From positions 124,001-188,000 of the forward strand of contig NZ_QOZG01000007.1 in assembly GCF_003335045.1 (NCBI RefSeq): 64,000 bases of DNA, in the 5' to 3' direction. The position numbers and the translations under genes are program-made. Positions 1 through 64,000 of the stretch are shown here, piece after piece. Under the pieces are notes generated by a model, which had not been told where the DNA came from, made no database searches, and was given only the letters and a program-made list of their open reading frames with translations. Origin of the DNA: Paramesorhizobium salinisoli. GTDB lineage: Bacteria; Pseudomonadota; Alphaproteobacteria; Rhizobiales; Rhizobiaceae. Positions within the stretch are counted from its first letter, which is position 1. Every line of letters begins with the position of its first letter.

Positions 1-980
1 TTTTCCGATTGCCTGAAGGCTTCATAGAAGCGGTCAAGATTCTCGGTCAGATATTCTCCGAACCTGCCCGCATCCCGGGCTTTCAGCGCGAGGCTGAAGG
101 ACTTTCCGGTGTTGCGGATGTCTCCGGTGACCTGCTTGTCAGCGGCGGCCCAGACGCGTGCGGGTTTTGGCTGAAACCCCTTCCTGACCGGCTTTTTACC
201 GGTGCCGCTGAGATGGCTGAACAAGAGATCGAAGCGCAGCTCCTGATCGGCCTCCATAAACTCCGCATCCGCTATGAATGCCGCAGCGGCTTCCGTATTC
301 TTCGGGCGCTCGATGAGCTTGCGCAGTTCCAGCCAGCGATCGCGACCGATGCCCTTCGCGGGGCCTATCGCCTCGATAATCTCAGTGGGAATCGCCTTGG
401 GAATGGTCAGCATCTTGCTGAGTGTCTGATAATCCACCGATAGAGCCGACTGGATGGTCTCGCGCCCGTAACCCAGCGCTTCCAGCCGCTGGGCGAATAG
501 AACACGCTCAATGAAGGTCAGATTGGCCCGGGCGGCATTCTCCTGCCCCTGAGCAATGATGTGATCGATATCGGCCAGGGCTTTGACGACGGCGCGTACA
601 GGCCGGCCGAGATCCCTGGCGACTCTCACCCTTCGATGGCCGAAGACGATCATATAGCGGCCATCCTGATCAGGATGCGGGCGAACCAGGATAGGCGTGT
701 CCTGCCCCCTCTCCCGGACCGCTGAAAGCAGTTCCTGATAGGCGTCGTCATCAGCCTTCATGCGGTCCGCGACGAAGGAGCCGTCTATCATGTCAGGATC
801 GATCTCAACGATCGTCTCGCCTTCGACAAGTTTCGATGCTTGTCTGGCAAGTTCGTCGATCGAGGAAGAGATCGATTTCGCCGCGCCATATTTCGGGAAG
901 CCCGAGTCCCGCTGATCGGCGGCGTCGGTTTCGGGCGGCTCGGTACGCATCAGACTGTCGAAAATGTTTTTTCTAGCCAT
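1..980 (-). CDS. repB: RepB partition protein (ParB family), 3' end outside window
   Basis: This is the centromere-binding partition protein of a repABC replicon; with RepA it segregates the replicon. The leftward frame opens at an ATG at 980 and stays open to the window edge, giving about 326 residues. It starts MARKNIFDSL and carries the ParB/RepB nuclease-like region (TPILVRPHPDQDGRY, then FGHRRVRVARDLGRPVRAV at about residues 107-125), followed by a helical region with the HTH segment near residue 160. It lies 80 bp downstream of repA in the same direction, the usual repA-repB order, so repC should follow beyond position 1. The gap between repA and repB holds a palindrome that is a probable RepB target. 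Family assignment is firm; the C-terminus is not visible. Confidence 0.93.
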   Translation of the reverse strand, partial: MARKNIFDSLMRTEPPETDAADQRDSGFPKYGAAKSISSSIDELARQASKLVEGETIVEIDPDMIDGSFVADRMKADDDAYQELLSAVRERGQDTPILVRPHPDQDGRYMIVFGHRRVRVARDLGRPVRAVVKALADIDHIIAQGQENAARANLTFIERVLFAQRLEALGYGRETIQSALSVDYQTLSKMLTIPKAIPTEIIEAIGPAKGIGRDRWLELRKLIERPKNTEAAAAFIADAEFMEADQELRFDLLFSHLSGTGKKPVRKGFQPKPARVWAAADKQVTGDIRNTGKSFSLALKARDAGRFGEYLTENLDRFYEAFRQSE

Positions 981-1048
981 TTGACCACATTCTTTGCCAC
1001 ATAGTTGATTCTATCTATCCACGTGTTCCTGCAGCATAATTTGCTGAT

Positions 1049-1066
1049 TTAGACGGCCGTCTATTT
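1049..1066. promoter_or_regulatory. parS candidate, copy 1 (14-bp palindrome)
   Basis: The perfect palindrome TAGACGGCCGTCTA (1050-1063) overlaps the repA stop codon and sits between repA and repB. An identical copy lies at 3098-3111; counting flanks, 18 bp are shared in inverted orientation. Known repABC replicons have RepB-binding parS palindromes inside or near the rep operon, so position and symmetry fit. RepB binding is inferred. Confidence 0.65.
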
Positions 1067-2266
1067 GGCCCGGCCCCACGCCTGATGGATGAGTTCGCGG
1101 ATTTCCGAGTTGACCGCTTCGAGCGATTCCATCGCCCGTTCATAGGTCGCGCGGGTCATTCCGGACTTCTCAACTTCATAAAGGGTCTGTTTCGTCAGGC
1201 CCGCATCGGAGATTGCCGTTGATTTCACCATCTGGTTCTTCAGCATCTGTTTTGCCAGCATGGACTGCATGAAGCCCACCATCTGGGCCTGCGGGATATC
1301 CGTCGGCTCATAGCGCGTGATAAGATATCTGAACCAGTCGAGATCAACCTCGCCTCCCGCGCGGCGGATGGTTTTCAGGATGTCGCCAAGCATCAGCAGA
1401 AATTGTGACATCGACATGAGATCGAGCATCTGCGGGTGGACGGTGATCAGCACTGATGACGCGGCGGCAAGCGCAGTCAGAGTCAGGTATCCAAGCTGTG
1501 GCGGGCAATCGATAACAACAATATCGTATTGGTCATCCACCTGCTTGAGCGCTGCCTCGATTCGGTTCCAGAAGGTCTTGCCGTCTGTCGAGCTTCGGTC
1601 CTGCATCGCAAGCGGCGTATCATATTCATATTCCTGCAATTCCAGCGAGGCCGGAATGATGCTGAGTCCCGGAAAATTCGTCGACCGGATCACCTCGGTG
1701 ATCGGCTTGCGTTCCTCGTCATAGCGGATGGCCTCGTAAATCGAGGGATATTTGTCGAGTTCTGGCTGGATGCCGTGCAAGGCTGAAAAGGATGCCTGCG
1801 GATCTAGGTCAACGGCCAGGACCCGATGCCCGGTGAGGGCCAGGTGCTGTGCAAGATGTGCGGCGGTCGTGGTCTTGCCCGAACCACCCTTGAAGTTGAC
1901 GACTGCGATCACCTGAAGTTTTTCGCCATTGCGGCGGTGCGGGACATATTTTTTTACGTCGGCGCGCCCATTCCTGTCGAGATAGTGACGCAGTTCCATG
2001 ATCTGCTCGGCCGAATAGGTTCGCCTGCCGCCAGCATGGATATGCGGCTCCACGCCTTTTCCCTCCAGGTGCAGCTTTTTCAAATTGCTGGTGGACACAC
2101 CGAGGAAATAAGCGGCTTCGGCAAGCGAGAATTGCCGCAGGGACTTCGATGCATTCGGCGGAAAAGTTTCGAGACGAAGCTGATTCAGCCGCTTGGATAT
2201 CTCTCGTCCTTGAGACAAAATGATATCATCGAACAACGCCTTGTGTGGGGGAGCAGAGAAATTCAT
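1061..2266 (-). CDS. repA: RepA partition ATPase (ParA family) of a repABC replicon
   Basis: RepA is the Walker-type ATPase that partitions the replicon with RepB and represses its own operon. The protein has 401 residues, the normal RepA size. An N-terminal MerR-like HTH (FSLAEAAYFLGVSTSNLKKL, about residues 46-65) precedes the ParA domain with the deviant Walker A motif KGGSGKTTTAAH (about 124-135), the A' segment LAVDLDPQASFS and the Walker B-like segment DIVVIDCPPQLG. I chose the ATG at 2266 over a TTG five codons upstream because GAGGT lies 8 nt before it. The leader holds a near-perfect inverted repeat overlapping the promoter -10, fitting autorepression. The stop codon lies inside the parS candidate. 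Confidence 0.96.
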   Translation of the reverse strand: MNFSAPPHKALFDDIILSQGREISKRLNQLRLETFPPNASKSLRQFSLAEAAYFLGVSTSNLKKLHLEGKGVEPHIHAGGRRTYSAEQIMELRHYLDRNGRADVKKYVPHRRNGEKLQVIAVVNFKGGSGKTTTAAHLAQHLALTGHRVLAVDLDPQASFSALHGIQPELDKYPSIYEAIRYDEERKPITEVIRSTNFPGLSIIPASLELQEYEYDTPLAMQDRSSTDGKTFWNRIEAALKQVDDQYDIVVIDCPPQLGYLTLTALAAASSVLITVHPQMLDLMSMSQFLLMLGDILKTIRRAGGEVDLDWFRYLITRYEPTDIPQAQMVGFMQSMLAKQMLKNQMVKSTAISDAGLTKQTLYEVEKSGMTRATYERAMESLEAVNSEIRELIHQAWGRAK

Positions 2267-2280
2267 TTTGGCGGACCTCA

Positions 2281-2321
2281 AATAACGGCATTCGAGCGAA
2301 TTTCACTCGATTGCCGTCATT
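2281..2321 (-). promoter_or_regulatory. repA operator: inverted repeat in the repA leader
   Basis: Two 16-bp arms (AATAACGGCATTCGAG at 2281-2296 and CTCGATTGCCGTCATT at 2306-2321) are inverted with two mismatches around a 9-nt centre. The repeat starts at the -10 box and ends about 15 nt before the repA ATG. RepA proteins autorepress by binding inverted repeats at their promoters, so this is the likely operator; binding is inferred. Confidence 0.7.
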
Positions 2322-2346
2322 ATGTCCGATTCTCCGGGCTCGGCAA
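2319..2346 (-). promoter_or_regulatory. predicted repA promoter
   Basis: Reading leftward, TTGCCG (2346-2341) and CATAAT (2324-2319) are separated by 16 nt, a good sigma70-like match. Transcription would begin near 2312, inside the inverted repeat, leaving a leader of about 45 nt. Confidence 0.55.
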
Positions 2347-3094
2347 GAAGTTTTAAGTTAATAAAGAGTTAAACATTGCGCGACAGCCATCAAATAGCGG
2401 CGATTGCTTTGAAAGGATCAAGGCTGCAGGTGAGATTTTTGGCTGTCCGATTCGGCTTCCCCAACACTGGAAAGGCCAGTGTTATTGTCGGGCCGGGCCC
2501 TGTAACAGGATATCCCTTTCGCCGTTGCCGGGCAAACCTTATTGCCGGGCCCGATGCAGAAGATATGCAGCTTCGTACGATCCCGGTGCTCGCGAAGCCA
2601 AGCCGGACGGCCAGCCTCAGTGGGCCAAGCTGAGCGGATTATCGCTCTTCTATACGATCGCCGGATGAGACGCGCCTCCGGATCGTTCAACGACCCACGT
2701 ATCGGTTTGTTCTCACAGCGGGCGCACCGACAAGCCTTATGATCGCGCCATCACCCGGGGAAGGAGCCGAGAACCCCTTCTGTGCGGCTTTGCGCCAGCC
2801 TGCATGCCTATCGGCGGCAAATCGTTCATCTCGTGATAAGCATCTATGATCTTGTCAATAGGCAGGCGCAGGGGCATCGTGGCCCTAGGTCGTGTCCTTC
2901 GGGTGGAACTTCAACAATCTGATCCTGCTGAAATGCACTAGTGACCACCGCTATCCTGGTACTGCACGGTGCGGGACAGCATCGACTTGCCGGATCGCAA
3001 GGGAAAGTCGTTGTTGCTGCCCAGCCGAGTGACGCAGGTCAGCCCGCCAATAGACGAAACCATGTATCCCCTTGTTATATATGCTCTATTGAGA

Positions 3095-3112
3095 AAATAG
3101 ACGGCCGTCTAA
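3095..3112. promoter_or_regulatory. parS candidate, copy 2
   Basis: TAGACGGCCGTCTA recurs exactly at 3098-3111, about 0.8 kb upstream of the repA start, with an AT-rich flank. The two copies bracket repA. Several repABC replicons carry more than one parS, one of them upstream of repA. Confidence 0.6.
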
Positions 3113-4400
3113 TCTGCGTTTCTGCTACTCGCCTCGTTGCGTGAGGCTCCGTCGGTGCTGCTACGGCCATCCCAGGACGAAAAGCGGTTCTCGATCCGAT
3201 AGACGTGCAGCGCGGATCGTTCAGCGCTGTTGGCTCGTGGAAATGGATGGATCAGCATTCAAGAGGACACCGGGGAGAAGGGGCGTTTGGCCCGAAACCG
3301 CTAGCGGCTCGTCTGGCACGATAGCCTCGCTTGCACCGGGCATGGCCTTTCCTGGAGTAAAGTTCGCAGCGATGCCACAGTCGCTACCGTAACTATAGAC
3401 ACCATGGGGATTGCGGAGAGCCATTGCTCGCGAGAAAATGAAACGTCCGCTATGGCTGAACGGGGAGGGGGCGGCGCATTTACCCTAAGAGATGTTGTTG
3501 CTGCGGCCGCGGGACTTTCTCGCGCGCTGTTTTATTGCCGAATTGTGATTTGGGACAAAGGGGGCGTTCACTCCGTTCCACGTCGGGGGCGCCGGGCCAA
3601 CATCTCGTAGCCGTGCTGATGGCGTTCCCTCCGGGTGGGCAATGGCCTGATCTGCCGCTGCCTTGCAACGGCGCTATGATGATGATTCCTTGACATGCCA
3701 TGGCTTGTGCGCGGTTTTGTCTTTTGTCTTCGGGCGAGCCGCTGAGAGGTCTGGCTTTCAAAATTGACGCCTGTGCGATAATCGCCGCCTTTGCGCAACG
3801 CACCGGGCGTTTCGTGCTGGATGGTTTGTTCTACTTTGCTCCACCCGCGGACCGAAATCAAAGCAACTCCCATGAGGAGCGCCGTGTTGCCGCAACAGAT
3901 CGCCATAGGGGCCGAACCGCCGAAGATGTCGGCGGTGGAGCCGGGATTGATGTGTGTAGTGCGGTAGTCGTTCGGCGTTTCAAAGCGAATCACGGAGCGC
4001 AGGCGGAAGGGCCGTCGCATGCGATCGGCTGTAGAATACAACCTGGTGTCGTCGGATCTCGTGCTGAGATAGCAGGACCAGCCCCAACCCATGTTCTCAA
4101 AAACTGCCCCGCAAGGTCAGCCGCTCTTGTCGTGGACGCAGTTCACGACGACGGGCGTTGTGCGGAAAGACGGACGCCTGCGCTCCCTGGCGTGGCGGCG
4201 AGGCGGCATATGGAAACCACGTCACCGCAATATTGCCTCCTCTAAGCAGCCGATTTGCGCAGATTGCCGAGAGCGCTCGTGAAGGCACTTTGGTAAGAAA
4301 ACCTCGTTCTTTAATGACTTGTCGCGACAGTTTAAAGGCTTATCCCATTGCAAGGCGGAAAACGCGCTCAGAAGTGTCATTATCGGACATAAAATCGTCA

Positions 4401-4455
4401 CGACAGGTGCGGCGGTTTTGCGCAATTATGAAGCAATTAACCGCCGCACCTGTCG
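4401..4455. repeat. long inverted repeat, 17-bp perfect arms
   Basis: CGACAGGTGCGGCGGTT (4401-4417) and its exact reverse complement (4439-4455) flank a 21-nt AT-rich centre. It lies 70 bp downstream of the last permease gene of the leftward operon, so it may act as a transcript-end hairpin; on that strand a short TTTT tract follows at about 8 nt, which is weak for an intrinsic terminator. A protein-binding or element-end role is possible. Confidence 0.6.
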
Positions 4456-4525
4456 GACCGCTGTTCGAAACCAGAATATTCCATCAGCCTGACAAATTCG
4501 TTCGATATCCGACAGCCGGGAGCTG

Positions 4526-5701
4526 TCATTTGTAAGGATCGGCCGCGTCGCGCAGCCCGTCGCCGAGGAAATTGAATGCGAGGATCACCAGAATGACCGG
4601 GATCATGGGAAACAGCAGCCAAGGATAAAAGGCGATGACGCTGACACTGCGGGCCTCGGTCAGAAGAATGCCCCAGCTGGTGATCGGGGCTCTGAGGCCG
4701 AGCCCCAGGAAGCTCAGCGCCGTTTCGCCGAGGATCATGCCGGGTATCGCGATTGTCGCCGTGGCGATGAGATGTGACATAAAACCTGGGATGAGGTGTC
4801 GCCGGATGATGCGGCTGCCCTTGGCGCCCATCAACTGGGCCGCCAGGACATAATCCTCCTCGCGAAGCGCAAGGAGCTTGGAGCGCACGGCGCGCGCCAG
4901 GCCGGTCCAGTCAAGCAGGCCGAGGATCATGGTGATACCAAAATAGATCACGATGGGGCTCCAGGTGATCGGCATGATCGCGGCCAGGGCCATCCAGAGC
5001 GGAATGCTGGGAATGGACTGGAGGACCTCGATGATACGCTGCACGATCAGGTCGAAAACGCCGCCATGATAGCCTGCAAGGCCCCCAATGATAATGCCTA
5101 GTAAAAAGCTGAAACTGATGCCGAGCAATCCGATCGTCAGTGAGATACGGGCGCCGTAGATGATACGAGACAGGACATCGCGCCCCAGCCTGTCTGTCCC
5201 AAGAAGGAAGAGTTCGCCGCCAGGAGCCGGGCAGGCCAGATGCAGGTCGCTCCCGATCAGGCCCCAGAACCGGTATTTGTCGCCCCTGCACAAGAAGCGG
5301 ATCGGCTGAATGGCATTTCTGTCGTCAGAATATTCCCGCTTCAGCGTATCCATGTTCAGCGTCATCTGGCGACCGTAGACGAACGGCCCGACGAGTTGCC
5401 CCTCGTGAAACAGGTGCACGCGCTGCGGCGGCGCATAGATGAAGTCCATGTTCCGCGTGTGCAGATTGTAGGGCGCCAGGAACTCGCAGATCAGGATCAT
5501 CAGGTAGAGCGCCAGAAGGAAGATGCCCGATGCGACGGCAAGCCGGTGGTTTTTGAATTTCCACCACATGAGGCGCAGCGGCGATGCCTGAAAGACACGT
5601 TCCTGTTCCCTGGTCATCACCTCGACCGACCGCGGATCGAAAGGCGCGGTCGAGACATAGTGGGGCAGCGGCGCGCCGGGAGGGGGGAGGGGGGAGTTCA
5701 T
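4526..5701 (-). CDS. ABC importer permease, OppC/DppC/YejE type
   Basis: This is an inner-membrane permease of a peptide/opine/oligosaccharide-type ABC importer, last gene of a four-gene leftward operon. The 391-residue protein has an N-terminal OppC-type hydrophobic helix at about residues 54-76, a long periplasmic loop with ELFLLGTDRLGRDVLSRIIYG, a typical DppC signature just before the membrane core, and the EAA-loop segment AAQLMGAKGSRIIRRHLIPG that contacts the ATPase. The ATG at 5701 overlaps the preceding permease stop (ATGA). The extended loop between the first two helices (about 80-165) is longer than in DppC and recalls YejE. The substrate cannot be read from the sequence. Confidence 0.9.
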   Translation of the reverse strand: MNSPLPPPGAPLPHYVSTAPFDPRSVEVMTREQERVFQASPLRLMWWKFKNHRLAVASGIFLLALYLMILICEFLAPYNLHTRNMDFIYAPPQRVHLFHEGQLVGPFVYGRQMTLNMDTLKREYSDDRNAIQPIRFLCRGDKYRFWGLIGSDLHLACPAPGGELFLLGTDRLGRDVLSRIIYGARISLTIGLLGISFSFLLGIIIGGLAGYHGGVFDLIVQRIIEVLQSIPSIPLWMALAAIMPITWSPIVIYFGITMILGLLDWTGLARAVRSKLLALREEDYVLAAQLMGAKGSRIIRRHLIPGFMSHLIATATIAIPGMILGETALSFLGLGLRAPITSWGILLTEARSVSVIAFYPWLLFPMIPVILVILAFNFLGDGLRDAADPYK

Positions 5702-6696
5702 TTGGTGCTGCCGCCCTGCAACCGGATGCGCGGATCGAGCAGCGCCAGCGCCAGGTCGGAGATCAGCACGCCGATGACCGTAAGGAAGGCGAGGAACATC
5801 AGGAACGAGCCCGCCAGATACATGTCCTGGCTTTGCAACGCCTTGATCAGCATCGGGCCGGTGGTTTCGAGCGACAGCACGATTGCGGTGATTTCTGCAC
5901 CGGAGATGATGGCGGGCAAGATCGAGCCGATATCGGAGATGAAGAAATTGAGCGACATGCGCAGCGGATATTTGATCAGTGTGCGGAAGGGCCCAAGGCC
6001 CTTGGCGCGCGCCGTCGTTACATATTGTTTGTGAAGCTCGTCCAGGAGATTGGCGCGCAACCGCCGGATCATGCTGGCCGTGCCTCCCGTCCCGATGATG
6101 ACGACCGGGATCCAGATATGCTCGAGGATCGACTTGGCCTTGTCCCAGCTCATCGGCTGGCTCAGATATTTCTGGTCCATGAGATGGCCGATCGAGGTGC
6201 CGAACCAGATATTAGCGAAATACATGAGGATCAGGGCCAGCATGAAATTCGGTATGGCGAGGCCGAGAAGTCCGAGCAATGTCAGCCCGTAGTCGCCCCA
6301 GCTATATTGGTGGGTTGCTGAATACATGCCGATCGGAAATGCAATGATCCAGGTGAAGATGATGGTGACGAAGGAGACTAGAATGGTCAGCCACATCCTG
6401 TCGCCGATCACATCGCGAACCGGCAGCTCATATTCGAACGAATAGCCGAAATCGCCCTGCAGCATGCCGCCGACCCAGTAGAAGTAGCGCAGGACCGGAG
6501 GCTTGTCGAAGCCGTACTCCTTGCGAAGCGACTGGATGCGCTCCGAATCCACGCTTTCGCCCTGCGCTCTCAGTTCGGCGATATAACTGTCGAAATAATC
6601 GCCGGGCGGGAGCTCGATGATGGTGAACACCAGTGCCGAAATAATCAGCAATGTCGGGATCATTACGGCGATGCGCCAGATTATGTAACGCAGCAC
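5698..6696 (-). CDS. ABC importer permease, OppB/DppB/YejB type
   Basis: First permease of the importer, 332 residues, with six predicted membrane segments. The N-terminal helix MLRYIIWRIAVMIPTLLIIS is characteristic of DppB-type permeases; the EAA loop (TTARAKGLGPFRTLIKYPLR) lies at about residues 224-243. It starts with GTG at 6696, two bases after the binding-protein stop, and its stop overlaps the next start, so all four proteins are probably made in fixed ratio. It would form the channel with the DppC-type partner. Confidence 0.9.
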   Translation of the reverse strand: MLRYIIWRIAVMIPTLLIISALVFTIIELPPGDYFDSYIAELRAQGESVDSERIQSLRKEYGFDKPPVLRYFYWVGGMLQGDFGYSFEYELPVRDVIGDRMWLTILVSFVTIIFTWIIAFPIGMYSATHQYSWGDYGLTLLGLLGLAIPNFMLALILMYFANIWFGTSIGHLMDQKYLSQPMSWDKAKSILEHIWIPVVIIGTGGTASMIRRLRANLLDELHKQYVTTARAKGLGPFRTLIKYPLRMSLNFFISDIGSILPAIISGAEITAIVLSLETTGPMLIKALQSQDMYLAGSFLMFLAFLTVIGVLISDLALALLDPRIRLQGGSTK

Positions 6697-6698
6697 GA

Positions 6699-8606
6699 TC
6701 AGGGTTCTCCGCCAAGCCAGAACGTGTCCGGCATATAAACGCCGAGATAGGACGTCGGATCAAAGCCATAGAGCCCCTTGTCGGGCAGGTTGCGCAGCCG
6801 CGTGGATGCCACTATCGGCTGAAGCGTTGCGTTGACGATGCCGATTGAAAACACCTGGTCGGTGTAGATGGAAAGCATCGAGGTCCAGATTTCGGTTCGC
6901 TCGCGGGAATCCACCGATCTGCGCCAGCGCCTGAGAAGCGACATGAGCTCGATCACCTCAGGAAGATCGGGCGGCTCACCGATCTTGCCATGCGAAAGAT
7001 AGTAGACGCCCCATAGCGGCCACTGCAATTGCTCGTCCGCCGTCGGCGCAAGCTGGTCGGGGTTCATGTCGGCGGTCGGGACGCCATTGTCGATACCCGA
7101 CCATATCGACATCATGATCTGGCCGGCCATGGCCCGGCTGCGGAAGACATCGCGCTGCGAGGGGCGGATGAAAAGGGCGATGCCGATCTGACGCCAGTGA
7201 TCGGTCACGAGTTCGAGCACATCCGTCTCCAGCGTCCCTTCGCCGGCGCTTTCCACGATGATCTGCGCCGTACGGCCATCGGGAAGGAGGCGCAGGCCGT
7301 CATCGTCGCGTGTTCGAAGCCCGATTTCATCGAGCAGGGCGTTGGCTTTGGCAGGATCATGGGCGATCCAGGCTTCGGCGAATTCAGGACGATAGAGCGG
7401 ACTTTCGGGCAGAACCGTGTCGGCGCTCTCCTTCGCCAGTCCATAGAATACGGCTTTGTTGATCTCGCGTCTGTTGATGGCAAGCGAGAGTGCCCGGCGC
7501 ATGCGAACGTCGCGCAAGAGCGGTTTCCATACGGCGTCGTTACAATTCAGGTTCGGCAAGAGCGCCACCCGCGATCCCTGCGTCCGCTTCCACAGGTGCA
7601 CCTTCACCGGATAACGTTTCTCCGCATCCTTCAGGAACGTATAGTCAGGGAAATCTATTCCGAAGCATTGCAGATCGCTCTCGCCGGCCCCGGTCTTGGC
7701 GGCAATGATGGACGAAGAGCTGACATTGAGAATGAAGCGGTCGATGTAAGGCAGTTGCAGGCCGTTTTCGTCAATCCTGTGGAAATAAGGATTGCGTTCG
7801 AAGACGAATTGCTCAGCCGGTGGGGCCGTCGTGTTTCGCCAGGGGTCGAGGGTCGGCAATTCAGGGTTTTCGGGGCGATATTGCCGCGACATGCGAATGT
7901 GAAGCTCGGTCCATTTCCTGGCCTGATATTCCTTCATCAAGCCGGACAGGCGGAACGCGTCCTGATATGTCTTGTGAAATTGCTTGAGATAAGCGGAGGG
8001 AAGGACGAGGCTCAGCGCCTGGGCGCTTGCCAGTTTGGGCAGGAAGTCCGGATTGGGCGCATCCCACGAATAGCGAACGGTCAGCGGGTCGATGATTTCG
8101 AACCGGGGCGGCCTGCCATCCACCCGCAAGGCCGTGATGGGCCCACCGGGGGAAAGCTCCTTGTTCAGCCACACATCTTCGAGGCAATAGCGGAAATCTT
8201 CCGGTGTCAGCGGACTGCCATCGGACCATTTATGCCCTTCGCGTATCCTGAATGTGAAGACGCGCTCCCCGCTGACCTCGAAGCTTTCCAGAATGTCCGG
8301 GATCATGTTGAGCTTGTCGTCATAACCGACCAACCGTGCATAGCCGTTGATCGTCATCAGCCGGATATCCTTCTGGCTGCCGATCAAGGTGCGCACCGTG
8401 CCGCCATGCCGGCCGGGCTTTCGGTCCTTCGCGGCAAGATTGACGATCCGCGGCTTCTTCGGCAGGCGGTCGGCGACTTTCGGCAGCATTCCCGATTTGA
8501 GCAGCGGTTCGAGAAAAGCAGGCTCCCGGTCGTCGGCCAGAAGTCTGGCCGGCCCGGGAATGAACACCGATGCCATGAGGCCGAGCGCGGTCCGCCGGCT
8601 CAACAC
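6699..8606 (-). CDS. ABC importer substrate-binding protein, family 5, Tat-like signal
   Basis: Periplasmic binding protein (SBP_bac_5, cluster C) of 635 residues, large as is usual for peptide, opine and oligosaccharide binders. Its start has a twin-arginine-like signal ([16 protein letters not shown]) rather than a lipoprotein box. Family features include FRIREGHKWSDGSPLTPEDFRYCLE (split here: FRIREGHKWSDG, then SPLTPEDF) and the hinge region around RRALSLAINRREINKAVFYG. The GTG at 8606 overlaps the ATPase stop by seven bases. A closely related arrangement is YejA; the ligand is unknown. The neighbouring lyase makes an oligosaccharide ligand conceivable. Confidence 0.88.
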   Translation of the reverse strand: MLSRRTALGLMASVFIPGPARLLADDREPAFLEPLLKSGMLPKVADRLPKKPRIVNLAAKDRKPGRHGGTVRTLIGSQKDIRLMTINGYARLVGYDDKLNMIPDILESFEVSGERVFTFRIREGHKWSDGSPLTPEDFRYCLEDVWLNKELSPGGPITALRVDGRPPRFEIIDPLTVRYSWDAPNPDFLPKLASAQALSLVLPSAYLKQFHKTYQDAFRLSGLMKEYQARKWTELHIRMSRQYRPENPELPTLDPWRNTTAPPAEQFVFERNPYFHRIDENGLQLPYIDRFILNVSSSSIIAAKTGAGESDLQCFGIDFPDYTFLKDAEKRYPVKVHLWKRTQGSRVALLPNLNCNDAVWKPLLRDVRMRRALSLAINRREINKAVFYGLAKESADTVLPESPLYRPEFAEAWIAHDPAKANALLDEIGLRTRDDDGLRLLPDGRTAQIIVESAGEGTLETDVLELVTDHWRQIGIALFIRPSQRDVFRSRAMAGQIMMSIWSGIDNGVPTADMNPDQLAPTADEQLQWPLWGVYYLSHGKIGEPPDLPEVIELMSLLRRWRRSVDSRERTEIWTSMLSIYTDQVFSIGIVNATLQPIVASTRLRNLPDKGLYGFDPTSYLGVYMPDTFWLGGEP

Positions 8607-10495
8607 GGGCGCAAATCCCTGATGTCACTGGTTTTGCGGGCCAGCACGATATGGCCGCCGCCTAGATCGAGCGGCGTCAGCGCATCGTCTTCACCCTCGT
8701 CGCGAAACTGTGGTCCCCAGGCCCTTGTGTTCGTTGCGCCGCTCAAATTGAGCATCTTGAAGTCCATCGGCCTGTCGAGATCGGGGAACGGAACAGCCGC
8801 AACCAGCGAACGGGTATAGGGATGAATCGGCTTTCGCAGCAGGATTTCGCGCGGCGCGAGTTCCACGATGCGGCCGCGGCACATGACCGCGATGCGGTCG
8901 GCCATATAATCGACCACGGCAAGATTATGGGAGATGAAGAGGTAGGTTAGCCCGAGCTCCTTCTGCAGATCCTTCAGAAGGTTCAGGATCTGCGCCTGGA
9001 CCGAGACGTCGAGGGCCGAGACAGGCTCATCGCAGATCAGCAGATCGGGGCGGAGCGCCAGCGCCCGGGCGATGCCGATCCGTTGCCGCTGGCCACCGGA
9101 AAAGGAATGCGGATAGCGCTTGATGGAACGCTGATCGAGCCCGATGGCCTGCATCAAATTCTTGACGGTGGCGAGGCGGGAACGGGCGTCGCCACGCCCG
9201 TGGATTTCCAAAGGCTCGCTCAAAATATTCTGCACCGTCATGCGCGGCGACAGGGACGATACCGGATCCTGGAAGACCATCTGGATCTTCGTGCGCAAAT
9301 GGTGCAGCGCTGCCCCTTCGGCAGACAGGACATCGATCGAGCCGGCTTCGTCTTTGAGAACAACCGATCCGCCATCCGAGGTCACCGCCCGCATGAGGAT
9401 CTTGCTGACGGTGGTTTTGCCGCAGCCGCTTTCACCGACGAGCCCGAGACACTCACCACGCTTGATGTCAAAGCTCACGCCATCGACGGCGCGGATGACG
9501 GTCTTGTGCTCCTTGCCCAGCCAATCCGACTTGCGCGTGGTAAATGTCTTGGTGAGATCCCTGACCGACAGCAGGACTTCCGGGCTTTTTGACTGTGCAG
9601 CCTTGCGCTTGCCCAACAGGTTCTCGACATTGACCGGAACCTCTCGAATGGCGGCGAGCCGCTCGCCAGGCTTCAGGTCGAAATGCGGGACAGCGGCCAT
9701 CAGGCCTTTCAGATAGGGGTGGCCCGGCCGGCGGAATATCGCCTCCACAGGGCCCGCCTCCATGATCTCACCGTGGTAGATGACGACCACCTCGTCGGCG
9801 ATATTTGCCACCACGCCGAGATCGTGGGTGATGAGCAGCATGGCCATGTTAAGCTTGGCCTGGAGTTCGCGCAGCAATTGGAGGATCTGCGCCTGTATGG
9901 TCACGTCGAGCGCTGTCGTCGGTTCGTCGGCGATCAGCAGCGCTGGCCGGCAGATCAATGCCATGGCGATCATCGCGCGCTGCCGCATGCCGCCGGAAAG
10001 CTCGAAGGGATACATGTCATAAGCGCGTTTCGGATCGGGAAAGCCGACAAGGCCCAGCATTTCCTCGGTGCGCGCCTTCCGTTCCGCCGCCGGCTCGTCG
10101 GTATGGATCTGCAGGACCTCGCTGACCTGGTTGCCGATGGTATGAAGCGGAGACAATGACGTCATCGGCTCCTGAAAAATCTTGCCGATGCGGCTTCCCC
10201 GCAGTGTTCGGATTTCCCGGCCGTCGCGCGGCATCCGGAGGATATCGACCGTGGTTCCCGGCTTCGCCGGATCGGAAAAAAGGATGCGGCCATGGATATG
10301 GGCCGTGTGCGGCAGGATGCCCATCACCGCCTGGCTGATCACCGATTTGCCCGAACCCGATTCCCCCACAAGCGCCGTCACCTTGCCGGGAAGGACGCGA
10401 AGACTCGCATGCTTCACCGCCCGGATCGGCCCGCCTATGATCGCAAACGAAATGCCGAGGCCTTCAATCCTCAGCAGATCAGTGCTTGAAACCAT
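8600..10495 (-). CDS. ABC importer ATPase with two nucleotide-binding domains (OppD-OppF fusion, YejF type)
   Basis: Cytosolic ATPase of the importer, 631 residues, with two complete ABC domains. Domain 1 has GESGSGKS, signature [15 protein letters not shown] and Walker [13 protein letters not shown]; domain 2 has [24 protein letters not shown] and [12 protein letters not shown]. Each is followed by an oligopeptide-transporter C-terminal stretch ([28 protein letters not shown]). One fused protein replaces the usual OppD/OppF pair. I take the ATG at 10495; an in-frame TTG at 10516 also exists. It is first in the operon ATPase, binding protein, permease B, permease C. Confidence 0.92.
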
Positions 10496-10625
10496 CCCGA
10501 TATGCCCCGCGTTCAAGCATCCGCCACCCCGCCCGCCATGGCTGGTCGCCCAACGAGATTAGCCCACTGCCCCTTGCCTGCCTAGAGCGAGTTTCAGCTA
10601 AATCTGATCATTTGGCCGCCAGGCT

Positions 10626-11588
10626 TTACAGTGCAGGACATTCGCCTTTGTCCAAGACGTCCTTGCAATGGGGCGAGCGTCTGAAATTATCGTAATAGAG
10701 CGTCCATTCATCCTTATTGGCGGCGCGATAGGGGCCAAATTTGAAATACTGGTTTTCGCCCAGTCCCTTGTCGCCATGGCCGATATGGCCCCTAACGGTC
10801 ACGACCGGCTTGCCGTTCGCGAAGACCTCGATATGGCCTGAGCCGTCGGGTCCGGGCCTGGTGAATATGGCGAAATCGATCCAGCCCGAATCCGGCGATG
10901 GCAATGCACCATGCCTGATCACGGAAATAGCGCTCGTGCAGCTCGAAAAGAGCGAACCGTCCTCTGGCGTCCATGTCGCATCGGTGGCGACCAGCGCACG
11001 CATCTGGTTGGTTTCCGGCCGCAGCCACACCGGCGTTTCGCCGGAAGCGCAGGGGGCAGTGGTCTTTTCAGGCGCAGCCGCGGCGAGGGTTGCCTGGGGA
11101 GCGATATAATTGGTCTCGACCGTGGCGAAAAGTTTTCCCTGCCGCAGCCGCAGCGCCAGGAACGGGCTGAAATCCCCTTCCGCCTCCGGTCCGATTTCGC
11201 GCTTCCACTGCGCAATGAGATAGCGATGGTCGTCCTGCGGGATCGGCGCGCCGAATTTGACGGTGAAACCATACCAGACACCCTCATTATAGGGCACGCG
11301 CAAATCCGGCTTCTCCCAGATTTCGGCGCGTTCGCTGCATAATGTCTCAGCGGCGGGGCAGTGCGGCTTGACGCTGAGTTTGAGTGCGCCGCCCCTGATC
11401 GCCACATCGCGCTGGAATTCGACGATACCGGCTTTCTGCTCGAAATTCTTCTTGTAATAGAGGCCGCCTTCCTTCGAGAAGCTCTGGCCGTCAAAGCTGT
11501 CCCTGAGAACACGCATTTCAGCGCCCGCCGGGCCTGCTGCGCCAAGCAGCACAGCGAGACTGGCACAAAGCAAGAGGCTGGCCTTCAT
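10626..11588 (-). CDS. secreted polysaccharide-lyase-like protein (heparin lyase I family)
   Basis: Predicted exported beta-jellyroll protein of 320 residues with a signal peptide cleaved after about residue 23 (MKASLLLCASLAVLLGAAGP, then AGA). The segments RAEIWEKPDLRVPYNEGVWYGF, HRYLIAQWKRE and FAIFTRPGPDGSGHIEVFANGK match the heparin-lyase-I-like polysaccharide lyase fold (Pfam Polysacc_lyase), where such strands line the glycan groove. Its ATG overlaps the cyclase stop (ATGA), so both are one transcript. The importer operon begins 130 bp further on and may be co-transcribed. Activity and substrate are inferred; it could instead only bind or trim the cell's own polysaccharide. Confidence 0.72.
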   Translation of the reverse strand: MKASLLLCASLAVLLGAAGPAGAEMRVLRDSFDGQSFSKEGGLYYKKNFEQKAGIVEFQRDVAIRGGALKLSVKPHCPAAETLCSERAEIWEKPDLRVPYNEGVWYGFTVKFGAPIPQDDHRYLIAQWKREIGPEAEGDFSPFLALRLRQGKLFATVETNYIAPQATLAAAAPEKTTAPCASGETPVWLRPETNQMRALVATDATWTPEDGSLFSSCTSAISVIRHGALPSPDSGWIDFAIFTRPGPDGSGHIEVFANGKPVVTVRGHIGHGDKGLGENQYFKFGPYRAANKDEWTLYYDNFRRSPHCKDVLDKGECPAL

Positions 11589-12931
11589 TGAAAACCTTTC
11601 AGGGCAGGATCACGCAGCGGCAGTTTGCTGGCATCGCGATGCAGCAATATGACCTGTTCGGCGTCCGATATCCTGTCATAGATTGCCTCAAGACCGCCAT
11701 CATCGTCGGCAGGCGGGGTTTCAGACAAATCAGGGAAGAGTACCGTAAACTTCTGCTTGACCCCGGGGAGCTTTTCCTCGCCGACCGTTACCCAGCTGCC
11801 ATTGGCGCAATAATTGGCGAAGTCCTTGCTGGCGAGGATACGAGAGGGTGAATTCTTCGTCAACACCTGAAGCCGCTGCACTTCATTGACGGCCGAGCCG
11901 AAGACGGAAAAGGTCAGGCGATCGGAGAGCCCGACATTGCCATACATGACATTGCCGACATGCAGCCCTATGCCATAACCGATCTCGTCCAACCCCTCCT
12001 GGTTCCTGCGGGCATTCAGTTCCGCCATCCGCTTTATCGCCTTATGGGTCGCGGCGAGCGCGGCCTGACAGGCAAGCTCTGATGGCGCACGATGTCTCTC
12101 GCAGGGGTAGACGGCAAGAAAGCCGTCGCCGAGAAAGCTGAGGATCTGGCCGCCCGCCCGGTTGAACGGAGCGGCGATCGCATCGAAATACTGATTCAGC
12201 GTTTCGATATAGACATCGCGGCCCGCGGTCTCGGCGAGCCTTGTGGAATGACGCATGTCGGCCATCACCAGCGCTGCACGCACCGTATCGCCCTCGCCAC
12301 GCTTTATCTGGCCGTTGAGCACGCGCTTGCCCGCGTCGCCACCGAGATAGGTGGTGAGCATGTTGTCGGTGAGCTTATGAAGAACGGCCATCTTGCTGGC
12401 CACCGCGAGATGGTTCTGCATGCGCAGCAATGCCGCGATCATATTGTCGCTGAAGCCGCCTGGGCTATCGGTGGACCACGACCCGACCATCCCCTGGTTG
12501 GTATTGCCGCCAAACGAGTGGACGAAAGCCAAGTAATCGGTCACGCCGATGAGCTTGAGCTCATCGAAAATGGGAAATTCCGACGGTACATCAGGGTGGA
12601 GCCGACGGCGCAGATGATCGAGGTTGTTACTGAACAGATGATAATAAGGGCTGCGTGTAAACCGGTCGGATGGTCCGCCATTCGACTTGCGGAACCCTTC
12701 GACTTCCATGCCCTGGCCACGGCGCCAGGTGAAGCCCAGCGCATCGTAAAGGGGATGCAGCATTGAAAAGCTCAGGTGGACCCGGGCCAGCGGCAGGCCA
12801 GCGGCTGCCAGACGCTCACAAAAGCCCCTGACGATGGTCTTGAGATCGTCGCCGGCCAATGAGGTTTCGGTCAGCCAATCGGCGACCTTGTCCAACAAAA
12901 TGGTCGAAATCTCGGATTGTGCCGTGCTCAT
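11585..12931 (-). CDS. class III adenylate/guanylate cyclase
   Basis: Predicted cyclic-nucleotide synthase of 448 residues. The C-terminal cyclase domain (about 215-400) has the two metal-binding aspartates in VMADMRHST (D225) and FLGDGFLAVYP (D269). The N-terminal 200 residues are a conserved soluble region common in rhizobial cyclases (LLDKVADWLTETSLAGDDL) and presumably sense a signal; there is no membrane segment. I chose the ATG at 12931, where family-like sequence begins, rather than a frame extension 48 codons upstream. It is translationally coupled to a secreted lyase-like protein, and a cNMP-binding protein is encoded about 6 kb away. Confidence 0.88.
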   Translation of the reverse strand: MSTAQSEISTILLDKVADWLTETSLAGDDLKTIVRGFCERLAAAGLPLARVHLSFSMLHPLYDALGFTWRRGQGMEVEGFRKSNGGPSDRFTRSPYYHLFSNNLDHLRRRLHPDVPSEFPIFDELKLIGVTDYLAFVHSFGGNTNQGMVGSWSTDSPGGFSDNMIAALLRMQNHLAVASKMAVLHKLTDNMLTTYLGGDAGKRVLNGQIKRGEGDTVRAALVMADMRHSTRLAETAGRDVYIETLNQYFDAIAAPFNRAGGQILSFLGDGFLAVYPCERHRAPSELACQAALAATHKAIKRMAELNARRNQEGLDEIGYGIGLHVGNVMYGNVGLSDRLTFSVFGSAVNEVQRLQVLTKNSPSRILASKDFANYCANGSWVTVGEEKLPGVKQKFTVLFPDLSETPPADDDGGLEAIYDRISDAEQVILLHRDASKLPLRDPALKGFQ

Positions 12932-13128
12932 GCTTGCTTTGGCCGCTTCGAACCGGGGTGCCGTTCGAACACGGGACCATCTCCATTTGTTATGCAAAGA
13001 GATGCCCGCCTCTTGCCGGCCTCCCCGAGCTTCGTTGAATGAGCGAAACCGATAGCTTGAAAAATTAGCCCTCAATCGCCGAAATTACAAGCTGCGGCGA
13101 TGGTAAGGAATGGAAGCACTGAAAAGGA

Positions 13129-13160
13129 TTAGTGTTGACTAATGCGTTAGTCCACGCTAA
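13129..13160. promoter_or_regulatory. probable ArsR operator
   Basis: TTAGTGTTGACTAA (13129-13142) and TTAGTCCACGCTAA (13147-13160) form an inverted repeat with two mismatched pairs and a 4-nt centre, ending 10 bp before the ArsR start. The size and position fit autorepression by an ArsR-type dimer. Confidence 0.72.
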
Positions 13161-13170
13161 TGAGTGCGTC

Positions 13171-13500
13171 ATGACCGAAGCAGCCATCAACATCGTTATG
13201 CGCGCACTCGCCGATCCGACACGTCGAGCCGTGTTCGAGCGGATCACCCAGTCCGATGAAATTACCGTGGCCGAACTTACACGGGGAAGCGGCGTGACGC
13301 AGGGGGCGGTCTCCCAGCATCTTAAGACGTTGAGACAGGCAGGTCTGGTCACGGAGCGTCCCGACGGTCGCAACGTCTATTATCGCGTGCAACCCGAGGG
13401 TCTTGAGCCGCTATTCGACTGGATGAGCCATTACGGTGTCTTCTGGCGTGAGCGGTTTGCCGCCCTAAGAACCCTCCTGAAGGAAATTGATCATGAATGA
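13171..13500 (+). CDS. ArsR-family transcriptional regulator
   Basis: Winged-helix repressor of 109 residues, normal for the family. It begins MTEAAINIVMRALADPTRRAVF and has the recognition helix region GVTQGAVSQHLKTLRQAGLV (about 46-65). It lacks the ELCVCDL cysteine motif of metal-sensing ArsR proteins, so it belongs to the subgroup that often controls SRPBCC partners. I prefer the ATG at 13171, since the upstream in-frame start would lie inside the operator. It overlaps the next gene by eight bases. Confidence 0.9.
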   Translation: MTEAAINIVMRALADPTRRAVFERITQSDEITVAELTRGSGVTQGAVSQHLKTLRQAGLVTERPDGRNVYYRVQPEGLEPLFDWMSHYGVFWRERFAALRTLLKEIDHE

Positions 13501-13957
13501 TAGCATCCTGAAATCCGACACCCATGACATCGTGGTTGACGAGGTATTCCCGCATGCGTCCGAGACGATCTGGAAGGCACTGACATCAGGCAATTTGATT
13601 GGCCGTTGGCTGATGGAGCCGAAAGGGTTCGAACCGGTGGCTGGCAATCGCTTCACGTTTCAGACGACACCGGCTGGCGGGTGGGATGGCACCATCAATT
13701 GTCAGGTGCTGGAGGCGGTGCCGAACGAACGCCTCGCTTATGCCTGGAAAGGCGGGCACGAGGGAAACACCGGATATGGCTCGCCCCTCGATACAATAGT
13801 CACATGGATCCTTTCCCAAATGCCAAACGGAACCCGGGTCCGCCTTATCCATTCGGGTTTCGTCCTGCCGAAGAACAACACGGCATTCGAGAAGATGGGC
13901 GAGGGTTGGAAAAAGGTGCTTCCAAAGCTCCGCGCCGTCGCAGACGAGCAGGATTGA
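13493..13957 (+). CDS. SRPBCC-domain protein (AHSA1/START-like)
   Basis: A 154-residue ligand-binding-fold protein of the AHSA1/activator-of-Hsp90-like group. The opening (IVVDEVFPHASETIWKALT) and the segment RFTFQTTPAGGWDGTINCQV are typical. The ATG at 13493 overlaps the ArsR stop and has AGGAA 8 nt upstream. ArsR plus SRPBCC pairs are common; the SRPBCC protein usually has no assigned reaction. Its link to the following GFA protein suggests one transcription unit dealing with a small hydrophobic or reactive molecule, which is inference. Confidence 0.85.
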   Translation: MNDSILKSDTHDIVVDEVFPHASETIWKALTSGNLIGRWLMEPKGFEPVAGNRFTFQTTPAGGWDGTINCQVLEAVPNERLAYAWKGGHEGNTGYGSPLDTIVTWILSQMPNGTRVRLIHSGFVLPKNNTAFEKMGEGWKKVLPKLRAVADEQD

Positions 13958-14005
13958 TAGTTTCCGAACAATTGCGGCTTTTACGCTTCCGGCAGGAGAA
14001 ATGAC

Positions 14006-14419
14006 ATGAGCGAGCCCTACACCGGCGGATGTGCCTGTGGCGCACTGCGTTATGATATATCGGCCGAGCCGATTGCGATGAATGACTGCCAATGTCGCCA
14101 GTGCCAATATGAAACCGGCACAGGACACGGATCCTACCTGACCTTCCCGGATGCCGACGTGAAGCTCGCGGGTGACGCGAAGCACTGGGACCTGGTTGGC
14201 GATAACGGGACCGTAAAACGCCATGCCTTCTGTCCCACCTGCGGCTCGCCCGTCTATATGAGTTTTCCTTATATGCCCGATATTTTCATCGTGCGGGCTG
14301 GAAGTCTGGATGATCCAGGCCGCTATAAGCCGCAAATGGTTTTCTGGTGCGCAGCCGGCAACGCCTGGGATCATCTCGATCCGGCTTTGACCAAATTCGA
14401 CAAGATGCCACCGGCGTGA
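14006..14419 (+). CDS. GFA-family zinc protein (glutathione-dependent formaldehyde-activating-like)
   Basis: A 137-residue CENP-V/GFA domain protein. Zinc ligands are visible as CACGALRYD (about 9-17), CQCRQC (about 30-35) and CPTCGSPVY (about 75-83). AGGAG lies 8 nt before the ATG. Members bind glutathione adducts, but most are uncharacterised, and formaldehyde activation itself should not be assumed. It follows the SRPBCC gene by 48 bp and is probably in the same operon. Confidence 0.86.
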   Translation: MSEPYTGGCACGALRYDISAEPIAMNDCQCRQCQYETGTGHGSYLTFPDADVKLAGDAKHWDLVGDNGTVKRHAFCPTCGSPVYMSFPYMPDIFIVRAGSLDDPGRYKPQMVFWCAAGNAWDHLDPALTKFDKMPPA

Positions 14420-14424
14420 TTGCA

Positions 14425-14442
14425 GCCTGATCCGGTTCAGGC
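14425..14442. terminator. small hairpin between convergent genes
   Basis: GCCTGA and TCAGGC form a 6-bp stem with a 6-nt loop exactly between the GFA stop and the end of the converging dehydrogenase gene. No U-tract follows, so a terminator role is tentative. Confidence 0.3.
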
Positions 14443-15822
14443 CTTCACCATCGTCTCCCGGTTCAGTCCGAGGCGCTCGAAAATATTCCGTGTATCGACG
14501 ATCAGCGGCGCCCAGTCGGCGATCGCCTTGTAGTCGACATTGTCATGGTCCGTGGCGACGAGGACGGCGTCGAAGCGCTTCAAAGCGGCTTCGCTCAGCG
14601 CGACGGAACGCCGTCCTTTAAGCGCCATATGCTCCCTGGTTGGTGGAATTTCGTCGATATGCGGATCATGGAATTCCGCTTGGCCGCCGCGTTCCTCGAT
14701 GAGCTCGATCAGCCGCAAGGACGGGCTCTCGCGTGTGTCGGGCACGTTCTTCTTATAGGCAAGCCCGACGACGAGGATGCGTGAACGGCTCATTGCCTTT
14801 CCGGCGCGGAAATCGAGCGCCCTGGCAAGCACATCGACCACATGGCGGGGCATTGCCGTGTTGATTTCAGCCGCCAGCTCAATGAAGCGGGTCGGCAATT
14901 CATATTCGCGAGCTTTCCAGGTGAGATAAAACGGATCGATCGGAACGCAATGCCCACCGAGGCCCGGACCGGGGTAAAAGGGCATATAGCCGAAAGGCTT
15001 GCTCTTTGCGGCTTCGATCACTTCCCAAATATCGATGCCCATCGCAGCGAAGACGACCTTCAACTCGTTGACGAGCGCGATGTTGACCGAGCGAAAGATG
15101 TTCTCGGTGAGTTTGACGGCCTCCGCCGTCGCCGTGGTCGAGACAGGCACGATAGTCTTCACCACGCTTTGATAGAAGGCCTGCATCAGGGCTGTCGCTC
15201 CGGCTCCATCACCTGCAACGACCTTCGGAATCAACGCCACTTCGAAGCTGCGGTTGCCGGGGTCCTCGCGCTCCGGCGAAAAGCCGACGAAAAAATCCAT
15301 TTCCGATTTCAGCCCGTTCTTCTCGAGAATCGGCTTCATGACGCCGTCCGTGGTACCCGGATAGGTCGTTGATTCCAGCACGATGAGCTGACCATGCCGC
15401 AGATTGTCGGCGATGACCTGAACGGTATCGGTGACGAAAGAGAGGTCCGGCTCGCGCTGCTTCGTCAATGGTGTCGGAACGCAGATGATGATGACGTCGC
15501 ACGCGGCAAGCTCGGCAAAGTCGGCGGTGGCGCGGAACCGGCCATCCGCCAGCTGCAAGGCGAGGGCATCGGATGTTACCGCCTCGATATAGGATCGGCC
15601 GGCATTGAGGTTCTCGATCTTCTGTCTATCGATGTCGAAGCCGGACACCGGAAATCCTGCGCGTGCGGTCGCGATGGCGAGAGGCAGTCCGACATAGCCA
15701 AGCCCGATCACACCCACCTGCGCGGTGCGCGTCGAAATCCGTTCCAAAAGACGATCAGATGTGGATCGAGAGACGTCCAAGGACCTGCCTTCCATCGATG
15801 TGGGCAGATCATTCGCCATCAT
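14437..15822 (-). CDS. nucleotide-sugar 6-dehydrogenase (UDP-N-acetylglucosamine dehydrogenase type, WbpA/TviB-like)
   Basis: NAD-dependent oxidation of a UDP-hexose(amine) to the uronic acid, feeding acidic sugars to glycan synthesis. The 461-residue protein has the Rossmann motif GVIGLGYVGLPLA (about 37-49), the catalytic cysteine segment GPGLGGHCVPIDPFYL, and the C-terminal UDP-binding segment GLAYKKNVPDTRESPSL. The PIDPFYLTWKAREY form is that of the WbpA/WecC group (UDP-HexNAc) rather than UDP-glucose dehydrogenases, so the product is more likely a UDP-HexNAc uronic acid. It is transcribed away from the neighbouring glycosyltransferase at 15946, with a 123-bp divergent gap. Confidence 0.9.
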   Translation of the reverse strand: MMANDLPTSMEGRSLDVSRSTSDRLLERISTRTAQVGVIGLGYVGLPLAIATARAGFPVSGFDIDRQKIENLNAGRSYIEAVTSDALALQLADGRFRATADFAELAACDVIIICVPTPLTKQREPDLSFVTDTVQVIADNLRHGQLIVLESTTYPGTTDGVMKPILEKNGLKSEMDFFVGFSPEREDPGNRSFEVALIPKVVAGDGAGATALMQAFYQSVVKTIVPVSTTATAEAVKLTENIFRSVNIALVNELKVVFAAMGIDIWEVIEAAKSKPFGYMPFYPGPGLGGHCVPIDPFYLTWKAREYELPTRFIELAAEINTAMPRHVVDVLARALDFRAGKAMSRSRILVVGLAYKKNVPDTRESPSLRLIELIEERGGQAEFHDPHIDEIPPTREHMALKGRRSVALSEAALKRFDAVLVATDHDNVDYKAIADWAPLIVDTRNIFERLGLNRETMVKA

Positions 15823-15945
15823 AGCGCAATAGATCTGTCTCGTGGGTCTTCAATATGCTTATTGCGGAAAACCATCTCCCGCAAGCCTAGACGGGATACC
15901 GTAACCGTTGACTTGCGCCAATTTCCTGATGATAGATTCGAACCA

Positions 15946-17034
15946 ATGCGGATTGCCTTCCATGCACCCATGAAATCGCCCACCCATCCGGTTCCTTCGG
16001 GCGACCGCAGGATGGCGCAATTGCTGGTGAAGGCGCTGGAACGCAGCGGCCATGAAGTGGAGCTGGTATCCGAACTTTCGACCCATCAGCGCGAACCCGA
16101 CCTTGCCCGTTTCGCGACGATTGAAAGAGCGGCTGCAGGAGAAGCCGCAAGACTGCGAGCGCTTTGGAAGTGCGAAGGCGCGCCGGATCTCTGGTTCACC
16201 TATCACCCCTATTACAAGGCGCCTGACATGATCGGGCCAGGCTTGGCCGCTGCTTTCGGCATTCCCTATCTGACAGCCGAGGCATCCTATTCCGCGCGCC
16301 GCAATGCGGGACTGTGGGCGAAAACGCAGGCAGTGACGCTGCAGTCGGTGAAGCAGGCGGCGCTGAATATCTGCTTCACCCGGCGAGATCGCGACGGGCT
16401 GTTGGCTGCGGTGCCCGATGCCGCTCTCGATATGCTTTTACCCTTCATCGACACGGCAGCTTATCCCGAGCGATCGCCGGCCGTCGATCCGTCCAGACTC
16501 GTCTGTATCGCGATGATGCGATCCGGCGACAAGTACGCAAGCTATGAAATGCTCGCGCGCGCGCTCGACAAGCTCCGCCATCTGCCCTGGACCTTGTCGG
16601 TGGTGGGGGACGGGGCACTTCGAAGAGAAGTCATGGCGCTGTTCGCCGGTCTCCCGCCGCAGCGGATCGAATGGCGTTTACGGCTGGAGGCCCCCGAAGT
16701 GACAAGCGTCCTCTCCGGCGCGGGAATCTATGTGTGGCCGGGCTGCGGCGAGGCTTATGGACTGGCCTATCTCGAAGCCCAGGCCGTGGGGCTTCCCGTG
16801 GTGGCGCAGCATGTCGCAGGCGTGCCTGAGGTGGTGGTGAACGGGCAAACCGGATTGCTTACGCCGCCCGGCGATGTGGAGGCTTTCGCGTCGGCAATCG
16901 AAAGGCTGCTTGGGAACGAGCGGGAGCGCATGATGATGGCCGACGCCGCCTGGCGCTTCGTGCACGAGGAGCGGTCTCTCGAAGTCGCGGCCGTGCGTCT
17001 TGCGGCCATGCTTGCGAAAGTTGCCGGCGCATGA
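15946..17034 (+). CDS. glycosyltransferase family 4
   Basis: A GT-B fold retaining glycosyltransferase of 362 residues. The N-terminus MRIAFHAPMKSPTHPVPSGD is the typical acceptor-domain start, and the C-terminal donor site GEAYGLAYLEAQAVGLPVV carries the E-x7-E motif (about residues 262-270). The ATG at 15946 begins the family homology; the frame is open further upstream but antisense to the dehydrogenase there. Its stop overlaps the deacetylase-like gene start (ATGA), so both act together. Donor and acceptor unknown. Confidence 0.88.
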   Translation: MRIAFHAPMKSPTHPVPSGDRRMAQLLVKALERSGHEVELVSELSTHQREPDLARFATIERAAAGEAARLRALWKCEGAPDLWFTYHPYYKAPDMIGPGLAAAFGIPYLTAEASYSARRNAGLWAKTQAVTLQSVKQAALNICFTRRDRDGLLAAVPDAALDMLLPFIDTAAYPERSPAVDPSRLVCIAMMRSGDKYASYEMLARALDKLRHLPWTLSVVGDGALRREVMALFAGLPPQRIEWRLRLEAPEVTSVLSGAGIYVWPGCGEAYGLAYLEAQAVGLPVVAQHVAGVPEVVVNGQTGLLTPPGDVEAFASAIERLLGNERERMMMADAAWRFVHEERSLEVAAVRLAAMLAKVAGA

Positions 17035-17777
17035 TGGATGATCCAGCCTGGCAGCCGCTGCATGACGAACTCCTGCGCTGGGCGCGGGCCGGGCGCATGG
17101 CGGAATTCTGGCTGCGCGACGATGATGCGGTGGAACCGACCGCGGCGCTGGACCGCTCGCTCGATCTCACGGCGAAACATGCCATACCTCTTACGCTGGC
17201 GGTCATCCCAGCCCACACCGGCGACGCCCTGGCGGCAAGGCTTTCGCGCGAGGGGCATGTCTCGATAGCCATTCATGGCTGGGCGCACGAGAACCACGCG
17301 CTGGCGGCGGAGAAGAAACAGGAACTGGGGCCGCATCGGCCGCGCCAGGTGGTGCTTGGAGATCTGGCGCGGGGATTTGCGCGGCTCAGTCACCTGCATG
17401 GAGAACGCGCGCTGCCTTTGCTGGTGCCGCCCTGGAATCGGATCGATGCCGGCCTGGTTTCCGAACTCGACCGGCTCGGCTTCCGGGCGCTATCCGTATT
17501 CGGACCGCCAAAGCCTGCTTCGATCCCCCTGATCAACAGCAATGTCGATGTGATGGACTGGCACGGCACGCGCGGTTGCCGCGATCACGTATTGCTGGTG
17601 GTGGAGATCGTTGCACAGCTTCGACGGGCTTTTGGCGGCGGCGATCCCGTAGGCCTTCTCACCCATCATCTCGTGCATGATGAGGCGGTCTGGTCATTCA
17701 TGGAGCGCCTGTTCGAAGTGACGTCCCTGCACCGAGCCCGCTGGCGCTCGCCGCCAGAATTGTTGGCTAAACCTTAA
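17031..17777 (+). CDS. polysaccharide-deacetylase-like protein
   Basis: A 248-residue protein of the NodB/CE4-like superfamily. Visible are the acidic motif WLRDDD (about 24-29), the metal-site motif HGWAH (about 81-85) corresponding to H-x3-H, and LVPPWNR (about 129-135), the arginine-bearing motif 3. There is no signal peptide, so it should be cytosolic and may act on a nucleotide- or lipid-linked sugar. Coupled to the GT4 and opposite a UDP-HexNAc dehydrogenase, it may deacetylate a HexNAc-containing intermediate. The 3' end overlaps the converging metallohydrolase gene by 4 bp. Confidence 0.75.
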   Translation: MMDDPAWQPLHDELLRWARAGRMAEFWLRDDDAVEPTAALDRSLDLTAKHAIPLTLAVIPAHTGDALAARLSREGHVSIAIHGWAHENHALAAEKKQELGPHRPRQVVLGDLARGFARLSHLHGERALPLLVPPWNRIDAGLVSELDRLGFRALSVFGPPKPASIPLINSNVDVMDWHGTRGCRDHVLLVVEIVAQLRRAFGGGDPVGLLTHHLVHDEAVWSFMERLFEVTSLHRARWRSPPELLAKP

Positions 17778-18616
17778 GCGAAGCGAGGAAATTCCAACTC
17801 CTGGCCGTCGCGCGCGGCAAAGGCTCCCGCAAAAGCATCCTTCGCCTGTTGTTCGATGATCTCCAGCTGACCGTCGCTACGCTTGGGATCATGATGGAAC
17901 AGAGCGAGGCCGCGTGCGCCGGCTGCTTCGCAGAGCCTGACCCCTTGCTGCCAGGTAGAATGCCCGAAACCGCGGTAGCGCTCCATTTCCGGCTCGATAT
18001 AGGTGCAGTCATAGATGACGAGATCCGCGTCCTCGATCAGCCCGAGTATGGCCGCGTCGAGCTGGCCGGGTTCATGTTCGGTGTCGCTGATCAATGCAAT
18101 CGCACGCCCACCCCATTCGACACGGTAGCCGATGCAGCCGCCTGGATGATTAAGGCTGGCGGTTCTGATCGTGATGCCCTCGCGCGGCTGCAGGATGGCG
18201 CCCGAGACGAAGTCATTGCAGGCGATATTGGCCTTGCAGATATCGAGCTTGGCCGGAAACCATGGCGGCAGCATGAATTCGCTCAGCATCTGACGCGTGG
18301 TCATTCGCCCGGCAAGATGGCCGGACCAGACGGTGATGCGGCAGTTCTTGTCATGGATGGGAGTAAAGAACGGAAAGCCGATAATATGGTCGTAATGGCA
18401 ATGGGTGAAGAACAGGTCGATGTCGGTGACTCCAGCGGCCCGCAAGGCTTCCCCGGCGAGGCGCAGTCCGGAACCGGCGTCGAGGAAAAGCCTGTGTCCC
18501 CCGCATATCAATTCGACGCAGGCTGTATTGCCGCCATAGTGCAGGAACTCGGCCCCCGATACCGGAACGCTGCCGCGCACCCCCCAGAATTTCACCAGCA
18601 ACCTTTCGTCGTCCAT
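17774..18616 (-). CDS. metallo-beta-lactamase-fold hydrolase
   Basis: A 280-residue metallohydrolase. The zinc motif HCHYDH lies at about residues 72-77, with further ligands in SLNHPGG and SDTEHEPG. The opening LLVKFWGVRGSVPVSG and the body resemble the RNase Z/PhnP-like and phosphodiesterase-like branch. It is the last gene of the leftward operon methyltransferase-like, ABC-like, cNMP-binding, metallohydrolase. A cyclic-nucleotide phosphodiesterase role next to a cNMP sensor is attractive but not shown by the sequence. Confidence 0.85.
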   Translation of the reverse strand: MDDERLLVKFWGVRGSVPVSGAEFLHYGGNTACVELICGGHRLFLDAGSGLRLAGEALRAAGVTDIDLFFTHCHYDHIIGFPFFTPIHDKNCRITVWSGHLAGRMTTRQMLSEFMLPPWFPAKLDICKANIACNDFVSGAILQPREGITIRTASLNHPGGCIGYRVEWGGRAIALISDTEHEPGQLDAAILGLIEDADLVIYDCTYIEPEMERYRGFGHSTWQQGVRLCEAAGARGLALFHHDPKRSDGQLEIIEQQAKDAFAGAFAARDGQELEFPRFA

Positions 18617-18646
18617 TCGGCCTCGCGGGAATAAAAGAGGTGTCGC

Positions 18647-19099
18647 CTAGCTTTTGGTGCTTCGCGCGTCGATGAGTTCCGCCGTCGTGCGGCTGAGCCG
18701 GTCCGCCAGAACACGCAGTATTTCGATGGTTATCTCCGGGAATTCCCTGAGAAGGCGCAGGAAATGATCCTTGCGGATTCGCAAGGTTTCGAGTGGGCCG
18801 TTCGCCCTTACGGTTGCCGTACGCGAGACATTACACAAAATGGCGATCTCGCCGATGATGGAATTGGGCTCCGCCTCGGCAATTTTGATCTGGCCTTGAT
18901 CCGAATCGACGAGAATATCCGCCGTGCCCGATAATATGACATAGGCGGCGTCGCCTTCGTCGCCCTGCCTGAAAAGGACCTGGCCCGCGCCGTAGCTGAC
19001 GCGATCGGACGTGAAAGCGAGAAGCTTGAGCTTTGCCGGCTCAACGCCCCGGAACAGGGGAATCCGTTGCAGCATTCCGACTTCATCCTTGAGAAGCAC
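18647..19099 (-). CDS. stand-alone cyclic-nucleotide-binding-domain protein
   Basis: A 150-residue protein that is almost entirely one cNMP-binding domain (about 15-130), without a DNA-binding HTH. The phosphate-binding cassette is seen as NSIIGEIAILCNVSRTATVR, with the conserved G-E and the R-T-A pair of functional cAMP/cGMP sites. I chose the GTG at 19099 (GGAAGG 8 nt upstream), where the family-like start LLKDEVGMLQRIPLF begins; the frame extends to a GTG at 19156. It follows the degenerate ABC gene by 90 bp and precedes the metallohydrolase by 30 bp, so it probably couples a cyclic-nucleotide signal to those proteins. Confidence 0.85.
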   Translation of the reverse strand: MLLKDEVGMLQRIPLFRGVEPAKLKLLAFTSDRVSYGAGQVLFRQGDEGDAAYVILSGTADILVDSDQGQIKIAEAEPNSIIGEIAILCNVSRTATVRANGPLETLRIRKDHFLRLLREFPEITIEILRVLADRLSRTTAELIDARSTKS

Positions 19100-19189
19100 T
19101 TTGTAAACCTTCCCGAATTCCTCTGCCAGAACGGCTGAATAAGAGCATGATGTCACCCGAAATCCGGATCACGTTTTTGGCACCGTGCT

Positions 19190-21904
19190 CTAGGACAGCA
19201 ACTCCTTGAAGATACCATTTCTCGCCAGTAGCGTCTCGTGCGTTCCGTCTTCGACCAGTTGGCCATCCTTGAACACGATGACGCGATCGAACATCGCCGC
19301 CATGGCAGGATTTGCCAGGACCCAGATGATGGCGGGCGAGCAGCCATCGCGTTTGGCCGCCTCCAGCACATTGTGCAGGATTCGACCCTGCGCGCGCTGA
19401 TCAAGAGCAGCAAGCGGGCGGTTGAGAACGATGAAATCGGCCCGTTTGAGCAATGCCCTGGCGATATCAACTTTTTGCCGCTGCCCGCCAGTGAGGCGCC
19501 TTCCGCCTGCGCCGACATTGAAATCGAGTCCGACGTCCAGAACGTCGGCATAAAGGCCGAGCTCTTCGAGAATTTCGTTGACGATCGAGCGGATGCGTTC
19601 CGGTCCTTCGGGATGGCTGTGGCTGATGCGTCCAAACAGCACGTTGTCCATGATGCTGGCCGCCGTGATGCAGGCCATCGGATTGTAACGCTCGATCTGA
19701 TCGTTCAGCTCTGGCGGCAGTCCCTGGTAGAACCGGTTGCGTGCCCCGATGACCCTCTTCATCAGATCGTCACTCAAAAGGCCGAAGCGATGGCGCGGCT
19801 CGATATAGGCGAAGCTCAGCGCCACGATCATGGCGCGGTCGGCTGCCGAGACAGTTTCATACGACCTATTCTTGAGCTTTTGCAGCAAGGTTTCGTAGGC
19901 GGGTATTTCCTCTGGCGTCATGAAAGCGAGCTGCTGGAAGAAGGGATGTCCTGGCGGCAGATCGGCAAAGAGTTCGATCGCCTGTTCCGCTATTTCCAGG
20001 CCCATTTCATAGAGCGCTCTGTCCAGTCCGGCTTGGCTGAGGACCGAGGAAAAATAGGGATCGGCAGCCAGCGCCCTGTGGGCGAGGGCCGGGCCGACAG
20101 CCACGCCGAAGAGCAGGTTCTCCCCGACAGTCGCTTCTCTGTTGTAGACGTCGGGTTCGAAAGGCACCACCAGTGCGCTCAGGCCTTCCGCTTCCAGCCG
20201 CGTGCGCAACGCGCTTCGCAATTCCACAATTCGCCCGATGAGCGCCTCGTGCCGCATGGGATTGACCGGAGACCGCAAGCCGAGATCCAGTATGTCCTGC
20301 GACAGGAGAACTGCATCGAGAACATTGCGGATCGCGGCAAAAAGATCCTGCGGTCCGGCAGCACCGGCCGCGTCGTAATCAATCCAGTCGCTGTCCAGGT
20401 CGAAATCCGGATTACCGGCTTTGCGCGCCTCGTCGATGCTCCAGCGGCGGTGGTCGGCCTCAGGCCCTTCATAGGTAGCCGGTCTCAGCGGGGCATGTTT
20501 CAGCCCATAGAGAAGATTATCGCGCAGACTGCCTTGAAAGAGAAAGACATCCGATGACGCATAGGCCATCCGCCGTCCCGTCACCGCTTCCGGCAATTCG
20601 AGCAGGTCGGTCTCGCCGGCAGTCACCTTGCCGCTTTTTGGCCTGTTCAGGCGGGCGATGGCTTCCGCCACAGCTTCCGCGCCCCCCGCCGTGGTACTGA
20701 CAATCGCGACGATTTCACCCAAATTGATCTGGAAGGAGACCCGTTCGACGAGTGTCGCGCCTCCATCATCGGCAACAGAGAGGTTGACGGCGGCAAGCGG
20801 GCCGGTCAGCGCGCCGACCGGTTCAAGCCGGATCGCCTGGATTTCGGGCGCCACCAGGTTCTCGGTGCTGAATTGCTCGACCACCTGTGCATATTTGACC
20901 TGCACGTCCTGGCGCGTCTGATCCCAGTCGATCAACTCTTTCAATGGTCCCGGTAGGTCCTTGTAGGCGGTGATGACGGCCACGAGCTGGCCGACATCCA
21001 ATCGCCCCTGGAGAGCCAGATAGCCGCCGATCAGATAAAACAGGAAAGGTGTTATCTGGGCGAGGAGATTGTTGAGAAATTTCACCAGAAACTTCCATTG
21101 GTAGAGATCGTAGCGGATCTTGAAGATCCGGCCGAGCCTTGCGGCGATGTCGGCACGTTCGTAATTGGAGGTGTCGTGAACATGGACGGCGCCGATACCA
21201 TCGACAATCTCGCCGACGCGACCGGACAGCGCGCGCGCCGTGATCTGGCGTTCACGGCCGAGCCGTAACAGCCTTTTGCGCATTTGCGGGATGAGCACGA
21301 TCTGGATGCCCACGATGATCGCGGCCATCATCCCCAGCCAGAAATTCTGCATCACGATGAAAAGCATGGCGGTGAGCGCCTGACCGCCGAGCAGCGCGGG
21401 CTGCACGAATGCGTCCCCGATAAAGCCACCGAGCGGCTCCACCTCATCCTTGACGAGGCTGGCAACTTCGGCGGATTTCACCCGCTTGAAATATTGCGGC
21501 GGAAATCGCAGGACGCGGTCGACGAGCTCGAAGCGGATACGACGCAGCATCCGTTCGCCGAGGCGGCCCTTGTAGGTGTTGATATAGAATTTGAACAGAC
21601 CATTGATGATGACCAGCAGCAGGAACACCATACTGAGGGCAATCAGCATGCCCTCGCGGTCGAGCTGGAAGCCGGAGAAGAGACTGACCTTTCCGATGAA
21701 GGGCAGGTCCGGACTGAGCGCCATGAAGGACTGGGTGGCACCCGGTGTTTCAAAGCCTTCGCCCTGGATTGGTCCGTTGACGATCAGCTTGGGCAGGTCG
21801 AACGACATGAAATAGGGAATCATCGAGAAGGCGACGATCACCAGAATCCAGAGCTGCTGCCTCCTGGTGTGGCTCCAGATATAGCGGGCGAGGCTTTGTT
21901 CCAT
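19190..21904 (-). CDS. ABC-exporter-like protein with degenerate, insertion-split nucleotide-binding domain
   Basis: A 904-residue membrane protein. Residues 1-340 are a normal type I exporter membrane domain (about six helices, segment RIRFELVDRVLRFPPQYFKR). The ATPase half is abnormal. The Walker A position reads VSTTAGGAEAV (about 402-412) and lacks the GKS/T lysine. Walker B reads FIVLNRPLAALD (about 824-835), with N-R where D-E is expected. The H-loop position is N865 (VLANP). The signature LTGGQRQKVDIARALLK (804-820) is intact. About 330 extra residues separate the halves and contain three look-alikes of the Q-loop segment (454-468, 585-601, 747-760). It is likely ATPase-dead. It sits 12 bp after a methyltransferase-like gene and before a cNMP-binding protein. 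Confidence 0.85.
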   Translation of the reverse strand: MEQSLARYIWSHTRRQQLWILVIVAFSMIPYFMSFDLPKLIVNGPIQGEGFETPGATQSFMALSPDLPFIGKVSLFSGFQLDREGMLIALSMVFLLLVIINGLFKFYINTYKGRLGERMLRRIRFELVDRVLRFPPQYFKRVKSAEVASLVKDEVEPLGGFIGDAFVQPALLGGQALTAMLFIVMQNFWLGMMAAIIVGIQIVLIPQMRKRLLRLGRERQITARALSGRVGEIVDGIGAVHVHDTSNYERADIAARLGRIFKIRYDLYQWKFLVKFLNNLLAQITPFLFYLIGGYLALQGRLDVGQLVAVITAYKDLPGPLKELIDWDQTRQDVQVKYAQVVEQFSTENLVAPEIQAIRLEPVGALTGPLAAVNLSVADDGGATLVERVSFQINLGEIVAIVSTTAGGAEAVAEAIARLNRPKSGKVTAGETDLLELPEAVTGRRMAYASSDVFLFQGSLRDNLLYGLKHAPLRPATYEGPEADHRRWSIDEARKAGNPDFDLDSDWIDYDAAGAAGPQDLFAAIRNVLDAVLLSQDILDLGLRSPVNPMRHEALIGRIVELRSALRTRLEAEGLSALVVPFEPDVYNREATVGENLLFGVAVGPALAHRALAADPYFSSVLSQAGLDRALYEMGLEIAEQAIELFADLPPGHPFFQQLAFMTPEEIPAYETLLQKLKNRSYETVSAADRAMIVALSFAYIEPRHRFGLLSDDLMKRVIGARNRFYQGLPPELNDQIERYNPMACITAASIMDNVLFGRISHSHPEGPERIRSIVNEILEELGLYADVLDVGLDFNVGAGGRRLTGGQRQKVDIARALLKRADFIVLNRPLAALDQRAQGRILHNVLEAAKRDGCSPAIIWVLANPAMAAMFDRVIVFKDGQLVEDGTHETLLARNGIFKELLS

Positions 21905-21916
21905 TCGCGATCGCCG

Positions 21917-22501
21917 CTAGTCGGTGGACGGATGCAGAACGTAAAAGCGCCTTTTGGCGAAAGGCGATCCGGCGATCGCCTCGTCGTCAAGCGTCAATTC
22001 AACGCTGCAATGGATCTTCACCGTCGGTCGGCTGATGATGGCGGGAACCTGCGAGGATGCCCGGTCGAGCTCAGGCGGATATTCGATCACCACCACGCAG
22101 GCATTGTCGACCAACGAGAAAAGCAATTGGCCAAGCGGTTCACGGCTGCCGAAGGGCTTCAGCGAATATCCGAGCAGCACCAGCCCGTAACTACCCCGGG
22201 CATAGTTGTAATCGACCTCCTGGAATTTCTGATCGAGGTGACGCACCCGGCAGGGATGGCCGTTCAGCTCTTCCGTCTCAAAGGCCGGCGTTTTCGGATC
22301 GACGGAAAGAACGGAAAGCGGTCGGTGCGTCAGAAATTCGGTGACCGGCCGGATATGACCGCCGATCTCGACGATATGCGGGCAGTCGCGCACGAAATGG
22401 GCTGCGAGAACCTGGCGGATGAACGCAGCCGGTCCCGAGAGATGCGGCAGATCCCGCCCATCGGCCAGCGGCGCAGAAGCTTCATATGTCTCTAAATTCA
22501 T
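21917..22501 (-). CDS. methyltransferase-like (Rossmann-fold) protein
   Basis: A 194-residue protein with a class I SAM-methyltransferase-like core: HIVEIGGHIRPVTEFL (about 41-56) resembles the SAM-binding glycine loop, VLSVDPKTP is the acidic strand-2 end, and YGLVLLGYSLKP is strand 4. The glycine loop is imperfect (GGHIRP), so SAM binding is uncertain. It is the first gene of the leftward operon containing the degenerate ABC protein and is divergent from a second methyltransferase-like gene with a 68-bp gap. Substrate unknown. Confidence 0.65.
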   Translation of the reverse strand: MNLETYEASAPLADGRDLPHLSGPAAFIRQVLAAHFVRDCPHIVEIGGHIRPVTEFLTHRPLSVLSVDPKTPAFETEELNGHPCRVRHLDQKFQEVDYNYARGSYGLVLLGYSLKPFGSREPLGQLLFSLVDNACVVVIEYPPELDRASSQVPAIISRPTVKIHCSVELTLDDEAIAGSPFAKRRFYVLHPSTD

Positions 22502-22569
22502 GCGATGAAATTTACTTTCGAAGTCGGGATTTTATTGTCTCTCACGAAACCACAACATACAACAGGCAT

Positions 22570-23247
22570 ATGATGGATGCTACCACCCGGACACACAGGC
22601 ACACAGAGGATTGGCGTGAACACGCCTACGACCTAACGAGAGGGATTGCCGCCTATACGGCCAGCCCTCTGATCGATGGACTGGCGCGCGTTGTCGCCGG
22701 CTATCCGAAGGCCGATATCGCCAATGCCTTCAATCACAAGCAGGTCGCTTGCAAGATGTGGGCGCGGGACAAGCTTTTCGAAAGATGCGGCGGCCGTTTC
22801 AAGCGGATATGGGTGTTGGGGGGATGGTACGGCGTGCTGCCGGCGATGCTTTTCGACGATGCACGCTTCGATATAGATATGATTGAAAGCATCGATATCG
22901 ACCCGCATGTGGCAGCGATCGCGCAAACGTTGAACCGGTCGGCAGCAGGGCGCTTCCGGGCCTTGACCAGCGACATGTACGCGCTCGACTATGCGGCGGC
23001 AAAGCCCGATCTCGTGGTCAATTCGAGCTGCGAACACATCGCGGATGTGCGGGACTGGCTCGATATGCTGCCTGAGGGTACATTGGTTCTTCTGCAGTCG
23101 AACGACTATTTCAGCGAGCCGACCCATATCAATTGCGTGGCATCGCTTAAAGCTTTCGAGGCGATGGCGGCGTTGCGGCAAATACGGTTTTCCGGTGAAC
23201 TGCCGACGAAGAACTACACCCGCTTCATGCTGATTGGGACTGTTTGA
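22570..23247 (+). CDS. SAM-dependent methyltransferase-like protein
   Basis: A 225-residue class I methyltransferase-like protein. Motif I is IWVLGGWYGVLPAML (about 80-94), acidic strand 2 is IESIDIDPHVAAIA, and motif IV is PDLVVNSSCEHIADVRDW. The start could be either of two tandem ATGs at 22570 and 22573. It diverges from the other methyltransferase-like gene, and its end overlaps the converging glycosyltransferase gene by 23 bp. The NSSCEHI motif is distinctive and may help to place the family. It could modify a glycan or lipid carrier; that is inference. Confidence 0.75.
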   Translation: MMDATTRTHRHTEDWREHAYDLTRGIAAYTASPLIDGLARVVAGYPKADIANAFNHKQVACKMWARDKLFERCGGRFKRIWVLGGWYGVLPAMLFDDARFDIDMIESIDIDPHVAAIAQTLNRSAAGRFRALTSDMYALDYAAAKPDLVVNSSCEHIADVRDWLDMLPEGTLVLLQSNDYFSEPTHINCVASLKAFEAMAALRQIRFSGELPTKNYTRFMLIGTV

Positions 23248-24379
23248 CGCCCAAAAGCCCGTGCAAGATTCGTGCCGTGCCTTGCGCGCCGTCGAGATCA
23301 AGAGAATGGGCCTGTGGTTCCGGCCTTGCGAAGGCATGTTCGATCGCCGCCGCCAGGGCGGTTTCGCTCAGATCTTCCTCGCTCAGCACGGTTGCAAGAC
23401 CGAGCCTTTCAAGGCCTGAAGCGCGGGAGGTCTGTTCCGTTTCACCGCCTGACGCGAATGGAACGAGCAGGCAACGGCATCCGGCGCGCAAGACATCGCA
23501 AACGGTATTGTAGCCGGCTTGCGAGACGGAAAGACGTGCGCCGGTCAAGAGGCTGGCGAAATCCTCGCGAAACCTGAAGACGGAGAGATTTGGCGGCGCA
23601 TCATGCTGGATTGCCTGGAGGGCGTCCGTGGGAAAATTGGGACCCGATATCAGGCACCATTTCCGCTCTGCCGGGCCCTTGCGTGCAGCCCCGACCGCGG
23701 AATTGACGAGAGTCCTGCCGGCGGCGCCGCCTCCGACGGAAACCAGAACGTCGAAACGCTGCGAAGCGGGCGATGGCGGCGGTGCGGCCACGAGGCCGGT
23801 ATAGGCGATCTTGGTCTCGAACGCATGGGCCAGGGGAAATGTCTGGCCGAGGCTCGCAAAGGCCGGGTCACCATGGACCATCACCAGATCGAAATATCGG
23901 TTGATGAGCTCGACCGTCTCCTCGCTGCGGCCCGGCTTGATCCGCTCTTGAAGGATGTCGCGGATGGATGCCACGACGAACGGCTTCGGCGTCATAGTAT
24001 CGATGGCGTCGAGCAGGGGAAGAAGCTCAAAGCGCATCTGGCGGCGGCCGAAGGGAAAGGCCTCCAGGATGACGATGTCCGGTCCGCAACGGTCGCAGGC
24101 CTCCAGCAGCATCTGGCGGCGTCGTGCCTTGAAGGCGTCATCGACAGGCTTTCCCTCCAGATCCGCCAGCCCGGAAAAGCCGTGATCGGAGGTGACGGCG
24201 GGGGGCAGCTGCACGGTCCGGATGCCGGGGCCGGGAAAGCCTGCGACGGGCGCGCCTCCCATGACAACGGTGACGTCGAAGCCTTCGGCGGCGAGCGCCG
24301 TGGCAATATGGCTGGCGCGGGCAAGATGCCCGATGCCGAGCAGGTGCTGGACGTAGAGGAACACACGGGGGCGTGTCAT
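23225..24379 (-). CDS. GT28-like (MurG-type) glycosyltransferase
   Basis: A 384-residue GT-B protein. The start MTRPRVFLYVQHLLGIGHLARA has the glycine/histidine loop seen in GT28-like enzymes, and the C-terminal donor site is SQAGYNTVCDVLRAGCRCLL followed by ETEQTSRA. I take the ATG at 24379, which overlaps the preceding gene stop by four bases; the open frame extending to 24850 is antisense-like noise over that gene. It is third of a leftward trio (GT28-like, GT4, GT28-like) sharing one transcript. Donor and acceptor unknown. Confidence 0.85.
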   Translation of the reverse strand: MTRPRVFLYVQHLLGIGHLARASHIATALAAEGFDVTVVMGGAPVAGFPGPGIRTVQLPPAVTSDHGFSGLADLEGKPVDDAFKARRRQMLLEACDRCGPDIVILEAFPFGRRQMRFELLPLLDAIDTMTPKPFVVASIRDILQERIKPGRSEETVELINRYFDLVMVHGDPAFASLGQTFPLAHAFETKIAYTGLVAAPPPSPASQRFDVLVSVGGGAAGRTLVNSAVGAARKGPAERKWCLISGPNFPTDALQAIQHDAPPNLSVFRFREDFASLLTGARLSVSQAGYNTVCDVLRAGCRCLLVPFASGGETEQTSRASGLERLGLATVLSEEDLSETALAAAIEHAFARPEPQAHSLDLDGAQGTARILHGLLGVKQSQSA

Positions 24380-25620
24380 ATCGTGGCCTGCCACTCCTGT
24401 TCGAAGAGGGATTTCAACTGGCCGATGCTCGACCTGTGGTCGAAACGCGTGCGAACGTGCCGCTCCGCCGCATCGCCGAGGCGTGTTCGAAGGGCCGGAT
24501 GGCGGATTGTCCGCTCCAATGCCCGCGCCAGGGCCGCGGGATCGTCCGGCGGGACGAGCAAACCGGTTTCGCCGTCCGTCAGCAGTTCGGGAACGCCTGA
24601 AACATTGGTCGAAACGCAGATCAGCCGCTGGCTCGCGGCTTCCACCAGTACGTTGGGCAGGCCGTCCCTGTCGCCATCGGCGGCGATGCGGCAGGCGAGG
24701 GCAAATATGTCCGCGTCCCGATAAAGCCGAAGCACGTCCTCCTGCGCAAGCGCCCCTTTCCAGGAGATGCGGGGCGCAATGCCGAGCTTTTCCGCCAGCG
24801 CCTTCAGCCGGTCGAGCTGATCGCCACCGCCGGCATGTACGAAGCGCCACGCCAGATCACGCGGCAGGAGGGCGAGCGCCTGCAAAAGTGTGTCATACCC
24901 TTTTTTCTCCACGGCCCGTCCGACACTGAGAATATCGACAGGTTCGACGCGCGATGAGCCGTCATGGGGCGGACGGTCTCCCTCGAAACGTCCAAAGCGG
25001 GCAAGATCGAGCCCGTGATAGCTCAGATGCACGCGAGAACTGCCGCTCGCCAGGCTTTTGAGATGCGTGAACCCGGCCTTCGTGCAGGTGACCATCCAGC
25101 GGGCGGAGGAAAGCTTGTCCGCCAGATCCCAGTCCTCGGAGGTCCAGATGTCCTTGGCATGGGCCGAACATGTCCATGGCAGGCCGCGCAGGAGGCTTGT
25201 GTAGCGCGTAACGGAGGCTGGTGTATGAGCGAAATGGGCGTGCAGCCAGCCGGCCCTTTCAGGCCATTCCGCCGCTAAAACGAGCGCCTGGCCGAAGCGG
25301 CGAATGCGGTTGCGGGTCGGGTCGCGGCGCAGATCGCGAACAAAGGCGCCAAGCGCGCGCCGGAAGCCTGCCCGTGGAAAGCAGGTGAGTGCCGACCGAA
25401 CGAGCCTCAGCGGCTCCTCATGCAGATATTCAGGCAGGTAATGCACGCACGCCTTTATCTCGTCATGCACCGGATGACGCTTGCCGTCGGTGGGCCGCCT
25501 CAGCGCAACGATCACCAGCTCGATCCCGGCGCGCTCCAGGCCGAGGAGTTCTTGTGCGATGAAGGTTTCCGACAGGCGCGGATATCCTTTCACGACCACC
25601 ACGATCTTCCGGGAGTGCAT
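24376..25620 (-). CDS. glycosyltransferase family 4
   Basis: A 414-residue GT-B enzyme. The donor domain has the GT4 pattern RDGLPNVLVEAASQRLICVS and GVPELLTDGETGLLVPPDD (about 305-345), with the first E of E-x7-E replaced by the DGLPNVLVEA arrangement common in this subgroup. A tandem TTG-ATG is at the start; the ATG at 25620 begins five bases after the upstream stop. Middle gene of the GT trio. Confidence 0.87.
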   Translation of the reverse strand: MHSRKIVVVVKGYPRLSETFIAQELLGLERAGIELVIVALRRPTDGKRHPVHDEIKACVHYLPEYLHEEPLRLVRSALTCFPRAGFRRALGAFVRDLRRDPTRNRIRRFGQALVLAAEWPERAGWLHAHFAHTPASVTRYTSLLRGLPWTCSAHAKDIWTSEDWDLADKLSSARWMVTCTKAGFTHLKSLASGSSRVHLSYHGLDLARFGRFEGDRPPHDGSSRVEPVDILSVGRAVEKKGYDTLLQALALLPRDLAWRFVHAGGGDQLDRLKALAEKLGIAPRISWKGALAQEDVLRLYRDADIFALACRIAADGDRDGLPNVLVEAASQRLICVSTNVSGVPELLTDGETGLLVPPDDPAALARALERTIRHPALRTRLGDAAERHVRTRFDHRSSIGQLKSLFEQEWQATI

Positions 25621-25625
25621 CAAAT

Positions 25626-26837
25626 TTAGTTCCTGCCCTCAACAAGGGCGAGGTGGCTCGTCGATCTCTCTTCGAGCCATTCCCCAACGATCTCGGAGAT
25701 ATGGACAAGCCCTTCGAGACGGAGATCGGGCGCGCTTTGCGAGGGGCGGGGGCGGTCCGGCAATGCTTTCAGTGCGGCGGCGAAACGCGGTGCGTCCTCG
25801 GCCTCCTCGGGCAATAGCATCTGCACCAGGCCGAGCTCTGCTGCGCGGCCTGCCCGTATCAGCTGCTCCTGGCGCGGCCGGACCCGGGGCACGATCAGCG
25901 CCGGCTTGTCGAAGGACAGGATCTCGCAATAGGTGTTGTAGCCGCCCATCGCCACGACCGCACGGGCACCGGCGATCAGTTCCTCCATCCGGTTGTCGAA
26001 CTCGATCATCTTGATGAAGGGTATGCCGGCGCTCTTGGCGATCAGCTTCTGCCTTTTGCGGGCAGGCATATAGGGGCCGAGCACGATCAGGGCGTCATGC
26101 CGGAGTGTCGGATCCTGCTGATAGGCATGGATCACATCGTGGACGAGATCGGCGCCGTCGCCTCCGCCGCCAGTGGTGACGAGAATATAGTCGCCTTCCG
26201 GCTTGTGGCCGGGCTGCCCCTGCGACAGCCGCCGCTGCAGGAAACCGACGAATTTCATCCTGGCCCGGATGGCCGGCGGCACGTCCAGACCGACCAGCGG
26301 ATCGTAGAAATCAGGCGGACCATAAGTCCAGATCATGTCGTAGAACAGGCCGATCTTGCGCATGACATCGTTCTTCTGCCACTCCGCCTCCAGGAGGTCT
26401 GGCGCATCCATCACCTCGCGCAGGCCGAGCACAAGCGTTGTGCCGCGTGCCTTCAGATAGGACAGCGTGTCCTCGATCTCGCCGCGCAGGCCGAGCGGCT
26501 CCTTGTCCACAATGAAAATGTCCGGCTGGAAGGTCTCGGCAGTGCGGCGGATGATGTCCTGGCGCATCCTCAAGGTTTCATTGAGGTCGATATGGCGTTC
26601 CATTGAGGTGTATTCGCCATTCCGAAGCTTGATCACACTGGGTGTTTTGACGAAATCGACGCGCGACCGGTAGTCGAAGGCGCCGGCGATGGTGGCGCCC
26701 GAAATGATGAGAACCTGTAGCCCGCGGAAGTCCTCGACAAGCGAATGGGCGATCGTACGGCAGCGGCGCAGATGGCCCAGTCCGAATGTGTCGTGGCTAT
26801 ACATGAGGACGCGAGCATCATCGAAGCGCTGAATCAT
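25626..26837 (-). CDS. GT28-like glycosyltransferase, first gene of trio
   Basis: A 403-residue GT-B protein with the start ARVLMYSHDTFGLGHLRRCR, which parallels the third gene of the trio (QHLLGIGHLARA), and the donor motif AMGGYNTYCEILSFDKPALI followed by RPRQEQLIRA. GAGAGG precedes the ATG at 26837 by about 8 nt. The two GT28-like genes flanking a GT4 gene may be an old duplication or a fixed three-step pathway. Acceptor and donor are not determinable. Confidence 0.85.
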   Translation of the reverse strand: MIQRFDDARVLMYSHDTFGLGHLRRCRTIAHSLVEDFRGLQVLIISGATIAGAFDYRSRVDFVKTPSVIKLRNGEYTSMERHIDLNETLRMRQDIIRRTAETFQPDIFIVDKEPLGLRGEIEDTLSYLKARGTTLVLGLREVMDAPDLLEAEWQKNDVMRKIGLFYDMIWTYGPPDFYDPLVGLDVPPAIRARMKFVGFLQRRLSQGQPGHKPEGDYILVTTGGGGDGADLVHDVIHAYQQDPTLRHDALIVLGPYMPARKRQKLIAKSAGIPFIKMIEFDNRMEELIAGARAVVAMGGYNTYCEILSFDKPALIVPRVRPRQEQLIRAGRAAELGLVQMLLPEEAEDAPRFAAALKALPDRPRPSQSAPDLRLEGLVHISEIVGEWLEERSTSHLALVEGRN

Positions 26838-27260
26838 TGCCGGCCCTCTCTGGCGGTTGCCGCCTTCGGAGCCCGCAAGCGGCCACGTCGGCTTTGGTAA
26901 ATGGGATCAGTGGACAGGGCTGAGAGAGCCCCGCCGTCATCATTGGGACCGGTCCGCGGCAAGGCAAATCCTCCACCGCACCTGTCCCGGTTGCGCTACA
27001 GATCATTAGTGGCCGACGAGGTTCGAAGCTTCCGGCCGGCATATACGTCACCATATCGGTCTGTTCGCAATCGCCGGATAAACCAAAGACCATCCTTTTC
27101 GAAATTGCCCGCAGGAATGCCCGCGCATCATCAATAACATAGGCGAGCAACATAGCCGTGATCAACCCAAATTATGACCGGCTGTCGCCGGGGCAGCGGC
27201 AATAGTGGACGGGCGCGGATGCCCCGTGCAGGGATTCGTCGCGCGCGGGTTCTCTAGCGG
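26838..27260. other. intergenic region, 423 bp, no gene found
   Basis: This should hold the promoter of the glycosyltransferase trio. I see no tRNA, riboswitch core or credible reading frame; a leftward open frame from 27165 has no ribosome site or family-like sequence. Confidence 0.5.
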
Positions 27261-28193
27261 CTAGAGCCTGTGGCGAACGGCGGTTTCATCAACCATTCCA
27301 TCGCCTTGATCGGCTCCCGCTTCATTGAGGATCCACTGACGAAAGGCCGTGATTTTGGGTCGATCACGAAATCGTTCGGGATAGACGAGATAATAGGCAA
27401 AGTCCTCCAGCATCAGGACATCAGCGAGCTTGACAAGCCGTCCCTCCGCCAGTTCGGATGCTACCATGGCAGCGGGCAGCAGACCAGCACCCTGACCCGC
27501 CAGGACCGCTTTCAACAGCAAGCCCGAATCATCAAAGGAAGGTCCGCGCGGCGACCCGATGACGGCGATCTCCTGGGCGGCGAACCAGAGATGCCAGCCC
27601 TTGCGTTCGGTGTCGTGGACATGCGGCCAGTGTGTCAGTTCAGCGGGACTGCCTGGAATGCCCAATTGCGCTGTGAGGGCTGGTGCCGCAACAGGCACGA
27701 TCTCCACGGCGACAACACGGTCGCTGCACAGACCAGGATAACGCCCAAGTCCGTGGCGAACCGCGATGTCGACGGTCTCCCGGGAAAAATCCACCAGGGC
27801 GTTGCTCGTCACGATCTGGAGATCGATGTCGGGATAGGCGGCCTGGAACGCGTTGAGACGCGGCACGAGCCATGCGGCTGCGAAAAACGGCGTGATGCTC
27901 ACTGTCAACAGCCCCGTATCGGTGACAGTCTCGATACGTCTTGTCGCTTCGGCGATCTGCCGAAAGGCGTTGCGAACCGGCGGCAGGTAATTTTGCCCGG
28001 CCTCGGTCAGGGATAGACCACGGTGCATCCGGTGAAACAGCCGGGCGCCGAGATTGAGTTCAAGCGCCTTGATCATCTGGCTGACTGCACCTGGCGTAAC
28101 ACACAGCTCTTCTGCCGCAATCTTTACGGAGAGATGCCGTGCCGTGGCTTCGAAGGCGCGAAGGGCGTTGAGGGGCGGCAGCTTCTGATTCAT
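27261..28193 (-). CDS. LysR-family transcriptional regulator (GcvA-like)
   Basis: A 310-residue LysR regulator. The HTH is at about residues 18-45 (LSVKIAAEELCVTPGAVSQMI), followed by the usual linker helix and a substrate-binding domain starting near LLTVSITPFFAAAWLVPRL, the GcvA/AmpR-like form. It is divergent from the amidase-MFS pair, so it probably controls them and itself. A short palindrome lies immediately before its start. Confidence 0.92.
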   Translation of the reverse strand: MNQKLPPLNALRAFEATARHLSVKIAAEELCVTPGAVSQMIKALELNLGARLFHRMHRGLSLTEAGQNYLPPVRNAFRQIAEATRRIETVTDTGLLTVSITPFFAAAWLVPRLNAFQAAYPDIDLQIVTSNALVDFSRETVDIAVRHGLGRYPGLCSDRVVAVEIVPVAAPALTAQLGIPGSPAELTHWPHVHDTERKGWHLWFAAQEIAVIGSPRGPSFDDSGLLLKAVLAGQGAGLLPAAMVASELAEGRLVKLADVLMLEDFAYYLVYPERFRDRPKITAFRQWILNEAGADQGDGMVDETAVRHRL

Positions 28194-28197
28194 GGAT

Positions 28198-28208
28198 TAG
28201 ATAATCTA
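28198..28208. promoter_or_regulatory. small palindrome next to lysR start
   Basis: TAGATAATCTA is a perfect 5+1+5 palindrome, 5 bp upstream of the LysR ATG in the 183-bp divergent region. LysR proteins bind interrupted palindromes, usually T-N11-A, so this may be part of the autoregulatory site. Confidence 0.35.
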
Positions 28209-28376
28209 TATCAGTTGGTGGAGAAAATCTCGTTTGCGGCGGGGTTAAACCAAGTGAATGATACGCGGATCACAGGGTTGTGCAAGTCTGCACGCCCGTG
28301 AAAATTCGGATTAGTACATGTGAGGCGAATGCAAATGGATGCGTCGGTCTCTTGCAAAGGATAGAGAGGATTATCG

Positions 28377-29783
28377 ATGGATGCCCAAACGAGCGAGCTC
28401 CATTATCTCGAGCTCACGGAAGTGGCAGAGCAAATCCGGCAACGCGCGCTTTCTCCGGTGGCGGTGACGGGCGCACAACTCGAGCGTATCGCCGCATTGG
28501 ATCATACGCTCCGCAGCTACGCTTCGGTTATGGGGGAGGCAGCCATGGCGCAGGCCGAGGCAGCGGAAATCGAGATTGCGGCAGGCCGGTACCGTGGACC
28601 GCTGCACGGTGTTCCGGTCGCGGTGAAGGATTTGTGCTGGACCAGAAACTATCCGACCGCGGCCGGCATGGCGGTCCACCGGGACTTTCGTCCGTCGGAG
28701 GACGCGACGGTGGTACGCCGCCTCCAGGACGCGGGTGCGATCATTGTGGGCAAGCTGCAACTGACAGAAGGCGCCTATTCCGATCATCATCCCGCTATTG
28801 CGCCGCCGAAAAATCCCTGGAATGGCGATTACTGGACCGGCATATCGTCGAGCGGTCCGGGCGTGGCGGTGGCGGCAGGCCTATGTTATGGCTCGATTGC
28901 CTCCGATACAGGGGGTTCGATCCGCTGGCCGTCCGCGGCCAACGGCGTGACGGGGCTGAAGCCGACCTGGGGACGTATCAGCCGCCACGGCATATTCGAG
29001 CTCGCCGCGTCGCTCGATCACGTCGGCCCGATGGCCCGCAGTGTGGCTGATATCGCGGTGCTGCTGGGCGCGATCGCCGGAAGCGACCCCAAGGATCCGA
29101 CCGCTCTGCCCGGTTCTGTGCCAGACTACTTGGCTGCCGCGGGACAGGGCATGCAAGCGTTGCGCATCGGCATTGATGCTGCATGGAACAGTGATGGGGT
29201 GGATAATGTCACCCGATCCGTCCTGGAACTGGCGATTGAGACATTCCGCTCGCTTGGCGCTGAGATCGTCGATATCAGATTTCCCGATGTCAGCCAGGCA
29301 ATCGCCGATTGGGGGCCCAACTGCGCCGTTGAGGCGGCTGTTGCCCATGAAGCGACTTATCCCGCACGCAAGGATGAATACGGTCCTGTTCTTGCCTCGG
29401 TCATCGAGGCCGGGCGGGCCCTATCGGGTACCGACTACCAAAAGATTCTGCTCCGACGTCGCGAATTGGGCGGTCGTGTCGGTGCGCTCTTTGGCAGGAT
29501 CGATTTGCTGCTGGTCCCGGTGCAGCCGTTTGCGCCGCTCACACTCGCCACGATCCGCACGCTGGGAGAACAGCCTGACCTGATCGCCGGGCTTCAGCGA
29601 TATACCTGTCCGTTCAATATGACCGGCCATCCGACGCTCTGCCTGCCGGGCGGCTTTAGCGAGGCCGGCATGCCCATCGGGTTTCAGCTCGTCGCGACGC
29701 ATTGCGGCGAGGCGATGCTGGTTCGTGCCGGGGCCGCGTTCCAGACTATCACATCCTGGCATCGCCGCCGGCCGCCGGTGTGA
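28377..29783 (+). CDS. amidase signature family enzyme
   Basis: A 468-residue hydrolase of the amidase signature family. The catalytic lysine is in VPVAVKDLCW (about residue 83), the serine-rich loop reads ISSSGPGVAVAAGL, and the nucleophile region reads SDTGGSIRWPSAANGVTGLK (about 180-199). The loop is SSSGPG instead of GGSSGG, but the GGS with the nucleophilic serine is kept. AGAGAGG precedes the ATG. Four bases separate it from the MFS gene start, and both diverge from LysR, suggesting import and hydrolysis of an amide or carbamoyl compound. The substrate cannot be named. Confidence 0.9.
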   Translation: MDAQTSELHYLELTEVAEQIRQRALSPVAVTGAQLERIAALDHTLRSYASVMGEAAMAQAEAAEIEIAAGRYRGPLHGVPVAVKDLCWTRNYPTAAGMAVHRDFRPSEDATVVRRLQDAGAIIVGKLQLTEGAYSDHHPAIAPPKNPWNGDYWTGISSSGPGVAVAAGLCYGSIASDTGGSIRWPSAANGVTGLKPTWGRISRHGIFELAASLDHVGPMARSVADIAVLLGAIAGSDPKDPTALPGSVPDYLAAAGQGMQALRIGIDAAWNSDGVDNVTRSVLELAIETFRSLGAEIVDIRFPDVSQAIADWGPNCAVEAAVAHEATYPARKDEYGPVLASVIEAGRALSGTDYQKILLRRRELGGRVGALFGRIDLLLVPVQPFAPLTLATIRTLGEQPDLIAGLQRYTCPFNMTGHPTLCLPGGFSEAGMPIGFQLVATHCGEAMLVRAGAAFQTITSWHRRRPPV

Positions 29784-29787
29784 ACGC

Positions 29788-31098
29788 ATGGACAGCAATC
29801 GACCATGTCCACGGCCACGGATCTTCTATGGCTGGATCGTCGTGGCGGCAGCTTTCATCATCACATGTCTCGGCTTCGGGAGCGCCTATACGTTCAGCGC
29901 ATTCGTCGATCCCCTGCAGCAGGCGTTTTCGGCCTCACGCGGCTCGGTCTCCATGGTCTTCTCGCTGGCCGGAGGACTCTATTTCGGTCTTGGGGCAATC
30001 AGCGGACCGCTTGCCGATCGTTGGGGCTGCCGCCCGCTCATTCTCATTGGTATGATCCTAATGGGGCTCGGCCTCATCCTGGCGGGTCTCGCCCGCAGCC
30101 TTGAGGAAGTCTACGCAGCCTACGGGCTCGGTGTCGGTCTTGGCATCGGCTGCTCCTACGTGCCGGCCCTTGGCGCGGTCCAGCGTTGGTTCGTCAAACG
30201 GCGTGGTTTAGCCTCCGGTCTCGCAGTGAGCGGCATCGGGGTCGGGACCCTCGTCATGCCGCCGCTTGCCTCTCTTCTGATCGAGGCTTTCGGGTGGCGT
30301 TGCGCCTACGTCATTTTGGGCGGCTTCGTCATCGTGCTGGGTGCAGCCATGGCGGCACTGCTCCACGGCGATCCACAGGTTTGCGGTTTAAAACCGGATG
30401 GTGCGATTCTACGGGAGGATGCCTTATCGACGGTTTTGACGGGAACTTCAGTCAAGGAAGCGATCAGATCTCGCAGCTTCATTGGTCTTTATGCCGCATG
30501 TCTGCTTTGTGCTCTTGGCGTGTTCATCCCTTTCGTTCATCTCGTGCCCTATGCGCTGGACCACGGCGTCGGGCAGTCTTCAGCCGTACTGCTTCTCGGA
30601 GCCATTGGCATCGGGAGCACCGCCGGGCGCTTTCTCCTTGGCGGGCTGGCTGATCGGATGGGGCGCGGCCGCTCACTGATGCTGATGTTCTTCGGCATGG
30701 CGTTCGCCACGGCCTTCTGGTCAATTTCTACTGGATTTTTTGGGCTCGCCGCCTTCGCCCTCGTCTATGGCGTGTTCTATGGTGGATGGGTTGCTTTGCT
30801 GCCGGCGCTCGTCATGGACGAGTTCGGCGGTCGCCATGTCAGCGGCATTATCGGCGTGCTCTATACCAGCGTGGCGGTTGGTACCCTGATTGGCCCCACC
30901 GCTGCTGGATTCGTCTTCGATATGTACCAGAGCTACATGCTGCCGATCCTGGCCAGCGTTTGCGCAAATCTCGTCGCCGGTGGGATTATGGTCGTCACAT
31001 TGAGGCTATCTCCCAAGAGAAATGTCGAGATGGAATCAATGTTGGATACAGCCAGCGTTCGGCGAGATGGGCCTGATATTGCAGCAGGTTGTAATTGA
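29788..31098 (+). CDS. MFS transporter, monocarboxylate/oxalate-formate antiporter-like
   Basis: A 436-residue major-facilitator protein with about 12 membrane helices. The start RIFYGWIVVAAAFIITCLGF is typical of the OFA/MCT-like group, and loop 2-3 carries GPLADRWGCRPLI. The ATG at 29788 follows the amidase stop by 4 bp. It may import the amidase substrate or export the product. A strong hairpin-plus-T terminator follows 130 bp downstream. Confidence 0.88.
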   Translation: MDSNRPCPRPRIFYGWIVVAAAFIITCLGFGSAYTFSAFVDPLQQAFSASRGSVSMVFSLAGGLYFGLGAISGPLADRWGCRPLILIGMILMGLGLILAGLARSLEEVYAAYGLGVGLGIGCSYVPALGAVQRWFVKRRGLASGLAVSGIGVGTLVMPPLASLLIEAFGWRCAYVILGGFVIVLGAAMAALLHGDPQVCGLKPDGAILREDALSTVLTGTSVKEAIRSRSFIGLYAACLLCALGVFIPFVHLVPYALDHGVGQSSAVLLLGAIGIGSTAGRFLLGGLADRMGRGRSLMLMFFGMAFATAFWSISTGFFGLAAFALVYGVFYGGWVALLPALVMDEFGGRHVSGIIGVLYTSVAVGTLIGPTAAGFVFDMYQSYMLPILASVCANLVAGGIMVVTLRLSPKRNVEMESMLDTASVRRDGPDIAAGCN

Positions 31099-31227
31099 TC
31101 ATGAAACGCATCGCCTCGGGCCGAAGAGAACGGCGGGGTTGTCAGCCGGCAACTCACGGCGTCATGGGCGCATATACCGTCGCGAAGGGCTGAATCGTGC
31201 GGCGACGCATATCGAGGGGGAAATAAG

Positions 31228-31254
31228 AGCCCGGGCACGCAGCCCGGGCTTTTT
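31228..31254 (+). terminator. intrinsic terminator after the amidase-MFS operon
   Basis: AGCCCGGG and CCCGGGCT form a perfect 8-bp stem with a 7-nt loop, followed directly by TTTT. It ends transcription of the rightward amidase-MFS unit and may also serve the converging EF-hand gene. Confidence 0.8.
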
Positions 31255-31259
31255 GCCGC

Positions 31260-31736
31260 TTACTGCGAGCGATGCATTGACTTCATGGCGTGTTTGCCAT
31301 GGTGGCCATCGTGACGGAAGCGTTTGCCGGCGCGCAATTCCTTGCGATCGAGCTTTCCGTCGTCGTTGCGATCGAGAGCGGCGAATTCCTTTCCGCGCTG
31401 CTTCTCAACCTCTTCAAGGGTCACCTTGCCGTCGCCATTGACGTCAAGCCGCCGCTGCAAGCGATCAGCGGCACGCGATGCCATTCGCTTCATGGCCAGC
31501 GCTTCCAGTTCTTCATGGGAAAGCGTTCCGTCGCCATTCGTGTCGGCCGCTTTCAGTTCAGCGGTCTTTGAGAATTGTACAAGATCAATTGGCTCCTTTT
31601 CCAAGTTCTTATGGGATGAATCGGAGATATCGACAGGATGACTGTTGGAATTCGTCCCATTCTCATCTTGAGCAAATGAGGGATATGCCAGAACAATTGA
31701 TGTAGCTAGGGCGATATATACTGGTAGTGTTTTCAT
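31260..31736 (-). CDS. secreted EF-hand protein
   Basis: A 158-residue exported protein, with a signal peptide to about residue 22 (VLAYPSFAQ). Three EF-hand loops are visible: DTNGDGTLSHEE, DVNGDGKVTLEE and DRNDDGKLDRKE, spaced about 32 residues apart. It ends in a basic His/Lys-rich tail (FRHDGHHGKHAMKSMHR). A periplasmic calcium-binding role is expected. It lies alone between convergent and regulatory neighbours. Confidence 0.88.
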   Translation of the reverse strand: MKTLPVYIALATSIVLAYPSFAQDENGTNSNSHPVDISDSSHKNLEKEPIDLVQFSKTAELKAADTNGDGTLSHEELEALAMKRMASRAADRLQRRLDVNGDGKVTLEEVEKQRGKEFAALDRNDDGKLDRKELRAGKRFRHDGHHGKHAMKSMHRSQ

Positions 31737-32063
31737 ATCTTGATGGCTCCATTATTCATTCAAGCGCACCGTCAAACGGTGTGCGAGTAATATTTAGCCT
31801 GCAATGTGAACACAAAATGAATTAACTTATTAAATATTTTTAATGAATCCGCCCGCTGACCGGCGCCCTACCGCGATCCTTGAGTAAATCATCCACCCCG
31901 ACGCATGCAAGGCTGCTTCGCAAATGTCGGATATGCCCTTATCAAACCGTGGAAGTGACCGACAGTTTCCAACGCGATGCCTTGGCGCCTTCCAGTGTTT
32001 CGAGCTGCACGGACAATCCCAAGCTGATCTTGGCGGTCACGCTGCCTTCCCGACGCAGATATG
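31737..32063. other. intergenic region, 327 bp, AT-rich part near 31800-31850
   Basis: It contains the presumed promoter of the EF-hand gene within an AT-rich stretch, then about 200 bp between there and the end of the LacI gene in which I see no gene. Confidence 0.45.
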
Positions 32064-33107
32064 TCAGGCGCTTTCGCGTTCGATGATTTCGAATCCGACA
32101 TCGACGCGCCGTGTCTCTGCGTTTTCCCCCGCAATACGGGCGAGCAGGGCGTCGGCAGCCTTGCGGCCAAGCAACAAGCGGTCGACCCTGATCGTCGAAA
32201 GCGCGGGCAAGGTATGAGCGGCAAAATCCTGGTCGCTGAAGCCGATGACAGCGATTTCGCCGGGAATTTTCAGGCCGCGCGCCTGCGCTTCGATCAACAC
32301 TCCATGGGCGAGAAGATCGGAGCTACACGATATGATGCCTTTGGTGAAGCCCCGCTCCAGTAATTGCTTCAGCCCGTCACGCCCGTTGGCGATGGATGCC
32401 GGGGTTTCAAAGCGGATGACCGGCGGGCTTGGATAGCCGAGTGACACGAGCTCCTGGGCAAAGGCGTCCTTTCGCCTGACTGCGCGTGGATCACCTGCGG
32501 TGATTGCCGCGGCATGGGCGTAACCTTTCTTTTGCGCATAGCGCGCCGCTGCCCGGCCTGCCTCCCAATGGGAAAAGCCGACACATATGTCGATCGGCGT
32601 TTCGGATTCATCCCAGACTTCGACAACGGGCAGTCCGCTGCCAAGCAGCATGCGGCGACATTCAGCAGAATGGTGGACACCGGTCAAAAGCATGCCCTCC
32701 GGCTGCCGGCTGAGCAGGCTTTGGACCATGGCTTGCTCATCGTCCGGTGAGAAGCCGGTTTCAGCCAGGATGACTTGATAGCCTGCGCGTCGTGTCGCCT
32801 CGATGAAGGGGCGCAGAAAACTGCTATAGGTCAGATTGGTGATCGACGGGATGAGGGCGGCAATGATCCCGCTACGCCTGGATGCCAGTGCCCCCGCCAC
32901 GAGATTATGCACATAGCCGGTTACCCTTATCGCCTCTTGAATGCGCGCCAGCGTATCGGGCGCGACCTTGTCTGGATGGTTCAGCGCACGAGAAACGCTG
33001 ACCTGCGAGACGCCGGCAAGCCGCGCGACCATCTCCATGGTGACGGGACCTGATTTCTGGATGCCGGTGGCGGAAGCTCCGGATTGCTGCTGCGGTGGTC
33101 GTCGCAC
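32064..33107 (-). CDS. LacI-family transcriptional regulator
   Basis: A 347-residue LacI/GalR repressor. The HTH is VTMEMVARLAGVSQVSVSRAL (about 22-42; shown in two parts: VTMEMVARLAG, VSQVSVSRAL), followed by the hinge helix and a periplasmic-binding-like sensor domain. The start is GTG at 33107 with GGAAG upstream. It is transcribed in line with tctCBA, 115 bp after tctA. It most likely controls the divergent sugar-acid locus through the two palindromes at 36453 and 36583, acting as a repressor released by a pathway intermediate; that is inference from family and context. Confidence 0.9.
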   Translation of the reverse strand: MRRPPQQQSGASATGIQKSGPVTMEMVARLAGVSQVSVSRALNHPDKVAPDTLARIQEAIRVTGYVHNLVAGALASRRSGIIAALIPSITNLTYSSFLRPFIEATRRAGYQVILAETGFSPDDEQAMVQSLLSRQPEGMLLTGVHHSAECRRMLLGSGLPVVEVWDESETPIDICVGFSHWEAGRAAARYAQKKGYAHAAAITAGDPRAVRRKDAFAQELVSLGYPSPPVIRFETPASIANGRDGLKQLLERGFTKGIISCSSDLLAHGVLIEAQARGLKIPGEIAVIGFSDQDFAAHTLPALSTIRVDRLLLGRKAADALLARIAGENAETRRVDVGFEIIERESA

Positions 33108-33222
33108 TGCGGTCTACTTCCAACATGTGATAGGGAATGCCGTCAGCAAATTGTGCTGGCCCGGCCAACTCTGGCATGAACTGCCAACCGCCCGCAATAG
33201 GCAGTGATTCCGGGATTTTATT

Positions 33223-34722
33223 TCATGTTTCGTCACGATGCCGCGCCGCGCTTGTGGACATCCAGATGGACAGGCCGATCGAAATTGCGATCAGTATCCA
33301 AAGGACCATGGCGATCCAGCTCTTGGTGAAGAAGATCGTAAATGTCCCGAAGGATTCCAAGCTTTTCACGAAATAGATTTCCGCCGAAGGCCCCAGGATA
33401 AAGCCGATGATGAACGGCGCGATTTCAAGCCTTATGAGATGCGCCAAATATCCGAACAGGCCGAAAATCAGCAAGGTCCATACATCGAACATGATGCCGT
33501 AATTGGTCGTATAGGCGCCGACAACGCACATCATCAAGATGACCGGCAGCAATATGTATTTGGGTACCATGACGATTCTGGCAATATGACGAATTGCGAA
33601 ATACATCACCGCGAACATGCAGACATTGGCGATGAGCATGGCCACGATCATGGATTTCCAGATCTCGGGATTGCCGCCAATGAAGAGCGGCCCGACTTGA
33701 AGACCTTGCAGCGTGAAGGCGCCGATCAGGATCGCGGTCGTGGCGTCTCCGGGAATGCCCAGAGAAAGCAGCGGGATCAGCGCACCGCCGGTGAGCCCGT
33801 TGTTGGAGGCTTCCGAGGCAATTACGCCCGCGGGATTGCCCCTGCCGAACGTCTTCGGGTTCTTGGAAAATGTCTTGGCCTGGCTGTAGGACATGATCGA
33901 GGCGGCACTGCCGCCCACGCCAGGTAGCAGGCCAACAAAGGTTCCGATCGATGCGGAACGGAAAAGATTGATCCATTCGCCGCGGAAGATTGACAGGCGA
34001 AATTTCTTGCCCTGGCCAAGCGCAACTTTTGCCGCACTCGTGCTTTCAGGCACGCCGGCGGCGGCTTCAATGAGAATGCTGGAGAGGCCGAAGACGCCGA
34101 TCAGTACCGGCAGCAATGAAAAGCCGCTGCTCAGATAAGGCTCCATGAAATCGAACATCAGCCGGTACTCGCCATTGCCTCCGTCGGAGACGTCATAGGC
34201 GCCGATCAGGCTGACCAGGATGCCGAGCACGCCGCTGAAGATACCGATCAACATGCTGCTGCTTAGCGCCGCCATGACGGTGAGCGCGAGAAAGATAATC
34301 AGGAACTTCTCGACATAGGAGAACTGGATGGCGAAATCCGCCAGAGCCGGTGCGAAGAGATAAAGCACTGCCAAACTGAACAGGCCGCCGAACAGCGACG
34401 CATAGATTCCAATTTTGAGAGCCGATTCCCCCTCACCGCGCTGGGTCATTGGATAACCGTCAAAGGTGGTCGCGATGGAGGCAGGGGTTCCCGGAATATT
34501 AAGCAGAATCGCCGGCACAAGGCCGCCTGAAATACCCCCGACATAGAGGCTGAGGAGCAGGGCAAGCCCGTTCTCCAGCCCCAGCGAATAGGTCAACGGC
34601 AGGCAGACCGCGACAGCCATCGTTGCGGTCATGCCGGGTATCGCGCCGAAAATGATCCCGATCACGGTGCCGCAAAGGATGAGGGTCAGGAAGAGCGGCG
34701 TTATTTGCGGAAGGAAATCCAT
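33223..34722 (-). CDS. tctA: tripartite tricarboxylate transporter, large membrane subunit TctA
   Basis: A 499-residue large permease of a TTT-family solute importer. Signatures include IFGAIPGMTATMAVAVCLPL (about 24-43) and LLPGVGGSAASIMSYSQAK, both conserved in TctA. About 10-12 membrane helices. The ATG at 34722 begins the family-like start MDFLPQITPLF. It works with the small subunit and binding protein encoded upstream. TTT systems import carboxylates; here sugar acids are likely from the divergent catabolic genes. Confidence 0.95.
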   Translation of the reverse strand: MDFLPQITPLFLTLILCGTVIGIIFGAIPGMTATMAVAVCLPLTYSLGLENGLALLLSLYVGGISGGLVPAILLNIPGTPASIATTFDGYPMTQRGEGESALKIGIYASLFGGLFSLAVLYLFAPALADFAIQFSYVEKFLIIFLALTVMAALSSSMLIGIFSGVLGILVSLIGAYDVSDGGNGEYRLMFDFMEPYLSSGFSLLPVLIGVFGLSSILIEAAAGVPESTSAAKVALGQGKKFRLSIFRGEWINLFRSASIGTFVGLLPGVGGSAASIMSYSQAKTFSKNPKTFGRGNPAGVIASEASNNGLTGGALIPLLSLGIPGDATTAILIGAFTLQGLQVGPLFIGGNPEIWKSMIVAMLIANVCMFAVMYFAIRHIARIVMVPKYILLPVILMMCVVGAYTTNYGIMFDVWTLLIFGLFGYLAHLIRLEIAPFIIGFILGPSAEIYFVKSLESFGTFTIFFTKSWIAMVLWILIAISIGLSIWMSTSAARHRDET

Positions 34723-34773
34723 GGCGTTTATCCGATGCGATCTCAGGGGCACATCCAGGAAAATGGAAGCGCT

Positions 34774-35199
34774 TTAAGGCAGGGTCAGGCTGAAGGCGGT
34801 GGAAAGCAGGTACCAAACCACCGTCGGTGCAAGCACGGCATTGATCGCGGCTATGACGATCTGCCTGCGGGTGCGCTGATGCAGGTAAAGCAACGAGATC
34901 AGGAACAGGAACGGGATCGAGGCAATCAGGAAGCCATAGCCTTCATTGGGGAAGAAATCCCCGATCTGCGGCATTGCCAGGAAATAGAGCACAGTCAGCA
35001 CGATCGTTCCAAAGAAGCGCCGATGATCAATGCCGGCGGGCCAGTAGGGTCCCGTGGTGAAGGCGCCCCATATCGTCCGCCAGCGCGTTACAAGGATTGC
35101 CACAAGCAGGAGGCCAAGAAGAACCGACACCAGCATCGGGAAAACCAGATGCGATGACGCGAAATCGATGGATACCTTGGGAAATGACGCCATATTCAT
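34774..35199 (-). CDS. tctB: tripartite tricarboxylate transporter, small membrane subunit TctB
   Basis: A 141-residue protein with four predicted membrane helices, the usual TctB form. A second ATG is two codons downstream. It lies between the binding-protein and large-subunit genes in the standard C-B-A order. Confidence 0.88.
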   Translation of the reverse strand: MNMASFPKVSIDFASSHLVFPMLVSVLLGLLLVAILVTRWRTIWGAFTTGPYWPAGIDHRRFFGTIVLTVLYFLAMPQIGDFFPNEGYGFLIASIPFLFLISLLYLHQRTRRQIVIAAINAVLAPTVVWYLLSTAFSLTLP

Positions 35200-35289
35200 G
35201 GGATCTCTGCCGAAAACTACGTGAATCCGCCTGTGGCGGCACAAGATGTAGATCTTGGACGCCGGCAGCGAGCCGGCGTCCGCGCAATC

Positions 35290-36327
35290 CTACTGGCGAA
35301 TGGCTTCGATCACCTTGTTGTAGTCGCCCCGCTTTTTTTCGAGATAGGCTGTCGCTTCCATGGACGGCAGGAAATGCGGCACGAAGAAAGCATCTTTCAT
35401 CGTCTTATCGATCGCGCCCTTGGCATAGATTTCCTTCAGTCCGGCGTCGATTGCGGCGACAATGGCCGGGTCGATATCCTTGTTGTAGAGAATGAAGAAA
35501 TCCTTGTCGAAGGTGAAGTCCTTCTCGCCATCCAGTGTCACACTGGCTTTGGGGGTGGCATATTGCATGAGGGATTCGCGGCTGGTTTCACCCAGGCCCT
35601 TCTCATTCACCTGTTCCAGGGTTTCCTGCGCCGCCGTCAGCCAGATAAAGCGCATGGCTTTCTGGTCGTTCTCGGGCAGGCGGGTATATTGCTCATTCGA
35701 TTGAACCGAACCATTGATGACATCCACCTGACCGTCGAACAGAAGCTGGTCCTTGTCGGACTGAGAGCCGGTGTTGACGGGGACGATATTCTCTTCGCTG
35801 CCGGGCTTCTTGATTTTGGCCGCGTTCTTCAATGCCGAAAATCCAATCTCCGACACACCACCCGGCTGGATGGCGACGCGAACGCGCGTGCCGTTCGCCG
35901 CGGCATCGATCACTTCGACCACTGACTTATAAGGCGACTTCTTCGGCACGAGATAGGCATTGCCGGGATTGATCGTGAGTGTAGGGCCGATTTTATACGT
36001 CGCGAAGATATCCTCGTAGCCTTTCACGCCATAAAGGTGCCCCAGATAGGACTGGTCGTGATGGATCATGATCGTCGTGCCGCGCCGGTCGCGGGCAATA
36101 GCCTTGAACGCCTCGGTGGGGCCGACAGCGTCCACCTTGGCATTGATGTTGAAATGCTTGGACATGGCGTCGGCAACAAAGGAAGCCGCCTGATAGGTAT
36201 CGCCGCCAGTCGAGGTCGAGCCGATGACAACGCGAAGATTTTTCGGCAATTCCTGCGCCAGACTGCTGGCAGCCGTCACAAATGCGAGGCCGGTGGCGAA
36301 GCCGAGCTTGGTGATCAATCTGGTCAT
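35290..36327 (-). CDS. tctC: tripartite tricarboxylate transporter, periplasmic binding protein TctC
   Basis: A 345-residue extracytoplasmic receptor (Bug/TctC family) with a signal peptide to about residue 25 (TAASSLAQ). It is somewhat divergent from standard Bug proteins: the ligand loop reads VVIGSTSTGGDTYQAASFVAD where most have a PGG-type motif. GGGAGG lies 7 nt before the ATG at 36327. First gene of the leftward tctCBA-lacI unit. Confidence 0.88.
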   Translation of the reverse strand: MTRLITKLGFATGLAFVTAASSLAQELPKNLRVVIGSTSTGGDTYQAASFVADAMSKHFNINAKVDAVGPTEAFKAIARDRRGTTIMIHHDQSYLGHLYGVKGYEDIFATYKIGPTLTINPGNAYLVPKKSPYKSVVEVIDAAANGTRVRVAIQPGGVSEIGFSALKNAAKIKKPGSEENIVPVNTGSQSDKDQLLFDGQVDVINGSVQSNEQYTRLPENDQKAMRFIWLTAAQETLEQVNEKGLGETSRESLMQYATPKASVTLDGEKDFTFDKDFFILYNKDIDPAIVAAIDAGLKEIYAKGAIDKTMKDAFFVPHFLPSMEATAYLEKKRGDYNKVIEAIRQ

Positions 36328-36452
36328 TTTTCCCTCCCAGGATAAAGGCCCCTCTTGGCCCATTTTAACGATCATGGCCGGGCTCCTCCCGGTCGTTAGA
36401 AACGATAACCATGTCGAGCGCATTCCAGAAGCCGGAATACCAAGCGACATAT

Positions 36453-36470
36453 AATGAATGCGCATTCATT
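36453..36470. promoter_or_regulatory. probable LacI operator 1, perfect 18-bp palindrome
   Basis: AATGAATGCGCATTCATT is fully symmetric with a central CG, the form expected for a LacI-family operator. It lies in the 326-bp region between the divergent tctC and dehydratase starts. Confidence 0.8.
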
Positions 36471-36582
36471 TCCTCTCGCACGTCGTACCAACCCCTGTCA
36501 AGGCGACGAAATAACCGATTTCCAAAGATAATATCGAAGATCTGGGGATAATTCACCTTAATGAGATGGGTTGATCTTCATT

Positions 36583-36598
36583 ATGAATGCGCATACAC
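36583..36598. promoter_or_regulatory. probable LacI operator 2
   Basis: ATGAATGCGCATACAC matches operator 1 at 14 of 16 positions, with its centre 129 bp away and 56 bp upstream of the dehydratase start. Two operators at this spacing would allow looping or separate control of both promoters. Confidence 0.68.
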
Positions 36599-36653
36599 AT
36601 TCCAACGCCAGAGAGAAGACCTGGGTTTCAAGGGAATTGGGAGGCTGACTGGG

Positions 36654-38396
36654 ATGGCTAAAACACAGGGGAAGAGCCCTCGTGATCTGCGAAGCGCACG
36701 CTGGTTTGCTCCTGATGATTTGCGCAGCTTTGGTCATCGCTCGCGCCTGATGCAGATGGGACTGGGATCGCAGGACTGGGAGGGGAAACCGTTTATCGGT
36801 GTGCTCAACACCTGGTCGGAACTCAATCCCTGTCATGCGCATTTTCGTCACCGCGCCGAAGATGTGAAGCGCGGCGTGTTGCAGGCGGGCGGCATTCCGT
36901 TTGAACTGCCGGTCATTTCTGTCGATGAAAGCTTCACCAAGCCGACTTCAATGCTCTATCGCAACATGCTGGCGATGGAGACCGAGGAACAGATCCGCTC
37001 GCATCCGCTCGACGGGGTGGTGCTGATGGGCGGATGCGACAAGAGCACGCCCGGTCTGGTGATGGGTGCATTGTCTGCTGGTGTGCCAATGATCTATCTG
37101 CCGGCCGGCCCCATGTTGCGCGGCAATTACGCCGGCAGAATCCTCGGGTCCGGTTCGGACGCCTGGAAATACTGGGACGAACGGCGCGCGGGTAACATCA
37201 CAGACGAGCAGTGGCACGGTATCGAGAGCGGTATCGCGCGTTCCTACGGCACCTGCATGACTATGGGAACAGCCTCGACCATGACGGCGATAGCCGAAGC
37301 GATGGGGCTTTGCCTGCCGGGCGCTTCCTCCATTCCCGCCGCCGATTCCAATCACGTCCGCATGTCGGCTGCCTGCGGGCGGCGGGTCGTGGAGATGGTT
37401 TGGGAGGATCTGACGCCGGACAAGATCGTCACCGATGCGTCGATCCGCAACGCGGCCATCGTCGCCATGGCAACAGGCTGTTCGACCAATGCGGTGGTGC
37501 ATCTGCTGGCGATGGCGCGACGCGGCAAGGTGGCGCTCGATCTGGATGATCTCGATGCGCTGGGTCGGGTCACGCCGCTTATTGCCAATGTTCGCCCCTC
37601 CGGTACCGACTATCTCATGGAGGACTTTTACTATGCCGGCGGTTTGCGCGCGCTGATGGCGCAGCTTGGCGACAGGCTCCAGCTTGGCGCGATCACGGTG
37701 ACGGGAAAGACGCTGGGTGAAACGCTGGAGGGAGCGGAGGTCTTCAATGACGACGTGATCCGGCCCCTTTCCAATCCCGTCTATCATGAGGGCTCGCTTG
37801 CGGTGCTGCGCGGCAATCTATGTCCCGATGGCGCCGTGATCAAACCGGCGGCCTGTGATCAGCGCTTCCAGCTTCATGAAGGGCCGGCGCTGGTTTTCGA
37901 CAGCTATCCCGAAATGAAGGCAGCCATCGACGACGAAAATCTCGACGTTACGCCGGACCATGTCTTGGTCCTGCGCAACGCCGGTCCGCTGGGCGGTCCA
38001 GGCTTTCCCGAATGGGGCATGCTGCCTATCCCCAAGGCGCTGATCAGGCAAGGCCATCGCGACATGTTGCGGATCTCTGATGCAAGAATGTCCGGCACGT
38101 CCTATGGCGCCTGCGTTCTTCATGTCGCGCCGGAATCGCATATAGGCGGCCCGCTCGCCTTGTTGCGAACCGGCGATATCGTACGGCTCGACATTCCGAA
38201 CCGGCGGCTGGACATGCTGGTGGACGAAGCCGAACTTGAAGCGCGGCGCGCCGCATGGGTCGCCCCGGAGGCGCCCTACAGCCGCGGCTATGGCTGGATG
38301 TTCGCCCGTCATGTCACCCAGGCCGACAAGGGCTGCGATTTCGATTTCCTCACCGCCGCCTTCGGCCCCGCCGCAGGCGAACCGGATATCTATTGA
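36654..38396 (+). CDS. IlvD/Edd-family sugar-acid dehydratase
   Basis: A 580-residue iron-sulfur dehydratase that removes water from an aldonic acid to give a 2-keto-3-deoxy acid. Three cluster cysteines are visible at C60 (NPCHAHF), C128 (GGCDKSTPG) and C201 (YGTCMTMGTASTM), in the spacing of pentonate/hexonate dehydratases such as L-arabinonate dehydratase. The ATG at 36654 has GGAGG 9 nt upstream; an in-frame ATG at 36561 lies before operator 2 and is unlikely. First gene of the rightward operon. The sugar acid cannot be named, and dihydroxy-acid dehydratase for branched amino acids is unlikely in this context. Confidence 0.9.
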   Translation: MAKTQGKSPRDLRSARWFAPDDLRSFGHRSRLMQMGLGSQDWEGKPFIGVLNTWSELNPCHAHFRHRAEDVKRGVLQAGGIPFELPVISVDESFTKPTSMLYRNMLAMETEEQIRSHPLDGVVLMGGCDKSTPGLVMGALSAGVPMIYLPAGPMLRGNYAGRILGSGSDAWKYWDERRAGNITDEQWHGIESGIARSYGTCMTMGTASTMTAIAEAMGLCLPGASSIPAADSNHVRMSAACGRRVVEMVWEDLTPDKIVTDASIRNAAIVAMATGCSTNAVVHLLAMARRGKVALDLDDLDALGRVTPLIANVRPSGTDYLMEDFYYAGGLRALMAQLGDRLQLGAITVTGKTLGETLEGAEVFNDDVIRPLSNPVYHEGSLAVLRGNLCPDGAVIKPAACDQRFQLHEGPALVFDSYPEMKAAIDDENLDVTPDHVLVLRNAGPLGGPGFPEWGMLPIPKALIRQGHRDMLRISDARMSGTSYGACVLHVAPESHIGGPLALLRTGDIVRLDIPNRRLDMLVDEAELEARRAAWVAPEAPYSRGYGWMFARHVTQADKGCDFDFLTAAFGPAAGEPDIY

Positions 38397-38416
38397 GACG
38401 TTCAGGAGCACGATCA

Positions 38417-39127
38417 ATGAACCCCCATACACATGCCAAGCTGATGACCGTCTCGACGGCCACCCTTTGCACCGCACTGTTCAAGCGCGGGCTTAGAAAC
38501 CAGTTCATCCAGGACGTTCGTCCGGTGAAGCCGAAGGGAAGCAACATGGTCGGTCCCGCTTTTACACTGCGTTACATCCCCGCCCGTGAAGACCTCAATA
38601 CGCTTGAAGTCTTCCGCAACCCGGAGCATCCGCAACGCGCGGGCGTCGAACAATGCCCGGCTGGTGCCGTCCTGGTGATGGACAGCCGCAAGGATGCACG
38701 TGCGGCATCGGCGGGCGGCATTCTGGTGACACGGCTGATGGTGCGCGGCGTCGCTGGCGTCGTGACCGATGGCGGTTTCCGCGATAGCCCCGAAATTGCC
38801 GAAATGGCGATCCCTGCCTATCATTCGCGCCCGTCTGCACCCACCAACCTTACCCTGCACCAGGCCATCGATCTCAATGTTCCGATCGGCTGCGGCGATG
38901 TTCCGGTTTTTCCGGGCGATGTCGTCGTGGGTGACGATGAGGGAGTTATCGTGCTGCCGGCTCACTTGGCCGATGAGATCGCCGATGAAGCGGTGGAAAT
39001 GACGGCCTATGAGGATTTCGTCATGGAGGAAGTGGCCAGGGGGCGCAGCATCATTGGTCTTTATCCGGCCACCAGCGACGAACCAAAGCAAGATTTCGCC
39101 AAATGGCGGGCCGTCAAAGGCCGCTGA
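38417..39127 (+). CDS. RraA/HMG-aldolase-family protein
   Basis: A 236-residue protein of the RraA-like fold, in which members are 4-hydroxy-4-methyl-2-oxoglutarate aldolases or oxaloacetate decarboxylases. The metal/substrate motif reads GVVTDGGFRD (about 117-126), followed by PVFPGDVVVGDDEGVIVLP, typical of the catalytic branch. Preceded by AGGAG. In a sugar-acid operon it may cleave or decarboxylate a keto acid product. It is not the RNase E regulator. Confidence 0.85.
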   Translation: MNPHTHAKLMTVSTATLCTALFKRGLRNQFIQDVRPVKPKGSNMVGPAFTLRYIPAREDLNTLEVFRNPEHPQRAGVEQCPAGAVLVMDSRKDARAASAGGILVTRLMVRGVAGVVTDGGFRDSPEIAEMAIPAYHSRPSAPTNLTLHQAIDLNVPIGCGDVPVFPGDVVVGDDEGVIVLPAHLADEIADEAVEMTAYEDFVMEEVARGRSIIGLYPATSDEPKQDFAKWRAVKGR

Positions 39128-39155
39128 TCAGCCGAAACGATTGGGAATAACCACC

Positions 39156-40058
39156 ATGACGAAACTCACCGAAGCCCTTACCGGTATCTCCGGCATATTG
39201 GTCACGCCATACGACCATGACGACCAGATCGCACCCGCACTGCAAGGGCCGATCGTCGAGCGCGCCATTGCAGCCGGCGTTCACATACTGGTGGCCAATG
39301 GCAATACCGGCGAATTCTACGCACTGACCCTGGATGAAGCCGAGCGGATGGTCCATGCTGCCGCCGAGCACATCAATCACCGCATACCGCTTTTGGGCGG
39401 CGTTGGGCGTAGCATCCATGACGCCTGTCATTTGGCAAAGGTCTCGAAGAAGGCTGGCGCCGACGCCTTGATGGTGCATCAGTCCCCCGATCCGTTTTCC
39501 GCACCGCGCGGCTTCGTCGAATATGTGCGCCGTGTCGCCGGCATAGCAGATGGCCTGCCATTGATGCTCTATTTGCGCAACGATGCAATCGGAACGAAGA
39601 CGATCGCCGAACTCTGTGCGATCGAAGGTGTTGCAGGCGTCAAATGGGCGACGCCTAACGTCCTCAAGCTGGCCGAAGCCATCGGCGCGACCGATCCGTC
39701 GATCATCTGGGTCGGCGGTCTTGCCGAAACCTGGGCGCCGCCGCTCTACGCCGTCGGCGCGCGGGGGTTCACGTCCGGCCTCATCAATGTCTGGCCGGAG
39801 CGCTCCGTCGCCATTCATGCGGCGCTCGCCCGCGGCGATTACCAGGCTGCGGGCGCCCTGATCGCCGGCATGAAGGTATTTGAAGAAATTCGCGCCGAAG
39901 AGCTGAACGGCACGAATGTGACGGGCGTCAAGGCCGCCTTGAAAGCGCTTGGCCACGATTGCGGCCACGCGCGTCCGCCTTCAGCCTGGCCGCTGACTGC
40001 GGCGCAGCAGAAGCAGCTCGATACTTTTATTGCCACGCAAAAGCTGCCGCGCTTTTGA
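39156..40058 (+). CDS. DapA-family keto-acid lyase/dehydratase
   Basis: A 300-residue class I (Schiff-base) TIM-barrel enzyme. The catalytic lysine is in GVAGVKWATPN (about residue 164), the catalytic tyrosine in PLMLYLRND (about 137) and the substrate loop reads NGNTGEFYAL instead of GTTGE. The family includes dihydrodipicolinate synthase, 2-keto-3-deoxy-sugar-acid aldolases and dehydratases. Its place after an IlvD-type dehydratase points to further breakdown of a 2-keto-3-deoxy acid rather than lysine synthesis. Confidence 0.88.
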   Translation: MTKLTEALTGISGILVTPYDHDDQIAPALQGPIVERAIAAGVHILVANGNTGEFYALTLDEAERMVHAAAEHINHRIPLLGGVGRSIHDACHLAKVSKKAGADALMVHQSPDPFSAPRGFVEYVRRVAGIADGLPLMLYLRNDAIGTKTIAELCAIEGVAGVKWATPNVLKLAEAIGATDPSIIWVGGLAETWAPPLYAVGARGFTSGLINVWPERSVAIHAALARGDYQAAGALIAGMKVFEEIRAEELNGTNVTGVKAALKALGHDCGHARPPSAWPLTAAQQKQLDTFIATQKLPRF

Positions 40059-40143
40059 ACCGGCGCGGCAAATTTGGTCCCGGACTGACGGGCCAGGTGG
40101 CAATGGGAATTTTCACACAAGCAAAATTGGAGGAGGAATTGCC

Positions 40144-41232
40144 ATGGGAATGACACGTCGGAATATTCTGTCCATTGGTGGCGCGGGGCTTGTCGCCGCT
40201 GCTGCCGGCAAGGCATGGGGACAATCTTTCCCTTTCCCACTGAACCAACGCTATCCGGATCCGGCAATCGAGATCCTGGATCCGAGCTTTGCCAAATATC
40301 GCCTTTATGCGAGCTCGGTGGAGCAACTCGCCACGGGAATGCGCTGGGCCGAGGGGCCGGCCTATTTCCCGGAAGAACGGTATCTCCTTGTTTCGGACAT
40401 TCCCAACAACCGGATCATGAAATATGACGAGGTGAACGACACCTTCACGGTCTTCCGCTCTCCAGCCAATTTCGCCAACGGCAATACGCGCGACAGGGAA
40501 GGGCGCCTGATCACCTGCGAGCATTCGGTCACGCGTCGCGTCGTGCGTACGGAGAAGGACGGCGCCATCACGGTTCTGGCCGACAAGTTCGAGGGCAAGC
40601 GGCTCAATGCACCTAACGACGTGGTCGTCAAATCGGATGGGACGATCTGGTTCACCGATCCGCTTTTCGGCATCAACGGCAATTATGAAGGTGAGCACGA
40701 AAAGCCCGAACAGGCGACGACGAATGTCTATCGCATCGGTACCGACGGCGAACTTGCCGCCGTCATTACAGATCTCATGAACCCGAACGGGCTTGCCTTC
40801 TCGCCGGATGAAAAGAAGCTCTATATTGTGGAGTGGAAGGGTACGCCCAACCGCAGCATCTGGAGCTACGACATAGCGGTCGATGGTGCTGCATCCAACA
40901 AGATCAAACTGATCGATGCCGCCGATTTCGGTGCGCTCGACGGGTTCAAAGTGGACCATGACGGCAATCTGTGGTGCGGCTATGGCAGCAACGGCGCTCT
41001 CAAGGAAGAGCCGGCCCAAGTCGCCGGACGCAAGGCCTATACGCTGAAGGGCAAATCAGAGGATCTCGACGGCGTGATGGTCTTTAACCCTGAGGGTAAG
41101 CCTATCGGTTTCATCCGCCTGCCCGAGCGTTGCGCAAACCTAGCCTTTGGCGGGCCGAAGGGCAATCGCCTCTATATGGCGAGCAGCCATTCGCTCTACG
41201 CGCTTTATGTCGAGACAAAGAGTGCCGTGTGA
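40144..41232 (+). CDS. SMP-30/gluconolactonase-family protein, exported
   Basis: A 362-residue beta-propeller lactonase-like protein. The start MTRRNILSIGGAGLVAAAAG is a twin-arginine-like signal, so it is probably periplasmic. Family motifs include MRWAEGPAYFPEERYLL, RLNAPNDVVVKSDGTIWFTD and NPNGLAFSPDEKKLYI, holding the metal-binding Glu, Asn and Asp. Preceded by GGAGGAATTGCC. It could open a sugar lactone outside the cytoplasm before uptake by TctABC. Confidence 0.87.
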   Translation: MGMTRRNILSIGGAGLVAAAAGKAWGQSFPFPLNQRYPDPAIEILDPSFAKYRLYASSVEQLATGMRWAEGPAYFPEERYLLVSDIPNNRIMKYDEVNDTFTVFRSPANFANGNTRDREGRLITCEHSVTRRVVRTEKDGAITVLADKFEGKRLNAPNDVVVKSDGTIWFTDPLFGINGNYEGEHEKPEQATTNVYRIGTDGELAAVITDLMNPNGLAFSPDEKKLYIVEWKGTPNRSIWSYDIAVDGAASNKIKLIDAADFGALDGFKVDHDGNLWCGYGSNGALKEEPAQVAGRKAYTLKGKSEDLDGVMVFNPEGKPIGFIRLPERCANLAFGGPKGNRLYMASSHSLYALYVETKSAV

Positions 41233-41572
41233 AGGTGCCGAAGCTGCTTCTTCAAACGTGATCCCGCTTCGAACTTCGGCAGCAAGGGCGGCGCGCAGAG
41301 TGATGGTGGGATCGGGAGCGTTCATGCCCGGTCTCCTCCTCAACATGTGTCGGGACCGAACAATCCGGTCGTAGGTTCAAGATCAGGCCGCCTGGTTGCC
41401 ACTCCCGGCGGCTTCGCCACTCCCCCATAGTCAACCGGTTGTGGCGGCGACTATAGCTATGAAAGCCCACTATGGTTCCACGAATGCATGGCGATCTCAG
41501 AAACCTTTGGGCGCTTTGGGAGCGCTGTGACGTCTCGGTTGTCTTCTGAGATGAGCCTATTCATAAGCGGGA
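41233..41572. other. gap before IS66 remnant; possible decayed element end
   Basis: On the minus strand a ribosome-site-like GAGGAGGAGAC (around 41330-41345) precedes an ATG at 41325 and a frame (MNAPDPTITLRAALAAEVRS) that runs antisense into the lactonase gene. I cannot assign it. The segment probably belongs to the same decayed insertion as the IS66 piece next to it. Confidence 0.35.
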
Positions 41573-41770
41573 ATGGCATTAGCAGGTCCCAAGACGATTC
41601 TTGAAGTGATCGGGTGGGCGCATGCAAGACGCAAGTTCTTTGATCCGACGGCCTCCGGCAAAGCGCCGATTGCCGAGGAAACCCTGCGGCGGATCGGTGA
41701 ACTCTACGATATCGAGAAGGTCATTCGTGGTAAGGCCGCCAGACGTGCGGAGAGCTGCGTGGCAGAAAAG
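41573..41770 (+). pseudogene. IS66-family transposase (TnpC) remnant
   Basis: The frame contains GWAHARRKFFDPTASGKAPI followed by AEETLRRIGELYDIE, which matches the central part of IS66-family TnpC transposases. Only about 60 codons remain; a frame shift near 41750 restores further IS66-like sequence (RRAAWQKSSKP) in another frame. The catalytic residues and element ends are absent, so it is a dead fragment left between the lactonase and the Crp-type regulator. Confidence 0.75.
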
Positions 41771-41809
41771 CAGCAAGCCCAGGGACGAAGCCCGTGATCC
41801 GCTTTGCTC

Positions 41810-42562
41810 TCATTCAAGTTGCGCGCCCTGGTCTACGAACATCCCCATATTGAGATAGTTTTCATCGAAATTCGCCAGGCGCACCAATACGGGTCGATTG
41901 ATGAATTCGACCTCGCCATAGCGAAATGCGACGAGGTTTTGCTCTCGAAGTTCACGCAGCATACGGTTTACGTGAATTGCGGTCAGCCCAAGAGCATCGG
42001 CCAGTTCATATTGAGTCAAGGGACAGGGGTAGCCCTTTTCCGTTCCCATACCGTTGTTCTTTGCCCTTACGCCCATTTCAAGAAGCAGATGCGCTGTCCG
42101 GACCAGCGCGCTGCGACGCCCCAGATTGGTCAGATGCTCGATGAGAAAGGCTCTCTGCCTGGCCATCAGCGCCATGATCCCGCTGCTGAGATAAGGGGCC
42201 TGGTGCACGATGGCGTTGAGCGCATATTGTGACATCTCGAACACCGACATCTCGGTTATCGAAGCATAGGTGTTGTAGTTGAAAGCACCCGGCATGCGCA
42301 ATCCAACAATGTCGCCCTTGAGAGGGAAATCCATAATCTGCCGGTCACCGCTGGGAAGGTCGCGATATATGCAGCCCCACCCCGAATTGATGATGTAGAC
42401 ATTACGAACCGTATCCCCCTGACTATAGACGACCGTGTGCGGCGGATAGCGCTTCAGGCCGACTTGAAGCGAATGGAGCGCCTGTCGGTCCGTATCATTG
42501 AACCTCGCGCTGATAGGCGGTGCCTCTAGAAGTGCCAAGAGTGATTTGGATTCATTCGCCAT
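41810..42562 (-). CDS. Crp/Fnr-family transcriptional regulator
   Basis: A 250-residue regulator. The N-terminal cyclic-nucleotide-like sensor (about 20-140) lacks the R-T-A phosphate cassette of cAMP binders, and no Fnr-type cysteine cluster is seen. The C-terminal HTH reads LTQYELADALGLTAIHVNRML (about 183-203). This matches the large group of rhizobial Crp/Fnr proteins of unknown ligand. It is divergent from the LuxR-type gene at 43123 with a 560-bp AT-rich gap. Confidence 0.9.
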   Translation of the reverse strand: MANESKSLLALLEAPPISARFNDTDRQALHSLQVGLKRYPPHTVVYSQGDTVRNVYIINSGWGCIYRDLPSGDRQIMDFPLKGDIVGLRMPGAFNYNTYASITEMSVFEMSQYALNAIVHQAPYLSSGIMALMARQRAFLIEHLTNLGRRSALVRTAHLLLEMGVRAKNNGMGTEKGYPCPLTQYELADALGLTAIHVNRMLRELREQNLVAFRYGEVEFINRPVLVRLANFDENYLNMGMFVDQGAQLE

Positions 42563-43122
42563 GAAACCCGCTTGGTATGAAATTCAGCCCCATTGCCTCT
42601 CAATTTATTGGGAGTTTACATAAAACTGCACAAAAAGTAATCGCCCCGCAAAATACTACGTTAGGCTGTGCCGTCTTTTCGCAAGATCAAGTGTCAATCC
42701 AGCCACAGATCAGCCCCTGTATATCCACATTGATGCAGTTTTCGCAGCTTCCGAGGTGCGTTGGGCCGGAAAAAGGGGAATGAACTTTTCAGCTCACCCT
42801 GCTCCGGTCGAGGGACTGTCATCCACCGCTCGGCATCTTTCCTACTCCCAATTGGGTATGCAAAGAATGCGCCTGCGCCCGGGAAATTTTGCAGCAGCTA
42901 ACTTATGTTAGTGACACCAGTTTGTTTTAAAATACAATAATTTATTGTTAGCAAAATTGAGGGTGGGTAATATCAATAGATAAGGAAACTGCGTACTCGC
43001 AAAACTTACAAAATCAACGGTCAGCGACGCAAGAGCAGTTCTAACCCTATCGGAAGTCGGTGCAGATAATATCTGTTCCTTCTGAATATTACTCACGCCA
43101 ACATTGGTGGGAGGCTAGATTT
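42563..43122. other. AT-rich divergent regulatory region, 560 bp
   Basis: It is clearly lower in GC than the surrounding genes. It carries a perfect 10-bp palindrome CCCAATTGGG (42847-42856) and an inverted repeat CTAAC-ttat-GTTAG (42898-42911). No gene is seen. It separates the Crp/Fnr gene from the start of the exopolysaccharide locus and probably holds both promoters. Confidence 0.6.
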
Positions 43123-43908
43123 ATGGAAACTATAGTGAGAAGGACGGGAAATAATATTCCGGTATTCCGGCACAAATCGATCATAGCGGGCACTCTTACA
43201 CATAACGGAATGGCAGACGAAGGGGATGCCAGCAAGGCGGAAGCGGCGCTCTACGTCGTTGACGGCCGCACATTGGATCGGGAATGCATCGCGCAGAGCC
43301 TCCGGTCCCATAATATCGGCGTACCGGTTATTGCGATCGACTCTTTCGAACAATGGTTGGTGCAGAAGAAAGGACAGCCTGCCGTGGCGCTCCTGATCAA
43401 TATTGGCGGCCAGAAAGTGTCTGACCCCAACATGGTCAATCATTTGCGCAAGATCGTCTCGGAGTGCGGATCCGTACCCGTCGTCCTTCTCGCCGAAAAG
43501 GAAGACATGTCGCAGATATTGAAGGCTCTTGAATGCGGCGTGCGTGGCTACATCCCCGCATCGGTCGGAATCGACGTTTGCGTCGAGGCAATCCGGCTGG
43601 CAATGGCCGGGGGCACCTTCGTTCCGGCAAGTAGCGTGCTTGCCATGCGTCACGCCGCCGAAACCGGCGGCCAGGATACGCGCCCGATGAAAGGCATGTT
43701 CACGCAGCGTCAGGCAGAGGTTGTCAAAGCGCTGCGCCGGGGGAAGGCGAACAAGATCATCGCCTATGAACTCAATTTGCGGGAAAGCACTGTAAAGGTG
43801 CACATCCGCAACATCATGAAGAAGCTCAAGGCCACCAACCGAACAGAGGTGGCCTACATGATCAACGATCTTTTTCCCTCCGAACCGGGTTTCGCAGACG
43901 CAGACTAA
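43123..43908 (+). CDS. LuxR-type regulator with altered receiver domain
   Basis: A 261-residue regulator. Residues about 40-160 have the receiver fold, but the phosphoacceptor position reads LLINIGG, Asn in place of Asp, so control by phosphorylation is unlikely. The C-terminal GerE-type HTH is at about 195-255 (FTQRQAEVVKALRRGKANK, then ESTVKVHIRNIMKKL). GGGAGG lies 8 nt before the ATG at 43123. It directly precedes the export genes and is the likely local regulator of the exopolysaccharide locus. Confidence 0.85.
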   Translation: METIVRRTGNNIPVFRHKSIIAGTLTHNGMADEGDASKAEAALYVVDGRTLDRECIAQSLRSHNIGVPVIAIDSFEQWLVQKKGQPAVALLINIGGQKVSDPNMVNHLRKIVSECGSVPVVLLAEKEDMSQILKALECGVRGYIPASVGIDVCVEAIRLAMAGGTFVPASSVLAMRHAAETGGQDTRPMKGMFTQRQAEVVKALRRGKANKIIAYELNLRESTVKVHIRNIMKKLKATNRTEVAYMINDLFPSEPGFADAD

Positions 43909-43944
43909 CCTCAGCCGTCTCATAATTTTTCGGGGAGAACGACC

Positions 43945-46122
43945 GTGATTATATCCGAGGTGCCGTCCGCCGGATCGCGGACATCAATGCCCCTGTTTCT
44001 GGCGCTTATCAAACGTCGGAAATACATGCTGACAATTCCGACGCTGGCGGGCCTGGGGATGGGGCTCGCCGGTTATTCGACAGCCCCTTGGAACTATGTC
44101 TCCGAAGCGGTGCTCGTGTTGGATGTCCGCCGCGTGCAGGCGCTGCCGACTGAATCAGTCGTCTCGCCGCTGCCACAGGACAGCCCGGTGCTGCGGACCG
44201 AACTCGACGTCATCAATTCGCGGATGATGGCGCGCAACGTGATCCGACGGCTAGAATCGCAAGGTGTGGCGGTTCTCACCGATCAACCGGCGAAAACGCT
44301 TGTTTCAAGCTGGATGGACCGCTTTCGCTATATTTTTGATGGTGCGGCCTATGCCCAGCTTGCAGCTGCTCCTGAAATCAACGAGCCGGAACTTTCCGCC
44401 ATCGAACGCAGGAAGACCGACATTCTCATTTCCAACCTGCGCGTGACGAATGACGGGCGCTCCTACACCATCTTCATCACCTACCGCGCACCGGATCCGG
44501 CCTATGCCGCGAAAGTGGCAAATGCATTCGGCGAGGCCTATCTGGCTCATCAGATCGAAGTCCAGCAGTCAGCGACCCGGCGCGTTAGCGACTGGCTGGG
44601 CGACAAGCTCGTTACATTGCGTTCCGATCTCGAAGCGTCGGAAAAGGCGGCGGAAAATTTCCGACAAAAGGCGGGCCTCGCAGAGGCCAATGGCGTGACG
44701 TTCCAGGCGCAGCGCGTCGCAGCACTCAATGCCGAGATCGTCGCCTCGACCGGTGCTCTATCGCTGGCTCAAGCGCGGCTGCAAACTGCAATGGTGCTCA
44801 GACAGGGGGACGATACCCCGGCGCTTGCAGAAATACTCGCTTCGCCGGCAATCCAGGCGCTGCGGCTGGAGGAGGCCAGGGTGGAACGGCGGCTTGCAGA
44901 GTTGCGATCCACGGGCGCGGTGAAAAGCGCAGAAATTCCTGCGTTGGCTTCCGAGCAGGCAGCGCTGAAAAAGCAGATAGGCACCGAGATCGACGAGATC
45001 ATCAAGAGCCTGTCCAATGAGATTGCCATCGCGCAACGCAGGCGCAATACCATGGAGGCCACTTTGCTGGAGGCGCAGAACGAGCTTTCCAGGGCGGATC
45101 AGGCTCAAGTCGAGGCAGCTCAGCTCGAGCGCGAAGCCAATGCCAATCGGGCAATCTACGAAAGTTATTTGACCCGATACAAACAGACGATCGAGCAGGA
45201 CGGCATAGCCGCGCCCGAAGCGCAGATGATCTCGATGGCGGAGCCTGCAAGCGCGCGGGCCAGCCCGCGTCTCATAACATGGCTGCTGCTCGGCTTCGGC
45301 ATTGGCGGCGTCGCCGCTGCCGCCGGCACGGCGTTTCGCGAAGCGACCGATGGAGCGCTGCGTGATTCCAAGGCGCTTGAAACCACAACCGGCGTACCTG
45401 TCGCGGCGATGGTTCCGCTGCTTTCACCGGCCGAAATGCAGGCTGTCAAGACATCTGCGCCGGATGCGAGTACCGCCTTCGGCCGCGCGTTAGGAGCGAT
45501 CTATGCATCGCTGCACACGGGACCCTCGATCGACCGGGGTAAGGCGATCGCCTTCCTGTCCGAAAGGGAAGGTGAAGGAAAATCCCTGCTGGTGGCTGGT
45601 CTCGCGCGCGCTCTGGCCGCCGCAGGGGTCAAAGTAGTGGTGGTCGACACCAATTTCCATTCGCCGCAAATGGCAAAGCAATTCGAGGTGAATCCGGCGT
45701 TCTTCATTGATGAAATAGTGAAATCCAACAGATCCGCTTCAGACATTATCTGCAATGACAGGATATCCGGCGTTAATATCGTAGCGGCGCAGCCAAAGGG
45801 CGTTCCTTCGCAAATCCTGCTCGCAGGCAAGCGTTTCCAAGGCCTCATCAGTGATCTGAAAGCCAGCCACGATGTCGTCCTGATCGATACGCTCGGCATC
45901 GAAGGCTCACCCGATGCACTGCTCGCGGCGGTTGCCGCGGACAGGACCATATTGGTGACGCGCGCCGATGCGGTGCATCTCGATGCCATCACCGTGGCGG
46001 TCCAGAACCTCTCGGCATGCGGACGCAAGCCGGAGGGCATCGTTCTCAACCGCGTACGTCCGCAGGGAAAACCAGGCGGCCTGGTCAGGCCGATGGCCGA
46101 TCTGCGCCGATTATTCGTCTGA
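43945..46122 (+). CDS. polysaccharide copolymerase/ATPase, ExoP/Wzc-like
   Basis: A 725-residue inner-membrane protein setting chain length and export of the polymer. Order: first membrane helix at about 30-50, Wzz domain, long coiled coil (about 200-420), second helix near 440-460, then a BY-kinase-like ATPase domain with Walker A LSEREGEGKSLL (about 536-547), A' VVVVDTNFHSP and Walker B DVVLIDT. The C-terminus RPMADLRRLFV lacks the tyrosine cluster used for Wzc autophosphorylation. The start is GTG at 43945 with GGGGAG 7 nt upstream. Confidence 0.88.
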   Translation: MIISEVPSAGSRTSMPLFLALIKRRKYMLTIPTLAGLGMGLAGYSTAPWNYVSEAVLVLDVRRVQALPTESVVSPLPQDSPVLRTELDVINSRMMARNVIRRLESQGVAVLTDQPAKTLVSSWMDRFRYIFDGAAYAQLAAAPEINEPELSAIERRKTDILISNLRVTNDGRSYTIFITYRAPDPAYAAKVANAFGEAYLAHQIEVQQSATRRVSDWLGDKLVTLRSDLEASEKAAENFRQKAGLAEANGVTFQAQRVAALNAEIVASTGALSLAQARLQTAMVLRQGDDTPALAEILASPAIQALRLEEARVERRLAELRSTGAVKSAEIPALASEQAALKKQIGTEIDEIIKSLSNEIAIAQRRRNTMEATLLEAQNELSRADQAQVEAAQLEREANANRAIYESYLTRYKQTIEQDGIAAPEAQMISMAEPASARASPRLITWLLLGFGIGGVAAAAGTAFREATDGALRDSKALETTTGVPVAAMVPLLSPAEMQAVKTSAPDASTAFGRALGAIYASLHTGPSIDRGKAIAFLSEREGEGKSLLVAGLARALAAAGVKVVVVDTNFHSPQMAKQFEVNPAFFIDEIVKSNRSASDIICNDRISGVNIVAAQPKGVPSQILLAGKRFQGLISDLKASHDVVLIDTLGIEGSPDALLAAVAADRTILVTRADAVHLDAITVAVQNLSACGRKPEGIVLNRVRPQGKPGGLVRPMADLRRLFV

Positions 46123-46142
46123 TCCGAAAAAGGAGCATCCTC

Positions 46143-47393
46143 ATGCGTGAGACTCGTGCGGCATTTTACATCCCGTCCATGGCGCTCAAAGGAACGTCGG
46201 CGCTGATAGGCCTTCTGTGGCTTGGATCGGTCGCGGCGCATGCGGCGGAAGCGGGCAGCTACAAAATCAACCCGAACGACGTTCTGCAGATTACGGTTTT
46301 CGGCCAGGCGGATCTCACAGGCCAATATCCGGTGGCGGTCGATGGCAGCCTGGGCTATCCTATCGTGGGCAATGTCGCGGTTTCCGGTCTCACCCCATCT
46401 GAGGTCGGTGAAAGGCTGGGAAAGGCTCTTGCGCAGCACATACCCGGCCTCGCCGTCACGGTTTCGATCGGCCAATATGCACCGGTATTCGTGCTTGGCG
46501 ATATCCGCACGCCGGGGAAATACGAATACCGGCCGGGAATGATCGCGCTCGAACTGCTGGCTTTGGGAGGCGGCGCGGGCAGGGGCGAAAGCCCGTCTGT
46601 GACTGCCGGCATGCAAATGATCTCGGCCCAGCAGGAATACGCTGACGTGCAATTGCAGGTGTTCGCGCTACAGGTAAGACGTGCGCGGACCGAAGCCGAA
46701 CTCGAAGGACATGTTTTCGAATACGCACTTCCCGCAACCGCAAATCAAGATGACGGCAATGCCCTGAAACAGCGCGTCATCGATGGTGAAAAGACGCTTT
46801 TCACCATCAGACGCAATACGCTGGCAGCCGAGGAGCGGGCGCTCGGTTCGCAGGTGGACAGCTTCTCCGATGAGATCAAGACGCTGCAGGCGAGCATCCG
46901 TCTGCACAATGACGAAATTGCGCTCCTCCAGGAAAACGTCAATTCGTCGAAGACGCTGGTCGATCGCGGACTTGCGGCGAAATCGAGCCTCAGGGAAATG
47001 GAACGCGAGCTTTCATCGACCCGGCGCGATGCGCTGGAGCTCGGCTCATTTCTCGCAAGGGCGCGGCAGAACCAGCTGGCGGTGCAACAGCGCATCGCAT
47101 CTCTGGGCGATGTCCGCAGGAACGAGTCCGCGGCGAGCCTTCAGGAGATCGATCTTAGTCTTGCCCGAATGAAACGGAAGAGCCAGTCGCTTCTCGAAAG
47201 CATGGCCGAGATCGCCCGATCATCGGGAAACGTGTCGTCGAGCGACATTGCCCGCAAAATGATCTTCACTGTACTTAGAAGCGATAATAACGGCTATCAG
47301 GAAATCGCCGGCAACGAACGCACTGAGATGAAACCCGGCGATATTCTGCGCGTCGAGTTCGATCTGTCAAAGCTGTCGGGACCGCGTTCTTAA
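46143..47393 (+). CDS. polysaccharide export protein, ExoF/Wza-like
   Basis: A 416-residue exported protein with a signal peptide to about residue 37 (GSVAAHAAE), a poly-export domain (YKINPNDVLQITVFGQADL, about 42-60), an SLBB-type domain (VFVLGDIRTPGKYEYRPGM) and a long coiled coil (about 210-350), then a beta-rich end. This is the ExoF arrangement of rhizobia rather than a lipidated Wza. It follows the copolymerase by 20 bp and would link it to the outer membrane. Confidence 0.86.
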   Translation: MRETRAAFYIPSMALKGTSALIGLLWLGSVAAHAAEAGSYKINPNDVLQITVFGQADLTGQYPVAVDGSLGYPIVGNVAVSGLTPSEVGERLGKALAQHIPGLAVTVSIGQYAPVFVLGDIRTPGKYEYRPGMIALELLALGGGAGRGESPSVTAGMQMISAQQEYADVQLQVFALQVRRARTEAELEGHVFEYALPATANQDDGNALKQRVIDGEKTLFTIRRNTLAAEERALGSQVDSFSDEIKTLQASIRLHNDEIALLQENVNSSKTLVDRGLAAKSSLREMERELSSTRRDALELGSFLARARQNQLAVQQRIASLGDVRRNESAASLQEIDLSLARMKRKSQSLLESMAEIARSSGNVSSSDIARKMIFTVLRSDNNGYQEIAGNERTEMKPGDILRVEFDLSKLSGPRS

Positions 47394-47406
47394 CGCCTCA
47401 AGACAT

Positions 47407-47427
47407 GGTGAGCCGTTTCGGCTCACC
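47407..47427. terminator. strong hairpin between convergent genes
   Basis: GGTGAGCCG and CGGCTCACC form a perfect 9-bp stem with a TTT loop in the 65-bp gap between the converging ExoF-like and fcl genes. It lacks a U-tract but is well placed as a bidirectional end signal. Confidence 0.55.
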
Positions 47428-47458
47428 CACTTCCACCAAAGAGGCTGCCGGTTCTCTG

Positions 47459-48460
47459 TCAGGCCATGGCTGCCATTTCGGGTTCCCCGATCGCGGCCAG
47501 CCAGCGGGCATAGAGATCACGGATGCCCTCCTCAAGGCGAATCCTGGCGCGCCAGCCCATTGCTTCCATGCGCGAGGCGTCAAGGCGCTTGCGCGGCGTG
47601 CCGTCGGGTTTGGTCGTGTCATAGACGAAACTTCCCCTGTAGCCGACGATTTCGGCAATGAGGCTTGCCAGATCGCGTATCGAAATCTCCTCGCCCGCAC
47701 CGATATTGACGTGTTCGCAACCGCTGTAAGCCTTCATGAGATACACGCATGCATCGGCCAGATCATCGACATGCAGGAATTCGCGTAGCGGCGTCCCCGT
47801 TCCCCACAGCATCACGCTTGGCGCACCGGTCACGTTCGCCTCATGAATCCGGCGGATCAGTGCCGGCAGGACATGCGAGGTTTCCGGATCGAAATTGTCA
47901 TTCGGACCATAAAGGTTCGTCGGCATGGCCGAGATGAAGCAATCGCCATACTGCCTGTTATAGAACTGCGCGAGCTTCATTCCCGCGATCTTGGCTATGG
48001 CATAGGCCTCGTTGGTCGCCTCAAGCGGTCCCGAAAGCAGCATATTCTCCCGGATCGGCTGGGGCGCATTGCGCGGATAGATGCAGCTCGACCCGAGCCA
48101 AAGGAGCTTCTGCACACCCGTTTCATGCGCGGCATGCATGATATTGCCGGCGATCATCATGTTCTCGTAAAGGAACTCGACGGGATAGCGCGCATTTGCG
48201 GCGATGCCGCCGACGCGGGCGGCTGCGACGAACACCACATCGGGGCGCTTCGCCCTCATCCAGCTTTCCGTGGGCGCTTGCCGGATCAGATCCACCTGCC
48301 CGTGCGGCACGGTCAGGACGGTGCAGCCTTCCCTTTCAAGACGCCGCACCAGCGCCGAGCCGACCAGACCCGTATGACCGGCGACAAAGACGCGTTTGCC
48401 GCGCAGAGGGAAATGCGCGTGTTCATCACCATGGCTCATATCACGTTCCAAGAAAATCAT
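47459..48460 (-). CDS. fcl: GDP-L-fucose synthase
   Basis: NADPH-dependent epimerase/reductase turning GDP-4-keto-6-deoxymannose into GDP-L-fucose. The 333-residue SDR protein has the Rossmann motif [12 protein letters not shown], the catalytic SSCIYP and the YAIAK pair. The ATG at 48460 has GGGAGG 9 nt upstream and overlaps gmd by 20 bp; an alternative ATG at 48439 lies just after the gmd stop. Gene order gmd-fcl supplies fucose to the polysaccharide. Confidence 0.93.
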
Positions 48461-49514
48461 TGCGTCCGACCTCCCTCATGATGTTGTGCAGATCCCGATC
48501 GACCATTTCCGTAACGAGATTTCCGAACGGCACCGAATGCTTCCAGCCAAGCCGCTCTCGCGCCTTGGAGGCGTCTCCCAAAAGGAAGTCGACTTCGTTC
48601 GGGCGGAAATAGCGCGGATCGATCTCGATGATTTCAGCACCGGTGCGGACATCGACCCCGACTTCATCGACGCCGCTTCCCATCCACTCGACCCTCGTGT
48701 CCACGGCCGCAAAGGCACGCTCGGCGAACTCGCGTACACTGTGGGTTTCTCCCGTCGCCAGGACATAGTCGTCCGGGTGTTCCTGCTGGAGAATCCTCCA
48801 CATGCCCTCGACATAATCGCGTGCATGGCCCCAGTCTCGCCTGGCGTCCAGATTGCCAAGCCTCAGCTTCTGCTGAAGCCCAAGGTGAATGGCGGCAACG
48901 GCGCGCGTGATCTTGCGCGTGACGAAGGTCTCTCCGCGCAATGGGCTCTCATGATTGAAAAGAATGCCATTCGAAGCATGAAAGCCGTAGGCTTCGCGGT
49001 AGTTGATCGTGATCCAATAGGCATAGAGCTTCGCCACCGCATAAGGACTGCGCGGGGCAAATGGAGTCGTTTCGTTCTGTGCAGTCGATGAGCTATTTCC
49101 AAATAGTTCCGATGTCGAGGCCTGGTAGAAACGGCAGGTTTTCGCAATGCCCATGATCCGCATCGCTTCCAGGAGCCTCAGCGGACCGAGCGCATCGGCA
49201 TTGGCGGTATATTCAGGCGTATCGAAACTGACCTGGACGTGGCTCTGTGCGCCCAGATTATAGATCTCGTCCGGCCTCACTTCCTGGATGATGCGGCAAA
49301 GGTTGGTCGCGTCCGTGAGATCGCCATAATGTAACGTGAATTTCACATCGCTCCCGTACGGATCCTGATAGAGATGATCGATGCGCCCCGTGTTAAACGA
49401 CGATGAGCGCCTTTTGAGGCCGTGAACCCGATATCCCTTCGACAGGAGCAGTTCGCTGAGATAGGCGCCGTCCTGTCCCGTCACGCCGATGATTAATGCG
49501 GTTTTTCCGGTCAA
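48441..49514 (-). CDS. gmd: GDP-mannose 4,6-dehydratase
   Basis: Converts GDP-D-mannose to GDP-4-keto-6-deoxymannose. The 357-residue SDR protein has [19 protein letters not shown] at the N-terminus, the catalytic Ser/Glu in STSELFG and the YAVAK pair. The start is TTG at 49514, with AGGAGG 6 nt upstream. It is first in the leftward gmd-fcl pair. Confidence 0.95.
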
Positions 49515-49823
49515 GAATGCCTCCTCTTATCGGTTTGGGCCATGGCTACACACTCCCGGCGGAACGCCGCTCATCCCGCACCAGTCTCGGTTATTTTCAC
49601 AGGAGGCGAAATCGCTCCATTATGCGCATGGCGCTTCACCCGAGGGGGTAGGCAGGCGCGAAACAGCTGCTTGGCGGGATCAGCCTCCGTCTTTGCCGTA
49701 GCAGGAGGACACGCCTTAAGGGGTAGCGCATTGCGCGCGCGCGTAGGCCGCTAATGCCTTTGGCTTGCTTGTCCAGCCATCGTCCGTTCGGCAATTCTGG
49801 ACTGGAAAAACGGGGTTGGCTTT
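49515..49823. other. divergent intergenic region, 309 bp
   Basis: It separates gmd from the rightward glycosyltransferase operon and should hold both promoters. A GC-alternating tract (GCGCGCGCGC) lies near 49734-49743. No reading frame is convincing. Confidence 0.45.
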
Positions 49824-51086
49824 ATGAGAATCCTCTTTGCAAACCGCTATTTCCATCCCGACCAATCGGCCACGAGCCGGATGATTTCAAGCCTTGCCTT
49901 TTCCTTGGCGCGGGATGGGCTTGAGGTCGAAATTATCGCCGGCCGTCACTACTATAACCGCCCAAAAGAAGTGCTCCCGGCGGAGGAGATCATCAACGGC
50001 GTGCGGGTTCATCGGATATGGACCTCGGGTTTTGGCCGACGCTCGCTAGCCGGCCGGGCCGTCGATTACGCGACCTTTCATTTTTCCGCGATGACATGGT
50101 GGCTGCGCCATGCGCAGCGTGACGATATCTGCGTTGTGTGCACCGATCCGCCGCTTCTCGCGGTGAGCAGTACCCTGCCGATCAGGCTTCGCGGGGCAAA
50201 GCTCGTCAACTGGGTCATGGACCTTTTTCCAGAAACGGCGATGGAACTCGGCATGATGCGCGCCGACAATCTTTCGGGCAGGATTGCGCTGGCGCTGCGC
50301 AACTGGTCGATGCGACGCTCCGCTTTGACGATATGCCCCATCGACGCGATGGCACATCATCTGGCCGGCCAGGGTGTGGCAAGGGAGCATCTGAGTGTCG
50401 TTCATCACTGGTCCGACAAGAACGAGATCCAGCCGGTGCCGCGCAAGGAGAACGGACTGCGCAAGACGTGGGGATTGAGCCGTCACTTCGTCATCGGATA
50501 TTCCGGCAATTTCGGCCGGGCGCATGAATTCATGACCGTGCTCGACGCCGCCGAAAAGCTCATCGGCGTGAAGGGCATCCGTTTTCTCTTCATCGGCGAC
50601 GGACAGCAAAGGCCATTCGTCGAGGCCGAGGTCAGGCGCAGGGGCTTGAGCAACGTGGTTCTGAAGCCATTCCAGCCGGCGGAGAACCTGTCTGAAAGCC
50701 TGTGCGTGGCGGATCTGCATCTCGTATCGCTGCTCCCGCAACTCGAACATTGTATTGTGCCAAGCAAGTTCTACGGCGTTCTGGCGGCGGGACGGCCGAC
50801 CATCTTCATCGGCGATCCCGATGGGGAAATCGGTTCGTCGGTGCGTACATTCGAATGCGGCGAGGCCGTGAAACCGGGAGATGTCGCCGGGCTGATCGAT
50901 TTCATTCTGCGCTTGAAACATTCGCCCCTGCTCCGGGCCACCATGGGCAACAATGCGCGATATCTCATGGAAACCGCGTATTCACGTGAATATGGGACCG
51001 GCGTCTGGCATTCCGCGGTCGCTCGTCTCGCCGCATCGGACGAACTGGCTGGCGTACCGTCGCTGTCCAACGGGGGGCTGCGGTGA
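49824..51086 (+). CDS. glycosyltransferase family 4 (WcaI/WbuB-like)
   Basis: A 420-residue GT-B enzyme with the start MRILFANRYFHPDQSATSRM typical of WcaI/WbuB-type transferases, often fucosyl- or GlcNAc-transferases of colanic-acid-like polymers. The donor site is VPSKFYGVLAAGRPTIFIGD, where the usual E-x7-E is modified to KFYGVLAAGRP as in that subgroup. Its stop overlaps the next start (GTGA). It is near gmd/fcl, so a GDP-fucose donor is possible. Confidence 0.86.
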   Translation: MRILFANRYFHPDQSATSRMISSLAFSLARDGLEVEIIAGRHYYNRPKEVLPAEEIINGVRVHRIWTSGFGRRSLAGRAVDYATFHFSAMTWWLRHAQRDDICVVCTDPPLLAVSSTLPIRLRGAKLVNWVMDLFPETAMELGMMRADNLSGRIALALRNWSMRRSALTICPIDAMAHHLAGQGVAREHLSVVHHWSDKNEIQPVPRKENGLRKTWGLSRHFVIGYSGNFGRAHEFMTVLDAAEKLIGVKGIRFLFIGDGQQRPFVEAEVRRRGLSNVVLKPFQPAENLSESLCVADLHLVSLLPQLEHCIVPSKFYGVLAAGRPTIFIGDPDGEIGSSVRTFECGEAVKPGDVAGLIDFILRLKHSPLLRATMGNNARYLMETAYSREYGTGVWHSAVARLAASDELAGVPSLSNGGLR

Positions 51087-52333
51087 ACAAAAGCATCGTC
51101 GTCAGCCAGCTCGGCGCCAGGATGCATTATGCCGTGCCGCGCATTCTGGCGGGTGACGGACGGCTTGCGCATTTTTATACGGATATCTGCGCCACGAAGG
51201 GCTGGCCGCGGCTCTTGCAGGCGCTTCCGCCCCGCACGCTCCCTCTGGCAATCCGGCGGCTCGTCGGGCGTGTGCCCCATGATATTCCGCCGGACCAGAC
51301 AACCACCTTTCCATCCTTCGGGCTGCATTCCGCCATCAGGCGCCTTGCCGGAAAGACCCGTTCCGACGAAACGGCGAACGCGCTGTGGGCCGGTGAACGT
51401 TTCGGCACCCTCGTCGCTGCCGAAGGCTTCCACGATGCCGCCGGCATCTACGCCTACAGCGGAGAGGCGCTGGAACAGTTGAAAACGGCGCGCGCCCATG
51501 GGTTATGGACCGCCGTCGAGCAGATGATCGCCCCGCGCGAGGTGGTGGACCGGCTTGTCGGCGAGGAAGACGCGGCGTTTCCGAATTGGCAGTTGCCCGT
51601 CACGGACGATCCTTTTGCAGCAGCCTTCATCGCGCGCGAGCGAGCCGAATGGGCGCTTGCCGATGTCATCATCTGCCCGTCGGAATTCGTCCGTCGCCAT
51701 GTGATTGAAAGCGGTTGTCCCGCCGCGCGCGCCACCGTCATTCCCTATGGGATCGACAGCCGTTTCACCGTGGCGAAGCGCGCGCGTGAGCCGGGGCCTC
51801 TGCGGGTCCTGACCGCCGGAGAGATCTGCCTGCGCAAGGGCTCGCCCTATGTTCTGGAGGCTGCAAGACGCCTGCGTGGACGGGCGATCTTCCGCATGGT
51901 GGGTCCATGCACCGTGTTGCCCCAGGCGCGGGCCGCGCTGGAGGCCGCCGTCGATCTGAAGGGTGCAGTGCCGCGCAGCAGAATGCGGGAGCAATATGCC
52001 TGGGCGGATGTGTTCCTGCTGCCATCGATCTGCGAGGGTTCCGCGACGGTGGTCTACGAGGCGTTGGCGGCTGGACTGCCCGTTATCTGTACCGAGAACA
52101 CCGGCAGCGTGGTGCGGCACGGCACAGACGGCTTCATCGTCCCGATCCGCGATGTTGATGCGATCGTCGAGGCTTTGGAGCGATTGGCGGCCGCCCCGCG
52201 TCTGCATGGGGATATGATTGCAAATGCGCTTGCCCGTGCGGCGGAATTCACCTTGGAACACTATAGCCAGCGCCTGCTGGCGGCGCTCTCCGGCGTCCAC
52301 AGAAGCGAGGAGATTTTGCCATGTGCGGGATAG
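51083..52333 (+). CDS. glycosyltransferase family 4
   Basis: A 416-residue GT-B enzyme. The donor domain carries LLPSICEGSATVVYEALAAG, with the E-x7-E motif (EGSATVVYE), and VICTENTGSVVRHGTDGFIVP. GTG start at 51083; the stop lies inside the next gene, with a 13-bp overlap. It begins NKSIVVSQLGARMHYAVPRI. Donor unknown. Confidence 0.87.
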   Translation: MNKSIVVSQLGARMHYAVPRILAGDGRLAHFYTDICATKGWPRLLQALPPRTLPLAIRRLVGRVPHDIPPDQTTTFPSFGLHSAIRRLAGKTRSDETANALWAGERFGTLVAAEGFHDAAGIYAYSGEALEQLKTARAHGLWTAVEQMIAPREVVDRLVGEEDAAFPNWQLPVTDDPFAAAFIARERAEWALADVIICPSEFVRRHVIESGCPAARATVIPYGIDSRFTVAKRAREPGPLRVLTAGEICLRKGSPYVLEAARRLRGRAIFRMVGPCTVLPQARAALEAAVDLKGAVPRSRMREQYAWADVFLLPSICEGSATVVYEALAAGLPVICTENTGSVVRHGTDGFIVPIRDVDAIVEALERLAAAPRLHGDMIANALARAAEFTLEHYSQRLLAALSGVHRSEEILPCAG

Positions 52334-54240
52334 CCGGCATCGTTTCGCAGGATCGCACCGCAGCCGCCAGGGCGCTGCACAGGATGGTGGAGGCGCAGCG
52401 ACATCGCGGGCCGGACGGAAGCGGTGAAAGCATCGCGTGCTTCGGCAGTGGTGTCCTAGCGCTCGGTCACACACGGCTTGCCATTATCGATGTGTCGTCA
52501 GCCGGCGCGCAGCCGATGGTCCATCCTGCGACCGGCGACAGGCTCGTTTTCAACGGGGAGATCTACAATCACGGCCACCTGAGACACGAACTTGCGGCGC
52601 GCGGCTGCGTTTTCAGGGGGACGAGTGACAGCGAAACGTTGCTACACGCGCTCGTGGAATGGGGCCCGCAATGTATTGCTCGGCTTGAAGGCATGTTTGC
52701 CTTCGCGTTCCATCGCGCGGCGACGGGCGAATTGCTGCTCGCGCGAGATCCGCTAGGCATCAAACCGCTTTATCTGGCACCGGGCCTGACGAACGGGTGC
52801 GATCTTGTCTTCGCCAGCGAAGTGCGGGCGATCCTGCGCTGCGATCTCGTTGCACGGGAGATAAGCGTCAAAGGGTTGGCGGGGCTTCTTTCGTATGGCG
52901 CGGTGCAACACCCCTTCACCTTGTTCGAAACCATTCGTTCCTTTCCTGCGGGATGCTGGCAGCGCTTTCCAGCAGATGGGCGGGCAGATGATCCAATCCG
53001 CTTCTGGCAGCCCGCGCGTCCCGATCCGGCACGCGACATGATAACCACCCTTGCAGCTGTCAGGCAGACGGTGGATGCGGCAGTGCGCGATCATCTGGTC
53101 AGCGACGTTCCGCTCGGGCTGTTTCTGTCGTCGGGGCTCGACAGTTCCATCGTCGCCGGCACGGCCTCGCGTCATGTGCGAGATTTGCGCAGTTTCACCG
53201 TCGGCTTTGCCGACAATCCTGACATGAACGAGCTTGCGCTGGCCACCAGGACCGCAGAACTCTTCGGTCTTCACCACACGGAATGCCTCATCAATGGTGG
53301 CGATGCGCTCGATGCGGTGACCTCCTGGCTCGATGCGCTCGATCAGCCTTCCATCGACGGCCTGAATGTCTATGTCATTTCCAAGGCGGCGCGCGAACAT
53401 GGCATCAAGGTTGCCCTTTCCGGCCAGGGTGGCGACGAATTGTTCGGTGGTTATTCCACCTTCCGCGACGTACCGGTGCTTCACCGGATGATGCGTCCAG
53501 TCTCAGCGCTTCCGCCGGCGCTCCGCCGCCGCCTGGCCGAAATCGCGACCATAAACCGCTCAACCAGCACAAGGGCAAAGGCATCGGCTATCGCCAGCTG
53601 CGACGGCGATCTCATCAGCCTGTACATGCAGCGGCGGCGGCTGATGACGCCCACGCAGCTTCGCCGTCTCGGACTGGACCATATCGCGGCGGGTCTTACC
53701 GTGGATTTCCACGATCCCCGGGAAATCGACGCCCTATCCATCGAAGAGAAAGATCCTGTGTGGACAGTCTCGCTCCTGGAGAGCAGGTTTTATCTCGCCA
53801 ACATGCTTCTCAGGGACGGCGACGCCAACAGCATGGCGCACGGATTTGAAGTCCGGGTGCCATTTCTCGATCGCCGCCTACTCGATCTGACGGCCTCTAT
53901 CCCGGGGCATATCCGCCTTCCGGCCGATGGGAGCCCCAAGCATCTGCTGCGCGCGGCATTTCCCGATATCCTGCGGCCCGAACTTCTCTCGCAGCCGAAA
54001 TCCGGTTTCGCCTTGCCGATCGGGCGATGGATGACTGGTCCTCTCCTCGACATCTGCCGCAATGGTCTCGAAAGCCTGAAAGGCTGCGGTCTGCTGGCGC
54101 CCGCCGGAGTCGATGCGATCTGGGACACCTTCGCTGCTGAACCCGAGACGCCGGCCTGGTCACGCGCGTTCTTGTGCGCCGTGATCGGCCAGTATCTGCA
54201 ACGGGTGTGCGAACCGGCCGATATGAGATTGGCATCATGA
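52321..54240 (+). CDS. asnB: asparagine synthase (glutamine-hydrolysing)-like amidotransferase
   Basis: A 639-residue protein with an N-terminal class II glutaminase domain (nucleophile C2 in MCGIAGIVS, then QRHRGPDGSG) and a C-terminal ATP-pyrophosphatase domain with LFLSSGLDSSIVAG. All catalytic hallmarks are present. It lies between two glycosyltransferase genes with overlaps on both sides, and in such positions AsnB-like proteins usually amidate a uronic acid or other carboxyl group of the glycan rather than make asparagine. The UDP-sugar dehydrogenase at 14.4 kb could provide a uronic acid. Confidence 0.88.
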   Translation: MCGIAGIVSQDRTAAARALHRMVEAQRHRGPDGSGESIACFGSGVLALGHTRLAIIDVSSAGAQPMVHPATGDRLVFNGEIYNHGHLRHELAARGCVFRGTSDSETLLHALVEWGPQCIARLEGMFAFAFHRAATGELLLARDPLGIKPLYLAPGLTNGCDLVFASEVRAILRCDLVAREISVKGLAGLLSYGAVQHPFTLFETIRSFPAGCWQRFPADGRADDPIRFWQPARPDPARDMITTLAAVRQTVDAAVRDHLVSDVPLGLFLSSGLDSSIVAGTASRHVRDLRSFTVGFADNPDMNELALATRTAELFGLHHTECLINGGDALDAVTSWLDALDQPSIDGLNVYVISKAAREHGIKVALSGQGGDELFGGYSTFRDVPVLHRMMRPVSALPPALRRRLAEIATINRSTSTRAKASAIASCDGDLISLYMQRRRLMTPTQLRRLGLDHIAAGLTVDFHDPREIDALSIEEKDPVWTVSLLESRFYLANMLLRDGDANSMAHGFEVRVPFLDRRLLDLTASIPGHIRLPADGSPKHLLRAAFPDILRPELLSQPKSGFALPIGRWMTGPLLDICRNGLESLKGCGLLAPAGVDAIWDTFAAEPETPAWSRAFLCAVIGQYLQRVCEPADMRLAS

Positions 54241-55439
54241 AGATCATCCATGTGATCGGCTCCGTGGATCCGGCCAAGGGTGGACCGCAGGCCGTCGTCA
54301 TCCGCCTCGCCGCGGCGCAGGTGGCGCTGGGCCACGAGGTGCATCTCGTCAGCTATGGCAACCCGGAAATTGAGAGAAGGGCCTTCCTGGCGGCGGCGGC
54401 CATCCCCGGTTTCGACAAGGTACAGCGTCATATCCTACCGATGCCGGCACGCATCGAACGGATTTTCGCGACGCAGGCGCGTCGGCTCCTGCGTCGCCTG
54501 CTGGCGGGAACGGATTTCGTGCATCTGCATGGAGTATGGGAAGCGATCCTGCGCATCGCAGCCCTGCTCGCCAGGCGGCACGATATTGCCTACTGCGTAC
54601 GCCCCGCCGGCATGCTCGATGTCTGGAGCCTGAAACAGAAAGCCTGGAAAAAGCGGCTTGCCCTTCTAACCGGCTATCGCCGGATGCTCGATGGCGCCGC
54701 CTTCATCCAGGCGCTGAATGCGGATGAAGCGCAGTTGATGCAACCCCTTGCCCTCAGGGCTCCGAGCGTCGTCATCCCGAACGGCATTTTTCTCGAGGAA
54801 CTGGAGCCCGGCGGCAGGAGCGGGACATTCCGCCGCCGCATTCCGACTCTCGGTGACAGGCGTTTCATCCTGTTTCTTTCGCGTCTGCACTACAAGAAAG
54901 GTCTCGACATTCTGGCGCAAGCCATTGCTATTGCCGCGCCCGCCTGTCCCGATGTCGACCTTGTCGTCGCCGGGCCCGATGAAGGGGCCGGCGAGGCTTT
55001 CAAGCTGGAGATAGCCGAAAAGGGCCTGTCCGCACGCGTGCATATGATCGGCCCGGTCTACGGGCGCGAAAAGATTGATGCGATGCGCGAGGCGGAGTGT
55101 TTCTGCCTGCCGAGCAGGCAGGAGGGTTTTAGTGTGGCGATCACCGAGGCGCTTGCCTGCGGCCTGCCTGTCATCATCACGGATGCCTGCCATTTTCCGG
55201 AGGTGGAGAGCTCCGGAGCAGGCCTGATCTGCAGCCTCGATGCGGCCGCTGTAGCGGATGCGCTCGCGACCGTTCTCCGCGATCCTCAGGCAGCCCGCAC
55301 CATGGGTGAGAGAGGCGGCGCGCTGGTTCGCCAGCACTACACATGGCCGAAAATCGCCCACCGCACGGTCGAGGCCTATACGGCGGTCCTGGATATCAAG
55401 CGGCGCGTCTTGACGGCGCGTGCCGGATTGCCGGCATAG
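54237..55439 (+). CDS. glycosyltransferase family 4
   Basis: A 400-residue GT-B enzyme. It begins KIIHVIGSVDPAKGGPQAVV, has HLHGVWEAILR in the acceptor domain and FCLPSRQEGFSVAITEALAC with the E-x7-E motif in the donor domain. The ATG overlaps the asnB stop (ATGA). Its last 64 bp overlap the converging acetyltransferase gene, both frames looking genuine. Confidence 0.87.
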   Translation: MKIIHVIGSVDPAKGGPQAVVIRLAAAQVALGHEVHLVSYGNPEIERRAFLAAAAIPGFDKVQRHILPMPARIERIFATQARRLLRRLLAGTDFVHLHGVWEAILRIAALLARRHDIAYCVRPAGMLDVWSLKQKAWKKRLALLTGYRRMLDGAAFIQALNADEAQLMQPLALRAPSVVIPNGIFLEELEPGGRSGTFRRRIPTLGDRRFILFLSRLHYKKGLDILAQAIAIAAPACPDVDLVVAGPDEGAGEAFKLEIAEKGLSARVHMIGPVYGREKIDAMREAECFCLPSRQEGFSVAITEALACGLPVIITDACHFPEVESSGAGLICSLDAAAVADALATVLRDPQAARTMGERGGALVRQHYTWPKIAHRTVEAYTAVLDIKRRVLTARAGLPA

Positions 55440-55972
55440 ACCGTCCAGGCATCGAGATCCTTGGAGGCGACGGCGCGCGCGCCCAGCACCGCACCCTCGC
55501 CCATCGTTACGCCCGGCCCGACAAAGGCTTCCGCCGCGACCCAGCCATGCATGCCGACAAAGATTGGCCGGGTTTTGAGCGGGAAATTCGGATGGTTGAT
55601 ATCATGCGTTCCGGTGCAAAGATGCGCCCGCTGCGAGACAATGGCAAAATCCGCAAGGGAAACGGGCGCGACATTGTAGCAGATGGCGTCGGGCCCAAGC
55701 GAAGAATGGGCCCCCATGCTAAGATGCGCCGGCCACCATATGCGCGCGCTGCCGCGCACGATCGCCGTCTTGTGGATTTGCGCTCCGAAGGCGCGCAGGA
55801 TCAGGCCGCGCCAGCGCCACATGAAGGACGGCGTCCAGGCGGCGAGAAGAAGCCACGCAGCCGACCAGACGAGCCGCATCAGGCGATGGCGCAGCGCAAA
55901 GGTCGGCCCGCCGAGAAGCGGCGCTGATGCTGCGCAGGGCAGGGAATGCGGATCGGAATAGCGCGACAGCAT
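55376..55972 (-). CDS. hexapeptide-repeat acetyltransferase (WcaF/Vat-like)
   Basis: A 198-residue left-handed beta-helix acetyltransferase. Hexapeptide turns are visible from about residue 70 on, and the C-terminus has AVASKDLDAWTVYAGNPARA followed by VKTR, the usual family end. GTHDINHP holds the catalytic histidine. The ATG at 55972 follows GGAGGT at 8 nt. It would O-acetylate the polymer or repeat unit. Last gene of the leftward operon beginning with the priming transferase. Confidence 0.88.
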   Translation of the reverse strand: MLSRYSDPHSLPCAASAPLLGGPTFALRHRLMRLVWSAAWLLLAAWTPSFMWRWRGLILRAFGAQIHKTAIVRGSARIWWPAHLSMGAHSSLGPDAICYNVAPVSLADFAIVSQRAHLCTGTHDINHPNFPLKTRPIFVGMHGWVAAEAFVGPGVTMGEGAVLGARAVASKDLDAWTVYAGNPARAVKTRRLISRTAV

Positions 55973-55977
55973 CGATA

Positions 55978-57261
55978 TTACCTCCAGGATATCTGCGCAT
56001 CCGGTGCACGATAGCCGCCGACGATCGATGACAGCGCCATCCCCCGGAACCTGGCAAAGACCAGAATTGGCACCAGAAACAGCGCCATGTGGATCCAGAC
56101 CTGCACGACCCAGTCCGTTTGATGCGAGATCGCATGCATGGCCGGGACGATCGACATCATGTAGACGAGCTGCGCCGTCGTTCCGCCAGCGATCGCCGCC
56201 TTCCATATCCGGCATATGACATAGGAAAGGAGGAGGAATTTGATGGCGCCGAAATACCAAAATGAGGAGAAGGCGTCGACGAACCCGGTTTCGGTGGTGC
56301 CGGTCAAAGGCTGATAACTGCGCTCGGGCTGCGGCGTGCTGAGCTTGAGCGCATCCTTGAACGACGTGCCGACAAGCTGGGCCGGCACGAAGGTAAAGAC
56401 CAGCTTATTCCAATGGAACTTCCCATAATCGAATTCCAGCCTGCGGTCGATCTCATCTATGCGCTGCACGGCATTGCGCATCTCCAGCCCTCCCTCCCTC
56501 AGCGTTTCCTCGAAATTGCCGACGACATCGATTTCCAGCACGTGGTCCCAGACCGGGCCGGAATGGGCGCGTGCTATCTGGCGATAATCGGACATGCTGG
56601 TCATGAAAAAGCTTCCACTGAGGATTCCCGCGATCATGACTGAACGCGGTACGATCCAGCCGCGATGGAACCAGACCGCAAACAGGATCATCATGACGAG
56701 TTCCAGCGCCTCGGCGCGTTTGCCTGTCACGATGATGCGGTCGAGATAGAAAATCAGATCGAAGCCGATGATGAGCGTGCCGGCAGTCGTCGGGTGGCGG
56801 GTAAAGCACAAGAGCGCGATCGCCAATCCGTAGGCCATGAGGCGGGCAAAAAAGAGATAGACGACCGGTGTTCCGGTCATCTGCACGCCGATCGAGATTT
56901 CGCCGGGCAGACGGCTCAAAAGGAAATAGAAATAGGCACCTATGACGGAGAGAAACGCTGCGGCGATTAAAAGCCGCTTTTCGCTGAAGGTCTGGTTCAG
57001 GAAGGTGAAGGGCCGCGCCGTTTGCGACCAGCCGCACCTCAGCATCACAAGGCAGAGAATCGCCATCAGCATGGCTTTGACATAGGCGCCGGAAGGCAGG
57101 AAGGGATCGCTTGCCAGGCTCGGCAGCTGAGGAATGATGAAGCCCATCGTCATGACTGAGGCAAGGAATGGAAACTGATACATCTTTTCCGGGCGCAGGA
57201 TTCCGGCGGTGAAATACCACGCCACGATGAGGACGAATATCCAGGTCACCAGCCAGTTCAT
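55978..57261 (-). CDS. Wzy-like O-antigen/exopolysaccharide polymerase candidate
   Basis: A 427-residue integral membrane protein with about ten hydrophobic segments and a large loop at about 235-320 between late helices, as in Wzy polymerases. No catalytic motif defines the family, so the call rests on topology and the setting between flippase, priming transferase and transferases. ATG overlaps the YdcF-like stop (ATGA). Confidence 0.68.
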   Translation of the reverse strand: MNWLVTWIFVLIVAWYFTAGILRPEKMYQFPFLASVMTMGFIIPQLPSLASDPFLPSGAYVKAMLMAILCLVMLRCGWSQTARPFTFLNQTFSEKRLLIAAAFLSVIGAYFYFLLSRLPGEISIGVQMTGTPVVYLFFARLMAYGLAIALLCFTRHPTTAGTLIIGFDLIFYLDRIIVTGKRAEALELVMMILFAVWFHRGWIVPRSVMIAGILSGSFFMTSMSDYRQIARAHSGPVWDHVLEIDVVGNFEETLREGGLEMRNAVQRIDEIDRRLEFDYGKFHWNKLVFTFVPAQLVGTSFKDALKLSTPQPERSYQPLTGTTETGFVDAFSSFWYFGAIKFLLLSYVICRIWKAAIAGGTTAQLVYMMSIVPAMHAISHQTDWVVQVWIHMALFLVPILVFARFRGMALSSIVGGYRAPDAQISWR

Positions 57262-57923
57262 GCCCGCTGCTCCACATCACAGGACCGCGCGGCGTCGGTT
57301 TCGGGCATTTGATCTGCAGAAAGAAGCCTCAGCCTGTACCACAGCAGCTTGAGATATTCCTTGAGGATGGCGACGCCGTAGGGGCCGAATGCGGTCTGCC
57401 AGAAAGAATCGGGTGGTTCGACGACGGACGGTATCCAGTTGATGCGGGGGCATATATTGGCGAAGCTTTCCACCGCGCGGCGCGAATGGAACCAGTTCGT
57501 CACCAATACGGCGTTGCGGACGTTCAATTGGTCCAGAAACGGTGCCGAATAAAGTGCGTTCTGCCATGTGCTGCCCGACAGACATTCGACCAGGATGGCG
57601 GAGGGCGAAACGCCGTTGCGGATCAGATCGCGTCGGATGAAAAGACAGTCGCCGTCACCGCTGACGAGTACAATCGGCGCCGTTCCTTCAAGCCAGAGTT
57701 CGGCTGCATGAACTGCCCGGGCCGGACCGTCTCCGCCCAAAACGACAATCACATCGGCCTTGCGTGTTTCGCCGCGTAAGGTCAGCAGGGGATCGGCCCA
57801 GAAGATGGCCGCCAGCGGGCATGCCGCAAGCACGGCGCAAAGGATCGCCCAGCGAAGAAGGACGGGGTGGGGACGTTCCATACTGCCCGGCGCGGACTCT
57901 TGGCTTACATTGGCGGTATTCAC
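57258..57923 (-). CDS. YdcF/ElyC/SanA-family (DUF218) membrane-anchored protein
   Basis: A 221-residue protein with one N-terminal membrane helix (about 23-45) and a DUF218 domain: ADVIVVLGGDGPARAVHAAE, IVLVSGDG and ESxxSTWQNA-type segment CLSGSTWQNALYS, then VLVTNWFHSRRAV. ElyC-type members affect lipid-linked envelope precursors; a role at the undecaprenyl-linked step here is plausible. GTG start at 57923 overlaps the GT2 stop. Confidence 0.82.
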   Translation of the reverse strand: MNTANVSQESAPGSMERPHPVLLRWAILCAVLAACPLAAIFWADPLLTLRGETRKADVIVVLGGDGPARAVHAAELWLEGTAPIVLVSGDGDCLFIRRDLIRNGVSPSAILVECLSGSTWQNALYSAPFLDQLNVRNAVLVTNWFHSRRAVESFANICPRINWIPSVVEPPDSFWQTAFGPYGVAILKEYLKLLWYRLRLLSADQMPETDAARSCDVEQRA

Positions 57924-58753
57924 CCGGCAAATCCCCGCTGACGCTGACGCTGTTCCTCGGTCTTTACCACGATCATGAACTCATAGGCGGAAAGCAGGCG
58001 GCAGTAGAAATAGCCGGGCTTGCCATCGAGAAAGCCGCCGCGTAGCAGATACATGTAGAGGAACCGCAAGGTGGGCCTGAAGGGCAGCCGGTAGGAGAGA
58101 GCCTTAAGGCCGCGCCGCCGGCGATCGGATTTGGCACTGAACAGGCCCCTCCAGTCGATCTTGCGGTCCGGTCTGCGGCTCGATGACAGATCGGCCTCCA
58201 CCGAGGAATAGCGATTGTGCTTGTCATACCAGGCTTCGAGCCCCTTGTTGAAGCTGTAGTGGATGAAATGGGACTCCAGTTCGCCGGCCGGGCCATCGCC
58301 AGTGCATCGCGAATGGACGGAACGCTCGAAGCGCACCCTGTCCGGCCTTACCAACCTGGTGATCCAGGTCGGATAGAGGCTGCTGTGGCGGATCCAGCGG
58401 CCCATGAACATGTTCTTGTAGCGTGCTTTGAAAAATGCTTCGGGCCGGCCCGGGTCACGGGCAATGGCCAGCATCTCGTCACGCAGATCCGGCGGGGTGA
58501 TCTCGTCGGCATCGGGCGTATAGACCCATGGGTATTTGAACGCGATCTCAGTCAGTCCATACATTCTCTGGCGATCTTCGCTGTCATAGGCACGCCGGTA
58601 GATGCGTGCACCCGCCGCCTCCGCGATCTCGACCGTGCGGTCCGTGCTGAAGGAATCGAGAATGACGATATCGTCGCTCCATGAAAGCGAGGCGAGGCAG
58701 GCGGGCAGATTGGCTTCTTCGTTCAGCGTCATGATAAGAACCGAAATGCTCAT
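57920..58753 (-). CDS. glycosyltransferase family 2 (WaaE/KdtX-like)
   Basis: A 277-residue GT-A enzyme. It begins MSISVLIMTLNEEANLPACL, and the nucleotide-metal site is YTPDADEITP (about 93-102). The segment VHSRCTGDGPAGELESHFIH matches the WaaE-like subgroup. The ATG at 58753 overlaps the stop of the priming transferase gene; the open frame upstream is not coding. It probably adds the second sugar to the lipid carrier or a branch. Confidence 0.88.
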   Translation of the reverse strand: MSISVLIMTLNEEANLPACLASLSWSDDIVILDSFSTDRTVEIAEAAGARIYRRAYDSEDRQRMYGLTEIAFKYPWVYTPDADEITPPDLRDEMLAIARDPGRPEAFFKARYKNMFMGRWIRHSSLYPTWITRLVRPDRVRFERSVHSRCTGDGPAGELESHFIHYSFNKGLEAWYDKHNRYSSVEADLSSSRRPDRKIDWRGLFSAKSDRRRRGLKALSYRLPFRPTLRFLYMYLLRGGFLDGKPGYFYCRLLSAYEFMIVVKTEEQRQRQRGFAG

Positions 58754-59844
58754 GGTGTGGCTCCGGGAATGGTTGTTTGCGGACTTGCCGGACGCGGCAT
58801 GTGATGCGCGGCGCGGGACTGGCCGGTCATGCGAAGGACGAAGATTGTGTGCAGAACCGCAGGAACGAGGAGGCCGGCGATCAGCAGCTCTTCCGGTATC
58901 CCAAGGATGATGCTGAAATAGGCAATGGCGCCGCACAGGGCTGACAAAGCGACGAGCACGACGGTTGTCCTGGCCGGCGACAGGCCCGCCTCCAGCAACA
59001 GATGATGAAGATGCCACCGATCGGCGGAAAGCGGATTGCGTCCGGCCGCGATGCGGCGGACAATAAGGCTGAGCGTATCGACGATCGGAATGACGATCAG
59101 CCAGAGCAGGACGGGGAATGGCAACCCGCTCTTGCCCACGGACAAGGCGACGATGAAACAGCCAATAGCCGCGCCGAGCAGCGTGCTGCCCGCATCGCCC
59201 AGAAAGACGCTGGCCTTCATGCGCCAGCGGTGACGCAAGTTAAAACCAAGAAAGCCGACCACCGCGGCAAGCAGGATCAGGGATTGCATCATGACCGGAG
59301 CATGTCCCGCATGAAGTGCGAGTAGCGCTAGCCAGAACAGCGATGCGGCGGCGCTGCCGCCGGCAAGCCCATCGACGCCATCGGTCATGTTGACGGCGTT
59401 GATGATGCCAACGATGAAGATGATCGCCATAGGAACGATGATCGGAGAAAGCTGATCCGCCAGCTCGGGCGAAACGATGACCGAAAGATTGAAGTTCGCC
59501 GCGTCGCTGATACCGATAATCATATAGGCGGCGAGGGTCTGAACGAGAAGTCGCGGCAGTGCGGGCAGGCCGAAACGATCATCCAGCGCACCGAAAACCA
59601 GGATAAGGCAGAGGCCTGATACAACGGGCCAGGAGAGCTGCATCGTGTTTTCCAGCCAGATATTGGCTATGACGAAGGCAGCAAAGATGGCGATCCCACC
59701 GCAAAGCGGGACTGCACCCTCGTGCAGCTTTCTTGTGTCTGGAAGGTCGAGGAAATGCCATTCGTCGGCAAAGCGCTTCAGGCTGATGTTCAGAACAACC
59801 GACATGAAAAACGCTGTCCATATGCTGAGATGAAAGCTCGCCAA
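58750..59844 (-). CDS. MraY/WecA-family undecaprenyl-phosphate sugar-1-phosphate transferase
   Basis: A 364-residue membrane enzyme that primes lipid-linked repeat synthesis. Family motifs include KLHEGAVPLCGGIAIFAAF, GIINAVNMTDGVDGLAGGSA (the NxxNxxDGxDGLA site) and KASVFLGDAGSTLLGAAIGC; the HLHHLLLEAG histidine motif follows. About 10-11 membrane helices. First gene of a five-gene leftward operon, all overlapping. The sugar is probably a HexNAc-1-phosphate. Confidence 0.92.
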   Translation of the reverse strand: MASFHLSIWTAFFMSVVLNISLKRFADEWHFLDLPDTRKLHEGAVPLCGGIAIFAAFVIANIWLENTMQLSWPVVSGLCLILVFGALDDRFGLPALPRLLVQTLAAYMIIGISDAANFNLSVIVSPELADQLSPIIVPMAIIFIVGIINAVNMTDGVDGLAGGSAAASLFWLALLALHAGHAPVMMQSLILLAAVVGFLGFNLRHRWRMKASVFLGDAGSTLLGAAIGCFIVALSVGKSGLPFPVLLWLIVIPIVDTLSLIVRRIAAGRNPLSADRWHLHHLLLEAGLSPARTTVVLVALSALCGAIAYFSIILGIPEELLIAGLLVPAVLHTIFVLRMTGQSRAAHHMPRPASPQTTIPGATP

Positions 59845-60169
59845 ATTCGTCCTCCCCGAGTCCTGCCGATTTCCGGCGGGCCCACGTTGCGTAAGCAGCG
59901 TTCACGCGTCTGAAAGTTGTACTGGGCGGCGGCGGCAGGGACGACTTGGCAAATCAGGGGAAGCCTCACGCCTCCGGATAGAGACCGCTCCGTCGAAATG
60001 GGTAAGATCACCGCTCAATAGTGACTAAGCCTGAGCTGATTTGCGAAGAGGCATGGCGTTGATCAACCGGATAGAATCGAGGCTTCGCCAGAGAACGTGG
60101 ATCATCCCCGCTGCATGGCTGGCGACAAAGCCTCACAGCGAATGATTGTAGCGATAAACGGAGAATCCT
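59845..60169. other. divergent intergenic region, 325 bp
   Basis: It should hold the promoter of the leftward priming-transferase operon and of the small rightward gene at 60170. I see no RNA gene or clear operator. Confidence 0.45.
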
Positions 60170-60391
60170 ATGGCTGCAGACGCACGGGCCGCTGCCATCG
60201 CTGCCCTATCCATATGCGAATCCCTCCTGCTCGCGCTCGAGGCCAACGGCGTCCTGTCGCGCGCGGAAATCGATGCGCTTTTGACAGATGCGGAGACGAC
60301 CCTCAATCAAGCTGGGCCGGAAAGCACTCCCGACGTGACGGCGGCCGGCAATCTGGTCAGCCGCATAAGGGAGGGAAAGAACAACCGATGA
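60170..60391 (+). CDS. small conserved-looking protein, 73 aa
   Basis: The frame opens with ATG at 60170 after GGAG at 6-7 nt and encodes an alanine-rich helical protein (MAADARAAAIAALSICESLL, then EIDALLTDAETTLNQ). Codon use looks like the neighbours. There is no signal peptide or known motif. It precedes the flippase region by 184 bp. Function unknown. Confidence 0.6.
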   Translation: MAADARAAAIAALSICESLLLALEANGVLSRAEIDALLTDAETTLNQAGPESTPDVTAAGNLVSRIREGKNNR

Positions 60392-60575
60392 GGGTAGGAC
60401 ATCAGGTTTCCCCGCAAAATCTTCGGCTCATCCTTTTTGCCTAAGCCTTACGCAGATTGGCGACGTTTTCTAAACGGCAGAACGGCCTATCGTCAGATCG
60501 GGCGGAGGAAACCTATCCGGACGCATATTCCGTGATGGAAGGATGGTTCTTTGCCCCCTCGCGAGGAGCACAGAA

Positions 60576-60662
60576 ATGAGCGAAATGGGATCCTACCCAT
60601 CCGCAGAAATGATGACCCGGCGCCAAAAAACCGGACAAGATCACGGGACGGACGATGCATGA
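60576..60662 (+). CDS. 28-codon reading frame coupled to the flippase gene
   Basis: An ATG at 60576, preceded by AGGAG at 7 nt, opens a frame of 28 codons ending with TGA at 60660-60662. That stop overlaps the flippase start in ATGA. The flippase itself lacks a good ribosome site, so its translation probably depends on ribosomes finishing this small frame. The peptide (MSEMGSYPSAEMMTRRQKTG, then QDHGTDDA) has no known motif. Confidence 0.5.
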   Translation: MSEMGSYPSAEMMTRRQKTGQDHGTDDA

Positions 60663-62158
60663 GCAGGTTCCGCCAGGCATTCCTGATGGCCACCCTGGAG
60701 CAATATCTGGGACTTCTGATCGGGGTGGGCACGATTGCCGCGATGGCGCGGCTGCTTACCCCAGCGGAAATCGGCCTTGGCGTCATCGGGCTGGGAATCG
60801 GAACCATCGTCTTCTCGCTGCGCGAATTTGCCAGCCCTGACTTCCTCATCAAGCGCGATCATGTCGATACGCAGGACGTGCGGACCTCGTTCACCGTCCT
60901 GCTCGCCCTCACGACGGGGCTTTCCCTGCTGCTTTATCTTGGACGCGGCTGGCTGGCGGAATTCTACCATGACGAGTCGCTTTTGTCTTTTCTCGACCTT
61001 CTCATCATCGCGGCATTCGTTGAAACCCTCTCGCTTCCGATCATCGCGCTGTTGCGTCGCGACATGGCATTCGGGATTCTTGCCCGGATCCGCACGGCGG
61101 GGAGCGCCGTCGCGGCGTCAACCACCATCGGCATGGCGGTTTTCAGCGGCGGTCACATGAGCTTTGCAGTCGGCCTGCTTTCCGGCGCGCTGACCACGAC
61201 TTTGCTCGCATTCGCCGCGCGCCCGGTCGTATCCATTTTCCGCCCAAGTGTTTCGTCGCTGCGGGAGGCTTTGCACTTCGGCTCTTATATGGGCGCGACT
61301 TCCGTGTTGAACAAAATCTACGAGACGCTGCCGCAGCTTCTGCTCGGGCGCATCATGACGCCCAGTTCGGTTGGAATATTCAACCGTGCCAACGCCGTGT
61401 GCAGCTTGCCGGACCGGGTGTTCCTGTCAGCGGTATTTTCCGTCGCGTTCCCCGTCCTGGCCGAGCAGGTGCGCCAAGGGGAAAATCTGCGTGCTTCCTA
61501 TTTGCGGGCGATCAGCTACATCTCGGTCGTTTACTGGCCTTCGCAGATCCTGCTGGCGCTGCTCGCCTATCCGACAGTGCGCATCATCCTCGGCGAAAAC
61601 TGGAGCGATGCGCCTCCCATCGTCGCCATCCTATGCCTGGCGAGCACGTTCTGGTTTCCGGTCATCCTGACATATCCGCTTCTGATCGCGCTTGGCGAAA
61701 ATCGCGAAGCCTTTATTTCCAACTGCATCGCGCGCATCGCTTCCGCCGTGGTTCTGTGCGGCGCTGCGTTCTGGGGGCTGACGGCGCTGGCGCTCAGTCA
61801 GTTCATAACCCTGCCTTTCCAGATGATGGTGTCGCTTTACTTCGTGAGGAAGCACGTGCAGTTCGAATGGATGGATCTGATGGAGGCCATCCGGCCGAGC
61901 GCCATCGTCACCGCGGGTGCCATGGTCGGCCCGGTCATTGTCATTGCCCTCCATGGTTTCGACCTCGACATCTCGCCGCTTTCCGGTCTTTTCGCAGGTA
62001 TTCTCGCCATCATGTGCTGGCTGACGGTGCTTATCCGGACGCGTCATCCCTTCCTCACCGAAGTCGATCGTCTCTGGCAGAAGGTCCCCTCATGGATGGC
62101 GCTGCGGGGAACCGGAAAGAATGCGGCCGACCCATCCACCGTCACGCCTGCGGAATGA
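60659..62158 (+). CDS. Wzx-type oligosaccharide flippase (MOP superfamily)
   Basis: A 499-residue integral membrane protein with about 12-14 helices that flips the lipid-linked repeat unit. The N-terminal TLEQYLGLLIGVGTIAAMAR and LLTPAEIGLGVIGLGI match the LPS/EPS flippase (Polysacc_synt) pattern, and GRIMTPSSVGIFNRA near residue 240 matches the second half. ATG chosen at 60659, the family start, overlapping the small frame stop. It matches Wzx rather than an ABC exporter as the route for this polymer. Confidence 0.9.
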   Translation: MSRFRQAFLMATLEQYLGLLIGVGTIAAMARLLTPAEIGLGVIGLGIGTIVFSLREFASPDFLIKRDHVDTQDVRTSFTVLLALTTGLSLLLYLGRGWLAEFYHDESLLSFLDLLIIAAFVETLSLPIIALLRRDMAFGILARIRTAGSAVAASTTIGMAVFSGGHMSFAVGLLSGALTTTLLAFAARPVVSIFRPSVSSLREALHFGSYMGATSVLNKIYETLPQLLLGRIMTPSSVGIFNRANAVCSLPDRVFLSAVFSVAFPVLAEQVRQGENLRASYLRAISYISVVYWPSQILLALLAYPTVRIILGENWSDAPPIVAILCLASTFWFPVILTYPLLIALGENREAFISNCIARIASAVVLCGAAFWGLTALALSQFITLPFQMMVSLYFVRKHVQFEWMDLMEAIRPSAIVTAGAMVGPVIVIALHGFDLDISPLSGLFAGILAIMCWLTVLIRTRHPFLTEVDRLWQKVPSWMALRGTGKNAADPSTVTPAE

Positions 62159-62182
62159 ACTGGACCAGGAGCATGTCAAGCG

Positions 62183-63169
62183 ATGAGCAGCGTCGATATT
62201 GTGATCCCCAACTATAATTACGGGCGGTATCTCCGGGCCTGTGCCGACAGCGTGCTTTCACAGGATATCGATCTGCGACTGCTGATCATCGACAACGCCT
62301 CTACCGACAAAAGTGTGGAAATAGCATGTGAGATTGCCGCCCGCGATCCACGTGTCGAATTGCGGTTGCGCCGGGAAAATCTTGGGCCGCATTGCTCGTT
62401 CAACGAGGGCATCGACTGGGCCCGATCGGATTATTTTCTTTTGCTCTTCGCTGATGATCTTCTTGTCCCCGGCGCGCTGCGCCGCGCAGCCACCATCATG
62501 GACCGCGAGCCCGACATCGCCTTCACCTATGGCCGTGACGTGGCGATTAAGGGAAACGAGCCCATTCCGCATATCAACAGGCGGCCGGTGCATGTCCCCT
62601 ATCGTCTGCATCAAGGCCGCGCTTTCATCAAACAGTTCTGCAGGCTCGGCGTTTTCCAGATACCAGGACCATCCATCGTCATCAGAACCAGTGTACAAAA
62701 GCGCGTCGGCTATTACCGCACGGAGCTCCCGCACAGCGACGATTACGATGTGTGGTTGCGCCTGGCGCTTCACGGCAGTATCGCGGAGCTCGATTGCATC
62801 CAGGCAGGCATACGCTCGCATGACGCAAACCGGTCGAGTGAGCTGAGGGCCCGGCAGATCATGCATATCCTGCATACTGCGCAGGCCGCCGAGTGCTTCT
62901 TCGCCCATGAAGGCAAGGACATGCCCGACAGCGCCTATCTGCTGCAGCTTGCACGTCGGGGGATCGCCGAGCGCGCCTACTGGTCCGCCGTTTCGCATAT
63001 TCAACGCCGCGAGCCGGGCGCGATGGAGCTTTTGAAGCTGGCGTTCACACTGCGGCCGCGCACCGCCATTCTTCCACCGCTGGGCTATCTCTTGCGGCGG
63101 CCGGATACGGTCCGGCGGTTCAAAGCCCTGATCGGCGCCGGCAATGTCGCGGATGTTCGGGTGGCTTGA
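62183..63169 (+). CDS. glycosyltransferase family 2
   Basis: A 328-residue GT-A enzyme. It starts SSVDIVIPNYNYGRYLRACA, has LLIIDNASTDKS and the metal site LLLFADDLLVPGAL (about 85-98). AGGAG lies upstream. It follows the flippase by 24 bp and ends 12 bp before the converging pyruvyltransferase gene. Donor unknown. Confidence 0.88.
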   Translation: MSSVDIVIPNYNYGRYLRACADSVLSQDIDLRLLIIDNASTDKSVEIACEIAARDPRVELRLRRENLGPHCSFNEGIDWARSDYFLLLFADDLLVPGALRRAATIMDREPDIAFTYGRDVAIKGNEPIPHINRRPVHVPYRLHQGRAFIKQFCRLGVFQIPGPSIVIRTSVQKRVGYYRTELPHSDDYDVWLRLALHGSIAELDCIQAGIRSHDANRSSELRARQIMHILHTAQAAECFFAHEGKDMPDSAYLLQLARRGIAERAYWSAVSHIQRREPGAMELLKLAFTLRPRTAILPPLGYLLRRPDTVRRFKALIGAGNVADVRVA

Positions 63170-63181
63170 AGGTCGGTGTCT

Positions 63182-64000
63182 CTAGGCAGCGCCACGATTG
63201 ATGCCAGGCAATCCCAGGAGCTTCTCCCGCAGCAGATCTTCCTGCTCCATCAGCTGGGTGCGAAAAGTTTCCACGCCACGGCGGACGCTGCGCTCCAATT
63301 CCTGATATCTCTCCAGCATGGATGAGAATTGCGTCTTCAGGGCCTCCGTGTCGAAGGTTTCGACATGATGGCAGAATTCCGCCAGTCCGGTACGGATCAG
63401 CAGCTCGTCGCTCTTTTCGGCATAACCGAGCGAAATCGCAGGACGTCCGGTGCTGAGCGCGCAGATCACATTGTGATAACGTGTGGCGACCACCAAATCC
63501 GTCTGCAGGATCTGGCGCATCAAATCATGCAGGGAGGACATCTCCTCGGCGACGATCCTGCGGCTGGCGCCGTCCTCCTGACCGCTATTCACGATGGCCA
63601 GCAGATCCCCGACGGCCTGCCGATCGACCCCGCCGCCCGTCAAAAGCCTTACCGCCATTCCCTGCGCGAGCAGCCAGACGACGAAGTCGGACATCTTCAT
63701 GAGATAGGCTCGATAGATTGCCTCTCCATCGCTTCCTGCCTTCTTCCATCCGGAATAGGCCATAACGCCGACGCCGACAGTCACGACAGAAGCTGTGCTT
63801 AGCCGGCTTTCATCAGGAACGGACAGGCCGAAGGCAAGGTCGCTATAGACCCTGTCGCGCGCGACATCGAGGCCGAGGCTTTTCATGAAATTGCGGGACG
63901 ACGGATCCCGATAGGACCGATAGCAGGCCATGCGGGCGGAGGATTTCATGAAGATGCGGCTCAGCGGATGCCGGATGGGTCCCGCACCGATGCTGACAAA
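63182..64000 (-). CDS. polysaccharide pyruvyltransferase family protein, 5' end outside window
   Basis: The leftward frame is open to the right edge (272 codons visible). The visible start SIGAGPIRHPLSRIFMKSSA and ACYRSYRDPSSRNFMKSLGL, and the later TDLVVATRYHNVICALSTGR followed by PAISLGYAEKSDELL, match the WcaK/CsaB pyruvyltransferase family. The conserved R-Y-H site and the later AISLGYAEK loop are present. It would add a pyruvate ketal to a sugar, giving the polymer negative charge. The gene begins beyond 64000. Confidence 0.85.
   Translation of the reverse strand, partial: FVSIGAGPIRHPLSRIFMKSSARMACYRSYRDPSSRNFMKSLGLDVARDRVYSDLAFGLSVPDESRLSTASVVTVGVGVMAYSGWKKAGSDGEAIYRAYLMKMSDFVVWLLAQGMAVRLLTGGGVDRQAVGDLLAIVNSGQEDGASRRIVAEEMSSLHDLMRQILQTDLVVATRYHNVICALSTGRPAISLGYAEKSDELLIRTGLAEFCHHVETFDTEALKTQFSSMLERYQELERSVRRGVETFRTQLMEQEDLLREKLLGLPGINRGAA

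What the first reader, a model, noticed from the sequence alone, without database searches (positions are those of the whole stretch)
17774..22501. Four-gene operon linking a methyltransferase-like protein, an ATPase-dead ABC protein, a cNMP-binding protein and a metallohydrolase
Seen: four leftward genes with short gaps, the ABC-like one lacking ATPase residues and the next one being a cyclic-nucleotide domain without an output domain. Known: stand-alone cNMP domains usually act on partner proteins. Inferred: the ABC-derived membrane protein may be a regulated scaffold or gate controlled by cyclic nucleotide, with the metallohydrolase and methyltransferases acting on the same glycan or lipid. 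A class III cyclase is encoded about 6 kb away. This is my best candidate for an undescribed system.
Basis: partly seen in the sequence, partly recalled or inferred. Interest (0 to 1): 0.85.

Follow-up and report, generated by a model that had tools for sequence, protein, structure and literature searches.

The report
Cyclic-nucleotide-linked ATPase-dead ABC protein
A membrane protein that looks like an ABC pump but has lost its ATP-burning machinery travels with a cyclic-nucleotide sensor across a large group of bacteria, sometimes fused to it, which suggests a membrane gate or scaffold controlled by a signalling molecule instead of by ATP.

Summary
The four leftward genes are real and tightly spaced. 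The core is the 904-aa ABC-exporter-like protein plus the cyclic-nucleotide-binding (CNBD) protein. ABC relatives, mostly full-length, occur in 129 of 385 sampled genomes of the class; all 27 matching genomes of 398 sampled from the phylum lie in this class. In 182 loci the CNBD is the next gene in 165, fused to the ABC C-terminus in 16, about 0.6 kb off in 1; the fusion state changed at least twice. Of 183 aligned ABC sequences none keeps all five ATPase residues and 130 keep none, while CNBD ligand residues persist. Class III cyclases lie within 8 kb in 25 of 38 genomes, 1.2 expected. The metallohydrolase looks more like a cNMP phosphodiesterase or RNase Z than a glycan enzyme. Best reading: a cNMP-controlled, ATP-independent ABC-fold membrane module attached to a glycan or glycolipid pathway. 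The ABC-CNBD link is strongly supported; ligand, substrate and output are inferred. The methyltransferase-like gene is a sub-clade accessory. My searches found no publication describing it.

The parts
19190..21904 (-). Pseudo-ABC protein, 904 aa: exporter-type transmembrane domain plus a nucleotide-binding-domain fold with degenerate ATPase motifs and an inserted region of about 280 aa (residues ~475-745); three Q-loop-like 'xxxENLLFG' segments at residues 459-467, 592-600 and 750-758
18647..19156 (-). Stand-alone cyclic-nucleotide-binding domain protein (169 aa as called; probable true start GTG at 19099, 150 aa)
17774..18616 (-). Metallo-beta-lactamase-fold hydrolase, 280 aa, possible cNMP phosphodiesterase (THCHYDH; H157, D178, H241)
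21917..22501 (-). 194-aa protein of unknown family, accessory; full-length or nearly so in 11 of 182 loci, shorter remnants in 7
22486..23247 (+). Divergent 253-aa protein; the gene in the same place in Mesorhizobium sp. WSM1497 is annotated class I SAM-dependent methyltransferase; the true start is probably downstream
11585..13075 (-). Class III adenylate/guanylate cyclase, 496 aa
23225..24343 (-). GT28-like glycosyltransferase (start approximate)
24376..25623 (-). GT4 glycosyltransferase
25626..26837 (-). GT28-like glycosyltransferase
15946..17034 (+). GT4 glycosyltransferase (start approximate)
17031..17777 (+). Polysaccharide deacetylase-like protein
14437..15822 (-). Nucleotide-sugar (UDP-glucose/GDP-mannose type) dehydrogenase
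4526..10516 (-). Peptide-type ABC importer (two-ATPase protein 8600-10516, binding protein 6699-8606, permease-like ORFs 5698-6696 and 4526-5701); relatives lie within 9 kb of the pseudo-ABC gene in 82 of 182 loci

Best explanation
A class III cyclase makes a cyclic nucleotide; the CNBD protein, docked on (or fused to) the C-terminal end of the pseudo-NBD, binds it; this shifts the conformation of an MsbA-like, probably dimeric, transmembrane domain that can no longer be driven by ATP. The module thereby opens, closes or assembles a membrane step in the glycan or glycolipid pathway encoded by the neighbouring glycosyltransferases and deacetylase. The metallohydrolase degrades the nucleotide and resets the signal. 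Shown: conserved pairing and fusion, loss of ATPase residues in an otherwise recognisable NBD fold, preserved cNMP-binding residues, enrichment of cyclases, preserved metal-ligand residues in the hydrolase. Inferred: which nucleotide binds, that binding moves the membrane domain, that a glycolipid or glycan passes or is assembled there, and that the hydrolase is the phosphodiesterase of the loop.
For: CNBD next gene in 165, fused in 16, about 0.6 kb off in 1, of 182 loci; in 5 of 5 fused proteins scanned Pfam finds ABC_membrane and cNMP_binding above cut-off in one chain, and the record of Ruegeria sp. B32 names its fusion a CNBD protein; at least two changes of the fusion state on the tree, 0 of 500 shuffles as low. 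Reverse test: 90 of 106 CNBD matches in 289 class genomes adjoin or are fused to an ABC match; in 4 of the 16 others the CNBD sits beside the glycosyltransferase cluster while the pseudo-ABC is elsewhere in the genome. ATPase residues: all five in 0 of 183, none in 130 of 183, with the NBD fold kept (3vx4, Z 25.5, 2.1 A over 240 residues). CNBD Gly 182/182, Glu 174/182, Arg 179/182. Cyclase within 8 kb in 25 of 38, expected 1.2. Two or more of four glycan gene kinds within 8 kb in 146 of 166 unfused loci. Hydrolase: signature and YhfI-like fold.
Against: Only 2 of 16 fused loci have two or more glycan gene kinds and 4 of 16 a cyclase within 8 kb, so the setting is not universal. Thirteen of the 38 order genomes have no cyclase within 8 kb. 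Twelve of 183 ABC sequences keep both the Walker A Lys and the catalytic Glu, and L183 keeps four of five residues. G403 has the ABC and glycosyltransferases but no CNBD was found. CNBD relatives without any pseudo-ABC match exist (for example G117, G470, G565, G305). Overall Foldseek TM-scores of the ABC model are modest (0.57 at best by target length among the 50 rows shown) and two model stretches have pLDDT under 50. No binding, transport or phenotype data; no complex was modelled.
Confidence: 0.55

Rival explanations
1. Non-transporting scaffold or receptor: the pseudo-ABC is a membrane platform that recruits or switches the glycosyltransferases (as SUR switches KATP channels) and nothing crosses it.
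For: ATPase loss; a conserved insert and three Q-loop-like segments could be docking surfaces; glycosyltransferases nearby; SUR proteins are among the structural matches.
Against: The transmembrane half is highly conserved (25-residue blocks of 0.61-0.84 mean consensus frequency over residues 1-350 except 51-75), which a mere anchor would not need.
Confidence: 0.25
2. Still an ATP-driven transporter, with ATP bound by a degenerate site or supplied by an active partner ABC protein.
For: Some distant members keep K and E (12 of 183) and one keeps four of five residues; a genuine peptide-type ABC importer lies within 9 kb in 82 of 182 loci.
Against: 130 of 183, and the window protein among them, have none of the five residues; I recognised no partner exporter-type half-transporter among the 21 gene clusters found in at least 6 of 60 loci, though not every neighbour was classified.
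Confidence: 0.12
3. The metallohydrolase is not a cNMP phosphodiesterase but a tRNase Z-like, PhnP-like or other phosphodiester hydrolase with no part in the signal.
For: Sequence scores are higher for RNase Z (68.5 bits) than for the cyclic-nucleotide phosphodiesterase model (34.8 bits); RNase Z leads the PDB sequence searches and the second structural alignment (2cbn Z 29.5 versus YhfI Z 28.1); present within 9 kb in only 68 of 182 loci.
Against: Signature motif of the atypical class II phosphodiesterases, YhfI is the first Foldseek match, and the genetic setting is cyclase plus cNMP sensor.
Confidence: 0.35
4. A Pycsar-like anti-phage system with the pseudo-ABC as a membrane effector.
For: Cyclase plus CNBD plus membrane protein; PADLOC matches of the CNBD to PycTIR (55.2 bits) and of the window cyclase to PycC (59.6 bits).
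Against: Those matches cover the generic domains; the ABC protein itself gets only 34.2 bits to mad3 over the NBD end. About a third of the sampled class genomes carry the ABC gene, mostly near glycan genes, not the patchy spread expected of defence genes.
Confidence: 0.03

Closest known systems
HetC of Nostoc PCC 7120 (PMC10986499; abstract and passages seen)
   Same: ABC exporter-type protein that carries a CNBD needed for its function.
   Different: HetC has a C39 peptidase domain, an N-terminal CNBD that bound ppGpp rather than cAMP, and a catalytically required ATPase; here the CNBD is C-terminal or separate, no peptidase domain was found and the ATPase is degenerate.
MsbA-type lipid exporters (NCBIfam TIGR02203, 198.7 bits against a cut-off of 602)
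   Same: Transmembrane domain and NBD fold; best NCBIfam match.
   Different: Far below the family cut-off, ATPase residues lost, about 280 aa inserted in the NBD.
Cyclic-nucleotide-gated channels such as MloK1, SthK and HCN (recalled; SthK appears)
   Same: Membrane domain controlled by a C-terminal CNBD.
   Different: Channel pore fold, not an ABC exporter fold.
Atypical class II phosphodiesterases Rv1339, YhfI and CpdA (PMC9293780; passages seen)
   Same: [T/S]HxHxDH motif, PF12706, YhfI-like fold.
   Different: The metallohydrolase is only a remote sequence relative; activity untested.
Pycsar immunity (recalled; PADLOC)
   Same: Class III-type cyclase with a CNBD-bearing effector.
   Different: No specific match of the membrane protein to an effector; widespread and glycan-linked.
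Sulfonylurea receptors (recalled; 7vlu)
   Same: ABC-exporter fold used for regulation rather than transport.
   Different: SUR binds ATP/ADP and partners a potassium channel; no CNBD.

Membership tests
ABC exporter (ATP-driven, MsbA/ABCB-like) | Exporter-type transmembrane domain and NBD fold | tested here: met
   PF00664 69.6 bits; NBD 240 residues at 2.1 A, Z 25.5 to 3vx4
ABC exporter (ATP-driven, MsbA/ABCB-like) | Walker A Lys and Ser/Thr, Walker B Asp, catalytic Glu, H-switch His | tested here: not met
   Window: none of the five; all five in 0 of 183, none in 130 of 183
ABC exporter (ATP-driven, MsbA/ABCB-like) | ATP hydrolysis coupled to transport | not testable with these tools
   needs biochemistry
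Cyclic-nucleotide-binding domain proteins (PF00027) | Profile match and phosphate-binding-cassette Gly, Glu, Arg (positions recalled) | tested here: met
   75.2 bits; G 182/182, E 174/182, R 179/182
Cyclic-nucleotide-binding domain proteins (PF00027) | Binds cAMP or cGMP | not testable with these tools
   HetC shows that a CNBD can bind another nucleotide
Atypical class II cNMP phosphodiesterase (Rv1339/YhfI/CpdA) | [T/S]HxHxDH motif within PF12706 | tested here: met
   THCHYDH; H72, H74, D76, H77, H157, D178, H241 each 69/69; PF12706 61.9 bits; motif definition
Atypical class II cNMP phosphodiesterase (Rv1339/YhfI/CpdA) | Closer to this group than to RNase Z or PhnP | tested here: inconclusive
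   Foldseek first 6kns YhfI, but VIA-align 2cbn 29.5 and 6kns 28.1; NCBIfam phosphodiesterase model 34.8 of 400 bits and RNase Z 68.5 of 252
HetC-like peptidase ABC exporter with CNBD | C39 peptidase domain and N-terminal CNBD | tested here: not met
   No peptidase domain in the window protein or in five fused relatives; CNBD C-terminal in all five
Pycsar | Specific match to a PADLOC Pycsar cyclase and effector | tested here: inconclusive
   Only generic-domain matches, 55.2 and 59.6 bits at best for the window CNBD and cyclase

The most novel reading that the evidence does not exclude
A previously undescribed class-wide system in which an ABC exporter gave up ATP as its driver and became a cyclic-nucleotide-gated, ATP-independent membrane gate (channel, scramblase or glycolipid valve), with a dedicated cyclase, sensor and phosphodiesterase, and a re-engineered pseudo-NBD carrying three copies of the Q-loop segment that normally talks to the membrane domain.
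Probability: 0.3. Interest if true: 0.92.

Novelty: new variant of a known kind. Interest (0 to 1): 0.76.

Why it matters
ABC proteins are taken to be ATP machines; a family kept in about a third of the sampled genomes of this class after losing the ATPase, paired with a cyclic-nucleotide sensor, would show that the fold can be run by a second messenger. It would also give a direct membrane target to the many class III cyclases of rhizobia, most of which, to my knowledge (recalled), have no known output.

Tried and rejected
Metallohydrolase as a glycan enzyme: no glycan-related family match; the structural rows shown are mainly RNase Z, RNase J, YhfI, PhnP, PqqB and PNGM-1 (one row is titled an arylsulfatase). 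Pycsar membership: only generic matches. Four-gene operon as the unit: rejected, since the 194-aa gene is confined to a sub-clade. Whole-sequence ATPase motif search: a Walker A-like pattern occurs in 3 of 183 sequences (L076, L174, L183; in the first two not at the aligned place) and a full Walker B-like pattern in 1 (L183). Relatives outside the class: none in the phylum sample, but only 398 genomes were looked at, at E <= 1e-60. No multi-chain structure tool was on hand, so the ABC-CNBD contact was not modelled. Co-evolution analysis was not attempted (too few paired sequences).

Literature: searches found no paper with the term sets; one search gave papers on ABC transporters and other ATPases without a CNBD (0 occurrences of that term in all 10; listing only); one search gave unrelated papers (listing only); one search gave HetC and a transporter-regulation review (passages; the review mentions MFS-CNBD fusions). 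PMC10945364 (one passage) names SMb20813 as the S. meliloti msbA homologue; it may be this gene, but I could not verify that and tried that tag from recall. PMC6180224 (one passage; found) mentions SMb20811 only as a sequence variant.

Script faults: one search read a wrong column, so its printed empty fusion list is invalid, and one search failed for the same reason; one search is the corrected run. Sampling limits: one search used 182 loci = 60 of the match places, all 80 named loci, 3 plasmid loci and 39 class loci that I picked. Most were picked by rank and spread, but those partly for long open frames, which enriches fusions; so 16 of 182 is not an unbiased frequency. The tree (quick method, no bootstrap) used 112 of the 182. 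One search compared 38 of the 60 order loci with the cyclase counts; the cyclase profiles were built from cyclases of these loci. Searches scored only three and two candidates per genome, so further copies can be missed, and some of their matches are partial genes at contig ends. Of the 16 CNBD places not beside an ABC match, I looked at 12 with more sequence; G438, G536 and the second places of G000 and G324 were not followed.
Full report
What is there. The 904-aa protein is an ABC-exporter-type protein (PF00664 and a broken PF00005), the 169-aa protein a lone cNMP-binding domain, the 280-aa protein a metallo-beta-lactamase-fold hydrolase; the 194-aa protein has no family. Gaps are 12, 33 and 30 bp. 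The CNBD probably starts at 19099, not 19156.

Spread. Relatives of the ABC protein at E <= 1e-60, most of them full-length, occur in 94 of 297 genomes of the order and 129 of 385 of the class, the window's own genome included in each. In a phylum-wide sample, 27 of 398 genomes match and all 27 are in the same class or nearer. Named carriers include Paramesorhizobium (85% identity), Mesorhizobium, Rhizobium, Sinorhizobium and Ochrobactrum, plus Ruegeria, Sulfitobacter, Azospirillum and Methylobacterium plasmids. From these names the class is Alphaproteobacteria.

The ABC-CNBD pair. Profiles built from the loci were run on 182 loci. The CNBD gene directly follows the ABC gene on the same strand in 165, is fused in frame to the ABC C-terminus in 16, and lies about 0.6 kb downstream in 1. 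Five fused proteins scanned against Pfam all show ABC_membrane and cNMP_binding above cut-off in one chain, with ABC_tran above cut-off in four and just below it in one; the record of Ruegeria sp. B32 names its fusion a CNBD protein. On a quick tree of 112 rows the fused state needs at least two changes (fusions or fissions), and 0 of 500 shuffles were as low. Searching from the CNBD side, 100 of 289 class genomes match at E <= 1e-20; of 106 places, 90 adjoin or are fused to an ABC match. Of the 16 exceptions, in four genomes (G382, G494, G452, G518) the CNBD is divergent to the glycosyltransferase cluster while the pseudo-ABC is on another contig with no CNBD in the stretch held; G321 has the CNBD beside glycosyltransferases but no ABC match (86% complete), and G505 has a second CNBD beside the five-gene glycan cluster in addition to its fused form. 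Others are counter-examples: a CNBD without any pseudo-ABC match (for example G117, G470, G565, G305). Conversely, four ABC genomes in that handle range gave no CNBD match: G318 and G449 carry fused, divergent CNBDs, G403 has a pseudo-ABC beside glycosyltransferases and no CNBD found, and G549 is 63% complete.

The ATPase is degenerate, the NBD fold is kept. In 183 aligned sequences the Walker A Lys is present in 21, Walker B Asp in 25, catalytic Glu in 19 and H-switch His in 9; all five scored residues (Walker A Ser/Thr included) are together in none; 130 have none; L183 keeps four; 12 keep both Lys and Glu. In the 99 order and class loci alone, 46 have none. The importer ATPase in the same window keeps Walker A and signature motifs, and a full Walker B pattern in one of its two halves, as a positive control. 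Other positions are invariant: N596, N754 and G758 in 183 of 183. An AlphaFold2 model (pLDDT 80.5, pTM 0.76, with residues 154-173 and 318-347 under 50) matches ABC exporters by Foldseek, with modest overall TM-scores, and the NBD matches the ComA NBD over 240 residues spread across 363-904 at 2.1 A, Z 25.5. So a complete NBD fold is interrupted by roughly 280 extra residues. Three segments resemble the Q-loop-plus-helix element: RRMAYASSDVFLFQGSLRDNLLYG, LVVPFEPDVYNREATVGENLLFG and IERYNPMACITAASIMDNVLFG, with family consensus D...F.GSLRDNLLYG, PFDP..YN..ATVGENLLFG and YDP..Y...ASL.DNVLFG. That these are repeats of one element is my reading of the sequence.

The CNBD looks able to bind ligand. 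The phosphate-binding-cassette Gly, Glu and Arg (positions recalled from the family) are kept in 182, 174 and 179 of 182. A segment KLKLLAFTS before the barrel is unusually conserved and is a candidate docking face (inference).

Signal genes. Class III cyclases lie within 8 kb of the ABC in 25 of 38 order genomes; from each genome's own count of PF00211 matches 1.2 would be expected. Common orders are ABC-CNBD-cyclase (in the one example scanned the cyclase has a Fer2 domain) and ABC-CNBD-MBL-cyclase. The window cyclase is on the same strand. The MBL protein is within 9 kb in 68 of 182 loci. Its metal ligands are invariant in 69 of 69 sequences, its THCHYDH fits the [T/S]HxHxDH signature of the Rv1339/YhfI/CpdA phosphodiesterases (PMC9293780, passages), and the first Foldseek match of its model (pLDDT 91.8) is YhfI. 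RNase Z scores slightly higher in the VIA alignment (29.5 versus 28.1) and higher by sequence, so the assignment as a cNMP phosphodiesterase rests on motif and setting and stays open.

Glycan genes. Among 166 unfused loci, 146 have at least two of GT28, GT4, the second GT4 and the polysaccharide deacetylase within 8 kb; among 16 fused loci only 2 do. Sulfitobacter indolifex and Azospirillum oryzae nevertheless show long ABC forms (3105 and 3225 bp; not scanned for the CNBD) beside or near such genes. Mesorhizobium sp. WSM1497 shows the full set with annotation: three more cyclases, GT, GT4, GT, methyltransferase, ABC, CNBD, MBL, deacetylase, GT4, DUF3095, sugar dehydrogenase, cyclase and peptide-type importer, then a further methyltransferase and cyclase. 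Among the 21 gene clusters found in at least 6 of 60 loci I recognised no dedicated flippase (some assigned by reading only), which makes the pseudo-ABC the obvious membrane element of the cluster (inference).

How it most likely works. The cyclase product binds the CNBD, which sits at the C-terminal end of the pseudo-NBD; the pseudo-NBD relays the change to the transmembrane domain through its Q-loop-type contacts; this gates or organises a glycolipid or glycan step; the MBL protein ends the signal. No step of this sequence has been shown by experiment; the pairing, the residues and the gene setting are what the data show.

Against this reading. The glycan and cyclase setting is weak in the fused clade; a few distant members keep several ATPase residues; a few genomes have one partner without the other; and I found no experiment. 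The alternative of a non-transporting scaffold is hard to separate with these tools.

Known or new. The closest published case found is HetC, an ATP-dependent peptidase exporter with an N-terminal CNBD (PMC10986499, abstract and passages). The ten literature searches, limited to open-licence PubMed Central papers, listed no paper that I recognised as describing an ATPase-degenerate ABC protein paired with a CNBD. I file it as a new variant of a known kind (CNBD-regulated ABC-fold protein), with a real possibility that it is something categorically new.

Noticed in passing
window 10626-11588 (-): Polysaccharide lyase (PF14099, 110 bits) with a signal-peptide-like start, between the cyclase and the importer genes.
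   Followed up: no
window 4526-10516 (-); L223, L224: A peptide-type ABC importer with both ATPases in one chain recurs near the pseudo-ABC (binding protein or permease within 9 kb in 82 of 182 loci); its substrate may belong to the same pathway.
   Followed up: partly
L181:21028-22191; L038:14062-15387: The DUF3095 protein scanned (L038; PF11294, 427.6 bits) contains ADIVGST and FVFGGDG stretches that resemble class III cyclase metal-site motifs (resemblance recalled), so DUF3095 may be a cyclase relative.
   Followed up: no
L062:5729-7453 (-): Cyclase with a 2Fe-2S ferredoxin domain (Fer2 plus Guanylate_cyc), of the cluster often encoded right after the CNBD: a possible redox-controlled cyclase.
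   Followed up: no
L100, L103, L105, L109, L110, L111, L117, upstream of the ABC gene: Shorter matches to the 194-aa gene in Mesorhizobium loci, as if it were being lost.
   Followed up: partly
window 22486-22501: The 5' ends of the two divergent genes overlap as called; the 253-aa gene probably starts further in, since one homologue match begins at residue 28.
   Followed up: partly
L245:6862-8907 (-): Pseudo-ABC gene split by an in-frame stop in G504, with the CNBD still beside it and a cyclase and MBL gene about 5-6 kb upstream.
   Followed up: no
window 41810-42562 (-): A second CNBD protein (250-aa ORF; PF00027, 49 bits), possibly a Crp/Fnr-type regulator.
   Followed up: no
L052:10833-11840 and similar loci: Radical SAM/SPASM protein near the pseudo-ABC in 7 of 60 order loci.
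   Followed up: no
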